NCBI RefSeq assembly: GCF_040515995.1 | Contig: NZ_CP159485.1 | Location: forward strand, 1,922,001-1,986,000 | Origin: Proteinivorax hydrogeniformans | GTDB lineage: Bacteria; Bacillota; Proteinivoracia; Proteinivoracales; Proteinivoracaceae | Reading direction: 5' to 3' | DNA length: 64,000 bases | Shown: positions 1-64,000 of the stretch, in pieces | Layout: the number at the start of each line of letters is the position of its first letter | Numbering within the stretch: the first letter of the stretch is position 1 | Notes under the pieces: model-generated | Told to the model about the DNA's origin: nothing | Databases searched by the model: none | The model's input: the letters and a program-made list of their open reading frames with translations, nothing else | Made by a program: the position numbers and the translations under genes

Positions 1-628
1 TATCAAAAACTAAAATAACAATAACAAAGGCTAAAAGCATGGGCACAATTTCTCTAAAATAGTGATACATAAAAGTCATGCTGTCCATATGATATCTGCC
101 GATAGGTTCAATGTTATTTGCATGCAATTGATGGTATAACTGCCCACTTATTATTGAATAATAGTTTGGTCTTCTTCTTGGATTATAAAACTCGATTTCT
201 TCATATGCTATGCCTCCGCTTACATCACCCCATATTTCTCTAATTTCTTTATCCCACCATTCAGACCAAGGATGGTCTTCCTGTGGAGTATTGAATATGG
301 AAAGATGTAGGTTAGCTAAAGAATAAAGGCGGGTATATTCCTTATAATCTTCTGCCAAATATGCTGCTTGAGCTTGATCATAGGTTTCCAACCATATATG
401 CAGAAAATCAATAGCTGAGTCCGAAACATCCCAGTCAAACTCTCTATAACTATCAAGGTGTATTTCAGGAACACTCCTCAAATTAATGAATCGGTAAGGT
501 CTCCTTGCATCATCAGCTCTGTAGTCTCCAATCATTTGGAAAGATATGATAAAAATTATGGCCATTAAAAACCATGTCTTAGGGTCTTTAAGCTTTCTCT
601 TTAGTTCAAATGTTATATAACTTCCCAT
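1..628 (-). CDS. ABC-2-like membrane protein, C-terminus beyond the window
   Basis: Only the first 209 residues are present. The start is the ATG at 626-628, with GGAGGTG five bases upstream. A basic N-terminus (KRKLKD) is followed by a membrane segment at about residues 19-32 (WFLMAIIFIISF). Next comes a polar, aromatic-rich region of about 150 residues, and a second hydrophobic segment starts near residue 195 (PMLLAFVIVILV) at the window edge. This layout (TM, long outer loop, more TMs) is that of ABC-2/bacteriocin-type permeases, but no family motif is visible, so the assignment is inference. The ABC ATPase at 1720 could be a partner. Its upstream region carries the same 31-bp box as the peptide locus at 5.0 kb. 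Confidence 0.6.
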   Translation of the reverse strand, partial: MGSYITFELKRKLKDPKTWFLMAIIFIISFQMIGDYRADDARRPYRFINLRSVPEIHLDSYREFDWDVSDSAIDFLHIWLETYDQAQAAYLAEDYKEYTRLYSLANLHLSIFNTPQEDHPWSEWWDKEIREIWGDVSGGIAYEEIEFYNPRRRPNYYSIISGQLYHQLHANNIEPIGRYHMDSMTFMYHYFREIVPMLLAFVIVILVFD

Positions 629-873
629 TTGTTCACCTCCAAAAGTATAAATTGAAAAATAGTACATAAGCGTAAGCCAAATAAAATAAGTTCCGCTTCC
701 AATGATTTATCTTGTACAACAACTATTTTGTGTGGCTAAATATTAGTTTAAAGATTTAAAATATTCTAATATTATCTTTATCATAACATATCCTAAGCAT
801 TGATTTATTAAATTTTAGTTAACTAACATTTCTTTTTATTTAATTTTTTTCACACTCGGTTTTCTGACCTCTC

Positions 874-904
874 GTTTTATTTGACTAAATATTATAACAT
901 TTAA
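874..904 (-). promoter_or_regulatory. 31-bp promoter box, copy 1 (upstream of permease fragment)
   Basis: This stretch is identical over 31 bp to 5036-5066. Read on the minus strand it contains TGTTATAAT, an extended -10 (hexamer at 896-891), pointing toward the permease gene that starts at 628. Similarity continues weakly on the right side of both copies (CCCA-N2-TTTAAA-N-TGGGG). Two identical boxes at two transcription units of one locus suggest a common regulator; the adjacent XRE-TPR protein is the obvious candidate (inference). Confidence 0.45.
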
Positions 905-949
905 CTAAAAGATAACCCAGTTTAAAATGGGGTTCGTTACGTGGGTCTT

Positions 950-1408
950 GCGCCCTTGTGGGCTAGACCCTTCGGCAAGCTCAGGGTGACAGAATTGCAG
1001 GGCGTTGGCTTAGTTTCGTGGGGTGGATCTGACTTAAGAGGTATTATAAAACTTTTCTATATGATGACTAGAATGGGTAAGTTATCGGCGTTGATGATTT
1101 TGTGCGTGGTCTTTCTTTGGCTCTGTCATTCTGAACGGAGTGAAGAATCTTATGGGTTATGTCTTATGAACTGGGCTATTAGTGGCTGATCAAGTGATAG
1201 GTTCGTTTCTGTCCGTTTCGCCGGTCTTTGCGCCCTTGTGGGCTAGACCCTTCGGCAAGCTCAGGGTGACGTTGTAGGAGCGTTGGCTAGGCGTGATGGG
1301 CTTAGAATGGTTCGTTAATGTTACTTTGTGTTTAGCGGGGAGGGCTGTCGGTTTTGTTTAATTTGGTGTGGTTTTTGAATCTGTCATTCTGAACGTAGTG
1401 AAGAATCT
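950..1408. repeat. Two inverted pairs of REP-like palindromes
   Basis: Palindromes of R type (GCGCCCTTGTGGGC then ACCCTTCGGCAAGCTCAGGGT, ending GTGAC) lie at 950-990 and 1230-1270. T-type palindromes (GTCATTCTGAAC...GTGAAGAATCT) lie at 1125-1150 and 1383-1408. R and T are the same family in opposite orientation, so each R-T pair is an inverted pair with a spacer of about 110-135 bp, like a BIME. A degenerate R copy (GCGCCCCTACGGGC) follows near 1520. No convincing gene exists between 629 and 1719; the one ORF there (941-1189) is made of these repeats. Confidence 0.75.
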
Positions 1409-1719
1409 ATGGGCTTATGTTTTGTAGAACTGGTTTATCCCCACTAGAAAAATGTTAAAAGAATATGAGTCAAGTTAGCCTAGATTTAGGTCCCTGCTTA
1501 GTATCCGTCTCGGGGTCTTTGCGCCCCTACGGGCAGGCTTGATTATGGGTGAAGTATATGTATCTCTTTGGTAAAAACGCCTTTAAAGGGTTATTCTCTT
1601 TTAAAAACAGTAAACGGGTCAGCAATTTTCGCTTCTCTTCAATCTAAATCATATTCGCCATCAAGGTGAATACATAAGCATATGCAGTAAATAATCCCCT
1701 TATTAAATTCAGTAATTGC

Positions 1720-2385
1720 TTATACAATCATGCCATCTTGAATGTTTACTATACGATGACAGCAAGAGGCTACTTCCTTATCATGGGTTACTATAATAAT
1801 TGTCTTTTTCTCTACAGAATTGAGTTTGGTAAAAATATCTAAAACATCCTGCCCTGTAGCACTGTCTAATGACCCGGTGGGTTCATCTGCTAAAATAATT
1901 TCCGGCTCATTAACTATCGCCCTTGCTATAGCAACCCTTTGCCTTTGCCCTCCTGACAAATTAGCTGCCAAGACATCTCTTTTTTCAGAAATATTTAGCT
2001 GCTTTAAAACTGATTCCACTTTCTCTTTTTTAGACTTTATAGCTTTTTGAGAGTAAGAAAGTGGAATCATGATATTTTTAAAAACAGTATACCTATCCAC
2101 TAAAGCAAAGTCTTGAATCACAAAACCAAAAACCTCGTTTCTAAGCCTAGCCATTTCTTTAGCTTTAATATGGCTAATCTCATTTTCTTTATAAGAATAT
2201 TCACCCTTTGTAGGTCTATCAATACAGCCCAAAATGTTTAAAAGAGTGGACTTTCCAGAACCAGAAGGACCCATAATAGCAACCATCTCTCCTGTTGTGA
2301 TAGTAAGAGAAAGTTCTTTTAACGCGTGGACCTTGGCATCACCTTGCCCATAAATTTTATCTACTTTAGTTAGCCTAATACTCAT
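1720..2385 (-). CDS. ABC transporter ATP-binding protein, MacB/LolD type
   Basis: A 221-residue cytoplasmic ATPase that powers the FtsX-like permeases encoded just upstream. Visible motifs are Walker A GPSGSGKST (about 39-47), the Q-loop IQDF (90), the signature LSGGQRQRVAIARA (about 143-156), Walker B IILADEPTGSLD (163-174) and the switch histidine in VTHD (199). The length is normal for the family. The start ATG has GGAG upstream. It is last in a minus-strand operon (peptide, permease, permease, ATPase) with 7-22 nt gaps. In peptide-bacteriocin loci such a module exports the peptide or protects the producer; which of the two applies here is not visible. Confidence 0.9.
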   Translation of the reverse strand: MSIRLTKVDKIYGQGDAKVHALKELSLTITTGEMVAIMGPSGSGKSTLLNILGCIDRPTKGEYSYKENEISHIKAKEMARLRNEVFGFVIQDFALVDRYTVFKNIMIPLSYSQKAIKSKKEKVESVLKQLNISEKRDVLAANLSGGQRQRVAIARAIVNEPEIILADEPTGSLDSATGQDVLDIFTKLNSVEKKTIIIVTHDKEVASCCHRIVNIQDGMIV

Positions 2386-2392
2386 TCTCTAT

Positions 2393-3580
2393 TCAACTCC
2401 TTCTAAGTATTGTACTGATGGGAGTACGGTATAGCTTCACAACTGGGTACAAAGTAACTACAAAAGTTAACAAAACACTAAATATAATGGTTATGAAACT
2501 TACGGTAGATATTCTATGAATAGATATCACAATAATATTTGCTAAAAAAACTAAAGACAAAACCTGCAATAATATGCGAGCAATTATTAACCCCACCCTT
2601 CCCCCACATAACAAGTGTACTGCAAATTCTTGTTTACGTTCATTAATAAATTGGATTAGATTACAAACCAGTCCTATAATACAAAATAATAGTACAACTA
2701 AAAATATAATAGTTAAAAAACTAATTGTGACAGTAATATCTCTGTTAATATTGTCCATCTGCTCACTAAAACTTCTAACTCCAAAAGTAAATAAATTGAG
2801 TTCCTTTGATTTTTCTATGATAGGTTGCAAATCAGCCCGTTGATCAGTGATAAAATAGGTCGAGTTAATTACATTTTCATAGTCTACTACTCCATTAAAT
2901 CTATCACTTTGAAAAGGCACCACAAAGGTTCTATCCAGCCATAAAATATCCCCACTTCTAAGGGGGTTTATATAATAAGAAAGACTTTCTAAAAAGCCTT
3001 TTACCTGATAATCTATTTCCCCTGATGAGATAACATCCCCTAGGTCATAGTAATCCAAAAACTCATAACCTAATAGGATAGGAACCGCCTCTTCTGAACT
3101 AATAAAATCATCAGACGCAAACTTCTCTCCTTTTGTACATTTTAAGTTAAAAACCTCTATAAAGTTTTCATCCACTCTAACCATATTATAAGCATGCCTA
3201 TCACCACTACTAAATCTAATAAAAGAATCTGGTAGTTCTGTGCTTGAATCTAAAAACATTGAATGACCGGTTCCAACAGTATATGAGTTAAATTTATCGT
3301 CATTTTTCATGAACTCGTATAGAATAACTAATCTTTCAGATGCATCTTCGGAATTTATTATATCTCGTGAAAAAGTTAACTCATCAGTGTTGTCTACCAG
3401 GGCAAAAACTTCCTGTTCTTTGGTCAAGTGGTCAATTTGATTTTGATAAAAGTTTAAGTCTAATATAAGTTTTATAGTTAAACTAAATACGATTAATGCA
3501 GCAAGTATTTGTAAAAAGAGGACAAAGTTTCGTCCTTTTTTTTCAATCAGATCCTCCCAAGCATATTTCAACTGCTTCAT
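2393..3580 (-). CDS. FtsX/MacB-like ABC permease
   Basis: 395 residues. An N-terminal membrane segment (about 20-42) is followed by an outer domain of some 230 residues. Three more membrane segments lie at the C-terminus (about 278-305, 333-352 and 358-380), the FtsX-domain arrangement. The conserved FtsX-like stretch between TM2 and TM3 reads NERKQEFAVHLLCGG. The start ATG has a GGGAGTT Shine-Dalgarno. It lies 7 nt from the ATPase gene and 13 nt after a second permease, and the two permeases probably form a heterodimer on the ATPase. The substrate is unknown; a peptide is suggested by the small-peptide gene at the head of the operon. Confidence 0.85.
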   Translation of the reverse strand: MKQLKYAWEDLIEKKGRNFVLFLQILAALIVFSLTIKLILDLNFYQNQIDHLTKEQEVFALVDNTDELTFSRDIINSEDASERLVILYEFMKNDDKFNSYTVGTGHSMFLDSSTELPDSFIRFSSGDRHAYNMVRVDENFIEVFNLKCTKGEKFASDDFISSEEAVPILLGYEFLDYYDLGDVISSGEIDYQVKGFLESLSYYINPLRSGDILWLDRTFVVPFQSDRFNGVVDYENVINSTYFITDQRADLQPIIEKSKELNLFTFGVRSFSEQMDNINRDITVTISFLTIIFLVVLLFCIIGLVCNLIQFINERKQEFAVHLLCGGRVGLIIARILLQVLSLVFLANIIVISIHRISTVSFITIIFSVLLTFVVTLYPVVKLYRTPISTILRRS

Positions 3581-3593
3581 GATAACTCCCCCC

Positions 3594-4682
3594 TTAGCTC
3601 CTCAAGTGCATAACTATATCTTGTCTAAGCCATCTGGTAAGAAAAATCCAACTAGCCACAATTCCTATAATAACCACCAGCATATACCCAAGGCCAATTA
3701 CCACTACCGGCATAGAAGATCCTATAAAAGGGATTATACTAGCACTTATAATCAACACCGGTATAATTATTCCTGCTAGATACCCAAAGCTGACAATAAG
3801 AATATAGTCTTTAATTATAAGCCATTTTATGTAAAACTTGTTACCACCAGATAAAAGTCTTACAGCCACCTCTTTTTTTCTACCTTCTACCCAGTGTCTC
3901 GTAATGGAAAACACATTAAGCAAAACTAGACAAACTGTTATTATAAAAATTAGAATAATGAAAGAGGACTGTCTTAGTGAAGCAAGTAAGTGATCTGTAG
4001 CATCACCCTGATAGGGTTCACCTCTTATTTCTAAGCTGGAGTCAATTTCTGTCATATGTTCATAAAACCCACTATAGAAAGACATACTTTTTTCCTGTAA
4101 ATCAAAAATATATTCCCCTTCAAGATGGTAGTCAATATTATCAAAATCGGCTGCCATATTTACATAGTACAAGCTGTTATTATCATAATAGCTTGAATAT
4201 GCTCGGCTTGTTTCTCTTTCATTTAGTTGAAAGATCCCAATTACCTCATAAAGATTACTTTGATGAAGAAAGTATTTCACTCCACCTTTTTCGATGCATT
4301 GCTCTTGCAAACTCTCTTCTATTACAACTGTTTGTGTACTGTTTTCAAAGTCTTGCTGTTTAAAACTCCGTCCCTCAATAATATTAGGTTTAAAATTTGT
4401 TACTCCATTTAACAAAACACTTTTACCCCGTGACCATGGGTAATCCCTATAAATGATGGCATTTTCTGTGTTTTCTTTAGTAAATTCTACTAAATCAGTA
4501 ACGGTAACGTTTAGTTCCCTATTTATTATAGAAACCCGTACATGCTGATTTGATAAAAAGTCAGGATTTTCTTTTTTGATGGTGTAGAACTCATAAATAG
4601 TAGAAAAACAAAGGATAAACAACATAGCTACGGCAGCATATAATACCATTAGCAAAAAAGACCTATGTAATATCTGTCTCAA
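3594..4682 (-). CDS. FtsX/MacB-like ABC permease, second subunit
   Basis: 362 residues with one N-terminal TM (about 8-27), an outer domain to about residue 235, and three C-terminal TMs. The inter-TM motif EGRKKEVAVRLLSGG parallels NERKQEFAVHLLCGG in the next gene, so the two are distant paralogues. The start is probably TTG at 4682, preceded by GGGGTGA; no ATG with a good ribosome site lies nearby. It is first of the transporter genes, 22 nt after the broken peptide gene. Confidence 0.85.
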   Translation of the reverse strand: MRQILHRSFLLMVLYAAVAMLFILCFSTIYEFYTIKKENPDFLSNQHVRVSIINRELNVTVTDLVEFTKENTENAIIYRDYPWSRGKSVLLNGVTNFKPNIIEGRSFKQQDFENSTQTVVIEESLQEQCIEKGGVKYFLHQSNLYEVIGIFQLNERETSRAYSSYYDNNSLYYVNMAADFDNIDYHLEGEYIFDLQEKSMSFYSGFYEHMTEIDSSLEIRGEPYQGDATDHLLASLRQSSFIILIFIITVCLVLLNVFSITRHWVEGRKKEVAVRLLSGGNKFYIKWLIIKDYILIVSFGYLAGIIIPVLIISASIIPFIGSSMPVVVIGLGYMLVVIIGIVASWIFLTRWLRQDIVMHLRS

Positions 4683-4704
4683 TTAAAATCACCCCAAACT
4701 TAAA

Positions 4705-5011
4705 TTAATATCCCCGAGCAAATAAATGCTCGGGAACCCATCTTAAAAGTATCTCCATCCATTTCAAGATAATATTATCTTGAAATGGCCACCTTCTCCT
4801 AGATGTATACGCTCGATAAAATTTGTCATCATTTTCACTGGAAGCCACATTACTCCATATCCGATCACTATCAAAATCTCCTTGGCGGGCTCTCACATAG
4901 CATCGTCTTATGTGACTATTAGCTCTTGCACCCCAAGCATCCCGCTGTTAAAAGTTGACCTGAGCTCATAAACATTATAATAACTATAATACTTATATAA
5001 GTTAGCATCAT
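4705..5011 (-). pseudogene. Small secreted peptide gene, frameshifted; lactococcin-972-like at best
   Basis: A start pair ATGATG at 5011 opens a frame with a signal-peptide-like run (MMLTYISIIVIIMFM, then SSGQLLTA) that stops at TAA after about 30 residues. Removing one G from the GGG at 4941-4943 joins it to the downstream frame. That would give a ~101-residue product whose mature part begins DAWGARANSHIRR and contains DSDRIWSNVASSENDDKFYRAY. A signal peptide, an early Trp-Gly, and a Ser-rich/Tyr C-terminal part recall the lactococcin-972 family, whose genes also sit with an ABC ATPase and membrane proteins. The resemblance is by eye. The unbroken part alone (GTG at 4896) has 63 codons. Either it is a decayed gene or the G-run is a sequencing error. 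Confidence 0.45.
4714..4788 (-). other. Two hairpins at the 3' end of the peptide gene
   Basis: 4759-4788 is a perfect 30-bp palindrome (15-bp arms, CCATTTCAAGATAAT and its complement). 4714-4735 is a second hairpin (CCCGAGCA/TGCTCGGG with a 6-nt loop). Neither is followed by a T-run, so they look like processing or attenuation structures separating the peptide from the transporter genes, not simple terminators. Both lie inside the reading frame of the peptide, suggesting the original peptide ended earlier, near RAYTSRRR. Confidence 0.6.
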
Positions 5012-5035
5012 TTACTTCAAAGCTTTCTCTCCCTT

Positions 5036-5066
5036 GTTTTATTTGACTAAATATTATAACATTTAA
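5036..5066. promoter_or_regulatory. 31-bp promoter box, copy 2 (between peptide and regulator)
   Basis: Identical to 874-904. On the minus strand TGTTATAAT (-10 hexamer 5058-5053) would start transcription near 5046, about 35 nt ahead of the peptide ATG at 5011. On the plus strand TTGACT at 5043 points to the regulator gene at 5128, but no good -10 follows at 17 nt. The box is therefore placed to serve or regulate both divergent units. Confidence 0.5.
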
Positions 5067-5127
5067 TTAAGAACTACAACCCACTTTAAAGTGGGGTCAG
5101 AAAACGAGGAGAAAAGAGGGGGGTAAG

Positions 5128-6048
5128 ATGGAATATAGTCTAACTACTTTTGGGGGAAAATTAAGGTCTTTAAGGAAGAAACATGTGCTTACCCAGCTTG
5201 ATGTTTCAAAAGCTACAGGTGTAAATGTTGAAACTTTACGAAGGGTAGAGCAGGGAAAAGTGGTGCCTAAAATTGAAACGCTAGAGTACCTGTCTCCAGT
5301 GTTAAAAGAAGATGTGTTGCTACTTTTTTTTAAGCATAGGTATCAAGATTACTCATTGTTACAAGAAAAAAAAGCCAGGTTGGAGAGAAACCTTGATAAC
5401 GGCGACTTTTCAAAGCTAGAGTTGGAAGTTAAAAAAATTAATAAAATGATACCAAAGATAAAAAATAAATACTACAAAAGATTAATAGAACAGCAGCTTC
5501 TTTTTGCTAAAGGCATTATTAAGTATAAAAAAGAAAATGACTCCTCTAAAGCGTTAAATATGCTAATCAGAGCCATTAAATTGACAACACCTAAGTTCGA
5601 GTTGGACAATTTTCAATCATATGTTTATTCCTCTACAGAAGTTAGGATACTTATGAACATTGGCATGATTGTAAACAGCTTAGGAAGAAATAAAGAGTAC
5701 TTAAATATACTGGAGTTTAGTATTAAAACAATAAAAAACACAGATGAATTATACCCAAAAATTTGTCACAATCTAGCTGGTGCCTATATTAGAAAGGGCG
5801 ATTACATAAATGGTCTAAAGTATTCAAATTTTGGGGTTGATTGGTGTAAAAACAACAGAATTTATGCTGGCTTAAACCTTTTGTATTATAGTAAAGGAGT
5901 TTGTCAGTTCTATTTAAAGGATAAAAACTACAAAAGTTCTGTGGAATTAGCAATCTGCTTATGTGAAGCCTATGGACAAGATAAATTAAAAAAGCTTATG
6001 CTGTCTAATTATGCTGATCTAAAGAAACAGGGTTGTATAAGGCAATGA
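5128..6048 (+). CDS. XRE-family regulator with C-terminal TPR-like helices (RRNPP type)
   Basis: 306 residues. An N-terminal helix-turn-helix of XRE type lies at about 8-62 (KLRSLRKKHVLTQLDVSKATG then TLRRVEQGKVVPKIETL). The rest is helical, with repeat-like segments such as YPKICHNLAGAYIRKGDYINGLKYS (about 211-235) as in Rgg/PlcR/Rap-type peptide sensors. The start ATG has a strong purine-rich ribosome site (AGGGGGG). It is one of very few plus-strand genes and is divergent from the peptide-transporter operon, so control of that operon is likely, possibly with the exported peptide as ligand. Peptide sensing is inference from architecture and position. Confidence 0.75.
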   Translation: MEYSLTTFGGKLRSLRKKHVLTQLDVSKATGVNVETLRRVEQGKVVPKIETLEYLSPVLKEDVLLLFFKHRYQDYSLLQEKKARLERNLDNGDFSKLELEVKKINKMIPKIKNKYYKRLIEQQLLFAKGIIKYKKENDSSKALNMLIRAIKLTTPKFELDNFQSYVYSSTEVRILMNIGMIVNSLGRNKEYLNILEFSIKTIKNTDELYPKICHNLAGAYIRKGDYINGLKYSNFGVDWCKNNRIYAGLNLLYYSKGVCQFYLKDKNYKSSVELAICLCEAYGQDKLKKLMLSNYADLKKQGCIRQ

Positions 6049-6111
6049 TAAAGGTAAAGTCCAAGTTTTTACAAAAGTTATAGGTTCGTTTGTGTCCGTT
6101 TTGAGGGTCTT

Positions 6112-6310
6112 TGCGCTCTTGTGGGCTAGACCCTTCGGCAAGCTCAGGGTGACGTCGCAAGAGCGTTGGCTAGGGGTGACGCCGTAAGAGCGTTGGCTAG
6201 GGGTGATGGGCTTAGAATAGCTTCACCCTGTTTTAGTGTCTTTATTGTCGGTTCTGCTTAATTTGGTGTGGTTTTCTTGAATTTGTCCTTCTGAACGTAG
6301 TGAAGAATCT
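6112..6310. repeat. Inverted pair of REP-like palindromes upstream of IS and GIY-YIG gene
   Basis: An R-type palindrome lies at 6112-6153 and a T-type at 6285-6310, with a 131-bp spacer. The spacer contains a tandem 'cgtaagagcgttggctaggg' type duplication and matches the spacer at 1271-1382 in several places, for example AATTTGGTGTGGTTTT before the T palindrome. Pair plus spacer are thus a composite unit seen at least twice. Nothing else is recognised between 6049 and the IS. Confidence 0.7.
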
Positions 6311-6415
6311 ATGGGTTTATGTATTCTGGAGTGGGTAGTGGCTTACGGTGTTTGTCAAGAAAGTTGTCGCATTAAAATTAAAAAGTTTTACGAATTACCT
6401 TGTTAGATTGTAAAG

Positions 6416-7501
6416 CTAATCTACATGATCTATAGTATTTTTAAACTGTATGTCTTTTATAGGGTTTAGAGAAACATATTCGGGTAATGACCAATCTCTG
6501 ATATTTTTAGACCACCTCTCTGGGTGCTTTTTCCTTGCATGCTCATAGATCCTGATTCTTTTTTCTACTATATTAACATCAATTCCATAGTGTCTTTGGT
6601 AAGGTGTAACAAATTTTAAGCCACTATGTAAGTGTTCATAGTTATACCATCTAACAAATTCTTTAACCCAATTTCTTGCTTCCTCTATGCTTTTAAAACC
6701 TTTATAAGGGTATGCTGGGCGATACTTCATGGTCTTAAAGAGCGATTCGGAGTAAGGGTTGTCATTACTAACTCTTGGACGGGAAAAAGAGCTTTGAATA
6801 CCTAGTTTTTCAAGTGTGGCCTGAAATGTTGCTGCTTTCATTGGGCTGCCATTATCGGAGTGTAGTACTAAAGGTCGACCTGAAATCTTTTGAGACAATG
6901 TTGCTTTTTTAATAAGTCTTTCAGCATATTCTGCTTTCTCTGACTCCCATACTTCATAGGCTACAATTAATCTGCTAAACATATCTATTATAAGGTATAA
7001 CTTATAGAAACTACCTTTAACAGCAGAGTTTAGCCATGTTATATCCCAAGTCCATATTTTATTAGGGGAAGTAGCTACATGAGTAGGAGGCTCCCTTTTT
7101 GTGGGTTTTTTGGCCCTTCCTCGGTGAGCATCCATTTTTTCTTCTTTTAAAACCCTGTAAATTGTTGATTCAGATGCCAAATATTTGCCTTCGTCTGCCA
7201 GCTTAGGAACTATTTGTGATGGAGGTAAGTCGACATACTTAGGATTATTTGCTGTTTTTATTATTTCTTGGCGTTCTTCATCTGTTAGCTTGTTTTTAGG
7301 AGTGGGGCGTTTAGCTGAAGGTCTTTTATCTTCTTTGATCTTCCCTTTTTCCTTAGTCCATCTTTGATAGGTACGCACGCTGATACTTAATACTTCACAT
7401 GCAGGGGCTAACCTTGCACCATTTATTCTTGCTTCATCGATCAGTTCTACTGCTTTTACGCGATCTGAGCTACTGATCAGTCTTCCTCGGGGTCCCCCCA
7501 A
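6416..7501 (-). CDS. DDE transposase OrfB (rve integrase fold)
   Basis: 361 residues if started at TTG 7501. An N-terminal helix-turn-helix (to about residue 55) precedes the integrase core. Catalytic residues are Asp in WTWDITW, Asp in LHSDNGSP, and Glu in NPYSESLFK exactly 35 residues after the second Asp, with Lys at +7: a DD(35)E(K) core as in the IS3 group. Its start overlaps the end of OrfA by 25 nt in the -1 frame. The real product is therefore probably an OrfAB fusion made by frameshifting at the A7 run, and the TTG may not be used. Confidence 0.85.
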   Translation of the reverse strand: MGGPRGRLISSSDRVKAVELIDEARINGARLAPACEVLSISVRTYQRWTKEKGKIKEDKRPSAKRPTPKNKLTDEERQEIIKTANNPKYVDLPPSQIVPKLADEGKYLASESTIYRVLKEEKMDAHRGRAKKPTKREPPTHVATSPNKIWTWDITWLNSAVKGSFYKLYLIIDMFSRLIVAYEVWESEKAEYAERLIKKATLSQKISGRPLVLHSDNGSPMKAATFQATLEKLGIQSSFSRPRVSNDNPYSESLFKTMKYRPAYPYKGFKSIEEARNWVKEFVRWYNYEHLHSGLKFVTPYQRHYGIDVNIVEKRIRIYEHARKKHPERWSKNIRDWSLPEYVSLNPIKDIQFKNTIDHVD

Positions 7502-7977
7502 ATCGCGTCTGCTTTTTTTCTTAATACTAGTAATGCAGCCGTTTCTGCCAGTGCCTTCTCTTTTTGTCTAAGCTGCTTTTTTAATTCTTTTGCTTTTTCC
7601 TTTTCTTCCTTTAACTCACTTTTAGTCTTTTGGTAGTCCTGTGTTTCACCTTGGTTTGCCTTTAAACATTGCTCTTTCCAACGCTTTATATCTTCAAGGT
7701 ATATACCTTTACGTCGGCAGTAATCGGCTAGCTCAGCTTCACTTAAAGCTGCTGTTTCTAATACTATTTGGAATTTATCTTCTGAGTTCCACCTATTTTG
7801 AGGTTTGCGAGATGATAGAGTTTTATTGTTTCTTTTCACCCATGTATAAATGGTTGTTTTGGGAATGCCCAGCTCTGCTGCAATAGCAGTAACGGTGTCA
7901 TTTGAAGGGGGCTCAAGTCTTTTTAATACGGACTCAATAAACTCTTTAGAGTAGTGCTTACTTTTAGATTTTGACAT
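7477..7977 (-). CDS. Transposase OrfA (helix-turn-helix, coiled coil)
   Basis: 166 residues. Two HTH-like segments are visible at about 10-50 (TVTAIAAELGIPKTTIYTW) and 65-100 (LSEAELADYCRRKGI). A charged coiled coil follows at about 115-150 (KSELKEEKEKAKELKKQLR), probably for multimerisation. Near the C-terminus the codons AGA AAA AAA form an A_AAA_AAA slippery heptamer (7513-7519); slipping back one base leads straight into OrfB. OrfA alone ends 12 codons later. Confidence 0.8.
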   Translation of the reverse strand: MSKSKSKHYSKEFIESVLKRLEPPSNDTVTAIAAELGIPKTTIYTWVKRNNKTLSSRKPQNRWNSEDKFQIVLETAALSEAELADYCRRKGIYLEDIKRWKEQCLKANQGETQDYQKTKSELKEEKEKAKELKKQLRQKEKALAETAALLVLRKKADAIWGDPEED

Positions 7978-8091
7978 AATTTTATCTCCTTAGGTTTAGT
8001 GTCGTAACTTCATTATTGCATTAATTTTCTTATACGACAACTATCCTAACACATAGGGCTTATTAGGCTACTGTTTAAAAGGGGAGATAGT

Positions 8092-8364
8092 ATGTATTAT
8101 GTTTACATCGCTACTAATTGGAATAATAGAGTCTTGTACACAGGTGTCACTAACAATTTAGAGCGTCGTATTTATGAGCATAAAAATAAATTGGTGAAAG
8201 GTTTTACACAGAAGTATAATGTGGATAAATTGCTTTATTATGAGTCTACTTCCGATGCTAATTCTGCCATAGCAAGGGAAAAAGAAATTAAAGGCTGGAC
8301 ACGACAAAAGAAAAATGAACTAATTGCGAGTGTAAACCCTAAGTGGAAGGATTTAAGTAGTTGA
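8092..8364 (+). CDS. Solo GIY-YIG nuclease-domain protein
   Basis: 90 residues, all GIY-YIG domain (URI/COG2827 type). Seen are MYYVYIATNWNNRVLYTGVT (VYI...YTG in place of the canonical GIY...YIG), the conserved Arg in NLERRIYEH, Lys/Tyr in QKYNVDKLLYYE, and the catalytic Glu region AIAREKEIKGW. AAAAGGGGAGA precedes the ATG. There is no DNA-binding domain. It stands alone on the plus strand between a T palindrome (6285-6310, distant only because an IS intervened) and an R palindrome (8450-8490). Solo proteins of this type have no settled function. The palindromes form cruciforms or hairpins that such a nuclease could cut (inference). Confidence 0.85.
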   Translation: MYYVYIATNWNNRVLYTGVTNNLERRIYEHKNKLVKGFTQKYNVDKLLYYESTSDANSAIAREKEIKGWTRQKKNELIASVNPKWKDLSS

Positions 8365-8449
8365 GTAGTGGGAAGTAAGATGTGAGTAGTGAGAATAGAA
8401 AGCTGAATGCTTAGATTCTTAGTCCTTTTGTGTCCGTTTTGTGGGTCTT

Positions 8450-8860
8450 ACGCCCTTATGGGCTAGACCCTTCGGCAGGCTCAGGGTGACAGTTCTTTTA
8501 AAGCCTTTGGCCCCACAGTGTGTTTTGACCCCACTAGGATGCTTAAAGGTGCTTAGATTCTAGGCGCAAAAAATCCCAGGCCGGCAGCGTATAAGTAATA
8601 GTAGCGTAATTGGAGGTTGGGAGTTTGTAGTTGGGCAAATTCTTAGTCCTTTTCTGTACGTTTCGTGGGGTTTTGCGCCCTTTTGGGCTAGACCCTTCGG
8701 CAAGCTCAGGGTGACAATTCCTTTAAAGCTTTTGACCCCACAGGGTGCTTTGACCCCACTAGGGTGGCGGGCGACGACCCAAGGTCGCCCCTACGAAAGT
8801 GCTCAGATTCGAGGCTTTAAAAAAGTCCAGGCCTGCCAGCGTATAAGTAATAGTAGCGTA
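8450..8860. repeat. R palindromes and two truncated structured elements
   Basis: R-type palindromes lie at 8450-8490 and 8675-8715. Between and after them are two 5'-half copies of the structured element: 8529-8605, and about 8755-8850 (interrupted by a GC-rich inverted repeat GGGCGAC...GTCGCCC). Both stop matching right after GCGTATAAGTAATA and continue into the same sequence (GTAGCGTAATTGGAGGTTGG). The ORF at 8711-8914 is made of these repeats. Confidence 0.7.
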
Positions 8861-8912
8861 ATTGGAGGTTGGAAGTTAGAGGCCGGTAAAAAAATCTTGC
8901 ACAAAGGTTTCT

Positions 8913-9057
8913 GACCCCACTAGGATGCTTAAAAGGGCTTAGATTCTAGGCGCAAAAAAATCCCAGGCCCTCAGCGTATAAGTAATACGCGAGGAGTCTG
9001 GGATTTTTATTGCAACAACGAAGATAAGTGCTTTTTAGCTTCCGACCCCACTAGGGT
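8913..9057 (-). repeat. Structured element, full copy, downstream of hcp
   Basis: This copy follows hcp on the same strand. Order on the minus strand: AGCTAAAAAGCAC, the constant CTTATCTTCGTTGTTGC, stem arm AAAAATCCCAG, CTCCTCGCGTATTACTTATACGCTGAGGG (central hairpin), stem arm CTGGGATTTTT, hairpin CCTAGAATCTAAG, then the outer arm. The inner stem is a perfect match that differs in sequence from every other copy. Its T-rich side could also terminate hcp transcription. Confidence 0.7.
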
Positions 9058-9080
9058 GCTTATAAAGCGGCCTAGCTCTC

Positions 9081-10736
9081 TTAGCCTAGGAATTGTTCGA
9101 TATCCTCTTCCACAGTCGAAATAGGATTGATACCGAAGTTTTCTACTAGTACGTTTGCTACGTTTGGTGATAGGAATGCTGGTAGTGTTGGTCCTAGTTT
9201 GATGTTTTTCACGCCTAGGTGTAGTAGAGCTAGTAGTACGATTACTGCTTTTTGCTCGTACCAGGCGATGTTGTAGGAAATTGGTAGGTCGTTGATGTCG
9301 TTTAGTTCGAATACTTCTTTCAGTTTTAGGGCGATTACTGCTAGTGAGTAGGAGTCGTTACATTGACCAGCATCTAGTACTCTTGGGATGCCGCCGATGT
9401 CGCCTAGGTCTAGCTTGTTGTATTTGTATTTTGCACAACCAGCAGTTAGGATTACTGTGTCTTGTGGAAGCTCTTTGGCAAAGTCTGTGTAGTAGTTTCT
9501 GCTTTTCATTCTTCCGTCACAACCAGCCATTACGAAGAATTGCTTGATTGCACCTGATTTAACAGCGTCTACAACTTTGTCAGCTAGCTGCATAACTTGG
9601 TTATGAGCAAACCCACCTACGATTTTACCTTTTTCGATTTCTGTTGGAGCTGGTAGTCTTTTAGCATGCTCGATGATTTCTGTGAAGTCTTTAGCTTTAC
9701 CATCTTTACGATCTTCAAAGTGCTTAAATCCTGGGTAGCCAGTAGCACCTGTTGTGTAGATTCTGTCAGCGTAGTCTGCAGATGGAGGTACTATACAGTT
9801 TGTTGTAAATAGTACTGGTCCGTTGAAGCTTTTGAATTCTTCTTTTTGCTTCCACCATGCATTTCCGTAGTTACCAACGAAATGGTCATACTTTTTAAAT
9901 GCTGGGTAGTAGTTAGCAGGTAGCATTTCGGAATGAGTATATACGTCTACTCCTGTACCTTCTGTTTGCTCTAGAAGTTCTTCAAAGTCTTTAAGGTCGT
10001 GACCACTTACTAAGATAGCAGGGTTGTTGCGAACACCGATGTTAACTTCTGTGATTTCTGGGTTACCATATTTAGATGTGTTAGCTTCGTCTAGTAGAGC
10101 CATAACATCTACACCGTACTTACCGGTTTCTAAAGTTAGGGCAGTTAAATCGTCAGCGCTTAGAGTTTCATCTTCAATTGCTACTAGTGCTTTTTCGATG
10201 AATGCAGAAATTTCTTCGCTGCGATGACCTAGGTTGTCAGCATGCTCAGCGTATGCTGCCATACCTTTAAGACCAAATAGAATTAGAGATCTTAAGCTTC
10301 TTACGTCTTCGTTTTCTGTAGCTAGGATACCTACTTCTGGTTGAGCAGCCTTTTGTGCAAATTCACTTCTGCTGCCAGTCCATGTAGCAAAGTCTTTGTA
10401 GTTTTTGTCTTCTAGCTTACCTTCTTTTTGTAGAGTTTCTTTGATCGCATCTCTTTCTGTAATAACTTTTTCGATTCTTTTAGAGATTGACTCATCGTCA
10501 AAGTTAGCATTTGTAATTGTTGTAAATAGAGAATCCATTACTAGTCTGTCTGTTTCTGGACGGTTTAGACCTGCTTTTCTAGCTTGCTGGTTGTATTCAG
10601 CTACACCTTTAAGCACGTGGATTAGTAAATCTTGCAGGTTTGAAACTTCGCTTGACTTACCACAAACACCGGCTACATCACAGCCAGTACCTTTGGCAGC
10701 CTCTTGACATTGGTGACAAAACATCTTTTGACTCAT
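9081..10736 (-). CDS. hcp: Hydroxylamine reductase / hybrid-cluster protein (NO detoxification)
   Basis: 551 residues from the ATG at 10736 (GGAGGAATT upstream). Hcp carries an Fe-S cubane and a hybrid Fe-S-O cluster, and reduces hydroxylamine or NO in the cytoplasm. The N-terminal cubane motif reads [21 protein letters not shown]. Hybrid-cluster ligand regions are visible in [34 protein letters not shown] and DAGQCND. A second in-frame ATG at 10796 also has a strong ribosome site (AGGAGG) and would add 20 residues not usual for the family. It stands alone with its own promoter and a Crp/Fnr-type site. Confidence 0.95.
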
Positions 10737-10823
10737 TTTTTGAATTCCTCCTTTATTTTGATTATCACTAAAAAACTGTTTAAGTTTTGATAGCATTTTG
10801 TGTACCTCCTGTTTGTTGATTAC

Positions 10824-10872
10824 ATGTCTAATTATATAGAAAGTTATGGTATGTTTCCGTGACGTAGGTCAC
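10824..10872 (-). promoter_or_regulatory. hcp promoter with Crp/Fnr-type palindrome at -41.5
   Basis: The -10 hexamer TATAAT lies at 10836-10831, predicting a start near 10824. A perfect palindrome GTGAC-N4-GTCAC lies at 10859-10872. Its centre (10865.5) is 41.5 bases upstream of that start, exactly the class II activator position of Crp/Fnr proteins. Members of that family (HcpR) control hcp in many anaerobes. No good -35 is seen, as expected for an activator-dependent promoter. The regulator gene is not in the window. Confidence 0.7.
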
Positions 10873-10873
10873 G

Positions 10874-10919
10874 AAAAAGGCAAGGAACCGATTTTTTTAA
10901 AATCAGTTCCTTGCCTTTA
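10874..10919. terminator. Strong hairpin with T-runs upstream of hcp
   Basis: AAAGGCAAGGAAC and its complement enclose a T/A-rich loop (stem about 18 bp with one mismatch), and T-rich tracts follow on both strands. It would stop transcription entering the hcp promoter. No gene directly upstream needs it, so it may be a relic of a lost gene. Confidence 0.7.
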
Positions 10920-11019
10920 TGAGTTGTAGTAATAAGGTGTTAGAAGGTGGGAGGTTGGTAAAGGGTCGTAGGGCATGGCTGAAAGGCGGAGATTTCAAGT
11001 TCAAAACCTTTTGCACACG

Positions 11020-11560
11020 GAAACGCACTGAAAAGCTTTTTGTAAACCTCACGGAAACACACTGTAAAGATAAAAAAAAAGAACAAAAACTTTATTTGCC
11101 TACGGTAAACATAACGAAATAAGCTACATGCTGGGTCAGACTCGTTTAGGGCTTAAAAATCAAATGCTATCTCGCACGGAAAAGCGCTGAAGGGCGTTTT
11201 GTAAACCTCGCTGAAAAGCGCTGTAGAGACATTAGTTAGATAGAAGATGGTTGGATTGTTGGATAGGGAAAGCACAGTTTTGCTGATTACGCTGTAAATA
11301 TAAATGCTGTAAACTTTGCCTCCGGTTTGCTGTTTCTTTCTGTTTGGGTCAGGGTGGACACAGAGATCCACCCCTACAGTTGCGGCGTTTTTGCCCGTTT
11401 CGTAAGTCTTGCGCCCTTATGGGCTGGATCCTTCGGCAAGCTCAGGATGACGTGCGGTTGGAGATTGTGGTGTTGGTGACTTGGTTTTCATTGTCAATTG
11501 TCCATTGTAAATTGTAAATTGTAAATTCGCTTTTGAATTTCCCTATCTCCTATAAACCTG
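11020..11560. repeat. Mixed intergenic repeats before the IS3 element
   Basis: Four short families are packed here. Two imperfect copies of 'cgcacggaaa-gcactga...gtaaacctc' lie at about 11015-11068 and 11170-11230. A segment at 11128-11275 recurs at 13318-13425 (TAGTTAGATAGAAGATGGTT and on). An R palindrome lies at 11411-11451. A run of (A)TTGT(C/A)AATTGT(C/A) units lies at 11489-11530. Apart from these I see nothing between 10920 and the IS; the ORFs at 10919 and 11153 have no coding character. Confidence 0.65.
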
Positions 11561-11679
11561 ACCCTAAAGTAAAACTACATAAAAACATTGGCCACTGTAA
11601 AACGCGCGGTTTTGGTAAAGAGGCCGGTGCTCTATCTGACCTGCCCCCTGTCAAGTAGACAATGGAAATAATAAAAAAA

Positions 11680-12525
11680 TTAAGCTGTTAACTGATATTG
11701 ATATCGATATTCTATTGGGCTTAATCCGCTCAGCTTTTTCTGTAGCCTGGTATGGTTATAGAAGTGGATATACTCGTCTATTGCATCTTTTAACTCTTTA
11801 AATGTTTGATAGTTGCCTTCTAAGTAATACTTTTCGACCTTTAGCTTACCAAAAAAACTTTCTATTGGTGCATTATCAAGGCAGTTTCCTGCTCTTGACA
11901 TACTCTGTGTTATATTTGCAGCCTTTATTTTTTGTTTAAATCCATTGGAGGTATACTGGAAACCACGGTCACTATGGAGTAAAGGAGTCGCTCCAGGTGA
12001 TTTTATCAAAGCCTTATCTAAGGTCTGAAATACTAGCTGATTATTATTAGAGTGGCTTACAACATATGAAACAATGGAGTTATCGTACAAGTCTAAAATA
12101 GCACTTAAATAAGCTTTTTTGTTGCCATATTTAAACTCTGTAATATCTGTTACCCATTTTTCATTTGCCTTATCTGCTTTGAAGTTACGTTTTAATATGT
12201 TTTCCGCTATGTGTTCTGGTTTAGATTTACCATAGCGTTTCTTTTTTCTTCGGGTAATTGATTTTAGACCTGCAACTTTCATTAGGCGATGAACTCTTTT
12301 ATGGTTTATCTTCTTTTCATATATACGGTCTAGGTACAACTTTAACACTCTATAACCATAAACACCTTTAAAACCATTATATAGTAAAATCAGATCTTCC
12401 ATAATTTGTTCGTTTTCTACTTCTAAATCAGTTTTTTTCTTGTCTACCCATTTATAATAAGCAGAGCGAGTAACACCAGCAACCTCGCATAGCAATATTA
12501 TTGGAAAATTGTCTTCCTCATTCAA
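11680..12525 (-). CDS. IS3-family transposase OrfB
   Basis: 281 residues from the first ATG. The HTH_21-like N-terminus carries SAYYKW and the GFKGVYGYRVLKLYL stretch typical of IS3 OrfB. The rve core has Asp in VTDITEF, Asp in LHSDRGFQY and Glu in NAPIESFFGKLK, 35 residues after the second Asp, with Lys at +7: DD(35)E(K). The -1 frame of the orfA end runs into it without a stop, so it is normally made as OrfAB. Confidence 0.92.
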   Translation of the reverse strand: MNEEDNFPIILLCEVAGVTRSAYYKWVDKKKTDLEVENEQIMEDLILLYNGFKGVYGYRVLKLYLDRIYEKKINHKRVHRLMKVAGLKSITRRKKKRYGKSKPEHIAENILKRNFKADKANEKWVTDITEFKYGNKKAYLSAILDLYDNSIVSYVVSHSNNNQLVFQTLDKALIKSPGATPLLHSDRGFQYTSNGFKQKIKAANITQSMSRAGNCLDNAPIESFFGKLKVEKYYLEGNYQTFKELKDAIDEYIHFYNHTRLQKKLSGLSPIEYRYQYQLTA

Positions 12526-12566
12526 TTCTTTAATAACAATATATTTGTTTTCTTGTCTTACTCTAT

Positions 12567-13250
12567 TTAAAGATCCCCCCTTTCTAAAGCCTTCAGCTTT
12601 TTTAGGAAAGCATTCTCCGCTCGTAATTTTTCGTTTTCTCTTTTTATTTTCTCCATTTCAAGTTTAGCTTTTTCTGTTGCTGTGAGTTCTTCTTCGCTTT
12701 TCTTACGACCACGTCCATCCTTTAATGCATCCTTGTTACCGGAGTTGTATTTTCTAACCCACTGATAAACTTGCTGGTAGGAGACCTGATAAGTTTTAGC
12801 AGTAAGTTCGTAGTTATAATCATTTTCAATGCAAAATAATACTATTTTAACTTTATCTTCAACAGATTTTCGTTTAGACATAGAGCAATCCATCCCTTCC
12901 ATTTCTGTTACTGAATTTAATTTTCTATGTCCATTATACTTTTTTACCCACTTGCGTAAAACACTATGATCAGTAATTCCGTATTTTTTTGCTAAAAATC
13001 TTAAAGTATGTTCACCTGATAAATATTCTTTAATAGCATTTTCCTTTACTTTTTTAGAATACTCGACTGGCGCTTTACAATCGGTAAGTCCTTCTATACC
13101 ATGCCTTGAGAACTTATCTAACCACTCGCTTATAGTCCCTCTATTAATATTATATTTGTAAGCAATGCTAGTTTTTGGACTATCTCCGTTTTTGTATTCC
13201 TGTATGATATGGTACCTTTCTTTGGCACTGTACTTATTTTTAGTGTTCAT
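12567..13250 (-). CDS. IS3-family transposase OrfA
   Basis: 227 residues with two or three helix-turn-helix repeats (residues about 5-50, 58-100, 120-170; for example YKYNINRGTISEWLDKF and TYQVSYQQVYQWVRKY). A C-terminal leucine-zipper-like coiled coil (EMEKIKRENEKLRAENAFL) follows. The canonical slippery heptamer A_AAA_AAG lies at 12603-12597, in frame with CTA AAA AAG; after slipping, the frame continues into OrfB. The repeated HTH makes it longer than many OrfA proteins, as in IS150. Confidence 0.9.
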   Translation of the reverse strand: MNTKNKYSAKERYHIIQEYKNGDSPKTSIAYKYNINRGTISEWLDKFSRHGIEGLTDCKAPVEYSKKVKENAIKEYLSGEHTLRFLAKKYGITDHSVLRKWVKKYNGHRKLNSVTEMEGMDCSMSKRKSVEDKVKIVLFCIENDYNYELTAKTYQVSYQQVYQWVRKYNSGNKDALKDGRGRKKSEEELTATEKAKLEMEKIKRENEKLRAENAFLKKLKALERGDL

Positions 13251-13317
13251 AAAATATTCCCCCTAACCAGTAGATTTTTTTATTTCAGCTGTCTACTTTA
13301 TAGGGAGCATATCAATC

Positions 13318-13725
13318 TGCTGGGTCCAGACTCGTTTAAGGATTAAAATCCAAATTCTATCTCGCAGGGGAAAGCGCTGTAAACCTAGTTAGATAGAAGA
13401 TGGTTGGATTGTTGGATAGGGAAAGCACATTAAAGGAAAACTTATTTAAATTGGGTAGCCATGTAGCACGGGGCGACACTGATGTCGCCCCCTAGCTTCT
13501 TTGATGGGTGGATTCGTGTCTTATGTTCGTTGTGTGGTCCTGCGCCCTTGTGGGCTAGACCCTTCGACAAGCTCAGGGTGACGTCAAAAAATTTAACATA
13601 TTATTTTAACGGAGTGTCACCTATGTGTTGAACCATTTTTGTTACCTATGTCCTGACTAAACAGCTTTAGGTTTTAATTGTCCATTGTAAGTTGTAAATT
13701 CGCCTTTGAATTTCCCTGTCTGCTG
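13318..13725. repeat. Direct repeat flanking arsP, left copy, plus IS-end-like motif
   Basis: 13378-13584 is a ~205-bp direct repeat of 14711-14917. It includes AGATAGAAGATGGTTGGATT, a GGGGCGAC...GTCGCCCC inverted repeat and an R palindrome (13542-13582). 13614-13662 carries two spaced (G)T(T/C)ACCTATGT-N2-TGA motifs, also found inverted at 31391-31440, like the end of an insertion sequence. 13675-13722 (ATTGTCCATTGTAAGTTGTA and on) is repeated at 15027-15075. The 13251-13736 gap holds no gene. Confidence 0.7.
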
Positions 13726-13736
13726 TCTAACTTACT

Positions 13737-14663
13737 TTAAAGCCCTATTCTCAGCAAGAAATTAAACAGATAGCCTGCAAATATTGCTAGGCCTATAACT
13801 GTTGCTAGATAGGTAAATAGGAGCTTTTTGCTAAAAATTGAGGATAGGATTGTTACCTCTGGTAGGCTTGCTCCTGCTCCTCCTATTATTAGCGCCATTA
13901 CTGCTCCCATGTTCATTCCCTGCTCTACTAGCACTGAGCTTATCGGTAATATAGTTGCTCCTCTAATATACATCGGTATACCTATTACCGAAGCAAGCGG
14001 AATAGAAAATGGAGTATCTGGTCCAGCTACTCTAACTATCAGCTCTTCTGGAATGTAGCCGTGAATAAAAGCACCTATGGCCGAACCAATCACTAAGTAT
14101 GGAACTACCTGCTTAAATAAGTTAAAGGCGTATTGGCCGGATCGTTTGATTCTTGGTTTAGCACCTGACCAAAACCCATCTTCTGCAGTTATGCTACATG
14201 AGCAACCCTCTTCGTCTTTGACAATATTTACTGACTTGATGCATTTTTCATAGCCTAATTTCTCTAAAAAGATCCCAATTAGCACTGAAACTGGGAAAAT
14301 TATTGCCACATATACAAGGGTTATGTTTATGCCAAAAAGCATTAGCATAAGACCAACTATTATCGGATTTAACAGTGGTGAAGCAAAAAAGAAGGACATT
14401 GTAATGCCAAAGGATACTCCGGCTTTGTGAAGTCCTAGCATAACTGGAATGGTAGAGCATGTGCAAAACGGGGTTAATGACCCTAGAAATGCTCCGACAA
14501 TGTTGCCAAGTCCTCTTCTACTTTTGCCTAGCACTTTTCTTATACTTTCCGGTTTAACGTACTCTTGGAGTAGTCCTACTAAAAATGTTATGCCTATAAA
14601 TAGTAGCAGCAACTCTCCAAAAAGTCCTATGAAGGTTTGAAGAAAGTTAATAAAGTTTTCCAT
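13737..14663 (-). CDS. arsP: ArsP/YraQ-family permease (DUF318)
   Basis: 308 residues from the ATG at 14663 (AGAGGTG upstream; a GTG nine bases earlier is less likely). About eight membrane segments in two halves are separated by a cytoplasmic loop with CSCS (about 156). The family mark is the Pro/Cys-rich TPFCTCSTIP in the first half and the GGAGASLPE region in the second. ArsP members export trivalent organoarsenicals; others act on unknown substrates. The nearby arsR-acr3-arsC operon supports an arsenic role. It is separated from that operon by 450 bp of repeats and is itself bracketed by direct repeats, so it may have been gained independently. Confidence 0.8.
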   Translation of the reverse strand: MENFINFLQTFIGLFGELLLLFIGITFLVGLLQEYVKPESIRKVLGKSRRGLGNIVGAFLGSLTPFCTCSTIPVMLGLHKAGVSFGITMSFFFASPLLNPIIVGLMLMLFGINITLVYVAIIFPVSVLIGIFLEKLGYEKCIKSVNIVKDEEGCSCSITAEDGFWSGAKPRIKRSGQYAFNLFKQVVPYLVIGSAIGAFIHGYIPEELIVRVAGPDTPFSIPLASVIGIPMYIRGATILPISSVLVEQGMNMGAVMALIIGGAGASLPEVTILSSIFSKKLLFTYLATVIGLAIFAGYLFNFLLRIGL

Positions 14664-14710
14664 TGTTTTCACCTCTTTTCGTTTAGAAGCAGAACATTTT
14701 TCTCGTACGG

Positions 14711-15078
14711 CGTAAACCTAGTTAGATAGAAGATGGTTGGATTGTTGGATAGGAAAAGCACATTAAAGGAAAACTTATTTAAATTGGTTAGCCATGTAGG
14801 ACGGGGCGACACTGAGGTCGCCCCCTACCCTCTTTGAGGGATGGTTTCGTGTCCTATGTTCGTGTGTGGGTCCTGCGCCCTTGTGGGCTAGACCCTTCGA
14901 CAAGCTCAGGGTGACGTTTGGGCGGGGTTCTGCGAGGCGTTTACTATAGCCAATTACGGCACCTACACAGACATCGCCACCACCCTCTTTGAGAGAAAAA
15001 CATGTATAATTGTCCAAATGGGTTAAAATTGTCCATTGTAAATTGCAAATTCGCTTTTGAATTTCCCTGTCTGCTGTT
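14711..15078. repeat. Direct repeat flanking arsP, right copy
   Basis: 14711-14917 repeats 13378-13584 in the same orientation, including an R palindrome at 14875-14915. 15027-15078 repeats 13675-13722. Nothing else was recognised in the 14673-15111 gap. The ORF at 14775-15017 reads through repeats and is rejected. Confidence 0.75.
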
Positions 15079-15111
15079 CAACTGGCCAACTGTCCGACTG
15101 CTCTTAAAAAA

Positions 15112-15513
15112 CTAAACCTCTCCCTGCTGTACTCTGCGGATTAGGTCGTGCATTTTCTTTTGTATGGTGTCTCTTGTTTTTCTAAACTCTTCTATTGGCT
15201 TTCCTACTGGGTCGTCTAGTCCCCAGTCTTCTTTGTGGTCATGGGGTACAAATGGACATTGTACGTTGCAGCCCATTGTTATGATTATATCTAGCTTATT
15301 TGGGATGTCCTTTAAGACTTTTGGTTTTTGGTCTGTTATATCGATTCCTGCTTCTTTCATTACTTCCACTGCATTGGGGTTAACTTTTACTGCTGGCTCT
15401 GTGCCGGCGCTGTATACTTCAAATACATTTTTCCCTAATTTTTTGGCAAATCCTTCTGCCATTTGACTTCTGCATGAATTACCTACACATATAAAGCCTA
15501 TTGATTTTTTCAC
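15112..15513 (-). CDS. arsC: Arsenate reductase, LMW-phosphatase fold (thioredoxin-coupled type)
   Basis: 133 residues, the usual length. It reduces arsenate to arsenite for export by Acr3. The P-loop is CVGNSCRS (nucleophile Cys9, Arg15). The redox relay cysteines are in MGCNVQCPFVP (about 80-90), and the catalytic Asp is in LDDPVGKP. This pattern is that of the thioredoxin-linked enzyme of pI258/B. subtilis type. It is third in arsR-acr3-arsC, 30 nt after acr3. Confidence 0.95.
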   Translation of the reverse strand: MKKSIGFICVGNSCRSQMAEGFAKKLGKNVFEVYSAGTEPAVKVNPNAVEVMKEAGIDITDQKPKVLKDIPNKLDIIITMGCNVQCPFVPHDHKEDWGLDDPVGKPIEEFRKTRDTIQKKMHDLIRRVQQGEV

Positions 15514-15543
15514 TATTTACAGCTCCTTATTAAATATTCACTT

Positions 15544-16608
15544 TTAACCTTCCTGGCTTTCAGCTGGGAACCAATGACGGGTTTTGTTGGCTATTTTAAC
15601 TAGTGCAAGCATTACTGGCACTTCTACTAGTACACCTACAACTGTTGCAGTAACTGCCGGAGAACGTAGCCCAAATACAGATATAGCCACCGCTACTGCT
15701 AGCTCAAAGAAGTTACTTGCGCCAATCATTGCAGCCGGAGAAGCTACATTGTGGGGAAGCTTCCAAGCTTTTGCCCACCCATATGCTACAATGAAAATGA
15801 AAAATGTCTGTATAGTAAGTGGAATGGCAATTAGCAGTATGTGAATAGGGTTGTTAATTATCACATCACCTTGAAAAGTAAAAATTAGGATTAAGGTAAG
15901 TAACAGACCAACCATTGTAATGCCATCAAACTTCTTTAAAAACACATTTTCAAAATAATCTTCGCCTTTATTTTTAATGATTAAGTTTCTAGATATAAAT
16001 CCTGCCACTAGTGGAATGACGATAAATAAGAATACCGATAAAAAGACTGTTCCATATGGTACTGCCAAATCCGAAACTCCTAGTAGTAGTACTATAATTG
16101 GAGCAAAGGCCACTAGTAAAATAATGTTGTTAACAGAAACTTGAACCAATGTGTATGCCGGGTTTCCTTTAGTTAGGTGACTCCAGACAAATACCATAGC
16201 AGTACATGGTGCTGCCCCTAAGATAACTGCACCTGCAAAGTATGCGTCAGCTGTTACGGGGTCTATAAGGTTTCTAAAGATTACGGTAAAAAATAACCAG
16301 GCGAAAAAGGCCATGGTAAAGGGCTTTATAAGCCAGTTAACGGTACATGTTAACGTTAAGCCTTTAGGCATTTTTAGCGCCTGAACGATACTTGTAAAGT
16401 CAATCTTTAGCATCATTGGATAAATCATCATCCAAATTAGTATGGCTATAGGCAGTGAAATTTCATAGTATGTGAATTTATCTAATGTTTCAGGAACTTG
16501 GGGCAGATAATATCCAATAGCAACACCAATAACTATACATGCTGCAACCCATATGGTTAGATTTCTTTCAAAAAATCCCATACCTCCTGTTTGTTTTTCG
16601 TTTACCAT
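15544..16608 (-). CDS. acr3: Arsenite efflux transporter Acr3
   Basis: 354 residues, ten hydrophobic segments (bile acid:sodium symporter fold). Acr3 hallmarks are PMMLKIDF near residue 64, the conserved Cys in AAPCTAMVFVWS (about 134-145), and PAAMIGASNFFELAVA (about 292-307) with the conserved Glu. Strong AGGAGGT ribosome site. It exports arsenite made by ArsC. It lies 33 nt after arsR. Confidence 0.95.
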   Translation of the reverse strand: MVNEKQTGGMGFFERNLTIWVAACIVIGVAIGYYLPQVPETLDKFTYYEISLPIAILIWMMIYPMMLKIDFTSIVQALKMPKGLTLTCTVNWLIKPFTMAFFAWLFFTVIFRNLIDPVTADAYFAGAVILGAAPCTAMVFVWSHLTKGNPAYTLVQVSVNNIILLVAFAPIIVLLLGVSDLAVPYGTVFLSVFLFIVIPLVAGFISRNLIIKNKGEDYFENVFLKKFDGITMVGLLLTLILIFTFQGDVIINNPIHILLIAIPLTIQTFFIFIVAYGWAKAWKLPHNVASPAAMIGASNFFELAVAVAISVFGLRSPAVTATVVGVLVEVPVMLALVKIANKTRHWFPAESQEG

Positions 16609-16641
16609 AAGTAAGACCTCCTAAAATTTTTTGTAACCCAC

Positions 16642-16965
16642 CTAGCAATCGGTGGATTTTTTAACTTCTTCTAAGCGCTTTTTGTCTTCTGCATATATAC
16701 CTTCGTTTAGCTGTTTACATACCTCTTGCCAAAGGCTATTGTATTTGCTCAAAAAATCATTGCTAATGTAGTAATAGACCCACTGAGCTTTTCTCTCAGA
16801 TGAAATTATTCCTACGGTTTTTAATCTGTTTAAGTGACGTGATGCATTTGACTGGCTTATTTCAAGTATCTCTTCTATTTCACATACACAAAGCTTTTCT
16901 TGGCTAAAAAGCATAGCCATTCTAAGCCTAGTTTCATCTCCTAAAGCTTTAAAAATCTCTACCAT
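16642..16965 (-). CDS. arsR: ArsR/SmtB-family metalloregulatory repressor
   Basis: 107 residues. It is a winged HTH with the metal-sensing motif LCVCEIEEIL (Cys pair in helix alpha-3, as in R773-type ArsR) and recognition helix SQSNASRHLNRLK. First gene of the ars operon, so it should repress its own promoter until arsenite binds. GGTGG ribosome site. An additional Cys at the C-terminus (STDC) could contribute to binding. Confidence 0.92.
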   Translation of the reverse strand: MVEIFKALGDETRLRMAMLFSQEKLCVCEIEEILEISQSNASRHLNRLKTVGIISSERKAQWVYYYISNDFLSKYNSLWQEVCKQLNEGIYAEDKKRLEEVKKSTDC

Positions 16966-16984
16966 TTTTCCACCACCTTATCTG

Positions 16985-17035
16985 CATATTTGTTTATACT
17001 CATATGGTAATTTATAATAGTTCACCTGTCAATAA
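16985..17035 (-). promoter_or_regulatory. Probable arsR operon promoter/operator
   Basis: The short AT-rich region ahead of arsR holds TATAAA-like and TATTATAAAT stretches and an imperfect dyad (CATATGAG...CAAATATG), suitable for an ArsR dimer. Positions of the -10 and -35 cannot be fixed by eye. Confidence 0.35.
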
Positions 17036-17084
17036 ATACATTGATCTGTAATAATTTATTTACAATAACAGTTTGCCCCACTAA

Positions 17085-18065
17085 CTTAAAAAGGATTTTA
17101 TACAACACCCCGTACTATTAGATAAATACTTGCAGGGAATGGAGGTTGAAATTGATGCGATTTCCGATGGAACTGAAATATTAGTTCCTGGGATTATGGA
17201 GCATGTTGAACGGGCTGGAGTTCATTCCGGAGATAGTATTGCAGTTACTCCCCCTATAAATCTGAATAACCATATGAAGCAAACGGTGTTAGATTATACC
17301 AAGAGGTTAGCAAAAGCTCTAAAAATAAAAGGTATGATTAACCTTCAGTTCGTCATACAGAACAATTGCGTGTACCTAATTGAAGTAAATCCTCGATCAA
17401 GTCGTACTGTCCCTTTTCTCAGCAAGGTAACAAAAACTCCTATGGTTCAGATTGCCACCGAAGCTGCTATGGGCAAAACTTTATGCGAGCAAGGTGTTAG
17501 GTGTGATTTCATGCCAAGATCTGATATATATGCAGTTAAAGTACCGGTGTTTTCTTTTTCAAAACTTATTGAGGTAGAAACATCCCTAGGACCGGAGATG
17601 AAATCTACAGGGGAGACTATAGGTTTGGATGAATCTTATCCTAAAGCTCTTTATAAGGGACTAGTTTCCTCTGGTTTAGCTATTCCTGCCGACGGCAACA
17701 TCCTGGTAACTATTGCCGATAAAGATAAAGACGAGGCTATTCCTGTAATTAGGGAATTATGGGAACTTGGTTATTCTATCTTTGCAACTGAAGGGACAGC
17801 TAATGCTTTAAAGAGGGCAGGCGTTTTAGTCACCCAGGTATCGAAAATTAATGAAAAATCCCCTAATCTTTTAGATTTGATACAGCAGGAGAAAATCCAT
17901 TTAGTTATAAATACACCAGCTAAAGGTAAGCAGCCTAAAAGAGATGGTTTTAGAATACGTAGAGCTGCTGTGGAGTCTGGAGTTCATTGTGTAACTTCTA
18001 TGGATACTGCAAGAGCGGTGCTGGAAGTACTAAAAACTATCTCCTTTAAAATAACAAGTCTATAA
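17085..18065 (+). pseudogene. carB: carB remnant: C-terminal third of carbamoyl-phosphate synthase large subunit
   Basis: Homology starts without a start codon right after a TAA (17082-17084): KDFIQHPVLLDKYLQG, EVEIDAISDG, then ATP-grasp residues (HSGDSIAV, LIEVNPRSSRTVPF) and a C-terminal MGS-like allosteric domain (FATEGTANAL, FRIRRAAVESG...CVTSMDTA). A full CarB has about 1070 residues; the first ~740 are absent, including the N-terminal carboxyphosphate domain and most of the second ATP-grasp domain. The frame stays open for 326 codons, so the loss looks recent, but it cannot make an active synthetase. An ATG at 17139 has no ribosome site. No carA or pyr gene is nearby. Confidence 0.85.
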
Positions 18066-18071
18066 GAAAAC

Positions 18072-18122
18072 TAAAAAAAGCAACCTCCTTAACTGATTAA
18101 ATTCAGTGGAGGTTATTTTTTT
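18072..18122. terminator. Bidirectional terminator between carB remnant and TraB-family gene
   Basis: The hairpin has AACCTCC/GGAGGTT and ACTGA/TCAGT arms around a small loop. A T7 run follows on the plus strand and a GCTTTTTTT run on the minus strand, serving the two convergent units. Confidence 0.85.
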
Positions 18123-19023
18123 AGTAAACACTATTAACTTCATATCCTTTTTGGTTTAAGTGGTCAACTATACTATTTTCCCCAACTAGGTGCATAGCAC
18201 CTACCACTACAAAATAAGTTCTTCCACTGTCTTCCTTTAGTATATGGTGTAGGGTTTCGGCCATTTTTTTGTCTCTCTCATCTAACAAAGCTCTTTGGTG
18301 TAATTCTAGGGATGGTGTTGGCGCTTGCTCTAATGTTTCCTTTCGCATTTGGGCAAAAGCAGCGCTATCTCCCTGACGCCACAAGGTGATAAGTTCATCC
18401 ATTTGATCTTTTGTACCTTCTATATTGTTTAATGTCTCTTCAAAGTAAAGCTCTTGTGATTCATTAGATAGTAGTTCAAAAGTGGCTATTTGATCTACTA
18501 CTGTTTCTAACCCTATTATTTCTTTATCTTCTGCTTGTTGGATAAAGTATTCTTCTACACCATATTTAGAGGAATATCCAGCTTCTTCTGCCGCAATATT
18601 TGACAGGGTCATTGTTATGTACCAAGGTTTAAATTGGTTTAGCATCTGAGGCTGCACTCCAATTATGTCGGCTGCATTTTGAAACTCTTCTTCTGGTAAT
18701 AAATCCGTGGCGAGGCTGCCATCATGATATTTTGCAAAGTGCAAAACCTGCCCTGCTATTTCCATTTCATCTATGTTTTTAGTGTCTAACTCTAGGCCTA
18801 ATACCTGCGATTGTTTAAATGCTTTTTCAACTTCTTCATCTAGTGGATACATGTCCTCTTTTCCTACATGGACTGAGCCTAAAAGATACATGCTGGTATT
18901 ACCTGTCTGAACTTCGTAAAATATTCCCTTAGATTCTTCTGGGTCTTCAGGAATACATGCTACTAACAAAAACATCGATAGCAGCGTTATTAGAACTAGA
19001 GGTTTAAAAAGGTTTTTGTTCAA
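18121..19023 (-). CDS. TraB/GumN-family lipoprotein
   Basis: 300 residues. The signal peptide with lipobox LLVAC (Cys about 23) predicts a membrane-anchored outer-face lipoprotein. TraB/GumN marks are YLLGSVHVG near the N-terminus, GLELD, the KYGVEEYF segment, GLETVVDQ and the C-terminal VVVGAMHLVGENSI. The conserved GxxH and Glu residues fit the metalloprotease-like (Tiki/EreA/ChaN-clan) fold. The substrate is unknown. The start is TTG with AAAGGAGG upstream. It is the last gene before a convergent terminator. Confidence 0.85.
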   Translation of the reverse strand: MNKNLFKPLVLITLLSMFLLVACIPEDPEESKGIFYEVQTGNTSMYLLGSVHVGKEDMYPLDEEVEKAFKQSQVLGLELDTKNIDEMEIAGQVLHFAKYHDGSLATDLLPEEEFQNAADIIGVQPQMLNQFKPWYITMTLSNIAAEEAGYSSKYGVEEYFIQQAEDKEIIGLETVVDQIATFELLSNESQELYFEETLNNIEGTKDQMDELITLWRQGDSAAFAQMRKETLEQAPTPSLELHQRALLDERDKKMAETLHHILKEDSGRTYFVVVGAMHLVGENSIVDHLNQKGYEVNSVY

Positions 19024-19090
19024 TATTTTTCCTCCTTTACTTTTAATGTCTTTCTTAGGATAAGTGAAAACGTGGAAAAATATTCATATA

Positions 19091-19133
19091 AAAAAAGCTG
19101 TTGACATTTGTATTAGTCAACAGCTTTTTTTAT
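19091..19133 (-). terminator. Terminator after the CD1247-like gene
   Basis: AAAAAAGCTGTTGAC and GTCAACAGCTTTTTT form a perfect stem of about 15 bp followed by a T-run. It ends the aroQ/pepP-efp-CD1247 operon and separates it from the TraB-family gene. Confidence 0.9.
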
Positions 19134-19139
19134 ATTATC

Positions 19140-19592
19140 TTATACTTCTACTTCTTCTTCATGTGCTGTTGCGAAGACTACATCTTCGCATCCTGGACAA
19201 AGAATTTCTAATTCTTCGTCAGCTAGCTCTTCTTCGTCAACGTGGAATGCCTCACCACAACTTGGGCACTCAACCTCTATGTCCTCGTCGGTTAGCTCAT
19301 ATTCTGCAACTTCATCGATGTCGCCATCACCATATTCATCTATAATTTCGTCTTCATAGATGTCATCTGCACCGATAAAGTCAGCTTCTAGCTCAGCTAG
19401 ATCATGATCAACAGCTTCAACATATTCCTCGATTTCGTCTTGACCGATATATAAGTCCTCGATATCCTCAGACATATCGCCAAGCACATCTAGAATTCTA
19501 TCTAGTATTTTACCTTCATTAGAACTTTGATCAAGTTTCATACCCTCTGCTAATCCTTTAATATATGCTATTTTTTCCCTTAAATCACTCAC
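19140..19592 (-). CDS. CD1247-type acidic zinc-ribbon protein
   Basis: 150 residues. An N-terminal helical domain (LREKIAYIKGLAEGMKLD) is typical of clostridial proteins named after CD1247. A very acidic linker follows, then a C-terminal zinc ribbon with CPSC and CPGC (about 112 and 134). The start is GTG with AAGGAGG upstream. Position after efp is conserved in many clostridia. Function unknown; the acidic linker and ribbon suggest a protein-binding role (inference). Confidence 0.85.
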   Translation of the reverse strand: MSDLREKIAYIKGLAEGMKLDQSSNEGKILDRILDVLGDMSEDIEDLYIGQDEIEEYVEAVDHDLAELEADFIGADDIYEDEIIDEYGDGDIDEVAEYELTDEDIEVECPSCGEAFHVDEEELADEELEILCPGCEDVVFATAHEEEVEV

Positions 19593-19662
19593 CTGTCATT
19601 CCTCCTTTAAAATTATATACTACCAATTAAAATACCCAAAAATCAAAACTTTATTTAAATTT

Positions 19663-20220
19663 TTAAGCTCTTTCTATATAAGCCCCTGTTCTAGTGTCGA
19701 TCTTTAGTTTGTCACCTTCATTTATGAAGAAAGGGACATTTACTACCAAACCAGTTTGCATTGTAGCAGGTTTAGAACCACCAGATGCAGTATCACCTTT
19801 GATGCCAGGCTCAGTTTCTGTCACTTCTAATATTACAAAGTTTGGCAGTTCTACGCCGATAGGCTTTTCTTTATAGATAAGTACCTTTATGTTCATATTT
19901 TCGATTAGGTACTTTGTGGCTTCACCTAAATAGTCTTTGGTTAAGGTTAGCTGTTCATAGGTTTGGGTGTCCATAAAAATGTAGTCATCTCCAGAAGCAT
20001 AAAGAAATTGCATTTCATTTCTGTCGATGTGAGCTTTTCCAACCTTTTCTTTTGGGTTAAAGGTTTTTTCCATTATTGCTCCAGTTTCTACATTTTTTAG
20101 CTTAGTACGGACAAAGGCCGCTCCTTTTCCTGGCTTAACATGTTGAAAGTCTACTACAGTATAGATTGATCCATCGTATTCAATAGTAAGTCCTGTTTTA
20201 AAATCATTTGGTGAAATCAT
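19663..20220 (-). CDS. efp: Elongation factor P
   Basis: 185 residues, normal length. It relieves ribosome stalling at polyproline. The N-terminal KOW-like domain starts [19 protein letters not shown]. The loop [12 protein letters not shown] carries the lysine (K32 region, modified in some bacteria). The C-terminal OB signature is present ([14 protein letters not shown]). Good ribosome site GGAGGAA. It lies 20 nt after pepP in one operon. Confidence 0.97.
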
Positions 20221-20240
20221 TTCTGCTGTTCCTCCTTAGT

Positions 20241-21752
20241 TTATGTTATCTCGATAAATTCTTTTGTAGCTTTTGTTAGATTTTTGCTGCCGTCTTCAGT
20301 TATAACAAGCATATCTTCTATTCTAACTCCACCGTATTCAGGGATATAAATTCCTGGTTCTACAGTTATGATATTTCCTGGTCTTAAGATGTCTTCGCTG
20401 TTTGGGGACACTCTTGGGTTTTCATGTACTACCATACCAATACCATGCCCTAAACCATGGCCAAACTTATCACCATAGCCTGCTTCAGTAATTACACTTC
20501 TTGCATAATCATCAGCTTTTTTGCCGCTAACTCCAGCTTTTATGTTGTCAATTGCAGCTTGCTGAGCCTTTAGAACTGTGTCGTAAATTTTCTTTTGTTT
20601 ATCTGTTGCTTTGCCTAGCACGACGGTTCTAGAGATATCTGAACAATATCCGTTGTAGACACAACCAAAATCCATTTTTACAAAGTCGCCTTCTTCTAGC
20701 ACCTTTTCTGATGCAATTCCGTGTGGCAGTGCCGATCTGTGCCCAGAGGCAACTATAGTTTCAAATGCCAGGCCACTTGCACCTTTTTTACGCATAAAAA
20801 ACTCTAGCTCTAAGGCTACATCCACTTCTTTAATCCCTGGCTTTAAAAAGCCTAGAATATGCTCAAATGCTGCTACTGCAATATCTATAGCTTTCTCGGT
20901 ATTCTCAATCTCTGTTCTATCTTTAACTTTTCTAATTTCTTCAACAATTGGTCCAGCTGGTAATACTTGAATGTTTTTAAAGGCTTTTTGATAACGTTGA
21001 AAGGCTTGGTAAGTAGCAAAATGTTCTTCAAAGCCAAGCTTTTGCACACCAGCGTTTGAAAGATATTGCGAGATGTCATCTAGCGGAGAAAACCCGTGCT
21101 TAACAATCTCAAACCCTTCAAGTTGTTCTTTGGCTTGCTCGATGTACCTAAAATCAGTAAAGAAATAGTCTTTGTCTTGAGTAAATAAAACGTATCCACT
21201 ACTTCCGGTAAAGCCTGTTATGTACTGACGATTCTCTGGTTGATTAACCAGCATAGCATCTAAGCCTTTTTCTTTTAATTGTTTTTTAAGTTCTGCAACT
21301 CTATAATAAGTCATGGAATCTACCTCCTCTATTTTATGAATTATTGCTTGCAAAGCTAAAATATAACCATGAAAACCAAACCCTGAAATTTGTCTATAGC
21401 AATGAGAAGCTATTACAGACTTGCGCCTAAAATCCTCTCTGCTGTAAATATCTGACAGGTGAACTTCAACAACCGGAATGTTAACTAGCTCCACCGCATC
21501 ACCGATGGCATAAGAATAGTGGGTATAAGCTCCTGGGTTTATAACAATACCATTATATGATTGAAACTTATGGAGATAGTCTATTATTTCTCCCTCACAG
21601 TTGGATTGAACAATATCTACATGTATATTATTCTTCATGCACCAGGTTCTTATTTCGTTATTAATCTCTTCTAACGAGCGTTGGCCGTAAATTGATTGGG
21701 GTCTACTTTTGAGCATATTTAAATTAGGTCCATGTATAACCATAAATCTCAT
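20241..21752 (-). CDS. aroQ-pepP: In-frame fusion: type II 3-dehydroquinate dehydratase + M24 Xaa-Pro peptidase
   Basis: 503 residues from the ATG at 21752 (AGGTGG upstream). Residues 1-~145 are AroQ (shikimate pathway): HGPNLNML, catalytic Tyr in YGQRS, NPGAYTHYSYAI, EVHLSDIYSREDFRR. Residues ~148-503 are a complete M24B aminopeptidase: creatinase-like N-domain, then metal ligands in KMDFGCVYNGYCSDISR, GHGLGHGIG, TVEPGIY and GGVRIED. The two are normally adjacent genes. Here no stop separates them, yet a perfect ribosome site (GAGGAGGT) sits 6 nt before an internal ATG at 21314. The peptidase is thus probably also made alone. Either a lost aroQ stop or a sequencing slip explains it. Confidence 0.9.
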   Translation of the reverse strand: MRFMVIHGPNLNMLKSRPQSIYGQRSLEEINNEIRTWCMKNNIHVDIVQSNCEGEIIDYLHKFQSYNGIVINPGAYTHYSYAIGDAVELVNIPVVEVHLSDIYSREDFRRKSVIASHCYRQISGFGFHGYILALQAIIHKIEEVDSMTYYRVAELKKQLKEKGLDAMLVNQPENRQYITGFTGSSGYVLFTQDKDYFFTDFRYIEQAKEQLEGFEIVKHGFSPLDDISQYLSNAGVQKLGFEEHFATYQAFQRYQKAFKNIQVLPAGPIVEEIRKVKDRTEIENTEKAIDIAVAAFEHILGFLKPGIKEVDVALELEFFMRKKGASGLAFETIVASGHRSALPHGIASEKVLEEGDFVKMDFGCVYNGYCSDISRTVVLGKATDKQKKIYDTVLKAQQAAIDNIKAGVSGKKADDYARSVITEAGYGDKFGHGLGHGIGMVVHENPRVSPNSEDILRPGNIITVEPGIYIPEYGGVRIEDMLVITEDGSKNLTKATKEFIEIT

Positions 21753-21909
21753 ATCCAATCCCACCTATTCCCCTTTTTATTTTTAGCGTAAAAGAAAGTA
21801 TTTAACCTACTTCTATATTATTTTATTTCAAGACCATGGCACAATATCCCTTCTTTTTTGTTAAAAAAATGGAAATGTGAAAGGTTGATGTGTTATTTGA
21901 TAAATATGT

Positions 21910-21947
21910 AAAAACCAAGTTACTAAAAAGCAGCTTGGTTTTTTTTA
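21910..21947 (-). terminator. Terminator after the MATE gene
   Basis: AAAAACCAAG and CTTGGTTTTT arms around a ~14-nt loop, followed on the minus strand by a T-run. Located directly after the MATE stop codon. Confidence 0.75.
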
Positions 21948-21954
21948 TCGGTTG

Positions 21955-23349
21955 TTAAGCTGTATCTCTGACGTCTTGCGTCGGTGTGCTGTATTCTACT
22001 CCTCTGAAAGTTGCCTTAAACCATAGCATTCCTACCGCAAAAAATACAAAGTCTGATAGACCTAAGGACAACCATATCCCAGAAGGACCTAAGTCAGTTT
22101 GGGACGTTAAAAGATACGATAATGGGATTCCTACAAAGGCTACTCTTATTAGACCAATTACTAGGGCGGGGGTTGCTTTTCCTAAGCCCTGAAATGAGTG
22201 GGCAGATATAAAACCGCTGGCTAAAAAGGGGTAGAAAAGTGGCAATATCCTAAGATAGCTTGTTGTGTATTTAACAACATCCTTTTCTTCGGTGAAAATA
22301 CTAATGAAAAAACCTGGAAAAGAAAAGATGATAATGCCAACGGAGGTCATAAAAGTTACAGCCATAATTTGTGCAGTCCAGTAGGATTTGCGAACTCTGT
22401 CAAATTTTTTGGCTCCAAAGTTTTGCCCTACCATGGTAACTGTGCTAATGCCGATAGCCATACCAGGCAAGATAGCCAAAGAATCAATACGAAAGCCCAG
22501 ACTTAGCGCAGATACAGCTTCGTCGCCAAAGCCTGCTGCTAGACGGTTAAACACAAAAAGAGTAAGCGACATCATCGCTTGGGATGCAGAAGCTGGTAAT
22601 CCAACTTGCATGATTTTTTTGATAATTTTCCAGTCCCATACCAGTTTTGTCATGTTAAATTTAATTGTGGACTTACCGGATTTAAAGTGTCTAAAGAGGA
22701 ATAACAAGCCTATAAATCTACTTAACACTGTAGCTAAAGCTGCACCTCCGACCCCCATTTGTGGTATAGGGCCAAACCCAAAAATAAGGATAGGGTCTAG
22801 TATTATGTTGAAACCCACAGCTACAATTTGTTTCATCATGGAGGTTTTCATATCCCCTTCGCCTCGAAGAACGCCATCTAAGGCTAAGAATAAGAAAAAG
22901 ATTAAGTTACCCCAAAAGATTATTCTAGTATAATCTGTAGCTAGTGATAGTAAGTTTCCTGAAGCACCCATCATGGCTAGAATGTGTCGCGCAAATACAA
23001 CGCCGATAACAGTGGTTATAATTCCGAATATAATAGCTAGTGTCATAGCTTGTGACGCGGTTTTTTCTGCTGTGCTATAATCCTTTGCACCTAAGCTTCT
23101 GGCGATATATGAACTAGAGCCAACTGCCACAGCGTTGGCAGCAGCCATCAAAATAAATAATAATGGCATATTCATTCCCACAGCGGCGATAGCGTCAGAT
23201 CCAAGTCTGCTAACGAAAAACGTGTCCACTATGTTAAAGATTGTTTGTAAAAACATCCCACCCATAATCGGTAGTGATAATTTAATTAGTTTTTTTGGTA
23301 TGCTACCAACTGTTAAGTCTCTCTTTTCATCAATTGTTTGTGCAGCCAT
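21955..23349 (-). CDS. MATE-family multidrug/sodium antiporter
   Basis: 464 residues from the ATG at 23349 (GAGGTG upstream; a GTG three codons earlier is less likely). Twelve hydrophobic segments in two pseudo-symmetric halves. MATE marks are LSLPIMGGMFLQTIFNIVDT at the N-terminus, VGMNMPL, a GEGDMKTSM loop at about 170, the second-half repeat KIMQVGLPASASQAMMSL, and VTMVGQNFGAKK. Substrate not predictable. Monocistronic, followed by repeats upstream. Confidence 0.9.
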   Translation of the reverse strand: MAAQTIDEKRDLTVGSIPKKLIKLSLPIMGGMFLQTIFNIVDTFFVSRLGSDAIAAVGMNMPLLFILMAAANAVAVGSSSYIARSLGAKDYSTAEKTASQAMTLAIIFGIITTVIGVVFARHILAMMGASGNLLSLATDYTRIIFWGNLIFFLFLALDGVLRGEGDMKTSMMKQIVAVGFNIILDPILIFGFGPIPQMGVGGAALATVLSRFIGLLFLFRHFKSGKSTIKFNMTKLVWDWKIIKKIMQVGLPASASQAMMSLTLFVFNRLAAGFGDEAVSALSLGFRIDSLAILPGMAIGISTVTMVGQNFGAKKFDRVRKSYWTAQIMAVTFMTSVGIIIFSFPGFFISIFTEEKDVVKYTTSYLRILPLFYPFLASGFISAHSFQGLGKATPALVIGLIRVAFVGIPLSYLLTSQTDLGPSGIWLSLGLSDFVFFAVGMLWFKATFRGVEYSTPTQDVRDTA

Positions 23350-23946
23350 AAAATTCACCTCGTTTATTTTTGCGCTCTAAATAATATATTACCACTACTT
23401 GTTAAACAAAAAAAGACTTTACTTTTTTTATTTTGGCTGAGACCTCATACTACTGATTACCACTACTAAAAGCAATTGGCCACGAAAACGTATAAATTAG
23501 CTACATGCTGGGTCTGAAACTCACTCCAAATTTGCTTATTCTGCTTGGTCTACAAGTAAACGGTTTTTGTTAAACTGCAGGAGATTTTGCTAATAATATA
23601 CACTTTAAAAGAACAGTCTATATTTCATTCCTGCTACATTTAAAACTGGGTCTTGCCTATATGAGTATCTATTATGAATGGGGTTGGACCAAGCATGTAG
23701 CTTGTTTCGTTATGGTTACCGTGGCCAATTAGGGTTTGAAATTAGCGCCCTTGTGAGCTAGATCCTTCGGCTGCGCTCAGGATGACGTCAAAAAAACAGT
23801 GAGATAGAAGATGGTACGATAGATTTTACCGCTTGAGCTTGCTGAAGGGTTTGTCATTTACTGGCAGGGCGTATTGTAGGAGTAGTGAGAAGTTGGAAGT
23901 TAGAAGTGGGATCCATTTGGGTAACCATATAAGGAGACCCAAATGG

Positions 23947-24074
23947 CCAGACTGCTTAGAAGTGCCTAGATTCTAGGCGCAATTGATGGACCAGGGCGGG
24001 AGCGTATCTTCTAATACGTGACTGGTCTGGGCTAGCAATTGCAACAACGAAGATGGGTGCTGATAAGCTGTCTG
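23947..24074 (-). repeat. Structured element, full copy in tandem unit 1
   Basis: Outer arms CCAGACTGCTTA (23947-23958) and TAAGCTGTCTG (24064-24074) pair with one mismatch. The constant GCACCCATCTTCGTTG, the central hairpin CGTAT...ATACG and the CCTAGATTCTAGG hairpin are present. The inner stem (CAATTG...CCAG with CTGG...CAATTG) is specific to this unit and shared with 24769 and 52161. Confidence 0.8.
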
Positions 24075-24768
24075 CAGCAGAGAAACTCCGTAGCCCAGAA
24101 GTAAATGACAAACCCTGAACTGACCTGAGCATGGGTTTGAGATTTGCGTGGGTCCTGCGCCCTTGCGGGCTAGCTCCTTCGGTGTTCCTCAGGATGACCT
24201 TTTGGGAGGCCTCGGAGGGGATTCGGCCCCCTATTTGTTATGGTGGTTTTTACTAACATCAGACCTCATACTACTGATTACCATTACTAAAAGCAATTGG
24301 CCACGAAAACGTATAAATTAGCTACATGCTGGGTCTGAAACTCACTCCAAATTTGCTTATTCTGCTTGGTCTACAAATAAACGGTTTTTGTTAAACTGCA
24401 GGAAATTTTGCTAATAATATAGACTTTAAAAGGACAGTGTCTATATCTCATTCCTGCTACATTTAAAACTGGGTCTTGCCTATATGAGTATCTATTATGA
24501 ATGGGGTTGGACCAAGCATGTAGCTTGTTTCGTTATGTTTACCGTGGCCAATTAGGGTTTGAAATTAGCGCCCTTGTGAGCTAGATCCTTCGGTGTCCCT
24601 CAGGATGACGTCAAAAAACCAGTGAGATAGAAGATGGTACGATAGATTTTACCGCTTGAGCTTACTGAAGGGTTTGTTATTTACTGGCAGGGCGTATTGT
24701 AGGAGTAGTGAGAAGTTGGAAGTTAGAAGTGGGATCCATTTGGGTAACCATATAAGGAGACCCAAATG

Positions 24769-24897
24769 GCCAGACTGCTTAGAAGTGCCTAGATTCTAGG
24801 CGCAGTTGATGGACCAGGGCGGGAGCGTATCTTCTAATACGTGACTGGTCTGGGCTAGCAATTGCAACAACGAAGATGGGTGCTGATAAGCTGTCTG
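24769..24897 (-). repeat. Structured element, full copy in tandem unit 2
   Basis: The same element as at 23947, carried along by the tandem duplication. It differs from it at only one or two bases (AATTGATGG/AGTTGATGG). Confidence 0.8.
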
Positions 24898-25129
24898 CAG
24901 CAGAGAAACACCGTAGCCCAGAAGTAAATGACAAACCCTGAAATGACCCAAGGCATAGGTTTGAGTTTTGGGGGGACCTGCGCCCTTGCGGGCTAGATCC
25001 TTCGGCTACGCTCAGGATGACGTGCGGGGGGCCTTGGAGGGGAATAAAGACCCTATTTTGTTAACTATGTCCTGACCATACATATGGTAATTTTTACTAA
25101 CATCTGACCTCTTACTACTAATTACCATT

Positions 25130-25257
25130 CCAAAAAGCTTAGAAGTGCTTAGGTTTGAGGCTCAAAAAAACGCCTAGGCCCGCAGCGTATATTTAATACG
25201 TCAGGAGTCTAGGCGTTTTTTAGCAACGAAGAAGGTGACTGCTTATAAGCGCTTTGG
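25130..25257 (-). repeat. Structured element overlapping the lpd stop codon
   Basis: On the minus strand the outer arm CCAAAGCGCTTATAA is the end of lpd itself, and TAA is its stop. The distal arm (CCAAAAAGCTTA on the plus strand) matches it with two differences. The inner stem AAAAAACGCCTAG/CTAGGCGTTTTTT is 13 bp, perfect, and unlike the stems of neighbours. The constant parts (CTTCGTTG, CGTAT...ATACG, hairpin with AAGCACTTCTAAGC) are conserved. It may also act as the operon terminator. Confidence 0.8.
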
Positions 25258-26625
25258 CTTGGGTTTGGCGTGAATAATCTTCCCTAAAATCCCCTCAGCA
25301 GCTTCAGCTACTGTCTCTGCTAGGGTTGGGTGGGCGTGGATTGTATGGCTTACTTGGCTTGCTGTTATAGCGTTTTGTACGGCTAGTGTTAATTCAGCTA
25401 TCAGGTCGCTGCTGTGAGGTCCTAAGATGTGAGCTCCTATTACTACGTCATCTTTGTCTGTGATTATCTTTACCATACCTTCTGGTTCCCCTTCTGCTAA
25501 GGCTTTACCGTTGGCGATAAAGTTAAACTTACTTACGTTGTATTCATATTCCTTGATTTTACAGTGGTCTTCTGTAACACCTACTGAGGATAACTCCGGA
25601 TAAGTGAATACACAGTTAGGAACTGCTTTATAGTCCATTTTTTCATCTTTTCCGATGGCGTTTGAAGCTGCAGTTAGTCCTTCGTGGGTTGCGACGTGGG
25701 CAAGCATTATGTTTGCTGTGCAATCTCCAATAGCGTAAACATCTGAAATGTTAGTTTCTAGCTTTTCATTTACCTTTATGCCTCCGTTATCCTTAAGCTT
25801 TAACCCAAGAGCTTCGGTTCCTGATAAGTTAGGCTTTCTACCAGAGGATACAAGTACTTTATCTGTTTCGATTTGCTTTTCTTTGCCTTTTTGTTCTACA
25901 GTTACAGTTGCTTTATTATTATCGAAATTAATTTCTGTAACCTTTGCTTTCGTCATAACTTTGACGCCGGATTTTTTCAAAAATACCGTCAACCTCTTGG
26001 TCATTTCTTTATCAAAAGGCATAAGAAGGCGATCCATCATTTCTATTAGCGTCACTTTTACACCTAGAGCCGCAAAGATAGCGGCAAACTCTGTACCTAC
26101 AACTCCTCCACCGATGATTGTCATGCTTTTAGGTAGCTCTGTAAGTTCTAAAGCTTCGTCTGAGGTTATGACATTAGGATTTGTAGGATCGAATACAGGG
26201 GGTACAAAGGGTACAGATCCTGTAGCTATTATAAGTTTGTGGGTTTTAAGCTCTTTTTCATTAACTACCACGGTGTTTTTATCTTCGCAATGTCCTTTTC
26301 CTTGATAATAGTCTATGCCGTTACTTTCTACTAGCTCTTGTACACCTTGGACTAGCTGTCTTACTATGTTGTCTTTTCTTTCTTTTACTTTAGAGTAGTT
26401 TATCGTGTAGTCGGTAACATCGATACCAAAATCGCTAGCATTTTCGATTAACTTCGCTACATATCCACTTCTATAAAGAGCTTTCGTTGGGATACAACCT
26501 CTATTTAAGCAGGTACCACCCAATCCTTTCTCTTCGATTAGAGCAACTTTTTTACCCAGGTGAGCTGCTTTAATCGCTGCAACGTAGCCTCCAGGGCCAC
26601 CGCCTAGTACTAAAATATCGTACAT
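25243..26625 (-). CDS. lpdA: Dihydrolipoyl dehydrogenase (L protein of glycine cleavage)
   Basis: 460 residues. It reoxidises the lipoyl arm of GcvH using NAD. FAD motif GGGPGGYVAAI, redox disulfide GGTCLNRGCIPTK (Cys about 41/46), NAD-binding IIGGGVVGTEFA, second FAD motif AIGDCTANIMLAHVA, and C-terminal dimer His-Glu HAHPTLAETV. No N-terminal lipoyl domain. Last in gcvT-gcvH-gcvPA-gcvPB-lpd, 13 nt after gcvPB. Its C-terminal tail (AKPKPKRL) and stop lie inside a structured repeat. Confidence 0.96.
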   Translation of the reverse strand: MYDILVLGGGPGGYVAAIKAAHLGKKVALIEEKGLGGTCLNRGCIPTKALYRSGYVAKLIENASDFGIDVTDYTINYSKVKERKDNIVRQLVQGVQELVESNGIDYYQGKGHCEDKNTVVVNEKELKTHKLIIATGSVPFVPPVFDPTNPNVITSDEALELTELPKSMTIIGGGVVGTEFAAIFAALGVKVTLIEMMDRLLMPFDKEMTKRLTVFLKKSGVKVMTKAKVTEINFDNNKATVTVEQKGKEKQIETDKVLVSSGRKPNLSGTEALGLKLKDNGGIKVNEKLETNISDVYAIGDCTANIMLAHVATHEGLTAASNAIGKDEKMDYKAVPNCVFTYPELSSVGVTEDHCKIKEYEYNVSKFNFIANGKALAEGEPEGMVKIITDKDDVVIGAHILGPHSSDLIAELTLAVQNAITASQVSHTIHAHPTLAETVAEAAEGILGKIIHAKPKPKRL

Positions 26626-26638
26626 GTCCAGTCCCCCT

Positions 26639-28087
26639 TTATTCTTCGTGAACTACCACCGGCTTGCGGGCTGCACCTGCTTCGTCTAGTCTGCCTACCA
26701 CAGTGGTATGAGGTGCTGTTAACACCTGTTCGTTATTATTTTTAGATGTTTCTACTAGCTCCGCCATAGTATCAGCAAAGTTATCTAAGGTTTCTTTGCT
26801 TTCGGTTTCTGTAGGTTCTACCATCAGCGCCTCTTCCACTATTAACGGGAAGTACACTGTAGGTGGATGATACCCATAGTCAAGGAGTCCTTTGGCAATA
26901 TCTAGCGTCTTTACCCCATAGTCTTTAAGATCTTTTCCTGACAGTACAAACTCGTGCATGCAAACTCTGTCAAATGGAAGTGTAAAGTGTTTCTTTAGCC
27001 TCTCCATAAGATAGTTAGCATTAAGAACAGCATCCTCGCTAACTTGTTTTAAACCCTCTCCTCCTAAGGCTAAAATATATGAGTATGCTTTTAGGTTTAC
27101 TCCAAAGTTACCATAGAAGGAATGAACCTTGCCAATTGTTTTAGGTCTGTTGTAATCTAGCTTAAATTGTCCATTTTTTTGGATTACGGTGGGGGTGGGC
27201 ATAAACTCTACAAGTTCTTCTTTTACCCCGACTGGACCTGAACCAGGTCCTCCGCCACCGTGAGGAGTGCCGAAAGTTTTGTGAAGGTTTAGATGTACTA
27301 CGTCAAACCCCATATCTCCCGGTCGTGAAATACCCATGATTGCATTAGTGTTGGCTCCATCATAGTATAAAAGGCCACCTACTTCATGAACAAGCTCTGC
27401 AATTTCCAAAATGTCCTCTTCAAAAAGGCCTAGTGTGTTAGGGTTAGTAAGCATTAGTGCAGCAACGTCATCATTTAAAGCCTCTTTTAAGGAGTCAATA
27501 TCTACTAAACCTCTCTCGTTAGACGATACCTGAACAACGTCATACCCTACCATGCTAGCTGTAGCTGGGTTTGTGCCGTGAGCAGAGTCTGGAACTAAGA
27601 TGGTCTTTTTGTTGTTTCCTTTGTTTTTGTGATAGGCATCAATAAGCATAATACCCGTTAGTTCACCATGAGCGCCTGCCACTGGTTGTAACGTTATGGC
27701 ATCCATACCTGTTATTTCAGCTAAGTGCTGTTGTAGGTTATACTGAAGTTCTAAAGCTCCTTGACTGGCTCTTTCTGGCATATGTGGGTGCAAGTTAGCA
27801 AAGTTTGGAATCTGGGCTATATCCTCGTTAATCTTAGCGTTATACTTCATGGTACATGACCCTAATGGGTAAAATCCAGAATCAACACCGTGACTTTTAG
27901 TTGATAGCTCTGTAAAGTGGCGAACTACCTCACCTTCACTTAGCTCCGGCAGGTTTACTTCGCTATCTGCTAGTAAATGCTTAGGAAGAATCTCGTCAGC
28001 AGACTTTGCTTCTACGTCTATTTTAGGTAACGAATATGCTACATGACCGGGTTTGGATTTTTCAAAAATAGTTTTAGTTGAGTTCAT
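26639..28087 (-). CDS. gcvPB: Glycine dehydrogenase (decarboxylating) subunit 2
   Basis: 482 residues. It carries the PLP lysine of the P protein in [19 protein letters not shown] (about 265-283). Other conserved parts are [13 protein letters not shown] and [11 protein letters not shown]. It forms the heterotetramer with GcvPA. Its ATG overlaps the gcvPA stop by one base (TAATG), indicating coupled translation. Confidence 0.97.
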
Positions 28088-29433
28088 TATGCCATCTCAC
28101 CCCACTTTTTAACAGTTTCGTCTATTTCCTCACTGGTTCTTTTTTCTGTAACTGCGGAGATAATACTACTAGATAGCTCCGGGTAGTCATTCTCTAAAGA
28201 AACACCGATATAGATGTTGTGCTTTTCTAGTTCTTTAATAACTTCTGGCTTTTCAAGTTTTAGAGCAAACTCTTTAAAGGTTGGCCCTGTAAAAAGAGGG
28301 GTAACTCCATCGATGTTGGTAAATTTCTGTTTTGCGTAATAGGCCTTTTGCAGTGATTGTGTTGCTGCTTCTTTGAGCCCTTGTTTTCCCATGGTCGACA
28401 TGTAAACTGTGGCAGCCAAAGCACATAGCGCCTGATTGGAGCAAATATTGGATGTGGCTTTATCTCTGCGTATATGCTGTTCTCGCGTTTGGAGAGTTAG
28501 CACAAATCCTAAATTGCCGTCTTTGTCCTCTGTCTTCCCAACTACTCTTCCTGGCATTTTTCTCATCAATTTTTGGGTGGTGGAGAAAAAACCAAGATAA
28601 GGTCCGCCATAGGATTGAGGAATGCCTAGGCTTTGACCTTCGCCTACTGCGATATCGGCATGATAATCGCCTGGCCTTTTTAGCACTGCTAAAGAGATTG
28701 GGTCTACAACAGCGATGAAAAGGGCCTTGTGGTCTTTTAGTTTTTCACCTATTTGTTCCATTTCTTCGATAACTCCAAAGTAGTTAGGGCTTTGAATAAC
28801 AACTCCAGCAATTTTGCCTTCTAACTTAGATTCTAACCCGTCTATATTGGTCTGCCCTGTTTCACTATCAAAGTCAATTTCTTCAAGCTCTATACCTAGC
28901 TGCGATGCATAGGTTTTTAGCACTTTGCGATAATTAGGGTTTATGGCTTTTGATATTAGCACAGAACCTTTTTTGTTTTTGTTTTTTGCCATAAGCATAG
29001 CTTCTGCAGCAGCAGTAGCCCCATCATACATGGAGGCGTTGGAAACCTCCATGTTAGTCAAGCGGCTGATCATTGTTTGAAATTCAAATATTGATTGAAG
29101 CACTCCTTGGCTAATTTCTGCTTGATAAGGAGTGTAGGCGGTGTAGAACTCTGAGCGAGAGGTGATGTGTTTTATCACAGATGGGATATAGTGGTCGTAG
29201 CTCCCTCCGCCTAAGAAGCTGATCGTGCTATCATCAATCTTGTTTTTTGAAGCTAGTGTATTTATGTGTTTAGTTAGTTCCAGCTCCGACATTGGACCTT
29301 TTATATCAAGCTGTTTTTCCATTTTCAAGCTTTGAGGGATTTGAGAAAAAAGCTCTTCTATACTTGATTTGCCAATTTCTGAAAGCATTTCTTTGCGCTC
29401 TTGGTAGGTTTTGGGAATAAAGCGATGGTTCAT
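28087..29433 (-). CDS. gcvPA: Glycine dehydrogenase (decarboxylating) subunit 1
   Basis: 448 residues. Family marks are [33 protein letters not shown], the [14 protein letters not shown] stretch, and [20 protein letters not shown]. It is the partner of GcvPB; the split P protein is typical of Firmicutes. It lies 3 nt after gcvH. Confidence 0.97.
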
Positions 29434-29436
29434 AAC

Positions 29437-29814
29437 TTATTCCTCCTCGATAAGGGCTTGATATTCCTCTAACGTCATAAATCCTTCTTCAAATTGGTCT
29501 GTATCTTCTACTTCAAAGATTGCAATCCATGCCTTTCCTTCTGCATCTTCGTTTATTAGTTCTGGACTGTGTTCAAGGTCTTCGTTTACTTCTGTTATTG
29601 TTCCTTCTACTGGAGAATAAACGTCAGCAGCTGCTTTTACTGACTCAATTACAACAAAATCGTCTCCTTTTTCTACCTCTTCGTCAACTTCAGGAAGCTC
29701 AACAAATACCACATCACCTAGCTGGTCTTGAGCGTGATTTGTGATTCCTACAGTTACCTTATTACCCTCTACTTTTACCCATTCATGATCTTTTGTGTAC
29801 ATTAAATTTGACAT
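29437..29814 (-). CDS. gcvH: Glycine cleavage system H protein
   Basis: 125 residues. Lipoyl-carrier domain with the modified lysine in VIESVKAAADVYSPV (Lys about 63). The N-terminus YTKDHEWVKVEG and the C-terminal GKAWIAIFE match the family. Strong GGAGGAC ribosome site. It shuttles the aminomethyl group between P, T and L proteins. Confidence 0.98.
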   Translation of the reverse strand: MSNLMYTKDHEWVKVEGNKVTVGITNHAQDQLGDVVFVELPEVDEEVEKGDDFVVIESVKAAADVYSPVEGTITEVNEDLEHSPELINEDAEGKAWIAIFEVEDTDQFEEGFMTLEEYQALIEEE

Positions 29815-29815
29815 T

Positions 29816-30913
29816 TTATTTGTCCTCCTTTTTTAGAAATGGTAGTGATATAATTTCCGCTGGGATTCTGCGCTTGCGTACTGCTATTAGAATTTCATCG
29901 CCAATATCTAGATTTGTGTCTGATACAAGGGCTGTTCCTATTGTTTCATCTAGCGTTGGCGAAAAAGCACCTGTGGTTACAAAACCTAGTTCCTCTTCGT
30001 TTTGGTTTAAAACTTTATATTGAGAACGGGGAATTCCTTTGCCTTTCATTTTAAAGCCCACGGTTTTTCTTGGTGGGTTTTGCTTATGCTCAGCTAGCAC
30101 TTTCATACCCTTGTATTCAGGCTTTTTAAATTTGACAGCAAAGCCTAAGCCTGCCTCGATAGGCGAAATTTCTTCAGTGATTTCGTTACCGTATAAAGGC
30201 AATCTCGCCTCAAATCGCAAAGTATCCCTAGAACCAAGACCGGCAGGCACAACCTCTTTTTCTCCAACAGAAAGTATTCTATCCCACAATGATGATATGG
30301 CTTTATGTGTCCCGTAAATTTCGAAACCGTCTTCGCCGGTGTAACCTGTACGAGAAACTAAGACTTCGTGCCCGTCTATATTTAGGTTTTCTCTGTGACG
30401 GAAAAACTTAATCTCTCCTAAGTCAAAGTCTGTTAGCTTTTGTAAAACTTTTTGAGCTTTTGGACCTTGTAGGGCAATTTGTGCTATTTGGTCTGAGATG
30501 TTTGTAAGTTTTACATTTTCTGGTTTATGTTCATCTAGCCAATTAAAATCCTTCTCTAGGTTTGAGGCGTTAACTACAAGTAGATATTTGTTTTCCGCTA
30601 AAAAGTAAACCAATAGGTCATCAACTACACCACCTTGATCATTACACATCATGGTATATTGAACACCGTTTTCTTTAATTTTTGCTACGTTGTTTGTCAG
30701 CATGTGTTGAAGGAAATCTAAGCTACCTTCTCCTTCTACCATGAATTCTCCCATATGGGATACATCAAAAATGCCTGCTGCATTTCTTACGGAATTTACT
30801 TCGTCGATGATGCCAGAATATTGAACTGGCAGTTCCCAGCCAAAGAAGTTTACCATTTTTCCCCCTAGGTCGATGTGTTGCTGATGAAGGGGGGTTTTTT
30901 TACCTTGTTCCAT
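29816..30913 (-). CDS. gcvT: Glycine cleavage system T protein (aminomethyltransferase)
   Basis: 365 residues from the ATG at 30913, which has GGAGGTG upstream; the longer frame to 30985 runs into the riboswitch terminator. Conserved parts: LHQQHIDLGGKMVNFFGWELPVQY, IFDVSHMGEF, TMMCNDQGGVVDDLLVY (catalytic Asp region), RTGYTGEDGFEIY, and EARLPLYGNEI. It transfers the methylene group to tetrahydrofolate. First gene of the gcv operon. Confidence 0.97.
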   Translation of the reverse strand: MEQGKKTPLHQQHIDLGGKMVNFFGWELPVQYSGIIDEVNSVRNAAGIFDVSHMGEFMVEGEGSLDFLQHMLTNNVAKIKENGVQYTMMCNDQGGVVDDLLVYFLAENKYLLVVNASNLEKDFNWLDEHKPENVKLTNISDQIAQIALQGPKAQKVLQKLTDFDLGEIKFFRHRENLNIDGHEVLVSRTGYTGEDGFEIYGTHKAISSLWDRILSVGEKEVVPAGLGSRDTLRFEARLPLYGNEITEEISPIEAGLGFAVKFKKPEYKGMKVLAEHKQNPPRKTVGFKMKGKGIPRSQYKVLNQNEEELGFVTTGAFSPTLDETIGTALVSDTNLDIGDEILIAVRKRRIPAEIISLPFLKKEDK

Positions 30914-30985
30914 TAAAACACCTCCGCTATTAGTTTTTGGATTAGATGTAAAGAATATGTCTTGAGAATTTTTTCTCAACAACAT

Positions 30986-31015
30986 AAAAGAGGAAAGCCT
31001 AAGCGGCTTTCCTCT
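30986..31015 (-). terminator. Intrinsic terminator at the 3' end of the glycine riboswitch
   Basis: On the minus strand AGAGGAAAGCC-GCTTA-GGCTTTCCTCT is followed by TTTT. It begins within the last bases of the second aptamer, so aptamer folding and terminator folding are mutually exclusive: glycine binding should allow read-through into gcvT. Confidence 0.85.
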
Positions 31016-31200
31016 GTCCTTATACCTGAGAGATTTTTCCCCGTTGGTGCATTGTGCTCTCCAGAGACGTGTCCCCGTTGGGTCTGTTTACCTGAAAGTT
31101 TCACCACCCTTCGCCAAGGGCAGCTTTCTTCTTCGGCGTTTGCATAAATATGCAAAACTCTCCCCGCAGGATCATTCACTCTTTATTTAGTACTATTATA
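31012..31200 (-). promoter_or_regulatory. Tandem glycine riboswitch and gcv promoter
   Basis: Two successive glycine aptamers lie on the minus strand. Aptamer 1 (about 31175-31080) contains GCGGGGAGAG, GCCGAAG and GGTGAAACTTTCAGGTAA. Aptamer 2 (about 31075-31015) contains CTCTGGAGAGC, CACCAACGGGG and AAATCTCTCAGGTA. The CAGGT(A) core repeated in both is the hallmark. A TATAAT lies at 31200-31195, starting RNA near 31188. The arrangement ahead of gcvT is the classic one. Confidence 0.95.
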
Positions 31201-31319
31201 TATTTAATACATAGTACAGTTACTGTAAATTTATTATTCTATAAGTAAGGAAAAATTCCTGCAAGATTTTAAAAGTTAATTAAAGAATTTGTATGATGGT
31301 AGTGGGACAGCAGGTATGA

Positions 31320-32735
31320 TTTGGGCAGGAGGTCAAGGGCGAATTTACAATTGACAATGGACAATTGACAATTAAAACCTGGTTGTTGTTCAGTCAGGAC
31401 ATAGGTAACAAAAATGGTTCAACACATAGGTAACACTCCGATAAAATATGGGGTAATGGTAGTGAGAGGTGAGAAGTTAGAGGTTGGTAAAATGCTTGGT
31501 TGTTTTTGCCGCCCTTGTGGGCTAGATCCTTCGGCTGCGCTCAGGATGACTTTCGAGATAACCCTGCGGGAATTCGGGTCCCTTATTTTGTTATGGTGGT
31601 TTTTACTAACATCTGACCTCTTACTACTGGTTACCATTACTAAAAGCAGTTGGCCGCGAAAACGTATAAATTTGCTTATTCTGCTGGGCCAAAGGGCAGG
31701 CTTTAAATCTGCTTAATCTGCTTGGTCTGGGAATAAATGGTTTTTGTTAAACTGCAGGAAATTTTGCTAATTTGCTGTTTAAAAAGGGTTTTGCCTATAT
31801 GATTATCTATTATGAATAGGGTTGGACCAAGCATGTAGCTTGTTTCGTTATGTTTACCGTGGCCAATTAGGGTTTGAAATTAGCGCCCTTGTGGGCTAGA
31901 TCCTTCGGTGTCCCTCAGGATGACGTGCGGGATTGGTGGTTTTTACAAACATCTAACCTCATACTACTGGTTACCATTACTAAAAGCAATTGGCCGCTAA
32001 AACGTATAAATTTGCTTATTCTGCTGGGGCAAAGGGCTTGCTATAAATTTGCTTAATCTGCTTGGTCTGGGAATAAATAGTTTTTGTTAAACTGCAGGAG
32101 ATTTTGCTAATAATATACACTTTAAAAAAACAGTGTCTATATCTCATTTGCTGTTTAAAACAGGGTTTTGCCTATATATTATCTATTATGAATGGGGTTG
32201 GACCAAGCATGTAGCTTATTTCGTTATGTTTACCGTGGCCAATTAGGGTTTGAAATTAGCGCCCTTGTGGGCTAGATCCTTCGGCTGCGCTCAGGATGAC
32301 TTTCGAGATAACCCTGCAGGGATTCGGGTCCCCTATTTTGTTATGGTGGTTTTGGTTTTTACTAACATCTGACCTCATACTACTGGTTACCATTACTAAA
32401 AGCAATTGGCCGCGAAAACGTATAAATTTGCTTATTCTGCTGGGCCAAAGAGCTTGCTATAAATTTGCTTATTCTGCTTGGTCTACAAATAAACGGTTTT
32501 TGTTAAATTGCAGGAGATTTTGCTAATTTGCTGTTTAAAACAGGGTTTTGCCTATATGATTATCTATTATGAATGGGTTGGACCAAGCATGTAGCTTGTT
32601 TCGTTATGTTTACCGTGGCCAATTAGGGTTTGAAATTAGCGCCCTTGTGGGCTAGATCCTTCGGCTGCGCTCTCAGGATGACGTGCGGGATTGGTGGTTT
32701 TTCCCAACATCTTACCTCATACTACTGATTACCAT
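31320..32735. repeat. Three tandem ~340-410-bp repeat units plus IS-end motif
   Basis: Units start at about 31600, 31935 and 32350 with (T)AC(T/A)AACATCT(G/A)ACCTC. Each contains GCCGCGAAAACGTATAAATT, TGGACCAAGCATGTAGCTTG and an R palindrome (31510-31550 precedes unit 1; then 31883-31925, 32259-32300, 32639-32684). They are shorter versions of the 821-bp unit, lacking the structured element. 31391-31440 is an inverted copy of 13614-13662. 31340-31375 has TTGACAATGGACAATTGACA-like runs. The ORFs here are repeat-derived. Confidence 0.75.
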
Positions 32736-32736
32736 T

Positions 32737-32957
32737 CCAGACAGCTTAGAAGTACTCAGATTCGAGGCGCAAAAAACGCCTAGGCCCGCAGCGTATATTT
32801 AATACGTGGGGTAATGGTAATAAGAGGTGAGAAGTTAGGGGTTGGAAAAGAACTTTGATTTGTACGTTTAGGTTTTCTGACCCCACCAGACCGCTTAGAA
32901 GTGCTCATATCCTAGGCGTAAATAAAGTCCAGGCCCCACAGCGTATAATTAATACGT
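32737..32957 (-). repeat. Two truncated structured elements
   Basis: 32737-32807 and 32885-32957 each contain the outer arm (CCAGACAGCTTA, CCAGACCGCTTA), the CTAGGCG arm and the central hairpin. Both stop at AATACGTG and continue into GGGGTAATGGTAATAAGAGG. The inner-stem partner and the CTTCGTTG constant part are missing. The junction is the same in both, which argues for a defined recombination or excision point, or for duplication of one truncated copy. Confidence 0.7.
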
Positions 32958-33035
32958 GGGGTAATGGTAATAAGAGGTGAGAAGTTAGAGGTTGGAAAAG
33001 AACTTTGATTTGTACGTTTAGGTTTTCTGACCCCA

Positions 33036-33163
33036 CCAGACCGCTTAGAAGTACTCATATTCTAGGCGTAAATAAAGTCCAGGCCCCACAGCGTATAATT
33101 AATACGTGAGGAGTCTGGACTTTATTTTACAACAACGAAGATGAGTGCTTATAAGTGGTCTGG
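33036..33163 (-). repeat. Structured element, full copy
   Basis: Outer arms CCAGACCGCTTA (33036) and TAAGTGGTCTGG (33152-33163) pair with one G-T-type mismatch. The inner stem AAATAAAGTCCAG/CTGGACTTTATTT is perfect and unique to this group. Constant loops CTTCGTTGTTG and the CGTATAATTAATACG hairpin are present. Confidence 0.8.
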
Positions 33164-33199
33164 CTTCAGCAACGAAGAAGATAAGTGCTTATGACCCGC

Positions 33200-33326
33200 C
33201 CAGACAGCTTAGAAGTGCCTAGGTTCTAGGCGCCCGATACTCAGAATCCCGGAGCGTATCTTTAAATACGTGAGGACATTCTGAGTATCGGGCAACAACG
33301 AAGATAGGTGCTTATAAGCTGTCTGG
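33200..33326 (-). repeat. Structured element overlapping the cyclodeaminase-family stop codon
   Basis: Outer arms CCAGACAGCTTA and TAAGCTGTCTGG are perfectly complementary. On the minus strand CCAGACAGCTTATAA encodes the last residues Pro-Asp-Ser-Leu-stop of the upstream gene. The inner stem CCCGATACTCAGAAT/ATTCTGAGTATCGGG is 15 bp and perfect. This is the cleanest copy for defining the fold: P1 outer, P2 inner, P3 CGTAT...ATACG apical, P4 CCTAGAACCTAGG. Confidence 0.85.
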
Positions 33327-33938
33327 AAAGAAAAGAGCTTTAGCCTCATCCATAGCCTTCTGAGCTGCCGCATGGTGGTGTAGAAGTTCTTCTTCTACTC
33401 TTTCCTTAAATTGGGTGTCTTTTATCGATGGTAGGTTGATTTCTACGTTGGCTGCTGCTCCGGACATGGCGGTGTAGCACATTTCCATACCCACTTGTAA
33501 GTCGCTTAGGGCGTTGGGGTTGCCTTTTTTAATTAGCGGTGGTACTAGCTGCAGTACTGGGACCATAGCTGCTACCAGCTCTAGTGGCACTTCGGTAGCT
33601 TGTTTGGTTGCGTCTTGGATAGCTTGTTTTCTTGCAGCTTTTTCATCATCTGTTTCCTTTGGCAGTTTAAATGATGCCATTACTTCATTGAAAGCCTCGG
33701 TATCTCTATCCGCTAGATCTAAGCATTTTTCTTTAAAAGCAGTTAAAAACTCAATTTGTTGCTCCACTTCCTCTTTTACGTCAGCAAACTTTTTGCTTTT
33801 TGCTGTTATTTCACAATACATAGCTATTAGCCCAACCCCGATTGAGCCAACTACTGCAGAGGCACTTCCTCCACCTGGTGTAGCTTTTTTAGATGATAAC
33901 TCGTCAACAAACTGTTGTACTGTTAAATTTTTGAACAT
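33312..33938 (-). CDS. fchA: Cyclodeaminase/cyclohydrolase family protein (FchA/FTCD-C type)
   Basis: 208 residues, the length of stand-alone methenyl-THF cyclohydrolase FchA or formimino-THF cyclodeaminase. Family marks are ATPGGGSASAVVGSIGVGL near the N-terminus, KKGNPNALSDLQVG (about 153-166), and AAANVEINL. The two activities cannot be told apart by eye. The nearby glycine cleavage operon, which makes methylene-THF, favours a C1-folate role. Good ribosome site GGAGGAGG. The last codons lie in a structured repeat. Confidence 0.88.
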   Translation of the reverse strand: MFKNLTVQQFVDELSSKKATPGGGSASAVVGSIGVGLIAMYCEITAKSKKFADVKEEVEQQIEFLTAFKEKCLDLADRDTEAFNEVMASFKLPKETDDEKAARKQAIQDATKQATEVPLELVAAMVPVLQLVPPLIKKGNPNALSDLQVGMEMCYTAMSGAAANVEINLPSIKDTQFKERVEEELLHHHAAAQKAMDEAKALFFPDSL

Positions 33939-33956
33939 GATAAACTCCTCCTCCTT

Positions 33957-34595
33957 TTAATGTCTAGGCACTTCCTTTAATTCATTATTTTCAAAGTGGG
34001 CAGTATCGTTGTGCCTTTCTAACACCACTTTGCTAGGCAAAAATTTTAGCACAGAAATGCTACAATTTGAAAGGTATATGGAATTTTTCGTTGTCGTCCA
34101 GTTTAGGTTTAGGTAGTTATGAAGTATTGTTTTTATGACTGCTGAGTGAGCTACTGCTACTATGTTGCAATTTAGATGCTGGGACTTTTTTTGAGTTATA
34201 AAACCTGCAAGACGCTGCGAAAAACTTTTAAAGCTTTCCCCGTCTGGAATGTTTACGTGGGGTGTTTCTTCTCTACTTTTATATTGTTTAAGATATTTTT
34301 CTTTAACCTGCTTCATTGTTAACCCTTCCCACTTGCCAAAAGAGCTTTCTCTTAAGCGAATATCGTAGTTTATGGGCAAAGGTTTAGGGTGATATTCAGA
34401 GATTAGTTGTGCGGTTTTTGCTGCCCGCTTTAAGTCACTTGAGTATAGATAGTCTATGTCCCATGTTGATAGTCGTTTAGCTACAAGTCTTCCTTCTTCT
34501 ATTCCCTGTTGGCTAAGCTCTGTGTCAGTGGAACCTTGGATTTTCTTTTGTAGGTTCCATTTAGTCTGACCATGACGAACTAAAATTAGTCTCAT
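33957..34595 (-). CDS. Histidine phosphatase (phosphoglycerate-mutase-like)
   Basis: 212 residues from the ATG at 34595, one base after the ddl stop (TGACATG), a coupled start; a GTG 12 nt earlier is possible. Catalytic RHG in LILVRHGQTKWN, EGR..A.RL, SSDLKRAAKTA, LRESSFGKWEGLT, and the second catalytic His in VAVAHSAVIKT. Similar to CobC/GpmB phosphatases; the substrate is unknown. Its position between ddl and the cyclodeaminase-family gene gives no clue. Confidence 0.85.
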   Translation of the reverse strand: MRLILVRHGQTKWNLQKKIQGSTDTELSQQGIEEGRLVAKRLSTWDIDYLYSSDLKRAAKTAQLISEYHPKPLPINYDIRLRESSFGKWEGLTMKQVKEKYLKQYKSREETPHVNIPDGESFKSFSQRLAGFITQKKSQHLNCNIVAVAHSAVIKTILHNYLNLNWTTTKNSIYLSNCSISVLKFLPSKVVLERHNDTAHFENNELKEVPRH

Positions 34596-34596
34596 G

Positions 34597-35661
34597 TCAT
34601 CTGTCACCTTTTAATTGTTTTTTGTTTTTATGCCTTTCCAAGGCTAGCTCGACTAATGTATCAGCTAGTTTGTCTTCTGTAAAGCCGGACGCTATTAGCA
34701 GCTTGGGGTACATACTGATGGGAGTAAAACCCGGCATGGTGTTAATTTCGTTAATCCACAGTTTATCAGTTTTCTCTTCATAGAAAAAATCAACCCGACT
34801 TATGCCTTTAAGGTCTAACGCCAAAAATGCTTCTTTTGCAAGCCTTTGTGCTTGATTAGTAACTTTTTCATCTACGTTAGCTGGGATGGTGGTAGAAGAT
34901 TTGTCAATATACTTTGCTTCGTAGTCATAGAACTCACCAGTAGGAATAATTTCGCCTGTTGTTGATGCAATCGGCTCTTCATTTCCTATAATGCTTATTT
35001 CTATTTCTTTGGCGATAAGTCCTTTTTCTACCACAATTTTATGATCGTAAAGAAGAGCAAATTTTATTGATTCTATTAGTTGATTTCTATCTTTAGCTTT
35101 GGTTATGCCTACGCTAGAGCCTAGATTGGCTGGCTTAACAAATAGAGGATACCCAAGCTTTTCGCATTCTTCTATGATAGTTTGTTGATTTTTTTTCCAT
35201 GTATGGGCTTTAAAGGTGGTATATGGAGCTACTGGAAAACCTTTGTTTTCTAAAATGTTCTTGCTAACTGCTTTATCCATGGCAACTGCCGATCCTAGCA
35301 CTTCACTGCCAACGTATGGTATGTCGAGCATGTCTAGCATCCCTTGTATTGAACCATCTTCTCCATATGGCCCATGAAGAACAGGAAAAAGGACATCAAT
35401 ATCTAAAGATATTTGTTTGCCATCTTCAATTTTTATAAGTGTCTTGTCTGTTAGGTTAAATAATAGAGGCGTGCCTCCATTTCCATTTTGTTCAAATTCC
35501 TTAGGGGTTACATCTCCAAACCATCTTCCCTGTTTATCTATAGCTACTGGAATGGGGTTATATTTCCCATTTTTTAATAGTTTAAGTACATACTTAGCTG
35601 ATTGAATAGACACTTCGTGTTCGCCGGATTGCCCACCGTAAACAACTGCAACGTTTAACAT
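34597..35661 (-). CDS. ddl: D-alanine--D-alanine ligase
   Basis: 354 residues. It makes the D-Ala-D-Ala dipeptide for peptidoglycan. N-terminal YGGQSGEHEVSIQSA, LHGPYGEDG (serine loop region), FVKPANLGSSVGI (ATP-grasp), YDYEAKYID omega loop with Tyr typical of D-Ala-D-Ala ligases rather than D-Lac ligases, and the Mg ligands in INEINTMPGFT. ATG with AAGGAGG upstream. Confidence 0.95.
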   Translation of the reverse strand: MLNVAVVYGGQSGEHEVSIQSAKYVLKLLKNGKYNPIPVAIDKQGRWFGDVTPKEFEQNGNGGTPLLFNLTDKTLIKIEDGKQISLDIDVLFPVLHGPYGEDGSIQGMLDMLDIPYVGSEVLGSAVAMDKAVSKNILENKGFPVAPYTTFKAHTWKKNQQTIIEECEKLGYPLFVKPANLGSSVGITKAKDRNQLIESIKFALLYDHKIVVEKGLIAKEIEISIIGNEEPIASTTGEIIPTGEFYDYEAKYIDKSSTTIPANVDEKVTNQAQRLAKEAFLALDLKGISRVDFFYEEKTDKLWINEINTMPGFTPISMYPKLLIASGFTEDKLADTLVELALERHKNKKQLKGDR

Positions 35662-35829
35662 TAAATAAACCTCCTTGTATAATCACTACTAATTAGTATA
35701 TGTGTTTGATGTTTTATGTAGTCAGGTGAAAATATTAAAATATACATTTATTTATTATTCTTTCTGTAGCATTGGATTTCCTGCTTTTGAGCTTTAAGTA
35801 GGTTTAAATGCTAGGAAAGCGTTTTGCTA

Positions 35830-36330
35830 ATTACAAACCCTAATTGGCCACGGTAAACATCACGAGTAGTGGTAATAAGTAATATGAGGTCAGAGGTTAG
35901 TAATACAAAACACGACCCTAAGAACTTAATTGGCCACGGTAAACATCACGAAATTAGCTACATGCTGGGTCCAAACCCATTCATATTAAGTAACCATATA
36001 AGAAAGACCCTGTTTTAAATGCAGCAGGAATGAGATATATACACTTTTCTTTTAAAGTGTATATTATTAGCAAAATCTCCTACAGATTAATCAAATTTAT
36101 AGCATGCCCTGGCCAAGCAGAATAAGTAAGTTTATACGTTTTGCGACCAATTGTTTTTAGTATTGGCAATTAGTTAACTTCATCTCAAAGCCCGCCAAAG
36201 GACCTAGCCCATAAGGGCGCTAATAACAAATCCTTAATTGGCCACGGTAAACATCACGAAATTAGCTACATGCTGGGTCCAAACCCATTCATATTAGGTA
36301 ACCATATAGGAAAGACCCTGTTTTTTCCAC
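35830..36330. repeat. Inverted partial copies of the long repeat unit
   Basis: Read on the minus strand, 35840-36330 matches parts of the 821-bp unit (CATGCTGGGTCCAAACCCATTC, TTGGCCACGGTAAACATCACG three times, an R palindrome remnant at about 36196-36220). Runs of CCACTTTCAACTTTCCACTT follow at 36329-36362. No gene is seen in 35662-36393. Confidence 0.65.
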
Positions 36331-36393
36331 TTTCAACTTTCCACTTTCAACTTTCCACTTTCCCCAACGCCCTTACTCATCAAGTTATTCAGT

Positions 36394-36440
36394 AAAAAAT
36401 GGTTCCAATCATCAAAAATCGATGATCGGAACCATTTTTT
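36394..36440. terminator. Terminator after the first pilus operon
   Basis: AAAAAATGGTTCC and GGAACCATTTTTT arms with an inner CATC/GATG pairing, and a T-run on the minus strand after the stop of the large pilin gene. It is nearly the same hairpin as at 52659-52704. Confidence 0.9.
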
Positions 36441-36452
36441 ATTTGTTTTGGG

Positions 36453-38327
36453 CTATTTTTTCGTAATCTCTAGTTTGTCACCATTATTTATTGTAATACT
36501 AGTGAGCCCATTTGTTTCAATTATTCTATCATTTACTTTTAATTTTAGCGACTCCAGACTTTCAAAATTGACAAATATAGGAGTTTTTTCCGTTGGTTCA
36601 ATAATAATTTTTGAACTATTATTTCCAAAAGTAATTTTTGTATCAAATATTACTCCTTCATTTACTTTTATCATTAATGTATTGTTATTGCTAATTTCCA
36701 AATTAGTCCTCTTTGAAAACTGTAAGCAATTTGCCTTAATTGTCGTTTCGTTACCAGTCGCTTTAGTATTCTCTCTATCCATTAAGATGTTCTTATCGTA
36801 TGCATTAGCCCCATCTCTAATATTCGAACTATTCCCCCCACCTTGATAAAATCCATGACTTGCTCCATCTTCCCAGTGCTCCGCTTGTACTTTCATATCA
36901 TAGAAATGTGCTGCATAGTTTCGATCATATTGATTATGGACCTCGGAATGGAAATTAGGAATATAGTTTTCGCTTGAAAAAGCTTTGAAACCGACATGGC
37001 TAAATTTGTGGTTACTGGTAAATCCAATGCACTCACTCTTAACTACTCCTCCGCTTACATCTTCATATAATAACGTTGCAAAAATTTCAGTACCTTCAGT
37101 AACTTTCCTAGAAACTAGCTCAAGCTGGTATGTTTTGTCCCAGTCAAATTTGCCCTGGTCTCTAAACGGCTCAAATCTCTCATCGCTTAAAAGATTAATA
37201 GATTTAATCTCACCGCTATATTGATTGTTTGTAATGCTATCAATTCTCAGTTGTTCATTTTGAACATCAAAAGTCATCATGGTGCCTTTGTTGTCATTTT
37301 CTCCTATAAAAACACCTATACCATGTTGTTCTAGGTCAGCTGAGAGGGCTCTTGGATCAAGCTGCCATTTTACTTTAGTAGTATGGGAGAAAGCGTCTTC
37401 GGAATACTGTGGTAATGGGGTTGTTAATAAAGGACCTTGGGGATCTTTATTTTCTTTCCAATCAAGATTTAGAGTAGGGTGGTTGGGGTTTTGCATGACT
37501 TCTGCATAAATAGTGTCATTTTCTCTAAAACTAATGTTTTCATTTTCAAAGTAAACATCCTCAATCAATTTTTGCCATTCTTGACTTCCTGCCCTATTAA
37601 GTATCAGCATCCGCTCAGAATTTCTAAAATGGCCAAGCCTTCCAGCAAGTGTATATGGCCTTGCTTCGAAATAATAAAACCTGTTTCCAATAAAATTAAT
37701 GTCTCCTTGAGATAAGTATTGAATTTTTAAAAAATCATTGGGCTGCTCCTCTTCTATTTCACCGAAATATTCATAGCCGCCAGGGAAAGACGGATTTGTA
37801 TACATTTTTTTTGTATTCTCTGGCTCTTCTTTTGATCTATACCAGCGAATGCGATTTTGAAAAACCACAGGGCTACTATGAATTCTATATTCCCCCCTAA
37901 TATTTTCGATATTGTCATACCATGGGAATTGATTCTCTGGATACAAGCTGACTTCTAAATCTACTTTGGGTGCCTGTGCTTCCATTATCGGTACATTAGA
38001 CACTAGCACTTTAAAATATCGATTTCCTCTAATATGCTGACTGATTTCCCTTACTCTAACATCACTTTTATATTCTCCTTGAAAAACAGTTATTTCAAGA
38101 TCATCCAGCGCAGGGTTTTCGGCTTCATTAGCAAAATCGTCCTTTATATTTAATATTTCATTTTCTATCTTCCCCTGATGTTTAAAGGTTTCTTGTGTCA
38201 ACTCTGCCCCTCTACTAGTGAGCAATATCCCTTGGCCAAATGCGCCCAGAAAAGTTATTAAGGCAATGCTGATTAACGCCATAGAGATAATAACTTCAAT
38301 TAAGGTCAAACCTTTCCGATCCAGCAT
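36453..38327 (-). CDS. Very large pilin-like protein (type IV N-terminus, 624 residues)
   Basis: The N-terminus has a prepilin motif KGLTLIEVIISMALI with Gly/Leu cleavage context and Glu at +5, so PilD should process it. The remaining ~590 residues are extracellular, many times a normal minor pilin. The middle (about 290-500) reads like a jelly-roll lectin-type fold (GVFIGENDNKGTMMTFDV, FSHVGFKAF), and the C-terminus (about 540-624) looks like a small beta repeat with ITINNGDKLEITK. These domain guesses are by eye. It is the last gene of the first pilus operon, after the VWA pilin. A tip adhesin or surface-binding role is inferred. Confidence 0.75.
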   Translation of the reverse strand: MLDRKGLTLIEVIISMALISIALITFLGAFGQGILLTSRGAELTQETFKHQGKIENEILNIKDDFANEAENPALDDLEITVFQGEYKSDVRVREISQHIRGNRYFKVLVSNVPIMEAQAPKVDLEVSLYPENQFPWYDNIENIRGEYRIHSSPVVFQNRIRWYRSKEEPENTKKMYTNPSFPGGYEYFGEIEEEQPNDFLKIQYLSQGDINFIGNRFYYFEARPYTLAGRLGHFRNSERMLILNRAGSQEWQKLIEDVYFENENISFRENDTIYAEVMQNPNHPTLNLDWKENKDPQGPLLTTPLPQYSEDAFSHTTKVKWQLDPRALSADLEQHGIGVFIGENDNKGTMMTFDVQNEQLRIDSITNNQYSGEIKSINLLSDERFEPFRDQGKFDWDKTYQLELVSRKVTEGTEIFATLLYEDVSGGVVKSECIGFTSNHKFSHVGFKAFSSENYIPNFHSEVHNQYDRNYAAHFYDMKVQAEHWEDGASHGFYQGGGNSSNIRDGANAYDKNILMDRENTKATGNETTIKANCLQFSKRTNLEISNNNTLMIKVNEGVIFDTKITFGNNSSKIIIEPTEKTPIFVNFESLESLKLKVNDRIIETNGLTSITINNGDKLEITKK

Positions 38328-38343
38328 AATTACACCCTCTTTC

Positions 38344-39924
38344 CTACTCTGTAATCCTAGGACCCTCTATTTGCCATAAGTCTTCTGAAATATAACCAGC
38401 TATATTTCTAAAAATTTCATCTAGCTTATCGCCATCTCTGGCAATAAACACCCTGTCATTATAAACAAAATCATTTTCTACATCTGAATTGTCTTCTGCC
38501 ACTTCGATACCCACTGCTTTTGCTATATCTTTTACGCTTTCTAAGTCCTCATCCAAGTTGGAAAAACCAATAACAAAGATATTTCCGTCTAGGCCCAAAT
38601 CTTCAGCTGCAGGGTCTTTTGCTTGAATTAAGTCTTCTCCGACTCGGTCTACGTACTTTGTAGCCAAAGTACACAAACCCATACCATCTCCTATATGCCA
38701 ACGACCTTGATAGTTCCACCAATTTGATGGATTAGGTACTTGCGAAGGAGATCTCTCCCAATGCCCCCCTTTCCCAGACCAATTCGAATATGTCGGGGTG
38801 TTTTTACTGATATTTCCATCATCTAGAATGTAATCACTGTATCCATAACCATGTCGACGACGCCACCAAACATCAGCGCTGGCCATGGTTGATACACCGT
38901 CTACCATAATAACCATATAGTTTTCTACTTCTGTATCGTCAGTCAATCCATAATTGCCTAGGTTGTTGTTAAAGTCCAATAGATGATAGTAGCCCCGCCT
39001 CATTCCATCACCAGTATTGGTGCCATTATCTGCACTCAGATTATCAATTAAATTATTCCAGTTTACGTTATCATCCCGCACTTTATTAAATCTTTCTGGA
39101 TCTTTGTTGTAATTTGGATGGGGTGAGTTTGCATTGGCGTGAAATGGGACCAATCTTGCATATATGTTTTCTCCTCCATTATTCTCCATTACAGAAAACA
39201 TTCTTTTCAGTGTTTCTTTTAAAATTTCAATCCTTGATTTTTCTTGTTCCCTAGGGCTATTGCCATCAAGATCATCGTTCATACTGCCCGAGGTATCTAA
39301 AACCATAGTCATTGCAGCCACTGGCCTTTCATGAATTTTGGGAGTTTCTTCTGTTCTGTAAGCTAGAGCCACCGACATATTGCTCTCGTCTCCCCAATCA
39401 ATAACATGTAGAGCATTAAGGGCTTCTACCTCTGTTGAAATCTCAAATTTTTCACGCCCATTATCAATTCCCCTTAAAAAGTATTTGATATTCTTATCCT
39501 CTTGAGACTCTGAGGTCTTTCTAAAGTTGAGCTGATATGTTAAATCACCCTTAGGCTGAGCGAGGACATTCATTTTATAAGAATCAGTTTCATTATGGTA
39601 CTCATAATGCACTAGCGAATCACCGTCTGGGCTTAGACCTATATAGTTCCAAGGCTTTGCTAAGCCGGTAATTCTTCCTGCATGATCTAACTGAGGCGCA
39701 AATTGTTCCTCAGGGACAGCAAAGGCCACAGAAGCAAAACGCAAGGTGTTGTTAATTGTCTCAGCGGTATATCGCATATCCGACTGTTCTTCAAAGATTT
39801 TCACAGAGGTAGAGTGACTTCTCACTCCCACAAAAAGCATATTGTACGCTACTGTTAATAAAACCAAAGCGATTGCTGTAGCCAGTACTACTTCCAATAG
39901 AGTTACACCTTTTTCGTTTCGCAT
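38344..39924 (-). CDS. Pilin-like protein with von Willebrand factor A domain
   Basis: 526 residues. Prepilin motif KGVTLLEVVLATAIAL at the N-terminus (Glu +5), a pilin-like region to about 190, then a VWA domain. The MIDAS is visible: DTSGSMN (DxSxS, about 211-217), a Thr in NGTNTGDGMRRG (about 305), and the Asp in MVIMVDGVST (about 345). A Trp/Gly/Tyr-rich insert (about 355-410) interrupts the domain (WWRRRHGYGYSDY, SNWSGKGGHWERS). The C-terminal helix DKLDEIFRNIAGYI is typical of VWA ends. VWA-bearing pilus tip proteins bind host or surface ligands via the metal site; the same role here is inference. Confidence 0.88.
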   Translation of the reverse strand: MRNEKGVTLLEVVLATAIALVLLTVAYNMLFVGVRSHSTSVKIFEEQSDMRYTAETINNTLRFASVAFAVPEEQFAPQLDHAGRITGLAKPWNYIGLSPDGDSLVHYEYHNETDSYKMNVLAQPKGDLTYQLNFRKTSESQEDKNIKYFLRGIDNGREKFEISTEVEALNALHVIDWGDESNMSVALAYRTEETPKIHERPVAAMTMVLDTSGSMNDDLDGNSPREQEKSRIEILKETLKRMFSVMENNGGENIYARLVPFHANANSPHPNYNKDPERFNKVRDDNVNWNNLIDNLSADNGTNTGDGMRRGYYHLLDFNNNLGNYGLTDDTEVENYMVIMVDGVSTMASADVWWRRRHGYGYSDYILDDGNISKNTPTYSNWSGKGGHWERSPSQVPNPSNWWNYQGRWHIGDGMGLCTLATKYVDRVGEDLIQAKDPAAEDLGLDGNIFVIGFSNLDEDLESVKDIAKAVGIEVAEDNSDVENDFVYNDRVFIARDGDKLDEIFRNIAGYISEDLWQIEGPRITE

Positions 39925-39946
39925 AAAAACCCTCCTTTCTAAGCCT

Positions 39947-40417
39947 TTAATTTCTTACCCATCTGGTCTTAGTAAAATCGCCAGGATTGTTTTCATCATA
40001 CTTGATATGTAAAGAAAGTTTGGATGTTCCATAAGCGTCGATTAAATTTGCTTTAGATTCAATAATAACTTCTTTGGCAGCTTCGTCATAATAAACCTTG
40101 ATATCTACACTTCCTATAGGGTCGTTTGGGGGAAGCTTAAGGCCTATATGCTCAATTTCATCATTATATTTAATTAACCTATGGATTTTTTGCCCATAGG
40201 GTTCATGTTCATCCATCATAGCGGCATATGCAATTTCAATGCCCGATCTTGCCAAGTAGTAAGCTCTGAGATTGTTTTCTTGGGCTACAATTTGCTTTGT
40301 ATTTGATTGTGTCAAAGAAAAGACTGAAGCTAAAAGTATAGAAAGCACCATAATAACCATTAAAACCATAGGTAGAGAAAATCCTTTATTGTTTATGTCA
40401 TCAAAGCCCTTTATCAT
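39947..40417 (-). CDS. PilX-type minor pilin
   Basis: 156 residues from the ATG at 40417 (AAAGGATG upstream; the longer frame to 40462 lacks a better site). N-terminus NKGFSLPMVLMVIMVLSILL has the Gly-Phe cleavage site but Pro/Met instead of Glu at +5, as in PilX/GspK-like proteins. It is followed by the RAYYLARSGIEIAYA motif common to that group. Such proteins lie at the pilus tip complex. First of the three adhesin-like genes after pilA. Confidence 0.8.
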   Translation of the reverse strand: MIKGFDDINNKGFSLPMVLMVIMVLSILLASVFSLTQSNTKQIVAQENNLRAYYLARSGIEIAYAAMMDEHEPYGQKIHRLIKYNDEIEHIGLKLPPNDPIGSVDIKVYYDEAAKEVIIESKANLIDAYGTSKLSLHIKYDENNPGDFTKTRWVRN

Positions 40418-40830
40418 AAAAAACATCCTTTCTACCTTGCATAGCCAAAGAGTTAAAAGCACATTGCAGTTTTAGCAGTTTTTAATTTATTAAACCTCCA
40501 TATTGCTTTCGATATTTATTTTATAATAATTAAATAACGTTTTAGTTAACTTTAATAATGGTATTGGAGCGCTAATTCAATGATAGCATAACAATATTGC
40601 ATAGCTATACTCCCTAATCTCTTATTCTGACAACAAATTGAATGATTTCATAAAAGCTTTCAAACAACAACAGTAGATATAACTCCATCACCAATACCAA
40701 TCACTATTTAAGTAAACTGATGGCAACCAACATCGCAAAGAGCCAGCTCGCAAGCTGACTCCTGTAAATAATCTGTAGAGTAGGAATCAGGTTAGAATCC
40801 TAAACACCTTATAAACCATGCTATCCCTAC
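40418..40830 (-). other. Gap between pilA and the PilX-type gene
   Basis: The 410-bp AT-rich stretch has a hairpin at 40739-40765 (GAGTCAGCT-TGCG-AGCTGGCTC on the minus strand) about 65 nt after the pilA stop. It is a likely partial terminator that would let pilA RNA exceed that of the downstream adhesins. No start, RNA family or gene was recognised in the remainder. Confidence 0.45.
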
Positions 40831-41166
40831 TTACTTGTTGGATTCCCACCAACTATCGCCATCATCTGCATTTTTATTATAGTTCACATGATCAATGTTA
40901 TCCACTGATTGAATTAACTCTTCATCAATTAGAGCTTTGTACATAGCATCTTTTTCTTCTTTTAATTCATTACCTTTTGCCAAATAAATCGTAGTAGCGC
41001 TATTCAAAGTTCTTGCTGTTGCTTCAGCTGCTTGTTCTGTTGCGCTATCAGTAAAGCTACCTAACCTCGGTACAGCTATCGCTGCTAAAATTCCAATAAT
41101 CGCAATAACCACAATCAGTTCAATAAGCGTAAATCCTTCTTCTTTTTTTGCTAACATTTTAAACAT
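40831..41166 (-). CDS. pilA: Major type IV pilin
   Basis: 111 residues. Short basic leader MFKMLAKKEEG, then the class IVa signature GFTLIELIVVIAII with Glu at +5 and the helix continuing GILAAIAVPRL. The globular part is only ~60 residues, acidic, ending in DGDSWWESNK, with no disulfide pair: a compact Gram-positive-type pilin. Very strong ribosome site (AGGAGGAG). It has its own 170-nt leader. PilD is encoded just upstream. Confidence 0.95.
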   Translation of the reverse strand: MFKMLAKKEEGFTLIELIVVIAIIGILAAIAVPRLGSFTDSATEQAAEATARTLNSATTIYLAKGNELKEEKDAMYKALIDEELIQSVDNIDHVNYNKNADDGDSWWESNK

Positions 41167-41335
41167 TTTTTATCTCCTCCTATTTATTATTTATATTAAA
41201 AGGGGTCATCCCTTTTGTAACTTTGGTCTTGCCCTTTCGCTCTAGCTATGTAGCTAAAGTAAAGTTTGTTGTCTTATCTTTAACAGCTCTCAACGTCATC
41301 GAAATCGCCCTTGCATAACTTATAGGGGCTGAGGG
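41167..41335 (-). other. pilA leader region
   Basis: A 169-nt untranslated stretch between pilD and pilA. On the minus strand it has a TAGCTA-CA-TAGCTA dyad and AAAAGGG-ATGAC-CCCTTTT just before the ribosome site. It looks structured, but I cannot match it to the c-di-GMP-I or -II riboswitches or another known class. Confidence 0.4.
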
Positions 41336-42076
41336 CTATCCTCCATTTATAACTAGTCGTAAATAAATATCTATTAGGCTATCACCCCAAAAAATTGTTA
41401 TAAATGTGGCTGTTGCTAAAAATGGTCCAAAGGGCACTGCTGTTTTTCGCCCTCGTCCTAAGCTCAGTAGTGTTATGCCAACTATTCCACCTATTACAAA
41501 GGATATTAGCAGCATCAATGCCCCATTTATTATGCCTAAGTGTAGTCCTAGAGGAAACACATATTTTATATCTCCCCCTCCCATTCCACCTTTGGAGATT
41601 ATGGCAACAGCATAAAAGAAAGTAAAAAATGCTATAGCTGCAAATATATTTAGGTAGCTAGCTGTATAAATCACATACACTGTACCGGTAAGGGTGAGCC
41701 ATATGTTTAATTCATCTGGGATTATCAGATGTTTTAGATCTATAAATGCTATAACAAGGCTAACCACCGCTAAGTTAAGAAAAAATAATGCTTCTATATT
41801 TAGTCCTAATAAATTATAGGTAAGTAAAAACAGTGCTGCAGTCAAAGTCTCTATCAGTGGGTATCTTAAAGATATTTTGCTGTTACAGTTATGACATTTA
41901 CCTTTACATACCAAAAAACCTATAAGAGGGATTAAGTGTATGATTTTTATTCTTGTTTTGCAGTTAATACAGTGGGAGGAAGGAAACACAATGGATTTTT
42001 TGCGGGGTAGACGATATATCAATACGTTACAAAAACTTCCCACCATCAGGCCGAATATAATCACAATCGCCTGCAT
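41336..42076 (-). CDS. pilD: Prepilin peptidase / N-methyltransferase
   Basis: 246 residues, integral membrane. N-terminal GSFCNVLIYRLPR, zinc-binding cysteine pairs SHCINCKT and GKCHNCNS, the catalytic aspartates in FIDLKHLIIPDELN and GMGGGDIKYVF (GxGD). It removes the leader from all the prepilins in this window and N-methylates them. Last of the core assembly genes before pilA; it is the only prepilin peptidase seen, so it probably serves both pilus loci. Confidence 0.96.
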   Translation of the reverse strand: MQAIVIIFGLMVGSFCNVLIYRLPRKKSIVFPSSHCINCKTRIKIIHLIPLIGFLVCKGKCHNCNSKISLRYPLIETLTAALFLLTYNLLGLNIEALFFLNLAVVSLVIAFIDLKHLIIPDELNIWLTLTGTVYVIYTASYLNIFAAIAFFTFFYAVAIISKGGMGGGDIKYVFPLGLHLGIINGALMLLISFVIGGIVGITLLSLGRGRKTAVPFGPFLATATFITIFWGDSLIDIYLRLVINGG

Positions 42077-42078
42077 CG

Positions 42079-42621
42079 TTAGTTTTCCCCGCCAAACTTT
42101 TTACGGTAGTAGCTCTGCCCGTAATATGTGAGCGACATTTCCACCCGCCAAGCTTCTTCATGCTGCCTTACATTAAGGTTTGAAACATCGACAAAGCGTT
42201 GATTTTCGTAAAGCTCATTTAAAAACTCTTTTACCTGTTGGAACGTTCCTGTAAAAGATACTTGCACCTGTAAGGTTGCTAGCTCGTCTTGGTTTATGTT
42301 AAAGCTAAAGGAGGTGTCATCTACATTTTCCTCAAGCCATATTATAATTTGGGGCTTTTGGAGGGTGGGAGGGACGCTTGCATTTAGTTTTTCAATTGTT
42401 TCTGTGTCATATCTTTCATTCCATGTTTCGTATGTTTGCAATGATATGTCCAGTTCTTGAATTTCCTGCTGTGTGTAAGCAATTTTATCTTCTATTTCAT
42501 TTAGCCTAGCAAGTTGCGGCGCCAAAGCTAATGAGTACAAACCATATAGCGCTATCAAAAGTACTAAGATAATCGTCATAGATTTTTCTCTATTGGTCAT
42601 TTTGCTAAGATACTTATTCAT
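42079..42621 (-). CDS. pilO: Type IV pilus alignment protein PilO
   Basis: 180 residues. One TM near the N-terminus (about 15-33), a coiled coil (about 34-62), then a ferredoxin-like domain (VQVSFTGTFQQVKEFLNELYENQRF). The start ATG at 42621 overlaps the pilN stop (GGTGATGAATAAG), so translation is coupled. It pairs with PilN. The order pilM-N-O is the standard one; no pilP or pilQ is expected in a monoderm. Confidence 0.9.
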   Translation of the reverse strand: MNKYLSKMTNREKSMTIILVLLIALYGLYSLALAPQLARLNEIEDKIAYTQQEIQELDISLQTYETWNERYDTETIEKLNASVPPTLQKPQIIIWLEENVDDTSFSFNINQDELATLQVQVSFTGTFQQVKEFLNELYENQRFVDVSNLNVRQHEEAWRVEMSLTYYGQSYYRKKFGGEN

Positions 42622-43144
42622 CACCGCTCCCCCTTCCCTCTATATTAAAACCGTAGCTTTGCCCTTGGGGAGCTATGTAACTTACAGTAAATTTGTACCC
42701 CTGCCAACTATATAGGTTTTGCAGAAGCTCAGATATGTTTGCTCTAGTTGGGCTGGACCCTTGTATTGATATCCGTTGGTCGCTAACAGAAATTGTTTCA
42801 ATATCCACTTCTGAAGGAGTTAGCGACTCTAGCTTTTTAATTTCCCTAAGTTTGTTATGCCTATTTTCTTCAAGATGGGTAACTGTATCATTTAAACTGT
42901 TAATGTCCGAAAGTTTATTCATTTCTTCCTTTATTTCATTTTTTAGGGTTTGTTTGTCTGCAAGTTCTTGCTGCACGTCGGCTAGTAAGCTTTCCTTACG
43001 CTGAACGTTTATATACAAGGTTAATACCGATATCAAGATTGACGCAATAACAAGCACTGCTACAGTTGTTTTAATTATTTTTTTACTTGCTGCATAACTT
43101 TGATGTTGGAGCGAAGTGTGTAGTAAATTTATATTTTGTTTCAT
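42614..43144 (-). CDS. pilN: Type IV pilus alignment protein PilN
   Basis: 176 residues. It starts MKQNINLL, the short PilN peptide that docks into PilM, then a TM (about 23-45), a coiled coil (about 47-100) and a small alpha/beta domain (TISVSDQRISIQGSSPTRANISELL). It overlaps pilM by 4 nt and pilO by 8 nt. Confidence 0.9.
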   Translation of the reverse strand: MKQNINLLHTSLQHQSYAASKKIIKTTVAVLVIASILISVLTLYINVQRKESLLADVQQELADKQTLKNEIKEEMNKLSDINSLNDTVTHLEENRHNKLREIKKLESLTPSEVDIETISVSDQRISIQGSSPTRANISELLQNLYSWQGYKFTVSYIAPQGQSYGFNIEGRGSGDE

Positions 43145-44079
43145 TTTCCATCACCCCACATCGTTAATCCTTGTGCAAGGCTATATTTTGAGTCATCGCT
43201 AATTATGCTTTCTAATGGTATATCTAAGGACTGGGCAAAAACCTCATCTAGCCCCGGTGTTTTGCCATATCCTCCGGTAATATAAGCCAACGTAAAGCTT
43301 GTTAACTCCTGTTTTCCGCTTCTATATCTAAAATATTCTATAGACCTGTTAAGCTCTCTTTGCAAATGATAAAATACATCGGCTAGTGCCGGTGAAGTTA
43401 GAGGCACTTCTTTTCCTTCTTTAGCTGTCATTTCTTTCGCAGCAGAAGCCACCGCTCCAAAGTCTGCGCCTCCTACAGTGATACTTCTTGAAAACCTAAA
43501 TTGTTTTTCTTTGTAGATATGAATATTAGTTGAACGCTCACCTACATCGACGATTAACTGCAACCCTTCAAGATTTTCTTTATCAAAATACTTTCTTTTT
43601 AAGGCAAGGGCGGGAATATCTACCACCTTTGGCCTTAATCCTGCTATTTTAACAGCTTCATAATAGGGGTGTACAGATTTTTGTTTAAGTGCTAGCACAA
43701 GGATGTTTTGATGGTTATCATCGCTACCAAGTTGGATAAAATCCATTACGCTATCTTCAGTACCAAATGGTAAAATATTGTCCTTTTGTAGTTGGATGTA
43801 GTTGTTTACCTCACTTAATTTAAGCTTTTTAGGAACTTGGATAACTTTTGTAAAAACTCCTTGCCCATTATAAGATATTACAGCAAATTTTTTAGCTAAT
43901 CCATTTTCTGAAACTACCTGCTTTAACCTCTCCCCTAATATAGAGGGGTTAGGAGTTCCTCCCCTTCCAACTGATCCTTCCGGTGTTTCAACAGCGAATT
44001 CTTTATTTTTATAAGCAATCTTGGTCATTTTTTGACCTATGTCTATTCCTACTAACTTTTTTTGGGATAACAAGAGCAT
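43141..44079 (-). CDS. pilM: Pilus assembly ATPase-like PilM
   Basis: 312 residues, actin-like fold. GIDIGQKMTKIAY (phosphate 1), LIVDVGERSTNIHIY (phosphate 2), and AYITGGYGKTPGLDEVFA (adenosine motif). It is the cytoplasmic ring that binds the PilN N-terminus. GGAGGGG ribosome site. Confidence 0.92.
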   Translation of the reverse strand: MLLLSQKKLVGIDIGQKMTKIAYKNKEFAVETPEGSVGRGGTPNPSILGERLKQVVSENGLAKKFAVISYNGQGVFTKVIQVPKKLKLSEVNNYIQLQKDNILPFGTEDSVMDFIQLGSDDNHQNILVLALKQKSVHPYYEAVKIAGLRPKVVDIPALALKRKYFDKENLEGLQLIVDVGERSTNIHIYKEKQFRFSRSITVGGADFGAVASAAKEMTAKEGKEVPLTSPALADVFYHLQRELNRSIEYFRYRSGKQELTSFTLAYITGGYGKTPGLDEVFAQSLDIPLESIISDDSKYSLAQGLTMWGDGK

Positions 44080-44090
44080 TTTTTCCCCTC

Positions 44091-45290
44091 CTAAATAACA
44101 TGAAGTAAGTCAAACATCGGCAGAAGAACTGCCATCAAAATCGCGGCCACAATAACAGCAAGGACTACTATCATAATTGGCTCTATTAGCGATGACACCC
44201 TATCTGTTGTATGCTTTACTTCGTCTTCGTTAAACTTTGCCACTTTATCTAACATTTTATCTAAGCTTCCTGTTTCTTCACCTACTTCAATCATCTGTAT
44301 CGCCATAGTGTCTATAAAGGGGTTATTCTTAAGCTGGTCAACTAATCCTGTCCCCTCCCTGAGATGTTCGCGGGCTTCTAGTATTCTTTCTTCAAAGTCT
44401 CTGTTCTCAACGGTTTTTGATACTAAGCCTAAAGCAGTAATAATATCAACTCCGCTTTGAACCATTATTGCTAATGTTTTTGTAAATTTAGAAAGGGCAA
44501 CCTTACGAAGCAAACTACCGAATATAGGTAGGTTTATTTTTTTGCCATCGATATATTTTGCAATCTTTTCATTTCTCAAAAGGTGTTTTGCCAACATTAA
44601 TGCAGCTAACACAATGATTATAAGAGTTATAAAGTCTTGTCTTAAAAGATCGGTTATGCTTATTAAAACCACAGTAATAGTTGGCAGCTCGTCCTCTACT
44701 CCCATATCTACAAACATTTGCACAAAGTTTGGAATTACAAAAACGAGGAGAAAAATTATTGCAATACCAGAAAAAGCCATGATAAATGCCGGGTAGGTTA
44801 GGGCTGATCTTACTTTATCGTTAATTTCTTTTTCCCGTTCAAAAAACTCTGCAAGCCTTTTAAGGGTTACATCTAGCACCCCACCCATCTCACCAACTTC
44901 TATTAAGCTAATGAAAATTTGTGGAAAGGCACCTTCTCGCTCCTTTAAACTTTCGGATAAGGATTTGCCACCTTCTATATCCTTTACAACTTCCACTAAA
45001 TTTCTTTTCAGCACTTTACTTTCGGTTTGCTGCTGAAGACTTTTTAACGCCTTTGCAACCGGCACCCCGCTTTCTACCATTGCTGATAGCTGGTTGCAAA
45101 ATATTGCCATGTCCTTTAACTTTATGCGTCCTTTTTGGCCTATGCTTTTTGTTTGTTCTATTTCTTTAATTTTGGTTACAAATACTTCTTTTTCCTTTAG
45201 CAGCCAAAGTGCTCTTTGCTCATTTTCCGCTTCTATGTTGCCTTTGACTACGTTTCCTAAGGTGTCCTTGCCTACATATTTATAGTTCAT
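44091..45290 (-). CDS. pilC: Type IV pilus inner-membrane platform protein
   Basis: 399 residues. Two GspF domains with three TM regions (about 168-195, 218-238, 372-395). Signatures are FCNQLSAMVESGVPVAKALKSL in domain 1 and FTKTLAIMVQSGVDIITALGL in domain 2, each with the G-VP and FIS/EVGE motifs (SLIEVGEMGGVLD, MIEVGEETGSLDKML). Full length, in contrast to the 325-residue homologue of the second locus. Confidence 0.95.
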   Translation of the reverse strand: MNYKYVGKDTLGNVVKGNIEAENEQRALWLLKEKEVFVTKIKEIEQTKSIGQKGRIKLKDMAIFCNQLSAMVESGVPVAKALKSLQQQTESKVLKRNLVEVVKDIEGGKSLSESLKEREGAFPQIFISLIEVGEMGGVLDVTLKRLAEFFEREKEINDKVRSALTYPAFIMAFSGIAIIFLLVFVIPNFVQMFVDMGVEDELPTITVVLISITDLLRQDFITLIIIVLAALMLAKHLLRNEKIAKYIDGKKINLPIFGSLLRKVALSKFTKTLAIMVQSGVDIITALGLVSKTVENRDFEERILEAREHLREGTGLVDQLKNNPFIDTMAIQMIEVGEETGSLDKMLDKVAKFNEDEVKHTTDRVSSLIEPIMIVVLAVIVAAILMAVLLPMFDLLHVI

Positions 45291-45293
45291 TTT

Positions 45294-46298
45294 TTAGCCT
45301 CCTACGGAGAACATGTGGAAGGTTTTTTCGTCTATTTCCCCTTGGTTATATAAGTTTTCTAGGGATTTTTCGAAGGTTGTCATGGTGTTGTTTGTTTGGA
45401 TAATTGAGGGTATCTGATGGGTTTTCCCTTCTCTTATAAGTGTTTTTATAGCTGTGTTGCATTCCATAAGCTCTGCCACCGCTGTTCTTCCACCATATGT
45501 TTTGGGAACTAGCTGCTGGGTTAACACCGCTTTTAAGGTTGAGGCTAGCTGGATTCTTATCTGTCCTTGCTGATGGGGTGGAAAGACGTCTATCATTCTA
45601 TCGATGCTTTGGTGGGCCCTTTGGGTATGTAAGGTGGCTAGCACTAGGTGCCCTGTTTCCGCTGCTGTTAAGGCGGTGCTGATTGTCTCTAAGTCTCGCA
45701 TCTCTCCTACCAAAATCACGTCGGGGTCTTGCCGCATAGCGGCGGATAAACCTTCGCTAAATTTTTGAAAATGTGCTCCTTTTTCCCTTTGGTTTATAAG
45801 AGATTGTTTACATTCATGAATATATTCAATAGGGTCTTCTAAGGTAATAATATGGTTTTGAGCTGTTTTGTTAACTTCATTTACCATAGATGCTAAGGTG
45901 GTGGATTTACCGGAACCTGTAATTCCTGTAACTAGCACCAATCCTTGTTTTAGCTTGCATAGCTTCTCCATTGTATCAGGAAGATTTAATGTGCTTAGCG
46001 GTGGTATTTGGGATGGAATAATTCTTATAGCCATGCTAAAGCTATTCATTTGTCTATATATATTGACACGAAAGCGGGCTAGATTTTTTAATTGATAGGA
46101 TAGATCTTTTTGATATAAGTTGTCAATGTCTCCAGCTAGGTTTTTACACCAGGTGATAATTTGTTCTTTTTTGATGACATCGCCACTTTTTTGTAAGCTA
46201 CCATCCATCCTGTAAATTGCGGGCAATCCTTCTCTTATGTGCAGATCAGATGCTTCTTTTTCTACTGCTGTTTCTAGGAGTTTATGAAAGTCTTTCAT
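45294..46298 (-). CDS. pilT: Pilus retraction ATPase PilT
   Basis: 334 residues. Walker A TGITGSGKSTT (about 122), Asp box ITLEDPIEYIH, Walker B RQDPDVILVGEMRD, and His box TGHLVLATLHT. C-terminal AIKTLIREGKTHQIPSIIQT, the PilT signature region (AIRNLIREGK-like), points to retraction rather than assembly. Its start overlaps the pilB stop by 4 nt. Retraction implies twitching or DNA uptake ability. Confidence 0.93.
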   Translation of the reverse strand: MKDFHKLLETAVEKEASDLHIREGLPAIYRMDGSLQKSGDVIKKEQIITWCKNLAGDIDNLYQKDLSYQLKNLARFRVNIYRQMNSFSMAIRIIPSQIPPLSTLNLPDTMEKLCKLKQGLVLVTGITGSGKSTTLASMVNEVNKTAQNHIITLEDPIEYIHECKQSLINQREKGAHFQKFSEGLSAAMRQDPDVILVGEMRDLETISTALTAAETGHLVLATLHTQRAHQSIDRMIDVFPPHQQGQIRIQLASTLKAVLTQQLVPKTYGGRTAVAELMECNTAIKTLIREGKTHQIPSIIQTNNTMTTFEKSLENLYNQGEIDEKTFHMFSVGG

Positions 46299-47914
46299 TT
46301 TATTCCCTCCCCATAAGCAACTTTGAGCACTTCTTCTTTTGATGTAAGGCCCTGAGATACCTTGTCTATGCCATCTTGGTATAAAGTTATCAGTCCATTT
46401 TGCAGTGCTATTTCTTTTAGTTTAGAGGTGCTTGCATTATTTTGCAGCGCCTCTCTTAGGGAGTCATCCATCACTAGCATTTCTTGTATTGCCACTCTGC
46501 CTTTATATCCGGTTTCGTTGCACTTTTTACAGCCTATGCCTGTGCATTGTTGGCAAAGCTTTCGTGCCAAACGTTGAGCTAACACACCATTTATAGTTGA
46601 TGATATTAAAAACGGTGGCAATCCCATATCTGCCAGCCTGTTTAAGGTTGATACAGCATCGTTTGTGTGTAATGTGGATAGCACTAAATGCCCTGTCATG
46701 GCAGCTCTAAGGGCTATTTCACCAGTTTCTTTATCCCTTATCTCTCCTACCATTATTACATTGGGATCTTGCCTTAGCACAGAACGCAGCCCTCTTGCAA
46801 AATCAAGACCTATTTTGGTGTTTACGTTTACTTGATTTATGCCATCTAACCTATATTCAACAGGATCTTCGATGGTAATGATGTTTTGATCGCTGGAGTT
46901 AATCTGATTTAGCACAGAGTAGAGTGTGGTGGTTTTCCCACACCCAGTAGGCCCTGTTACTAGAAATATGCCAGTGCTGTAATTTAGCACTTTTTTAAAT
47001 TTTTCTAGGTTTGTATCGCTCATGCCTAGCTTGTTTACATCTAAAATTAGCGAGTCAGTGTCAAGTATCCTAAGAACAACTTTTTCTCCATAAATAGTTG
47101 GTAGAGTTGATACTCTAATGTCAATTTGTTTGCCTTTAATCTCTGTTTGAAATCTATTGTCTTGTGGCAGCCTTCGTTCCGCTATATCCATATTGGCCAT
47201 TATTTTAAGCCTTGAAATTATGACTGCCTGGGTGCTTTTGGCCGAAGTCATGATGTCATGAAGTACGCCGTCTATACGAAATCTAACTTGTAGGTTATCC
47301 TCCCTAGGCTCTATATGGATATCGCTTGCTCCCTCCATAACAGCTTGTTCTAAAATGGAGTTTACTGCACGAACTATAGGAGCATCATCAACCATGTCTT
47401 TTAGAGTATCTATTTCTAGCATATCATCACTTACGTTTTGTTGTTGCGATTTGAGGTTTTCCATAGCTTTGTCAACGGTTTCTTTGATTCCATAATGGTT
47501 ATCTATGGCTTGCTTTATTTCATCTGGGGCAGCTATTACTGGGTCCACCTCGTATCCTGTGCTATCGCTTATTTCATCTATGGCAACCACATCTAGTGGG
47601 TCAGCCATAGCTAAAGTCAGTCTATTATCTTGTACTTTTATCGGCATTACAGAGAAGTTTTTAGCCACAGTAGAGGTTATGATGTTAATTACTTTTTCAT
47701 CTATAGGATATTTATACAAGCTTATATGTGGTATCCCTAGTTGGAACTCCAACACCTCTATAAGCTCATTTTCTGTAAGTATATTTAATTCCACTAAAGC
47801 CGATCCTAAACGTACATCTTTTTGCTTTTGATAGGCTAACGCTTGTGAAAGCTGCTCTTGTGTTATTTTCCCCGTATCAACTAACAGGTCTCCCAACCTA
47901 AGTTTTTTGTCCAT
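46295..47914 (-). CDS. pilB: Pilus assembly ATPase PilB with N-terminal MshEN domain
   Basis: 539 residues. The N-terminal MshEN domain has two copies of the RLG-L--x-G-I----L--AL--Q pattern (RLGDLLVDTGKITQEQL, RLGSALVELNILTENEL), the c-di-GMP-binding motif of MshE. Core: Walker A TGPTGCGKTTT, Asp box TIEDPVEYRL, Walker B RQDPNVIMVGEIRD, and His box LSTLHTNDA. A tetracysteine zinc site, CQQCTGIGCKKC, lies near the C-terminus. First gene of the operon, strong GGGGGA ribosome site. Binding of c-di-GMP is inferred from the motif. Confidence 0.95.
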   Translation of the reverse strand: MDKKLRLGDLLVDTGKITQEQLSQALAYQKQKDVRLGSALVELNILTENELIEVLEFQLGIPHISLYKYPIDEKVINIITSTVAKNFSVMPIKVQDNRLTLAMADPLDVVAIDEISDSTGYEVDPVIAAPDEIKQAIDNHYGIKETVDKAMENLKSQQQNVSDDMLEIDTLKDMVDDAPIVRAVNSILEQAVMEGASDIHIEPREDNLQVRFRIDGVLHDIMTSAKSTQAVIISRLKIMANMDIAERRLPQDNRFQTEIKGKQIDIRVSTLPTIYGEKVVLRILDTDSLILDVNKLGMSDTNLEKFKKVLNYSTGIFLVTGPTGCGKTTTLYSVLNQINSSDQNIITIEDPVEYRLDGINQVNVNTKIGLDFARGLRSVLRQDPNVIMVGEIRDKETGEIALRAAMTGHLVLSTLHTNDAVSTLNRLADMGLPPFLISSTINGVLAQRLARKLCQQCTGIGCKKCNETGYKGRVAIQEMLVMDDSLREALQNNASTSKLKEIALQNGLITLYQDGIDKVSQGLTSKEEVLKVAYGEGIK

Positions 47915-47992
47915 CTGCTCATTCCCCCTTTACAAACTGGCATTTTATATGTTACTAAGCCGACTAAAACGCTATTATGTATAATACTACAT

Positions 47993-48012
47993 AGCAGGAC
48001 TATAATCCTGCT
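47993..48012. promoter_or_regulatory. Palindrome upstream of pilB
   Basis: AGCAGGA-CTATAA-TCCTGCT is a 7-bp-arm dyad about 80-100 nt before the pilB start. TATTATA-like -10 candidates lie between it and the gene on the minus strand. It may be an operator or part of the promoter leader; nothing links it to a known regulator. Confidence 0.3.
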
Positions 48013-48050
48013 AATATTTGTTTTTTTTAGTCTTAAGTCCAAATTCTTCT

Positions 48051-48099
48051 AAAAAAAGAGGGGCTGCCTCGTTAAATCGAGACAGCCCCTCTTTTTTTA
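48051..48099. terminator. Terminator after the RND pump gene
   Basis: AAAAAGAGGGGCTG, CTCG/CGAG inner pairs and CAGCCCCTCTTTTT form a long stem with poly-T on both strands. It lies about 50 nt after the RND stop codon on the minus strand. Confidence 0.9.
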
Positions 48100-48151
48100 T
48101 ATATCCAGCACTTGAAATTTCCCATGATGGCAAACTCTGTGAGACCTCACT

Positions 48152-51151
48152 TTAAACTCTGTTTATAAGTTTATATAGGGCTGGAATTATGAACAATGTA
48201 AGAGAGGTTGATGTTAATAGTCCACCCATCACAGCTATTGCCATTGGTGCTTGGAGTTCCGCCCCTTCACCTAACTTTAACGCTAACGGCAGCATCGCCA
48301 ACATTGTTGTTAGTGCTGTCATTATTATAGGCCTAAACCGTGTCTGCGCCCCCTCTATTATCGCTTCTTCCTTAGATAACCCTCTTTTTCTAAGTAAGCT
48401 AATGTAATCCACCAGCACTATAGCATTATTCACCACTATCCCTGCTAGGATGATAATTCCTATAAAAGCAGTTATTCCAAAATCAGTGGATGTTAAGATT
48501 AGCGCCCATACAACACCGATAAAGGCTAACGGTAACGTTAATATTATGATAAAAGGATTGAGATATGATTCTAGCTGTGCTGCCATGATTATATAAACCA
48601 AGGCTATGGCTAATAAAAGGGCTGTTTTTAGCTCCCCAAATCCTTCCTCCATAAGTTGTGCAGCCCTATCAAATTCAATGGTAACTGTGGAGGGTAGATC
48701 CATATCTTGCACGATTTCTTCTATGTTGTTTTTAACTGTACCTAGGTCCTTATTAAGTATCTGTCCTTCTATACTTGAAGTCATTTTCTGATTTTCTCTA
48801 TAAATCTGTCGTGGGCCCTCTTTTTCCTCAATTTGGGTTATAGACGTTAGCGGTACTTCAAAGCCCGCAATAGAAGTCATGGTTGTGTCCATGAGACTAT
48901 CGTAGTCTTTTTGCTCCGATGGTAATGTTAGCATAACTGGGATTCGATCACCGTCTTTTCTTAAAAAGCTGATCTGCTGCCCCCGTAGTTTTCTAGTAAC
49001 CTGATCCGCTATGTGCACTGCTGTTAAACCCATCATGGTACTTTGCTCTTGATCAACTGCAATTTGTAGCTCAGGCTTACTTTCGTCTAAGCTGGATGTT
49101 ACCTCGCCTATATATTCCTGTTTTTTTAGTTTATCTATAAGCTCTTGTTGATATTTTTCTACCTCCTCTAAGGTAGCACCCCTTAGAGAAAGGGCTATGG
49201 TATCGCCACCTGTCATATTCTGCATTTGATTCTGTTTGCTTACATTAACGCTACCATCTATGTCTGCTAAGCTTTGCTCTAGCTGAGCGATTATTTCTGA
49301 GGTGCTTTTGGTTCGCGTATTTTGGGGCATAAGTCTAATATTTATCCTGCCTCTATTGGTATTTTCACGAGTTGAAAACATACTACCACTTTGCCCGACG
49401 CTACTAGAAAACACATCGATGTTGTCAATTTGTGCTATGATTTTTTCTGCTTGCTTTACCACTTTATCTGTCGCTTCTAAGGTGGTTCCGACAGGAGTTG
49501 TTATAGTTACCGCTAGCATCCCATCATCGATGGGCGGTAAAAATTCCGTCCCTATACTGTAAAACTGATAGACTGATAGTATAAATACAGCTAGGATAAT
49601 TAGTATCAGAACCAGCGGTCTTGCAATTACTTTTTTTAGCACTTTCCCATAAAAGCTTGGCGCTTTTGTTGAAGTTTTAGCGGTTTGTTTTTTTAATAGC
49701 TTAGATGCCAGCATAGGAATTACAGTAAGAGCAACTAGCAGCGAAGCAAGTAAAGCAAAAGCCACAGTCCACGCTAGCTCCTTGAATAACTCTCCGGTAA
49801 ATCCACCTACAAAAACTACAGGCAAAAATACTGCCATTGTGGTAAAGGTGGACGCGATAACAGGGCTAGCTACTTCATTAGCTCCTAATTTAGCACTTTC
49901 AATTGAGTTTTTTCCTTCCTGTCTGTGTCTGTAAATATTTTCGATTACAACGATAGAGTTATCAACTAACATCCCAACGCCCAGTGCAAGCCCGCCAAAA
50001 GTCATTAGATTTAATGTAAGTCCCGCAAAGTGCATTAGAACAAAGGTGGCCACAATAGAAAAGGGGATTGACAGAGCTATTATTAAGGTGCTTACAGGAC
50101 TGCGTAAAAACACATATAAAATTAAAAGGGCAAGCACCGCCCCAATGAATAAACTTTGTGCTACGGAGTTAATAGATATTTTTACAAGCTCTCCTTGGTC
50201 CTGGGTGATCACGTATTCAAAGGAATTAAACTCAATGTCTTCAAGTGCTGCCATGACAGTGTTTCTCACTGAAACTAGGTTGGCATCGCCTTCTTGTTGA
50301 ATCGACAGGTTTATACTAGGCTTTAAATTGGTTCGACTTATTCCTTGGGATATATCGTCATATAAACTTACATCAGCTATATCCTTTAAAAGCACAGGTT
50401 CAAATAAGTCATCTACAGCTATTGATACAGCAAATTCTCCCAGGTCTTCCACAGTTTGGACCTCGCTAAGAATCCTAACTGGCAATCGTTTATCTTCCTT
50501 TAAAACTGTATGTGCAGGTAAGTTAATGTTGTTTCCACCTATCACACCAGCTAATTGCTCAAATGAGATATTATACTCCTCTAGTTTATATAGGTCTGGG
50601 TAGACGTGTACCTCAGGAGCTGGAAGCCCTGTTACATCAACCGATGCAACTCCATCTAAAGTTTCAAGTTTTGGGATGACCTCATTTTCCACAAAATCAT
50701 AAGTTTTATTAATGTCCTCATCCCCTATAATAGAGATATCCATTATAGGCATGCTAGTGGGGTCAAACTTTAGTATAATCGGCTGGTTAACCTCCGTTGG
50801 AATGGGGGCAAGCTCGATTTTTTCTTTGATTTCATCTCTTACAGTATCTAAATTAGTTCTCCAATCAAACTCTAAAATTATAAGAGATGTTTGCTGCGAA
50901 GAGTGAGAGCTCATGTTTTTAAGACCTGCTGTTGTTCCTATGATGCTTTCAAGAGGTTCGGTTACTAATGTTGCCATTTCTTTAGGAGCTGTGTCCGGCA
51001 TATTTGTAATCACAGCTAATACAGGGGGAGAAAACTTAGGTAAAAGGTCCATATGTAAATTAGTAAAAGCAACAAATCCCAGTAATAGTACAAAAACCAT
51101 GAGCATTACCATTGCCACAGGGCGTTTTACAGCTATATCACCAATGGTCAT
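48152..51151 (-). CDS. RND-family efflux permease (AcrB/SwrC-like)
   Basis: 999 residues with the RND duplication. TM1 starts KRPVAMVMLMVFVLLLGF, then a large porter domain, TM2-6 (about 325-480), a second porter domain, and TM8-12. Proton-relay Asp in FGGLALGVGMLVDNSIVVIENI (TM4) is present, with the matching second-half segment GIIILAGIVVNNAIVLVDYI. SwrC/YerP of Bacillus is the model for a monoderm. No membrane-fusion-protein gene is adjacent, so any partner is elsewhere. Drug or lipid-like substrates cannot be told apart. Monocistronic. Confidence 0.93.
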   Translation of the reverse strand: MTIGDIAVKRPVAMVMLMVFVLLLGFVAFTNLHMDLLPKFSPPVLAVITNMPDTAPKEMATLVTEPLESIIGTTAGLKNMSSHSSQQTSLIILEFDWRTNLDTVRDEIKEKIELAPIPTEVNQPIILKFDPTSMPIMDISIIGDEDINKTYDFVENEVIPKLETLDGVASVDVTGLPAPEVHVYPDLYKLEEYNISFEQLAGVIGGNNINLPAHTVLKEDKRLPVRILSEVQTVEDLGEFAVSIAVDDLFEPVLLKDIADVSLYDDISQGISRTNLKPSINLSIQQEGDANLVSVRNTVMAALEDIEFNSFEYVITQDQGELVKISINSVAQSLFIGAVLALLILYVFLRSPVSTLIIALSIPFSIVATFVLMHFAGLTLNLMTFGGLALGVGMLVDNSIVVIENIYRHRQEGKNSIESAKLGANEVASPVIASTFTTMAVFLPVVFVGGFTGELFKELAWTVAFALLASLLVALTVIPMLASKLLKKQTAKTSTKAPSFYGKVLKKVIARPLVLILIILAVFILSVYQFYSIGTEFLPPIDDGMLAVTITTPVGTTLEATDKVVKQAEKIIAQIDNIDVFSSSVGQSGSMFSTRENTNRGRINIRLMPQNTRTKSTSEIIAQLEQSLADIDGSVNVSKQNQMQNMTGGDTIALSLRGATLEEVEKYQQELIDKLKKQEYIGEVTSSLDESKPELQIAVDQEQSTMMGLTAVHIADQVTRKLRGQQISFLRKDGDRIPVMLTLPSEQKDYDSLMDTTMTSIAGFEVPLTSITQIEEKEGPRQIYRENQKMTSSIEGQILNKDLGTVKNNIEEIVQDMDLPSTVTIEFDRAAQLMEEGFGELKTALLLAIALVYIIMAAQLESYLNPFIIILTLPLAFIGVVWALILTSTDFGITAFIGIIILAGIVVNNAIVLVDYISLLRKRGLSKEEAIIEGAQTRFRPIIMTALTTMLAMLPLALKLGEGAELQAPMAIAVMGGLLTSTSLTLFIIPALYKLINRV

Positions 51152-51369
51152 TTATTTCCCTCCAATAAAAAATCTCCCATTAGTTTGTGTTATTGCATCT
51201 TAAAACATACTAAAAACCATTTATCTTCTTCGTATAGTGCAAATTCTTACGTATGGTTTACAAACCCATCCTAAGCCACATATCTTCTATCTTACTGGTT
51301 TTCTAGCGCATAGGAAAATACATTTCCGGACTAAGCCGCTTAGCATTACTTTTTTCTGACATCATATCA

Positions 51370-52600
51370 AGGCCGCCAAAGGATCTAGCCCTTAAGAGCG
51401 CTAATAACAAATCCTTAATTGGCCACGGTAAACATCACGAAACAAGTTACATGCTGGGTCCAAACCCCGTTCAGTTAGAGCTTTTACTTATAGAAAGCCC
51501 CTGTTTTATTGCTTTTCCACTTTCCCCTTTCCACTTTCAACTTTCCAACCATCTTCTTTACTGGTTTTCTGGGGTAGTGGGAGATTCATTCCCCAGGATA
51601 AGCAGCCAGTTTTTTTTGACGTCCTCCTGAGCTTGCCGAAGGATCTAGCCCAAAGGGCGCAGGACCCACGCAAAGCTCAAACCCATGCTCAGGTCAGTTC
51701 AGGGTTTGTCATTTACCTCTGGGCTACGGAGTTCCTATGCTGTTTCTCCACATGTTCGACACCTTTGGCTTATAAGACGACATATCCATGTCTTTGATGT
51801 CAATGAAAGATAGCTTAACGCCAAAGGCTTACTCACAGGGAGAAAAGACGCATCGAAACAATACGCCCTGCCAGTAAATGACAAACCCTTCAGTAAGCTC
51901 AAGCGGTAAAATCTATAGAACCAACTACTGTATCTATGACCAAGCAGAATTTGGAGTGAGTTTCAGAGCCAGCATGTAGCTAATTTATACGTTTTCGCGG
52001 CCAAAGTTTTTGGTAATGATAATCAGTAGTACCGCAGAGGTATCCCAAAAGGTCATCCTGAGCTTGCCGAAGGATCTAGCCCGCAAGGGCGAACTCAACC
52101 CCATGCTCATGTCAGTTCAGGGTTTGTCATTTACCTACGGGCTACGGAGTTCCTCTGCTGCAGACAGCTTATCAGCACCCATCTTCGTTGTTGAAATTGC
52201 TAGCCCAGATCAGTCACGTATTAGAAGATACGCTCCCGCCCTGGTCCATCAACTGCGCCTAGAATCTAGGCACTTCTAAGCAGTCTGGCCATTTGCGTCT
52301 CCTTATATGGTTACCAAAGTTGACTCCAACTTCACACTACTCCTACAATACGCCCTGCCACTAAATGACAAACCCTTCAGTAAGCGGTCAAACTATCCAC
52401 GTATCCTAGTAATTTCATTATTATTCCATAACGATTTCTGCAGGAGCACTGTAGTGCTTCGAAACAATACCGTTTACTCCTAGACCAAGCAGAATGAGCA
52501 GATTTAAAGCATGCCGTTTGTCCCAGCAGAGTAAGCAAATTTATACGTTTTCGCGGCCAATGTTTTTATGTTGGTTCTGCTTTAGGGTCAGTGGAAAGTT
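51370..52600. repeat. Inverted, rearranged copies of the long repeat unit
   Basis: Read on the minus strand this block resembles the 821-bp unit of 23.4-25.1 kb with breaks and insertions. R palindromes in the inverse orientation lie at 51373-51402, 51619-51660 and 52051-52091. GACAAACCCT(G/T)... and CGCCCTGCCA(G/C)TAAATGAC segments recur three times, and a structured element lies at 52161-52290. 51516-51550 has CCACTTTCAACTTTCCAAC runs. Promoter-like AT-rich sequence before the RND gene occupies 51152-51230. No gene is recognised in 51152-52734. Confidence 0.75.
52161..52290 (+). repeat. Structured element, full copy, plus-strand orientation
   Basis: The only full copy on the plus strand. 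CAGACAGCTTATCAGCACCC, CATCTTCGTTG, inner stem arms, CACGTATTAGAAGATACGCTC, CCTAGAATCTAGG, ACTTCTAAGCAGTCTGG. It is not at a gene end here; it came with the inverted long unit. The inner stem is partly mismatched (GAAATTGC against GCGCCTAG side), so this copy may be decaying. Confidence 0.75.
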
Positions 52601-52658
52601 GGTTGGCAGAAAGTTGGAAAGGGTTTTATGCAGCCACTTCTAGATGAAACTATCCAAT

Positions 52659-52704
52659 AAAAAAGGTTCCAATCATCAAATGTCGATGATCGGAACCTTT
52701 TTTT
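52659..52704. terminator. Terminator after aroK
   Basis: AAAAAAGGTTCC/GGAACCTTTTTT with inner CATC/GATG pairs; T-run on both strands. The loop and arm sequence is nearly that of 36394-36440. Confidence 0.9.
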
Positions 52705-52734
52705 ATTTAGTTTAGCTAGAAATGTACCAGCCTC

Positions 52735-53235
52735 TTATCCTTTGTTCACTTGTGAGAGAATTTGCTCCGCAACCTCTAACGGCCCTTCTTCTGCATCTAC
52801 AGTATAGTCAGCCCATTTTTGATACAGGTGAGTTCTTCTTTTGTATAGTTCTTTTACTGCATTCCCACCTTGTTGAAATAACGGCCTACCTTCCCCATCA
52901 ATTCTTCTATTAATATCCTGTAGCGAACATTTAAGCCATACTATAGCGCCATATTCTTTAAGTATTCTCATATTATCTTTGTTTTCAACTATACCTCCAC
53001 CACAATCAATAATGCACCCACCATTTTTACTGGCTAGCTCTTTAACAACCTGATGTTCTATATGTCTAAAATATCGCTCTCCCCTTTGTTCAAAAATAGA
53101 GGCTATTGAAGCATTTTCTTTACCGGCAATCAGCTTGTCAGTGGAGTAAAGCTTATATGAGATTTTACTTGCTAAGATTTTACCTACTGTGGTTTTTCCA
53201 GCACCCATAAAACCTACCAGGACTATATTTCTAAT
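52735..53235 (-). CDS. aroK: Shikimate kinase, probable ATT start
   Basis: 166 residues if begun at ATT 53235. The P-loop GFMGAGKTT needs the preceding beta strand NIVLVGF, but no ATG, GTG or TTG lies between that strand and the in-frame stop upstream; the first ATG (53208) is inside the P-loop. ATT AGA AAT with AAAGGA nine bases upstream gives the normal N-terminus (M)RNIVLVGFMGAGKTT and normal length. Other marks: STDKLIAG (shikimate Asp), FEQRGERYFRHIE, CGGGIVEN, GRPLF lid. It is last in the second pilus operon and its start overlaps the comFB stop (CATTAG). Confidence 0.85.
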   Translation of the reverse strand: MRNIVLVGFMGAGKTTVGKILASKISYKLYSTDKLIAGKENASIASIFEQRGERYFRHIEHQVVKELASKNGGCIIDCGGGIVENKDNMRILKEYGAIVWLKCSLQDINRRIDGEGRPLFQQGGNAVKELYKRRTHLYQKWADYTVDAEEGPLEVAEQILSQVNKG

Positions 53236-53494
53236 GGTTGGGCTTCCTTTTCACTTTTTCCATAGCATCTACTACTGCGCTGGTAATGTCGGTGCTGGCT
53301 TGTACATTAAAACTATCTACTTTTGAATATAGCTCACCCTTTTCTGATACAACATACTTAGGGGGAAGGTTGTTTAAAGCTAATGCAGTTACGTCTAACT
53401 TACATTTTTTACACCTACACTCTGAATTTTTATCTTTCCATAGTTCATCAAGCTTTTGTTTAACCAAAATTTCGTTATAATTTATTAACTCCAT
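53231..53494 (-). CDS. comFB: ComFB-family protein
   Basis: 87 residues, the whole ComFB fold. It has a Cys cluster CRCKKCKLDV (about 27-36), LNNLPPKYVVSEKGELY (about 41-57), and the C-terminal ITSAVVDAMEKVKRKPNH. Found in the comF operon of Bacillus; cyanobacterial members have been reported as c-di-GMP receptors linked to competence and pili. Here it is located at the end of a comG-like operon, consistent with such a signalling role (inference). Confidence 0.85.
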   Translation of the reverse strand: MELINYNEILVKQKLDELWKDKNSECRCKKCKLDVTALALNNLPPKYVVSEKGELYSKVDSFNVQASTDITSAVVDAMEKVKRKPNH

Positions 53495-54910
53495 TTACAC
53501 TTCAGCTCCTTGTTTGAGTGGAGTTTCTTCTGTCCTACCAGTATATAAGTCTATATTCAAAACTCTATTGTATTTTGGATGCTCGTTTTGCTCTACGACT
53601 TTTAGTTTTGATCCATCCACTTTATATGTAACCTTGGCGTTACGCCTAGTGATGGCCGCCGATAACCCATCTATAACTTGGAATAGCCTCAATAAAGGTA
53701 AGAGATGGGTAGGAAAATCTTTGGGCAATTTATCTTCAGGGTGATGGTGGTACCTTATTATAGTGACTACATCTTGTGCTTTGTTATAGTATTTTTCAGC
53801 CATATCTGCGCTGCGGGCTGCATGAAGAATGCCAAGTTCAAAGGCCTCATTAGGGCTTACAATGTCTCCTATATTTAAATCTGGCTGAGATTTACCGAGG
53901 TCGTGGAAAATTATCGACTCCACCAATGTGTCTTTTTCTATGCCAATAAGTTTCATTAAACCCATTTCGTTAAAATCCGCAGCAACTTTTAAAGAGTTTA
54001 CCACATGTACATACCCACCAGACTTTATAACATCGGTAATTTTTATGGTGTTAGTGCTTGGATCAAAAGCATCAATATACTCTGGAGTAGCTTTTAGCTT
54101 ATATTCTACCTTAGAATTCGGCAGCGTCAAGGCGAAAGCTTTATCAAGTTCTTCTTTAGTTTTAGATACTTGATCTTGAAGTTGTTTAAAAGCAGTTATA
54201 TCACTAAAGCTTTGCACCACTCCCTCTATATCGCCATTTTGCTTTAGTGGTACGTAGTTGACTAAAAATATCCTACCATCTCTCATTTTAACTTCTTGAT
54301 TAAATCGGGGGATTCCATCTTTTATTACCATCTCCACAATAGATGGATCCTTTGACCTATTTTCAGACTTTTTACCTATTCTCTCATCGGCTTTGAGTCC
54401 AGTCATTTTTTCAGCAGCTGGGTTAAATTCCATTACAGTTAAGTCTTTATCAACTACAATCAAACCTTCATTTAAAGATTCAACTATCATCCTAGCTTTT
54501 TTTTCTTTTCTAGACTCCAAACCGTCTTGAACTTGTTTTTTTATTAAAAATTTCATCGCCTTTCGCTGGCTGATAACCCCTACCACTTCTTCCTCTTTTA
54601 AAACAGGTAAAAAGCGTATATCCTTTTCCTTAAAAATGTTTATTGCATTAAGTATATCATCTCTTATATTCAAGGTGTCCGTTTTTTCTTTACTTATCAT
54701 TACATCCTCTATAGGCCTTTTGTAAGAAACTCCCTTAGCTATTATTTCCTTTATTGTTCCGTTAGTAACCATGCCACAAAGCTTATTATCTTCATCTATA
54801 ACAAAGGCTACAGAATGGTCTCTTCTATGTATCTTTTCCACCACATCACTTATTGACTCTTCTTTGATAACTGTTGAGAAATCTTTGCTCATAATATTGC
54901 CGATTGTCAT
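53495..54910 (-). CDS. CBS-PAS-HD signalling protein
   Basis: 471 residues, cytoplasmic. Two CBS repeats (about 1-60, 68-122: MVTNGTIKEIIAKG, LPVLKEEEVVGVISQRKAM), a PAS domain (about 135-245: LNEGLIVVDKDLTVMEFNPAAEKMTG, VVQSFSDITAFKQLQ), then an HD domain (about 320-430) with IFHDLGKSQPD and YHHHPEDKLP. HD catalytic residues are intact, so it may be a phosphohydrolase controlled by adenosine nucleotides (CBS) and PAS input. It is not an HD-GYP. Its place inside the pilus/competence operon and next to ComFB suggests control of pilus function. Confidence 0.85.
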   Translation of the reverse strand: MTIGNIMSKDFSTVIKEESISDVVEKIHRRDHSVAFVIDEDNKLCGMVTNGTIKEIIAKGVSYKRPIEDVMISKEKTDTLNIRDDILNAINIFKEKDIRFLPVLKEEEVVGVISQRKAMKFLIKKQVQDGLESRKEKKARMIVESLNEGLIVVDKDLTVMEFNPAAEKMTGLKADERIGKKSENRSKDPSIVEMVIKDGIPRFNQEVKMRDGRIFLVNYVPLKQNGDIEGVVQSFSDITAFKQLQDQVSKTKEELDKAFALTLPNSKVEYKLKATPEYIDAFDPSTNTIKITDVIKSGGYVHVVNSLKVAADFNEMGLMKLIGIEKDTLVESIIFHDLGKSQPDLNIGDIVSPNEAFELGILHAARSADMAEKYYNKAQDVVTIIRYHHHPEDKLPKDFPTHLLPLLRLFQVIDGLSAAITRRNAKVTYKVDGSKLKVVEQNEHPKYNRVLNIDLYTGRTEETPLKQGAEV

Positions 54911-54922
54911 ATGCTACCCCTC

Positions 54923-55306
54923 CTAATATTCGGTCCAGCTAACTATTTTTCCATCATCATCTTTAACTATCGATATTGTATAAATAGATTCTTTATATTC
55001 AGAAGTCACCTTTAGCTCATTGTCGGAATACGACCAGCTGTAGGTTCCCTTTTTTAGCTTTCCTTCTGAAGAAGCTTGACCTTCTAAATTGTTCTTAGCT
55101 AAAACTTTGTCAGCTACACCAAGGGCGATATGCCTAGCCTGTAGCTTTTGTTTATAAAGCTGGTTTGACTTGGTTATTTTATGTGAAAAACTAAATCCCA
55201 AACTAAGTACCGCTACGCAGGTAAATATTACAACCAGCACTAAAACTGTTATGTTTCCCTTTGAGGAATTTTTAAGATAATGGAAAATCCCCTGTGATTG
55301 TCCCAT
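54923..55306 (-). CDS. PilX/ComG-like minor pilin candidate
   Basis: 127 residues. N-terminus KNSSKGNITVLVLVVIFTCVAVLSL: Gly followed by a hydrophobic helix, but no Glu at +5 and a polar Asn after Gly. LQARHIALGVADKVLA resembles the PilX-type post-helix motif. Its ATG at 55306 has GGAGGT nine bases upstream, both inside the preceding gene (58-nt overlap). Role as tip component is inferred from position among minor pilins. Confidence 0.6.
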   Translation of the reverse strand: MGQSQGIFHYLKNSSKGNITVLVLVVIFTCVAVLSLGFSFSHKITKSNQLYKQKLQARHIALGVADKVLAKNNLEGQASSEGKLKKGTYSWSYSDNELKVTSEYKESIYTISIVKDDDGKIVSWTEY

Positions 55307-55701
55307 TCAATATTTACCTCCAGATACCTACCACAAGTAGTTATATCATAGTTGAACTTAGTTATGTTTTCGCTTATTGGATAGGTTCCGCCAGGGGCGT
55401 TGCGAACTATGCTGGATGTGCCGCTTCTGTGATAGTATTTTATTTGATCTTCATTTGGGTAGTTAATTACTAGCCTTCCAAAATTATCGATAAATACTTC
55501 TTCCTTGTATATAGCCCTGTTAATATCCCTAGCCATTCTTTGATGAATTGTTCTAATGTTGTATTGATATTCAGCAGACTTTCTCATTTCCTCAGATAGG
55601 TTCATGGAAAAAATAATTAACTGCAGGAGAATTATCATAATAAAGGTTATTAGAGGTAAGGCTACTAGAACTTCCAACAAAGTAAAGCCCTTATTTTTCA
55701 T
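55249..55701 (-). CDS. Minor pilin with prepilin motif (GspJ/ComGF-like)
   Basis: 150 residues from the ATG at 55701 (GGAAGGGT upstream); the longer frame to 55797 only overlaps the previous gene. Motif MKNKGFTLLEVLVALPLI, Glu at +5. It continues with a helix and a beta-rich domain (RRMARDINRA-like QRMARDINRAIY, GRLVINYPNEDQIKYYH) as in ComGF/GspJ proteins. It is third of four minor pilins in the operon. Confidence 0.85.
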   Translation of the reverse strand: MKNKGFTLLEVLVALPLITFIMIILLQLIIFSMNLSEEMRKSAEYQYNIRTIHQRMARDINRAIYKEEVFIDNFGRLVINYPNEDQIKYYHRSGTSSIVRNAPGGTYPISENITKFNYDITTCGRYLEVNIEWDNHRGFSIILKIPQRET

Positions 55702-56038
55702 AATAATACCCTTCCAAACTAACAGAGTAAGTGCCAGTAAGCTGCCTCCACGAAACCGTAACATCCACAACATCGAACTGTGATGATTGCGTAACATTTA
55801 TTTCTACATCAAACATCTCATCTCCTGCACAAATAAAGGAATAATGGTGTTTTTTGCTATTTTTACTAAGTTTTTGTTCTAAAATGTTGTTTGCCACAAG
55901 CACAGCGTCAGAATAATTGCGGTTATATGCTTCAATCTGATTTATAGTAATTATAGCTGCTGTAAACGTAGCAACTACCATCGATACCAGAACAACTGAT
56001 AGCAACACATTTAACAAAATAGCTCCATTATTATTCAT
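55691..56038 (-). CDS. Minor pilin candidate without Glu+5 (GspI/PilV-like)
   Basis: 115 residues. N-terminus MNNNGAILLNVLLSVVLVSMVVATF: cleavage Gly, then Asn rather than Glu at +5. GspK-like pilins lacking Glu+5 sit at the tip, but the size and ANNILEQKL motif (about 49-57) resemble GspI/PilV. It overlaps its upstream neighbour by 8 nt and its downstream neighbour by 11 nt. Confidence 0.7.
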   Translation of the reverse strand: MNNNGAILLNVLLSVVLVSMVVATFTAAIITINQIEAYNRNYSDAVLVANNILEQKLSKNSKKHHYSFICAGDEMFDVEINVTQSSQFDVVDVTVSWRQLTGTYSVSLEGYYYEK

Positions 56039-56477
56039 TATAGTTAAGCTCCATTCTTAACCTACCACCTATTACGTCAAAGTAAATTATAGCCTGGTTA
56101 CCATATTGATCACTTATGGTTATTCTTCCCCCTCGCTCTGATAGTCCGGTATTGTAGATTAACATATAGGGCGAAAAATTATTTGTTATTCTCAAATTTT
56201 CTGGGACTTCCATAGTCCATTTCTTCTCAAGATTCTGATGAACCTCATAGGACTTATTGCACCCCGATGGAAAATAAACTGTAACTGAAGTATCGGTGCT
56301 CATAGCTTTTTGCTGAGCATACTGTAAATCTAATAGAATCTTTTGGGCATAGTTTTCTAAGTTTAGGGCAGGGTTTTGATTAGTTGTTAAAACAAAGCTC
56401 GAAACTGTTAGAATAACGGCACTAAAAACTGCTATAACTATTAAAAGTTCCAACATCGTAAATCCATGTTCATGCAT
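56031..56477 (-). CDS. GspH/FimT-like minor pilin
   Basis: 148 residues. MHEHGFTMLELLIVIAVFS with Glu +5; then DLQYAQQKAMSTDTSVTVYFP, the GspH/FimT pattern (LQ.AR..A...). One basic residue-poor leader of only four residues. It has no own ribosome site; a 12-codon leader ORF overlaps its start, so translation is probably coupled. Confidence 0.85.
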   Translation of the reverse strand: MHEHGFTMLELLIVIAVFSAVILTVSSFVLTTNQNPALNLENYAQKILLDLQYAQQKAMSTDTSVTVYFPSGCNKSYEVHQNLEKKWTMEVPENLRITNNFSPYMLIYNTGLSERGGRITISDQYGNQAIIYFDVIGGRLRMELNYNE

Positions 56478-56508
56478 TTAACTTGGTTATCAACATTCGA
56501 TAACTCAT
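56470..56508 (-). CDS. 12-codon leader ORF coupled to the GspH-like gene
   Basis: ATG at 56508 with AAGGTGGTGAG upstream encodes MSYRMLITKLNA and stops at TGA inside ATGCATGA, which also contains the ATG of the pilin gene. The only good ribosome site in the region belongs to this leader. It could simply deliver ribosomes to the pilin start (inference). Confidence 0.45.
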   Translation of the reverse strand: MSYRMLITKLNA

Positions 56509-56526
56509 CTCACCACCTTATATGCT

Positions 56527-57504
56527 TTAAATATTCTGCAATAAACTATAAATAGGATACAGCAGCACTATTACAATAACAACGATTACCGAAGCAACTA
56601 CCAGCATCATAATAGGTTCAAAAGTTTTAGCAAAGCCCGCCGCTTTTAGTTTTAATTCCTTTTGGTAAAAGTTTGCAGCTCTTTGAGTAGCGTCAACTAA
56701 GTTTGCTGCCTCTTCACCTACCGTAATAAAACCTAGAGGTATTGGGTTGTTTTCAAAGCTTCTTAACGCAGATGTAAAGGAATGTCCTTTACTTAAAAGC
56801 TGTTTTTGTTTAAATGCTATATCTTTAATTTCTTTAGACGGATAATGTTGTAATAAGCTTAAACTTTTATAGAGGGAGATACCCTGCTGCAAAGTATTAT
56901 GTAAGATTTCATAGTACGTCATTTTTTCAAGGTCCCAAAAGATCTTTCCTAAAACAGGCAACCGCCGTATCCCCTCTCTTTTGATTCTGATATAGACAAA
57001 AAGTGCCGCTACAACTGCTCCTATCAGTAGTAATTGTGGAAAGGGCAAAGTTAATATAATATTTAAGATTATATTTTTATCAACCCCTAAGGTAATGTAT
57101 ACTGCCTCCATTGAGGGGACAAGCCAAACAAGGGTTAGAATTATTGTCAACAGAGCAATTCCAAGTAGTATACCAGGGTATATTAAAGAAGTTATCAGCG
57201 TTTCTTTAAGTTCTTTTTTTTGCTTTAGAAAAGCGCTGATTTTTTCTATGCTCTTTACAAGCATTTCTCCTTCTTCTCCCACTTTAATTAATTCGATAAT
57301 ATACTTTGGAAATTGACCTGTGCTATTTAAGCTTTCATGGAGACTATAACCTTTTTCTAAGCTGCTAAAGATGTCTTGCGATATCAGCCTTTGATTTTTA
57401 TCTCCGATGTCCTGCATTAGCTTAAATGCCGGAAGCAGCGATACTTTTCCTTTTAAAAGGTAAAATATGTTATCTAAAAACTCAATTAGATGCTTTTCCT
57501 TCAT
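56527..57504 (-). CDS. Short GspF/ComGB-type platform protein
   Basis: 325 residues, about 75 less than PilC of the first locus. Two GspF domains: DNIFYLLKGKVSLLPAFKLM and LHNTLQQGISLYKSLSLL, with IKVGEEGEML and ITVGEEAANLV. TM segments at about 112-130, 143-165 and 298-320. It is paired with the ATPase whose gene overlaps by 23 nt. Size and neighbours resemble ComGB of competence pili. Confidence 0.88.
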   Translation of the reverse strand: MKEKHLIEFLDNIFYLLKGKVSLLPAFKLMQDIGDKNQRLISQDIFSSLEKGYSLHESLNSTGQFPKYIIELIKVGEEGEMLVKSIEKISAFLKQKKELKETLITSLIYPGILLGIALLTIILTLVWLVPSMEAVYITLGVDKNIILNIILTLPFPQLLLIGAVVAALFVYIRIKREGIRRLPVLGKIFWDLEKMTYYEILHNTLQQGISLYKSLSLLQHYPSKEIKDIAFKQKQLLSKGHSFTSALRSFENNPIPLGFITVGEEAANLVDATQRAANFYQKELKLKAAGFAKTFEPIMMLVVASVIVVIVIVLLYPIYSLLQNI

Positions 57505-58540
57505 TTTTAAAAACTCCTAACACACGATTTATTTCCTTTTTATCTGTGATGTTTTGGCACTTTTTGGAATGAGCAGCCTGTTTTAAGCAAAATAGTTTTT
57601 CCCTTACTTTACTTACGGCTTTTTGATCTCTTTTTAATATATAACTTTTTAAATTTTCGTCCTTTAAAAGAACCTCAAATATCCCTGTCCTACCCCTATA
57701 CTCGTCATCTCTGCTTTTTATTCTAATAAGACGTTGAGCTAAAGCCCCTCTAAATGCTTCGGCAAAAATTGCGGGATTTACATCTAAATTTATAAATCGA
57801 TCTATAGAGGAGAGGGTATCTTCTGTATGTACGCTGGCAAGAACTGTATGCCCAGTTAAAGCTGCCCTTATAGCAATTTGGGCTGTTTTGGCATTTCTCA
57901 CTTCACCTATAATAATTATATCAGGGTCTTGCCTTAAAACAGATGTAAGAAGCGGTGAAAAGTCCAGGCCTAATTCTTCCGCCACATCGATTTGTGTAAA
58001 ATGAGGTACCTTATATTCCACTGGATCCTCTATAGTCACAATGTTTACACTTTCATCATAAAGCTGATTGGCCATAGTATATAGCGTTGTTGTTTTACCA
58101 CTTCCAGTCGGTCCACAGACCAAAATCAAACCTCCCCTTATGTTAAGCAGCTTATTTATTTCAGATATTTGGAATGCTTCCATCCCTAAAGCTTCAAAGG
58201 TGCTAAACTCTGGAGAGTATGGAAACAGCCGAAGAACTAACTTTTCGCCCCAGACAGTGTTGATTGTAGAAACTCGCACATCAACTGATTGCTTTCCCTC
58301 TAACTTAAAACTACCTTGTTGAGGATGTCTATTTCTAGTGATATCTAAATTACTTAAAACCTTAATCCTTGAATACACCTTTAAAGCATCTTCTCTTTTT
58401 AGGGTATGGTCTCTTTTAAGCAACCCATCCACTCTAAAAAAGACTTCTATATCATTGTTTGTAGGGTGAAAGTGTATGTCGCTACATTTTTTTAAAAATC
58501 CCTCCGCTATTAAATTATCTAAATACCTTTCTGCCTCCAA
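57482..58540 (-). CDS. ComGA/GspE-type assembly ATPase
   Basis: 352 residues from TTG 58540, which has GGAGGT six bases upstream; the longer frame to 58615 begins in the aroE terminator. No MshEN domain and no tetracysteine, unlike PilB. Walker A CGPTGSGKTTT, Asp box TIEDPVEYKVP, Walker B RQDPDIIIIGEVRN, and His box TGHTVLASVHTED. Size and features match ComGA of Bacillus DNA-uptake pili. First gene of the second pilus operon. Confidence 0.9.
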   Translation of the reverse strand: MEAERYLDNLIAEGFLKKCSDIHFHPTNNDIEVFFRVDGLLKRDHTLKREDALKVYSRIKVLSNLDITRNRHPQQGSFKLEGKQSVDVRVSTINTVWGEKLVLRLFPYSPEFSTFEALGMEAFQISEINKLLNIRGGLILVCGPTGSGKTTTLYTMANQLYDESVNIVTIEDPVEYKVPHFTQIDVAEELGLDFSPLLTSVLRQDPDIIIIGEVRNAKTAQIAIRAALTGHTVLASVHTEDTLSSIDRFINLDVNPAIFAEAFRGALAQRLIRIKSRDDEYRGRTGIFEVLLKDENLKSYILKRDQKAVSKVREKLFCLKQAAHSKKCQNITDKKEINRVLGVFKNEGKASN

Positions 58541-58604
58541 AGTTACACCTCCTATTTGTGACAATATTCTATTATTTTGGCTAAAATCCTCTATTTTAGT
58601 GCAA

Positions 58605-58643
58605 GAAATAAGCACCAGTGCCTAAGGCACTAGTGCTTATTTC
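58605..58643 (-). terminator. Hairpin spanning the aroE stop codon
   Basis: GAAATAAGCACTAGTGCC/GGCACTGGTGCTTATTTC gives a stem of about 18 bp with one mismatch. It includes the aroE stop TAG and is not followed by a T-run. It probably stabilises the aroE mRNA end or attenuates read-through into the pilus operon. Confidence 0.6.
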
Positions 58644-59397
58644 CATTTGTTCTCATTAAGCTATCTAGTATTTTCATTGTGGGACTGTGGCCTGTCCAAA
58701 TTTCAAAAGATTTTAGCGCTTGGGCATACAGCAGGCTTAGGCCAGAAATGTACTTGATTTTGCTGTTTAGTGATGGGCTGGTATTATAATTGCAATCTAT
58801 AACGGTATGATCATTCTTATTATCAAAAAGGTAGGATATATCTAAATCTAAGGGGAGGGTGTTTATAGTAACCCCCTTTAGTTTTTGCTTGCTAAACTGA
58901 TCAAGGCTCATAAGTTCAATATATGGGTATCTATACCTTAAAGACTCACCTGCTGTAGCATTTCTACAGGCAACAGTTACTTTTTGGCCACTTTCGTTAA
59001 GTGCATAGAGCGTTGTATTAGCCATGTTGCCGCTCCCTAGTATATATATTTTTTCATTTTTGTAAGGAGCTAATATAAACTGCATACCTCTAAAGTCGGT
59101 ATTATCTCCTATAAGCTTTCCATTAACTATAGATACCGTATTAACGCTAGAAATCGTTTTTACATAATCAGGGTGTTCATCTATAAGGTTTAGTATTTCC
59201 CCCTTTAAAGGATAGGTTACATTAAACCCTTTGTATCCCTCCTTTTTTAGCTTTTTTAGCACCTTTTCTAAGTTTTCAAAAGATACATCTATTTTGCTAT
59301 ACCTTGCAGATAGTCCATAGTAGTCAAATAGCCTGTTATGTATTTTAGGCGACAAACTATGGTCTATGGGAGAGCCTATAACACAATATTTATCCAT
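58630..59397 (-). CDS. aroE: Shikimate dehydrogenase
   Basis: 255 residues. Reduces 3-dehydroshikimate with NADPH. Substrate site IGSPIDHSLSPKIHN, catalytic Lys in GFNVTYPLKGEI, SSVNTV, NTDFRGM, NADP motif ILGSGNMANTT, and C-terminal YAQALKSFEIWTG. Slightly short but complete. GGAGGAC ribosome site. aroQ and aroK elsewhere in the window supply other steps of the pathway. Confidence 0.95.
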   Translation of the reverse strand: MDKYCVIGSPIDHSLSPKIHNRLFDYYGLSARYSKIDVSFENLEKVLKKLKKEGYKGFNVTYPLKGEILNLIDEHPDYVKTISSVNTVSIVNGKLIGDNTDFRGMQFILAPYKNEKIYILGSGNMANTTLYALNESGQKVTVACRNATAGESLRYRYPYIELMSLDQFSKQKLKGVTINTLPLDLDISYLFDNKNDHTVIDCNYNTSPSLNSKIKYISGLSLLYAQALKSFEIWTGHSPTMKILDSLMRTNGNKH

Positions 59398-59461
59398 AGC
59401 TAGTCCTCCTTTTTTAAAAAAATAACAGCTATCTCCTTACATGGATGACAGCTGCGTTAAC

Positions 59462-59680
59462 TCATACTTTTAAGTCTTCTTTTGCTACTTTTTTTGAATC
59501 AACAAACTTTAGACTAACTTGAACATGATTGCCAATTCTTTTAAAGCCTATATCCCCAAGGGACATATCTTTTACATCGGGATTATCTCTTTTGGCTTCC
59601 TCCACTATTGCTTTAAGCATTTGAAGTACATCAACTTCATCCCAATCTACTTTTTTAAAGACAGTTACAACTCTTTCCAT
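59462..59680 (-). CDS. Conserved-looking small protein, function unknown
   Basis: 72 residues, no membrane segment. Sequence is mixed alpha/beta in character: an N-terminal strand MERVVTVFKKVDW, an acidic helix DVLQMLKAIVEEAKRD, and strands GFKRIGNHVQVSLKFVD. AGGTGC-type ribosome site. It lies between yqeG and aroE on the same strand. I do not recognise a family. Confidence 0.6.
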   Translation of the reverse strand: MERVVTVFKKVDWDEVDVLQMLKAIVEEAKRDNPDVKDMSLGDIGFKRIGNHVQVSLKFVDSKKVAKEDLKV

Positions 59681-59739
59681 TACTTAAGGCACCTCCTAGA
59701 GATAATTTATTCAAAAGGTGCCTATTTATACATTTATCT

Positions 59740-60261
59740 TTAAATTTCTCCTTTTATATACCCTCTATTTTTTAGTGATCTAAGTACCATCTTTTCAGCT
59801 TGCCTTACTATTTTTGTGCCGATAAACTCCTTTTCGTTTATTGGTATCACTAAGATAGTAAACAAACCAGAGCGATTGCCCCCTAAAACATCAGTAAAAA
59901 TCTGATCTCCTATAACTGCAGAGGAGTTTTTTTTGCTTTCCATTAACTCTATAGCTCTAGAAAATGGACTTCGTCTCGGTTTATTAGCTTTTGAAATAAA
60001 AGGAAGCCCGGCCTCTTTAGCAAAGGACGCCACTCTATTTTCCCCATTATTTGACACAATTACAACTTTAAAGCCTTGGTCTATCAAATTTTTAAACCAC
60101 TTCATCAGCTTAGAATTAGGTGAAGGTTCATTCCACCCAACTAAGGTATTATCTAAATCTGTTATTATAGTATCTATACCATTTTTCTTTAATTTCTCCA
60201 CATCTAGCTCATATACAGATTCTAAGTACAAATCGGGAGTTAACTTTTTTAAGATAGAAAT
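59740..60261 (-). CDS. yqeG: YqeG-family HAD-IIIA phosphatase, probable ATT start
   Basis: 173 residues if begun at ATT 60261. The first ATG or equivalent (60231) would remove the conserved (M)SILKKLTPDLY start of YqeG proteins. The upstream sequence encodes exactly that, and AGGAGGTGG stands seven bases before the ATT. The only initiation-like codons there are ATT and ATC. HAD motifs: ITDLDNTLVGW (nucleophile and acid Asp), VIVSNNG, KANKPRRSPF (Lys), AVIGDQIFTDVLGG. Probably a phosphatase; physiological substrate not established. Confidence 0.88.
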   Translation of the reverse strand: MSILKKLTPDLYLESVYELDVEKLKKNGIDTIITDLDNTLVGWNEPSPNSKLMKWFKNLIDQGFKVVIVSNNGENRVASFAKEAGLPFISKANKPRRSPFSRAIELMESKKNSSAVIGDQIFTDVLGGNRSGLFTILVIPINEKEFIGTKIVRQAEKMVLRSLKNRGYIKGEI

Positions 60262-60308
60262 AGTACCACCTCCTAGATAAAAATATTATAGCATTTTTTG
60301 GTGGGTTT

Positions 60309-61004
60309 TTAAATTAAATTTTGCACTTTTAGTTCTTTTAACAGTTTTATTATGGCTTTTTTTTCAATTCGGGAAACATATGACCTTGATATACCTAGCT
60401 TTTCTGCTATCTCCCGTTGTGTTAATATCTCGTTTGAACCTAGACCAAATCGCTTTACTATAACAAAACGTTCTTTTTGCGTAAGATTAAATAGCACCTC
60501 GTTTAATCTAGCTATATTAAGCTTTGTATCAACCTTTTCAAATAGGTCACTTTCAGTTCCTAAGATATCCATTAAGGTTAGTTCATTTCCTTCACCGTCA
60601 GTTCCTAAAGGTTCTTCTAATGATTTATCATCTCGACTTTTTTTGTTCGATCTTAACTGCATCAATATTTCATTTTCTATACAACGGGCGGCGTAGGTAG
60701 CTAGTTTGATTCCCTTTTTACGATCGAAGCTGTCTATTGCTTTCATAAGCCCACAAGATCCTAAAGATATTAAATCGTCATGCTCTATTGCAGTGTTATC
60801 ATATTTTTTGACGATATGGGCAACTAAACGTAGGTTATGCTCAATTAGCTTTTTCCGTGCCTCTTTGTCACCTTGCTCCATTTTTATTAAGTAATGCTCT
60901 TCTTCTTTAGCGCTAAGCGGCTGAGGAAATGTATTGTTTTTTACATATGATACTAACAGCGAAAGCTCCTTTAAAGCATAAGCAAGTGCAAATAAAATTG
61001 ACAA
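60309..61004 (-). CDS. sigK: Sporulation sigma factor, pro-sigma-K
   Basis: 231 residues. The N-terminus FALAYALKELSLLVSYVKNN matches the inhibitory, membrane-associated pro-sequence of B. subtilis SigK, which is cut off by SpoIVFB, with FPQPLS following. Region 2 is LIEHNLRLVAHIVKKY and GIKLATYAARCIENEILM. Region 4 is LTQREIAEKLGISRSYVSRIEKKA. The start is TTG at 61004 with AGGGGGG upstream. The gene is intact here, not split by a skin-type element. It directs late mother-cell transcription. Confidence 0.95.
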   Translation of the reverse strand: MSILFALAYALKELSLLVSYVKNNTFPQPLSAKEEEHYLIKMEQGDKEARKKLIEHNLRLVAHIVKKYDNTAIEHDDLISLGSCGLMKAIDSFDRKKGIKLATYAARCIENEILMQLRSNKKSRDDKSLEEPLGTDGEGNELTLMDILGTESDLFEKVDTKLNIARLNEVLFNLTQKERFVIVKRFGLGSNEILTQREIAEKLGISRSYVSRIEKKAIIKLLKELKVQNLI

Positions 61005-61066
61005 TCTAAAGCCCCCCTTTTTTATGTGTTTAACATTTATATGTTTTTAGAGGGGAAAAAATTAGT

Positions 61067-62503
61067 TTATAAGCCAATCTCACTGAGAATTTCCTGCATT
61101 ATTTTAACTGGGCTTTGCCCATTTTCTACTAATATAGTTATGACATATTTTGGGTTTTCATAAGGAAAAAAACCGGCAATCCACCTTAGACCATTATCGG
61201 CTGTGCCTGTTTTCGCTCCACCACCATATAAGATATCTTTTGCAGTGCCATAGCTAATTGTAGATTGCATCATTTTTTTAAGTTTATTTGATGTATCTAA
61301 GGATATAATTGGCTTGGCATTAAAAAAATCAATGGAAGATGACGGAAGGGTCGGTTTTTCACCAATGTAATGAACTATATTAGGATGAATGTTGTAGCCT
61401 CCATTTGCAACGATTGAAGTTAATTTAGCTATTTGAATAGGTGTTACCTCTAATTGCCCCTGGCCCATGGCTAGTAACCTGTTGCCTTTAATGCCACTAA
61501 CTGTGTCTATTTGAGGTATTTTGCCTTTTGATTCAAAGTCTAACCCCACCTCTGTTGACTTTCCTAGCCCTAATTTTGAGGCAGTTTTTAATATTTCTGA
61601 CGGTCCTATGTCAGTTGTGATTTCGTGAAAAACTTCATTACAGGAGTAAGCAAACGCCTCTTGAAGCGTTACTCGCCCATGTACGACTGGACAACTATCA
61701 CCCCCACATAAAAAGGTGTCTTGTAGCTTGTATCCATTTTCTATGGCTGTGATTGAAGTTACGATTTTAAACAAAGATGCAGGATTATATTGTTTATGAA
61801 TTGTTATGGCTTTATTTATGTGGCTTCCGTCATCTGCTTGCTCATAGTTATGAGTAGGACGGCTTAGCATAGTTAACACTTCCCCAGTGCTTGGATCCAT
61901 TATAATAACCGCACCTTGCTGCATGTTGTCATTTTTATCGACTATATACTCCACTTGCTGTTGCAAACTTGAATCTATAGTTAAAACAACCACCGTTTCA
62001 TTTTCTGGATTTTTTATATCATGAAAATGTTCAGGCGAAAGCAATTCTCCATAAACATCAGTAAAAGCAGAAACTTTTGAAGGAGCCGCTGCTAAATCAT
62101 CATTATATTGGGCCTCTATGCCACTTACGCCTTTATAGCCAAAAATGCTATATAAATTATGATGATTAATCAGCCCAAGTAGGTGGTTGGCTATGTCAGT
62201 TTTTCTTTTTGTAATGGTCACCGGCTTTGCCTCGTCAGCTTTTTCTTGAGAAAAAATCACTTTTTTATTTTCTGGGCAATAACTAGCCCAACCTTGTGTT
62301 TCTTCTGTTTTTAAAAGAGAGTCTAGGTTTCTATCTAAAATATCGCCCCGATTACAGTTGTAAATAAGCGTTTTCATTCTTTGATTAACTATTTGTTGAC
62401 TGTATTGAGTATGCTTAAAAAGCGATAGATAGCCCACTTTTGCTAACAAAAAAGCAAAGATTAATAAGAACACAATCAGTAACACGTTAATTCTTTTGTA
62501 CAT
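61067..62503 (-). CDS. Class B penicillin-binding transpeptidase
   Basis: 478 residues. N-terminal anchor (about 8-27), a short dimerisation domain, then the transpeptidase: SLFK (S-x-x-K) in YNPASLFKI (about 240), SCN (S-x-N) in AYSCNEVF (about 288), KTG in GGAKTGTADNG (about 432). It is smaller than SpoVD/FtsI (no PASTA domain) and lacks a glycosyltransferase domain. Its neighbour sigK hints at a role in spore cortex, but nothing in the sequence proves it. Confidence 0.9.
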   Translation of the reverse strand: MYKRINVLLIVFLLIFAFLLAKVGYLSLFKHTQYSQQIVNQRMKTLIYNCNRGDILDRNLDSLLKTEETQGWASYCPENKKVIFSQEKADEAKPVTITKRKTDIANHLLGLINHHNLYSIFGYKGVSGIEAQYNDDLAAAPSKVSAFTDVYGELLSPEHFHDIKNPENETVVVLTIDSSLQQQVEYIVDKNDNMQQGAVIIMDPSTGEVLTMLSRPTHNYEQADDGSHINKAITIHKQYNPASLFKIVTSITAIENGYKLQDTFLCGGDSCPVVHGRVTLQEAFAYSCNEVFHEITTDIGPSEILKTASKLGLGKSTEVGLDFESKGKIPQIDTVSGIKGNRLLAMGQGQLEVTPIQIAKLTSIVANGGYNIHPNIVHYIGEKPTLPSSSIDFFNAKPIISLDTSNKLKKMMQSTISYGTAKDILYGGGAKTGTADNGLRWIAGFFPYENPKYVITILVENGQSPVKIMQEILSEIGL

Positions 62504-62548
62504 AAAAAACCTCCTGAAGATATTATCTCCAGGAGAGTTTTAAAGAAT

Positions 62549-63172
62549 TCAGTGACTGTTTACTAATGAGATTATTTTTGCAGTTAAGATGTCTATTGCT
62601 ACTTTGTTTTCGCCGCCTTCTGGCACAATAATGTCAGCAAACTTTTTCGATGGTTCTACAAATTGCAAGTGCATCGGCCTAACTACTGAAAGGTACTGAT
62701 CAACTACAGATTCTAGTGTTCTTTCTCGCTCTTTAATATCCCTAACTATCCTACGTATAATGCGAACGTCCGGGTCTGTATCGACATAGACCTTTATATC
62801 CATAAGATCTCTTATTCTTTTATCCTCTAAAATTAAAATCCCCTCTAGAATTATTATTTTCTTAGGTTCTTCCGTGACAGCTTCAGGTAGCCTAGTGTGA
62901 CTTTTAAAGGAATAAACAGGTCTTTGTATAGGTTTGCCAGCCCTTAAGTCTGTTAGATGCTTTAACAGTAGGTCTGTGTCAAAGGCTAGAGGATGGTCGT
63001 AATTTGTTTTCAGTCGTTCTTCAAAGGTTATCTTAGATTGATCTTTGTAGTATGAATCATGCTCTATAATAGTTATTTTACTGGAATCAATTTTTTCTAA
63101 AACCTTTTGAGCGACAGTGGTTTTACCTGAGCCTGTGCCACCGGCAATTCCTATAATTACAGGTGTTTTCAT
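62549..63172 (-). CDS. udk: Uridine kinase
   Basis: 207 residues from the ATG at 63172 (AGAAGGGAG upstream); the frame to 63199 overlaps the U32 gene. P-loop GGTGSGKTT, catalytic Asp region [31 protein letters not shown], and ILEGILIL. Phosphorylates uridine and cytidine. Standard length. It is located between the U32 protease and the PBP as in many Firmicutes. Confidence 0.95.
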
Positions 63173-63173
63173 T

Positions 63174-64000
63174 TTATTTCTCCCTTCTAAGTATAGCAAA
63201 TTCTTTTACATCAGTGTCTAGTGCTACTTTAACTAACTGCTGTGGGTGGGGAGCTTTTTCCATTACATTCCCTTCCTCATCCCATATATTTTTTATAGCA
63301 GCCTTTTTTATTATACCACCAGGCATCATAATTTCCACTTCTTCTCCTTGAGAAAAATGATTTCTTTGTTCAATTATTGCATGTTTTTTTTGGTCGCTAT
63401 TATCCTGTACAATACCGACAAAATCATACTCAGTATCGCCTTTTGTGCTATGAACATTTTGTGCTGTATGATCAGCCTTACCGTGATAAAAGCCTGAGGT
63501 AAATTCACGGTTGGAAGCTTTTTTAAGCTCAGCTATCCATTTTGAACTATTAAATTCCTCTCCATTATAGATACTATCTAAAGCTTGTCTGTAAGCATTA
63601 ACCACAGTAGCTACATAGTGAACGCTCTTCATTCTTCCCTCGATTTTCAAGCTATCTATACCAGCATACACTAACTTGTCTAAAAACTCCATAGCCATAA
63701 GATCTTTAGAGCTCATGATATATGTACCTCTGTCATCGGATTCAACAGGCATATATTCACCCGGTCGCTGTTGCTCCACTAAGTGATAGGACCATCTGCA
63801 TGGTTGGGCACAATCTCCCCTATTAGCGCTCCTCCCAGTCATATAAGAGCTTAGTAAGCAACGGCCGGAGTAAGCCATGCACATGGCTCCGTGAATAAAT
63901 GACTCAACCTCTATGTCTGCTTTTTGTCTAATTTGAGCTATTTCATCAATAGACAGTTCTCTTGCCACTACAACCCTTGAAGCTCCTAGTTTTTTCATAA
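63174..64000 (-). CDS. U32-family peptidase, N-terminus beyond the window
   Basis: At least 275 residues; a full U32 protein has about 400, so some 130 are outside. U32 signature [21 protein letters not shown] with further cysteines in [13 protein letters not shown] (Fe-S binding in this family). The C-terminal part ([24 protein letters not shown]) is the collagenase-like beta domain. The family includes the rRNA/tRNA hydroxylases RlhA and TrhP, so the true activity may be RNA hydroxylation. It lies one base from the udk start. Confidence 0.92.

Follow-up and report, generated by a model that had tools for sequence, protein, structure and literature searches.

Among described genes, pilB of Streptococcus sanguinis is the closest relative of the gene studied here; it was published in 2021 together with the structures 7B7P and 7BA2 (PMC8179133). 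PilB is a bimodular VWA pilin that acts as an adhesin and binds Mg or Mn. In the mutant D319A, metal binding, twitching and cell adhesion are lost and pili are still made (PMC8179133). The isolated VWA module binds fibronectin and fibrinogen, and this binding does not need the metal (PMC8179133). The second arm of PilB is a four-stranded sheet that flanks the MIDAS, and the same study lists more than 1,200 modular pilins (PMC8179133). A model of the S. sanguinis tip, an 'educated guess' in the words of its authors, puts PilA, which lacks Glu5, at the apex and above PilC and PilB (PMC10628169). PilC of this species carries a ConA-like lectin module (PMC9934059).

VWA domains are presented on pili in other systems as well. 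PilY1/PilC of Proteobacteria bring a VWA domain with a MIDAS to type IV pili, and RrgA/SpaC-type proteins are VWA adhesins on a pilus. PilY1 is a separate secreted non-pilin, whereas the protein described here starts as a prepilin, and the part of it that is matched comprises both the pilin head and the VWA domain. The RrgA/SpaC-type adhesins differ in belonging to covalent, sortase-built pili and in having no prepilin N-terminus. A sequence-only reading of this DNA had compared the gene with sortase pili and with PilY1/PilC, where VWA and pilin are separate, and had regarded the fusion as unusual. That comparison omitted the fused PilB, a full-length homologue. The pilin-VWA fusion is not new, having been published already as S. 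sanguinis PilB among the modular pilins of that study (PMC8179133), and the gene adds a further PilB-type protein.

The window is the whole stretch of DNA that was analysed, 64,000 nucleotides from Proteinivorax hydrogeniformans. Positions in the window are used throughout, and the gene and its parts are as follows.

38344..39924, minus strand: VWA modular minor pilin of the S. sanguinis PilB type, ATG start, 526 residues
39907..39924, minus strand: leader peptide MRNEKG, residues 1-6, predicted by PF07963 and TIGR02532 above their cut-offs
39337..39906, minus strand: pilin module, residues 7-196, alpha-1 helix and beta-rich head (helix 9-63 in the model, then strands)
38359..39318, minus strand: VWA module, residues 203-522, with the C-terminal family signature W..xGP, from sequence, profile and model
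39283..39297, minus strand: MIDAS motif 1, D210-T-S212-G-S214, from the sequence, invariant in 17/17
39019..39021, minus strand: MIDAS Thr302, within GTNTGDG, aligned to PilB Thr291
38899..38901, minus strand: MIDAS Asp342, within IMVDG, aligned to PilB Asp319
38656..38895, minus strand: second arm beside the MIDAS, residues 344-423, Trp/Tyr/Gly-rich and length-variable, placed by alignment position, with low model confidence

The presence of a prepilin N-terminus and an intact MIDAS in one 526-residue protein, noted from the sequence, is borne out by the open reading frame, the curated prepilin models and the match to PilB. The class III prepilin N-terminus reads MRNEKG followed by VTLLEVVL, and it exceeds the curated cut-offs of PF07963 (24.8 bits against 21.2) and TIGR02532 (17.1 bits against 16.3). 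PilD is expected to cleave after G6, so that E11 would be Glu5 of the mature protein. In the alignment, G/A6 and E11 are kept in 16/16 homologues. The Pfam VWA models stay below their cut-offs (PF13519, 21.6 against 27 bits; PF00092, 17.1 against 23.8 bits), and the VWA domain was therefore established by other means. The sequence match to PilB and the family profile make the assignment secure despite the Pfam scores.

When all PDB chains were searched with the protein sequence, the sole real match was S. sanguinis PilB (7B7P/7BA2, E 2.5e-21), in a single stretch that runs from the pilin head into the VWA domain. A profile built from eight homologues extends over the complete PilB chain (3.3e-63) and aligns D210/S212/S214, T302 and D342 to the PilB MIDAS; SpaC is a weak match of this family profile. 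As judged from these alignments, the homology to PilB extends over the entire protein and includes both modules. The two proteins have in common the class III prepilin N-terminus, a homologous pilin head, a VWA module with identical MIDAS residues, an insertion at the second-arm position, the C-terminal LW..xGP, and a type IVa pilus locus with two further minor pilins. They differ in that identity is about 26%, the arm has 80 residues here against 64 in PilB and is richer in Trp, Tyr and Gly, and the host lineage is not Streptococcus.

An AlphaFold model was built from five aligned sequences and has a mean pLDDT of 59.6. It contains a long pilin helix, a beta-rich head and a VWA-like alternating order of strands and helices. 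With this model, Foldseek returned the PilB chains at the top, at 7.3e-22 to 3.3e-20 (7B7P 1.5e-21, 7BA2 7.3e-22) and a TM of 0.62-0.63 of target, and no other target fell below 7e-4. The rmsd between the model and PilB is large, 9 Å, probably owing to the orientation of the modules and to low-confidence loops. The pLDDT is below 50 for the MIDAS loop (213-227) and the second arm (344-420), and the geometry of the metal site is for this reason not resolved in the model. Structure prediction had been proposed as a check in the sequence-only reading, and the VWA fold seen in the model, along with the rank of PilB among the matches, leaves that reading standing.

D210, S212, S214, T302 and D342 are identical in 17/17 aligned proteins, namely 16 clostridial-type homologues and PilB, and the same holds for the terminal W...GP. 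The MIDAS had been read as DTSGS, a Thr and VMVDG; DTSGS, the Thr and the Asp are present, and the last motif actually reads VIMVDG. The Trp/Tyr/Gly-rich insert pointed out at the same time is real and spans approximately residues 344-423. We equate it with the second arm of PilB by its position in the alignment, not by structure. Stretches of 40 and 80 residues occupy the arm positions of PilB, and the fold of both is modelled at low confidence. In the family alignment, the region that follows the MIDAS Asp is between 38 and 157 residues long. The remaining interest of the protein is this fixed metal site beside an arm of fourfold variable length, together with the breadth of the family.

The gene lies inside a complete type IVa pilus operon that includes its own PilD and PilT. 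Besides the VWA pilin, the operon encodes the following proteins.

46295..47914, minus strand: assembly ATPase PilB (not the S. sanguinis pilin PilB), MshE-type c-di-GMP-binding N-terminus, TIGR02538 and NF053729
45294..46298, minus strand: retraction ATPase PilT, TIGR01420 at 410 bits, above cut-off
44091..45290, minus strand: platform protein PilC/GspF, by profile match
43141..44079, minus strand: PilM, PF11104 at 3.8e-26
42614..43144, minus strand: PilN, PF05137
42079..42624, minus strand: PilO, T2SSM/PilO profiles
41336..42076, minus strand: prepilin peptidase PilD, by sequence and position, no NCBIfam match
40831..41166, minus strand: major pilin, PF07963 and GspG/ComGC profiles
39947..40462, minus strand: small minor pilin without Glu5, a K/PilA-like apex pilin, directly upstream of the VWA pilin gene, GspK profile at 9.8e-5, far under cut-off
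36453..38327, minus strand: 624-residue modular minor pilin P0002, directly downstream, positional counterpart of S. sanguinis PilC, PF07963

The PilD route of secretion that had been suggested for the protein agrees with the prepilin N-terminus scoring above its cut-offs and with the PilD encoded in the operon itself. A scan of the operon for promoters and terminators gave results at chance level. An RND efflux permease gene (48152-51151; ACR_tran, 792 bits) adjoins the operon. Pumps of the RND type are found more typically in bacteria with two membranes.

The VWA pilin gene is separated by 22 bases from the small pilin gene before it and by 16 bases from the gene of the 624-residue pilin after it. 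The listed GTG start of the small pilin is probably too early, and the true ATG is likely near 40417. This trio, made up of a small pilin without Glu5, a VWA pilin and a large pilin, recurs in L018, L019, L020, L025, L026 and L027, and the large pilin of L020 carries a Laminin_G_3 lectin domain. The tip complex of S. sanguinis likewise combines a small Glu5-less, a VWA and a large modular minor pilin (PMC9934059, PMC10628169). By position and by the missing Glu5, the trio fits this PilA/PilB/PilC scheme, with the homology of the neighbours not proven. In PilC-type lectin pilins, Ig-like and ConA-like lectin modules follow the pilin head. P0002 has no detectable sequence match to a solved PilC, and its C-terminal modules gave no sequence match in Pfam or the PDB. 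Its model is too poor to call a lectin (mean pLDDT 49), and the top Foldseek match, a legume lectin at 4.9e-3, is a weak hint of a lectin-like fold. The upstream small pilin scores 22 bits with GspK against a curated cut-off of 130, and the VWA pilin of L003 scores 25 bits with GspJ against 64.85, so that the likeness to the GspK/I/J set of minor pseudopilins is one of resemblance only.

Taken together, it is very probable that the protein is a VWA minor pilin of the type IVa pilus that serves as a metal-binding tip adhesin and is retracted by PilT. The earlier view of a pilin-borne adhesin is well supported by the homology to PilB, the intact MIDAS and the pilus operon with its own PilD. The N-terminus would insert in the membrane, PilD would cut the leader, and the protein would then polymerise as a normal pilin. 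The bulky VWA module would limit its place to the pilus tip or near it, a position modelled on S. sanguinis PilB, where its neighbours would be the upstream Glu5-less minor pilin and the large modular pilin encoded downstream. There the VWA module would hold Mg2+ or Mn2+ at the MIDAS and grip a ligand, and the variable second arm at the metal site would help to decide which ligand. Retraction by PilT would then draw the cell to the bound surface. Like the tip position, metal binding, adhesion and a part in twitching are extended to this protein by homology with S. sanguinis PilB. Given that fibronectin and fibrinogen are bound by PilB even when the metal is absent, motility may be a more important role of the MIDAS than ligand binding.

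An unlikely alternative is that the VWA pilin is mainly a priming subunit of the tip complex, with a VWA domain that binds a pilus protein or regulates extension and retraction and does not bind outside ligands. The conserved minor-pilin trio in which the gene lies resembles the I/J/K priming complex. In S. sanguinis, piliation requires all three minor pilins and loss of the MIDAS abolishes twitching (PMC8179133, PMC9934059), and the VWA domain of PilY1 is reported to be linked to surface sensing (PMC9210963, PMC8806160). However, the arm length of 38-157 residues is as expected of an outward-facing ligand site and not of a fixed internal contact, and the VWA module of PilB suffices on its own for binding to fibronectin and fibrinogen.

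A convergent origin, in which pilin and VWA domain would have come together here separately from S. sanguinis PilB, is very improbable. In its favour, the emergence of modular pilins is described as frequent (PMC8179133), and related genomes encode VWA proteins that lack a pilin part (L041-L047). A head-only profile was made from clostridial-type proteins, with PilB excluded and the generic N-terminal helix left out. This profile nevertheless finds the PilB head with 113 bits (3.4e-34); VWA-less pilins reach at most 33 bits, and the best of 200 shuffles reaches 18 bits. Since the PilB-free profile still finds the PilB head, both modules are homologous to those of PilB, which makes an independent fusion unlikely, and the LW..xGP end common to both proteins points the same way. 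Finally, the idea that the pilin-like N-terminus of an ordinary secreted VWA protein is a chance match, which could draw on the Pfam VWA match being sub-threshold by itself and on the modest N-methyl match, has next to no probability, as it is refuted by the whole-chain PilB profile, the conservation alignment and the head-only profile, and both prepilin models exceed their cut-offs in a gene that lies within a pilus operon.

The same fusion was sought in other genomes, as the sequence-only reading had proposed, and full-length VWA pilins were found in several of them. They are present in 5 of 398 sampled genomes: the source genome, a congener (85% identical), one of three other genomes of the family, and G203 and G141, which belong to the same phylum outside the source family. 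In the collection searched, only five genomes come from the order of the source genome. VWA pilins also occur in Tissierella sp. P1, in a Tissierellaceae MAG and in a MAG labelled Spirochaetales. In the order of G203, they are found in 11 of 150 genomes, plus one that is cut off by a contig end; the other matches among the 19 in this order are secreted VWA proteins whose N-terminus is not that of a prepilin. A search of genome contigs with the single protein gave no matches. The alignment-based contig search matched L018-L023, and the true VWA pilins among these are L018-L020. The 17 aligned proteins, PilB included, are 26-85% identical to the query.

Elsewhere in the family, a genome carries the same pilus operon with different, VWA-free minor pilins, including one of 380 residues with DUF7305 (L028:9474-13482). 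The sister genus has a short pilin (G002, L028:11479-11958) that was considered as a VWA-less orthologue and rejected. Its match is limited to the first 64 residues, for the most part the generic N-terminal helix, and with 11.5 bits its head stays below the best shuffle.

We propose, tentatively, that PilB-type VWA pilins may form an adhesin family that is older and more widespread in the Firmicutes, with a fixed head and MIDAS and an arm that evolves fast to change the ligand. If this is true, the ability of S. sanguinis to bind human fibronectin and fibrinogen would have arisen late, as a specialised form of a general pilus-tip grip. A family characterised in one human commensal now reaches distant Firmicutes, where the operon follows the same logic. 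The natural variants, with a constant metal site and a fourfold range of arm length, would make it possible to tell apart what the MIDAS and the arm each contribute to the choice of ligand.

Several further features were observed in the window. Long intergenic repeats occupy 31510-33300 and 35830-36330. Their units measure approximately 75-200 nucleotides and occur several times, and the two regions also share them in inverted orientation. One 331-base segment matches the source genome at 102 places and the congener at only 7; the repeats form a dispersed, apparently non-coding family that is far commoner in the source genome. Between the large pilin gene and the next gene, the congener has a gene for a methyl-accepting chemotaxis protein (dCache, HAMP, MCPsignal; L024:16587-18560), and the counterpart of this site in the window, 35661-36453, holds repeats and no such gene. 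A glycine riboswitch (RF00504, 55.1 bits) is situated at 31070-31175, upstream of apparent glycine-cleavage genes on the minus strand. Two further prepilin-like N-termini are present at 55249-56477 (approximately 1977600-1978480 in the genome), about 16 kb upstream of the VWA pilin, which suggests a second pilin-type gene cluster.
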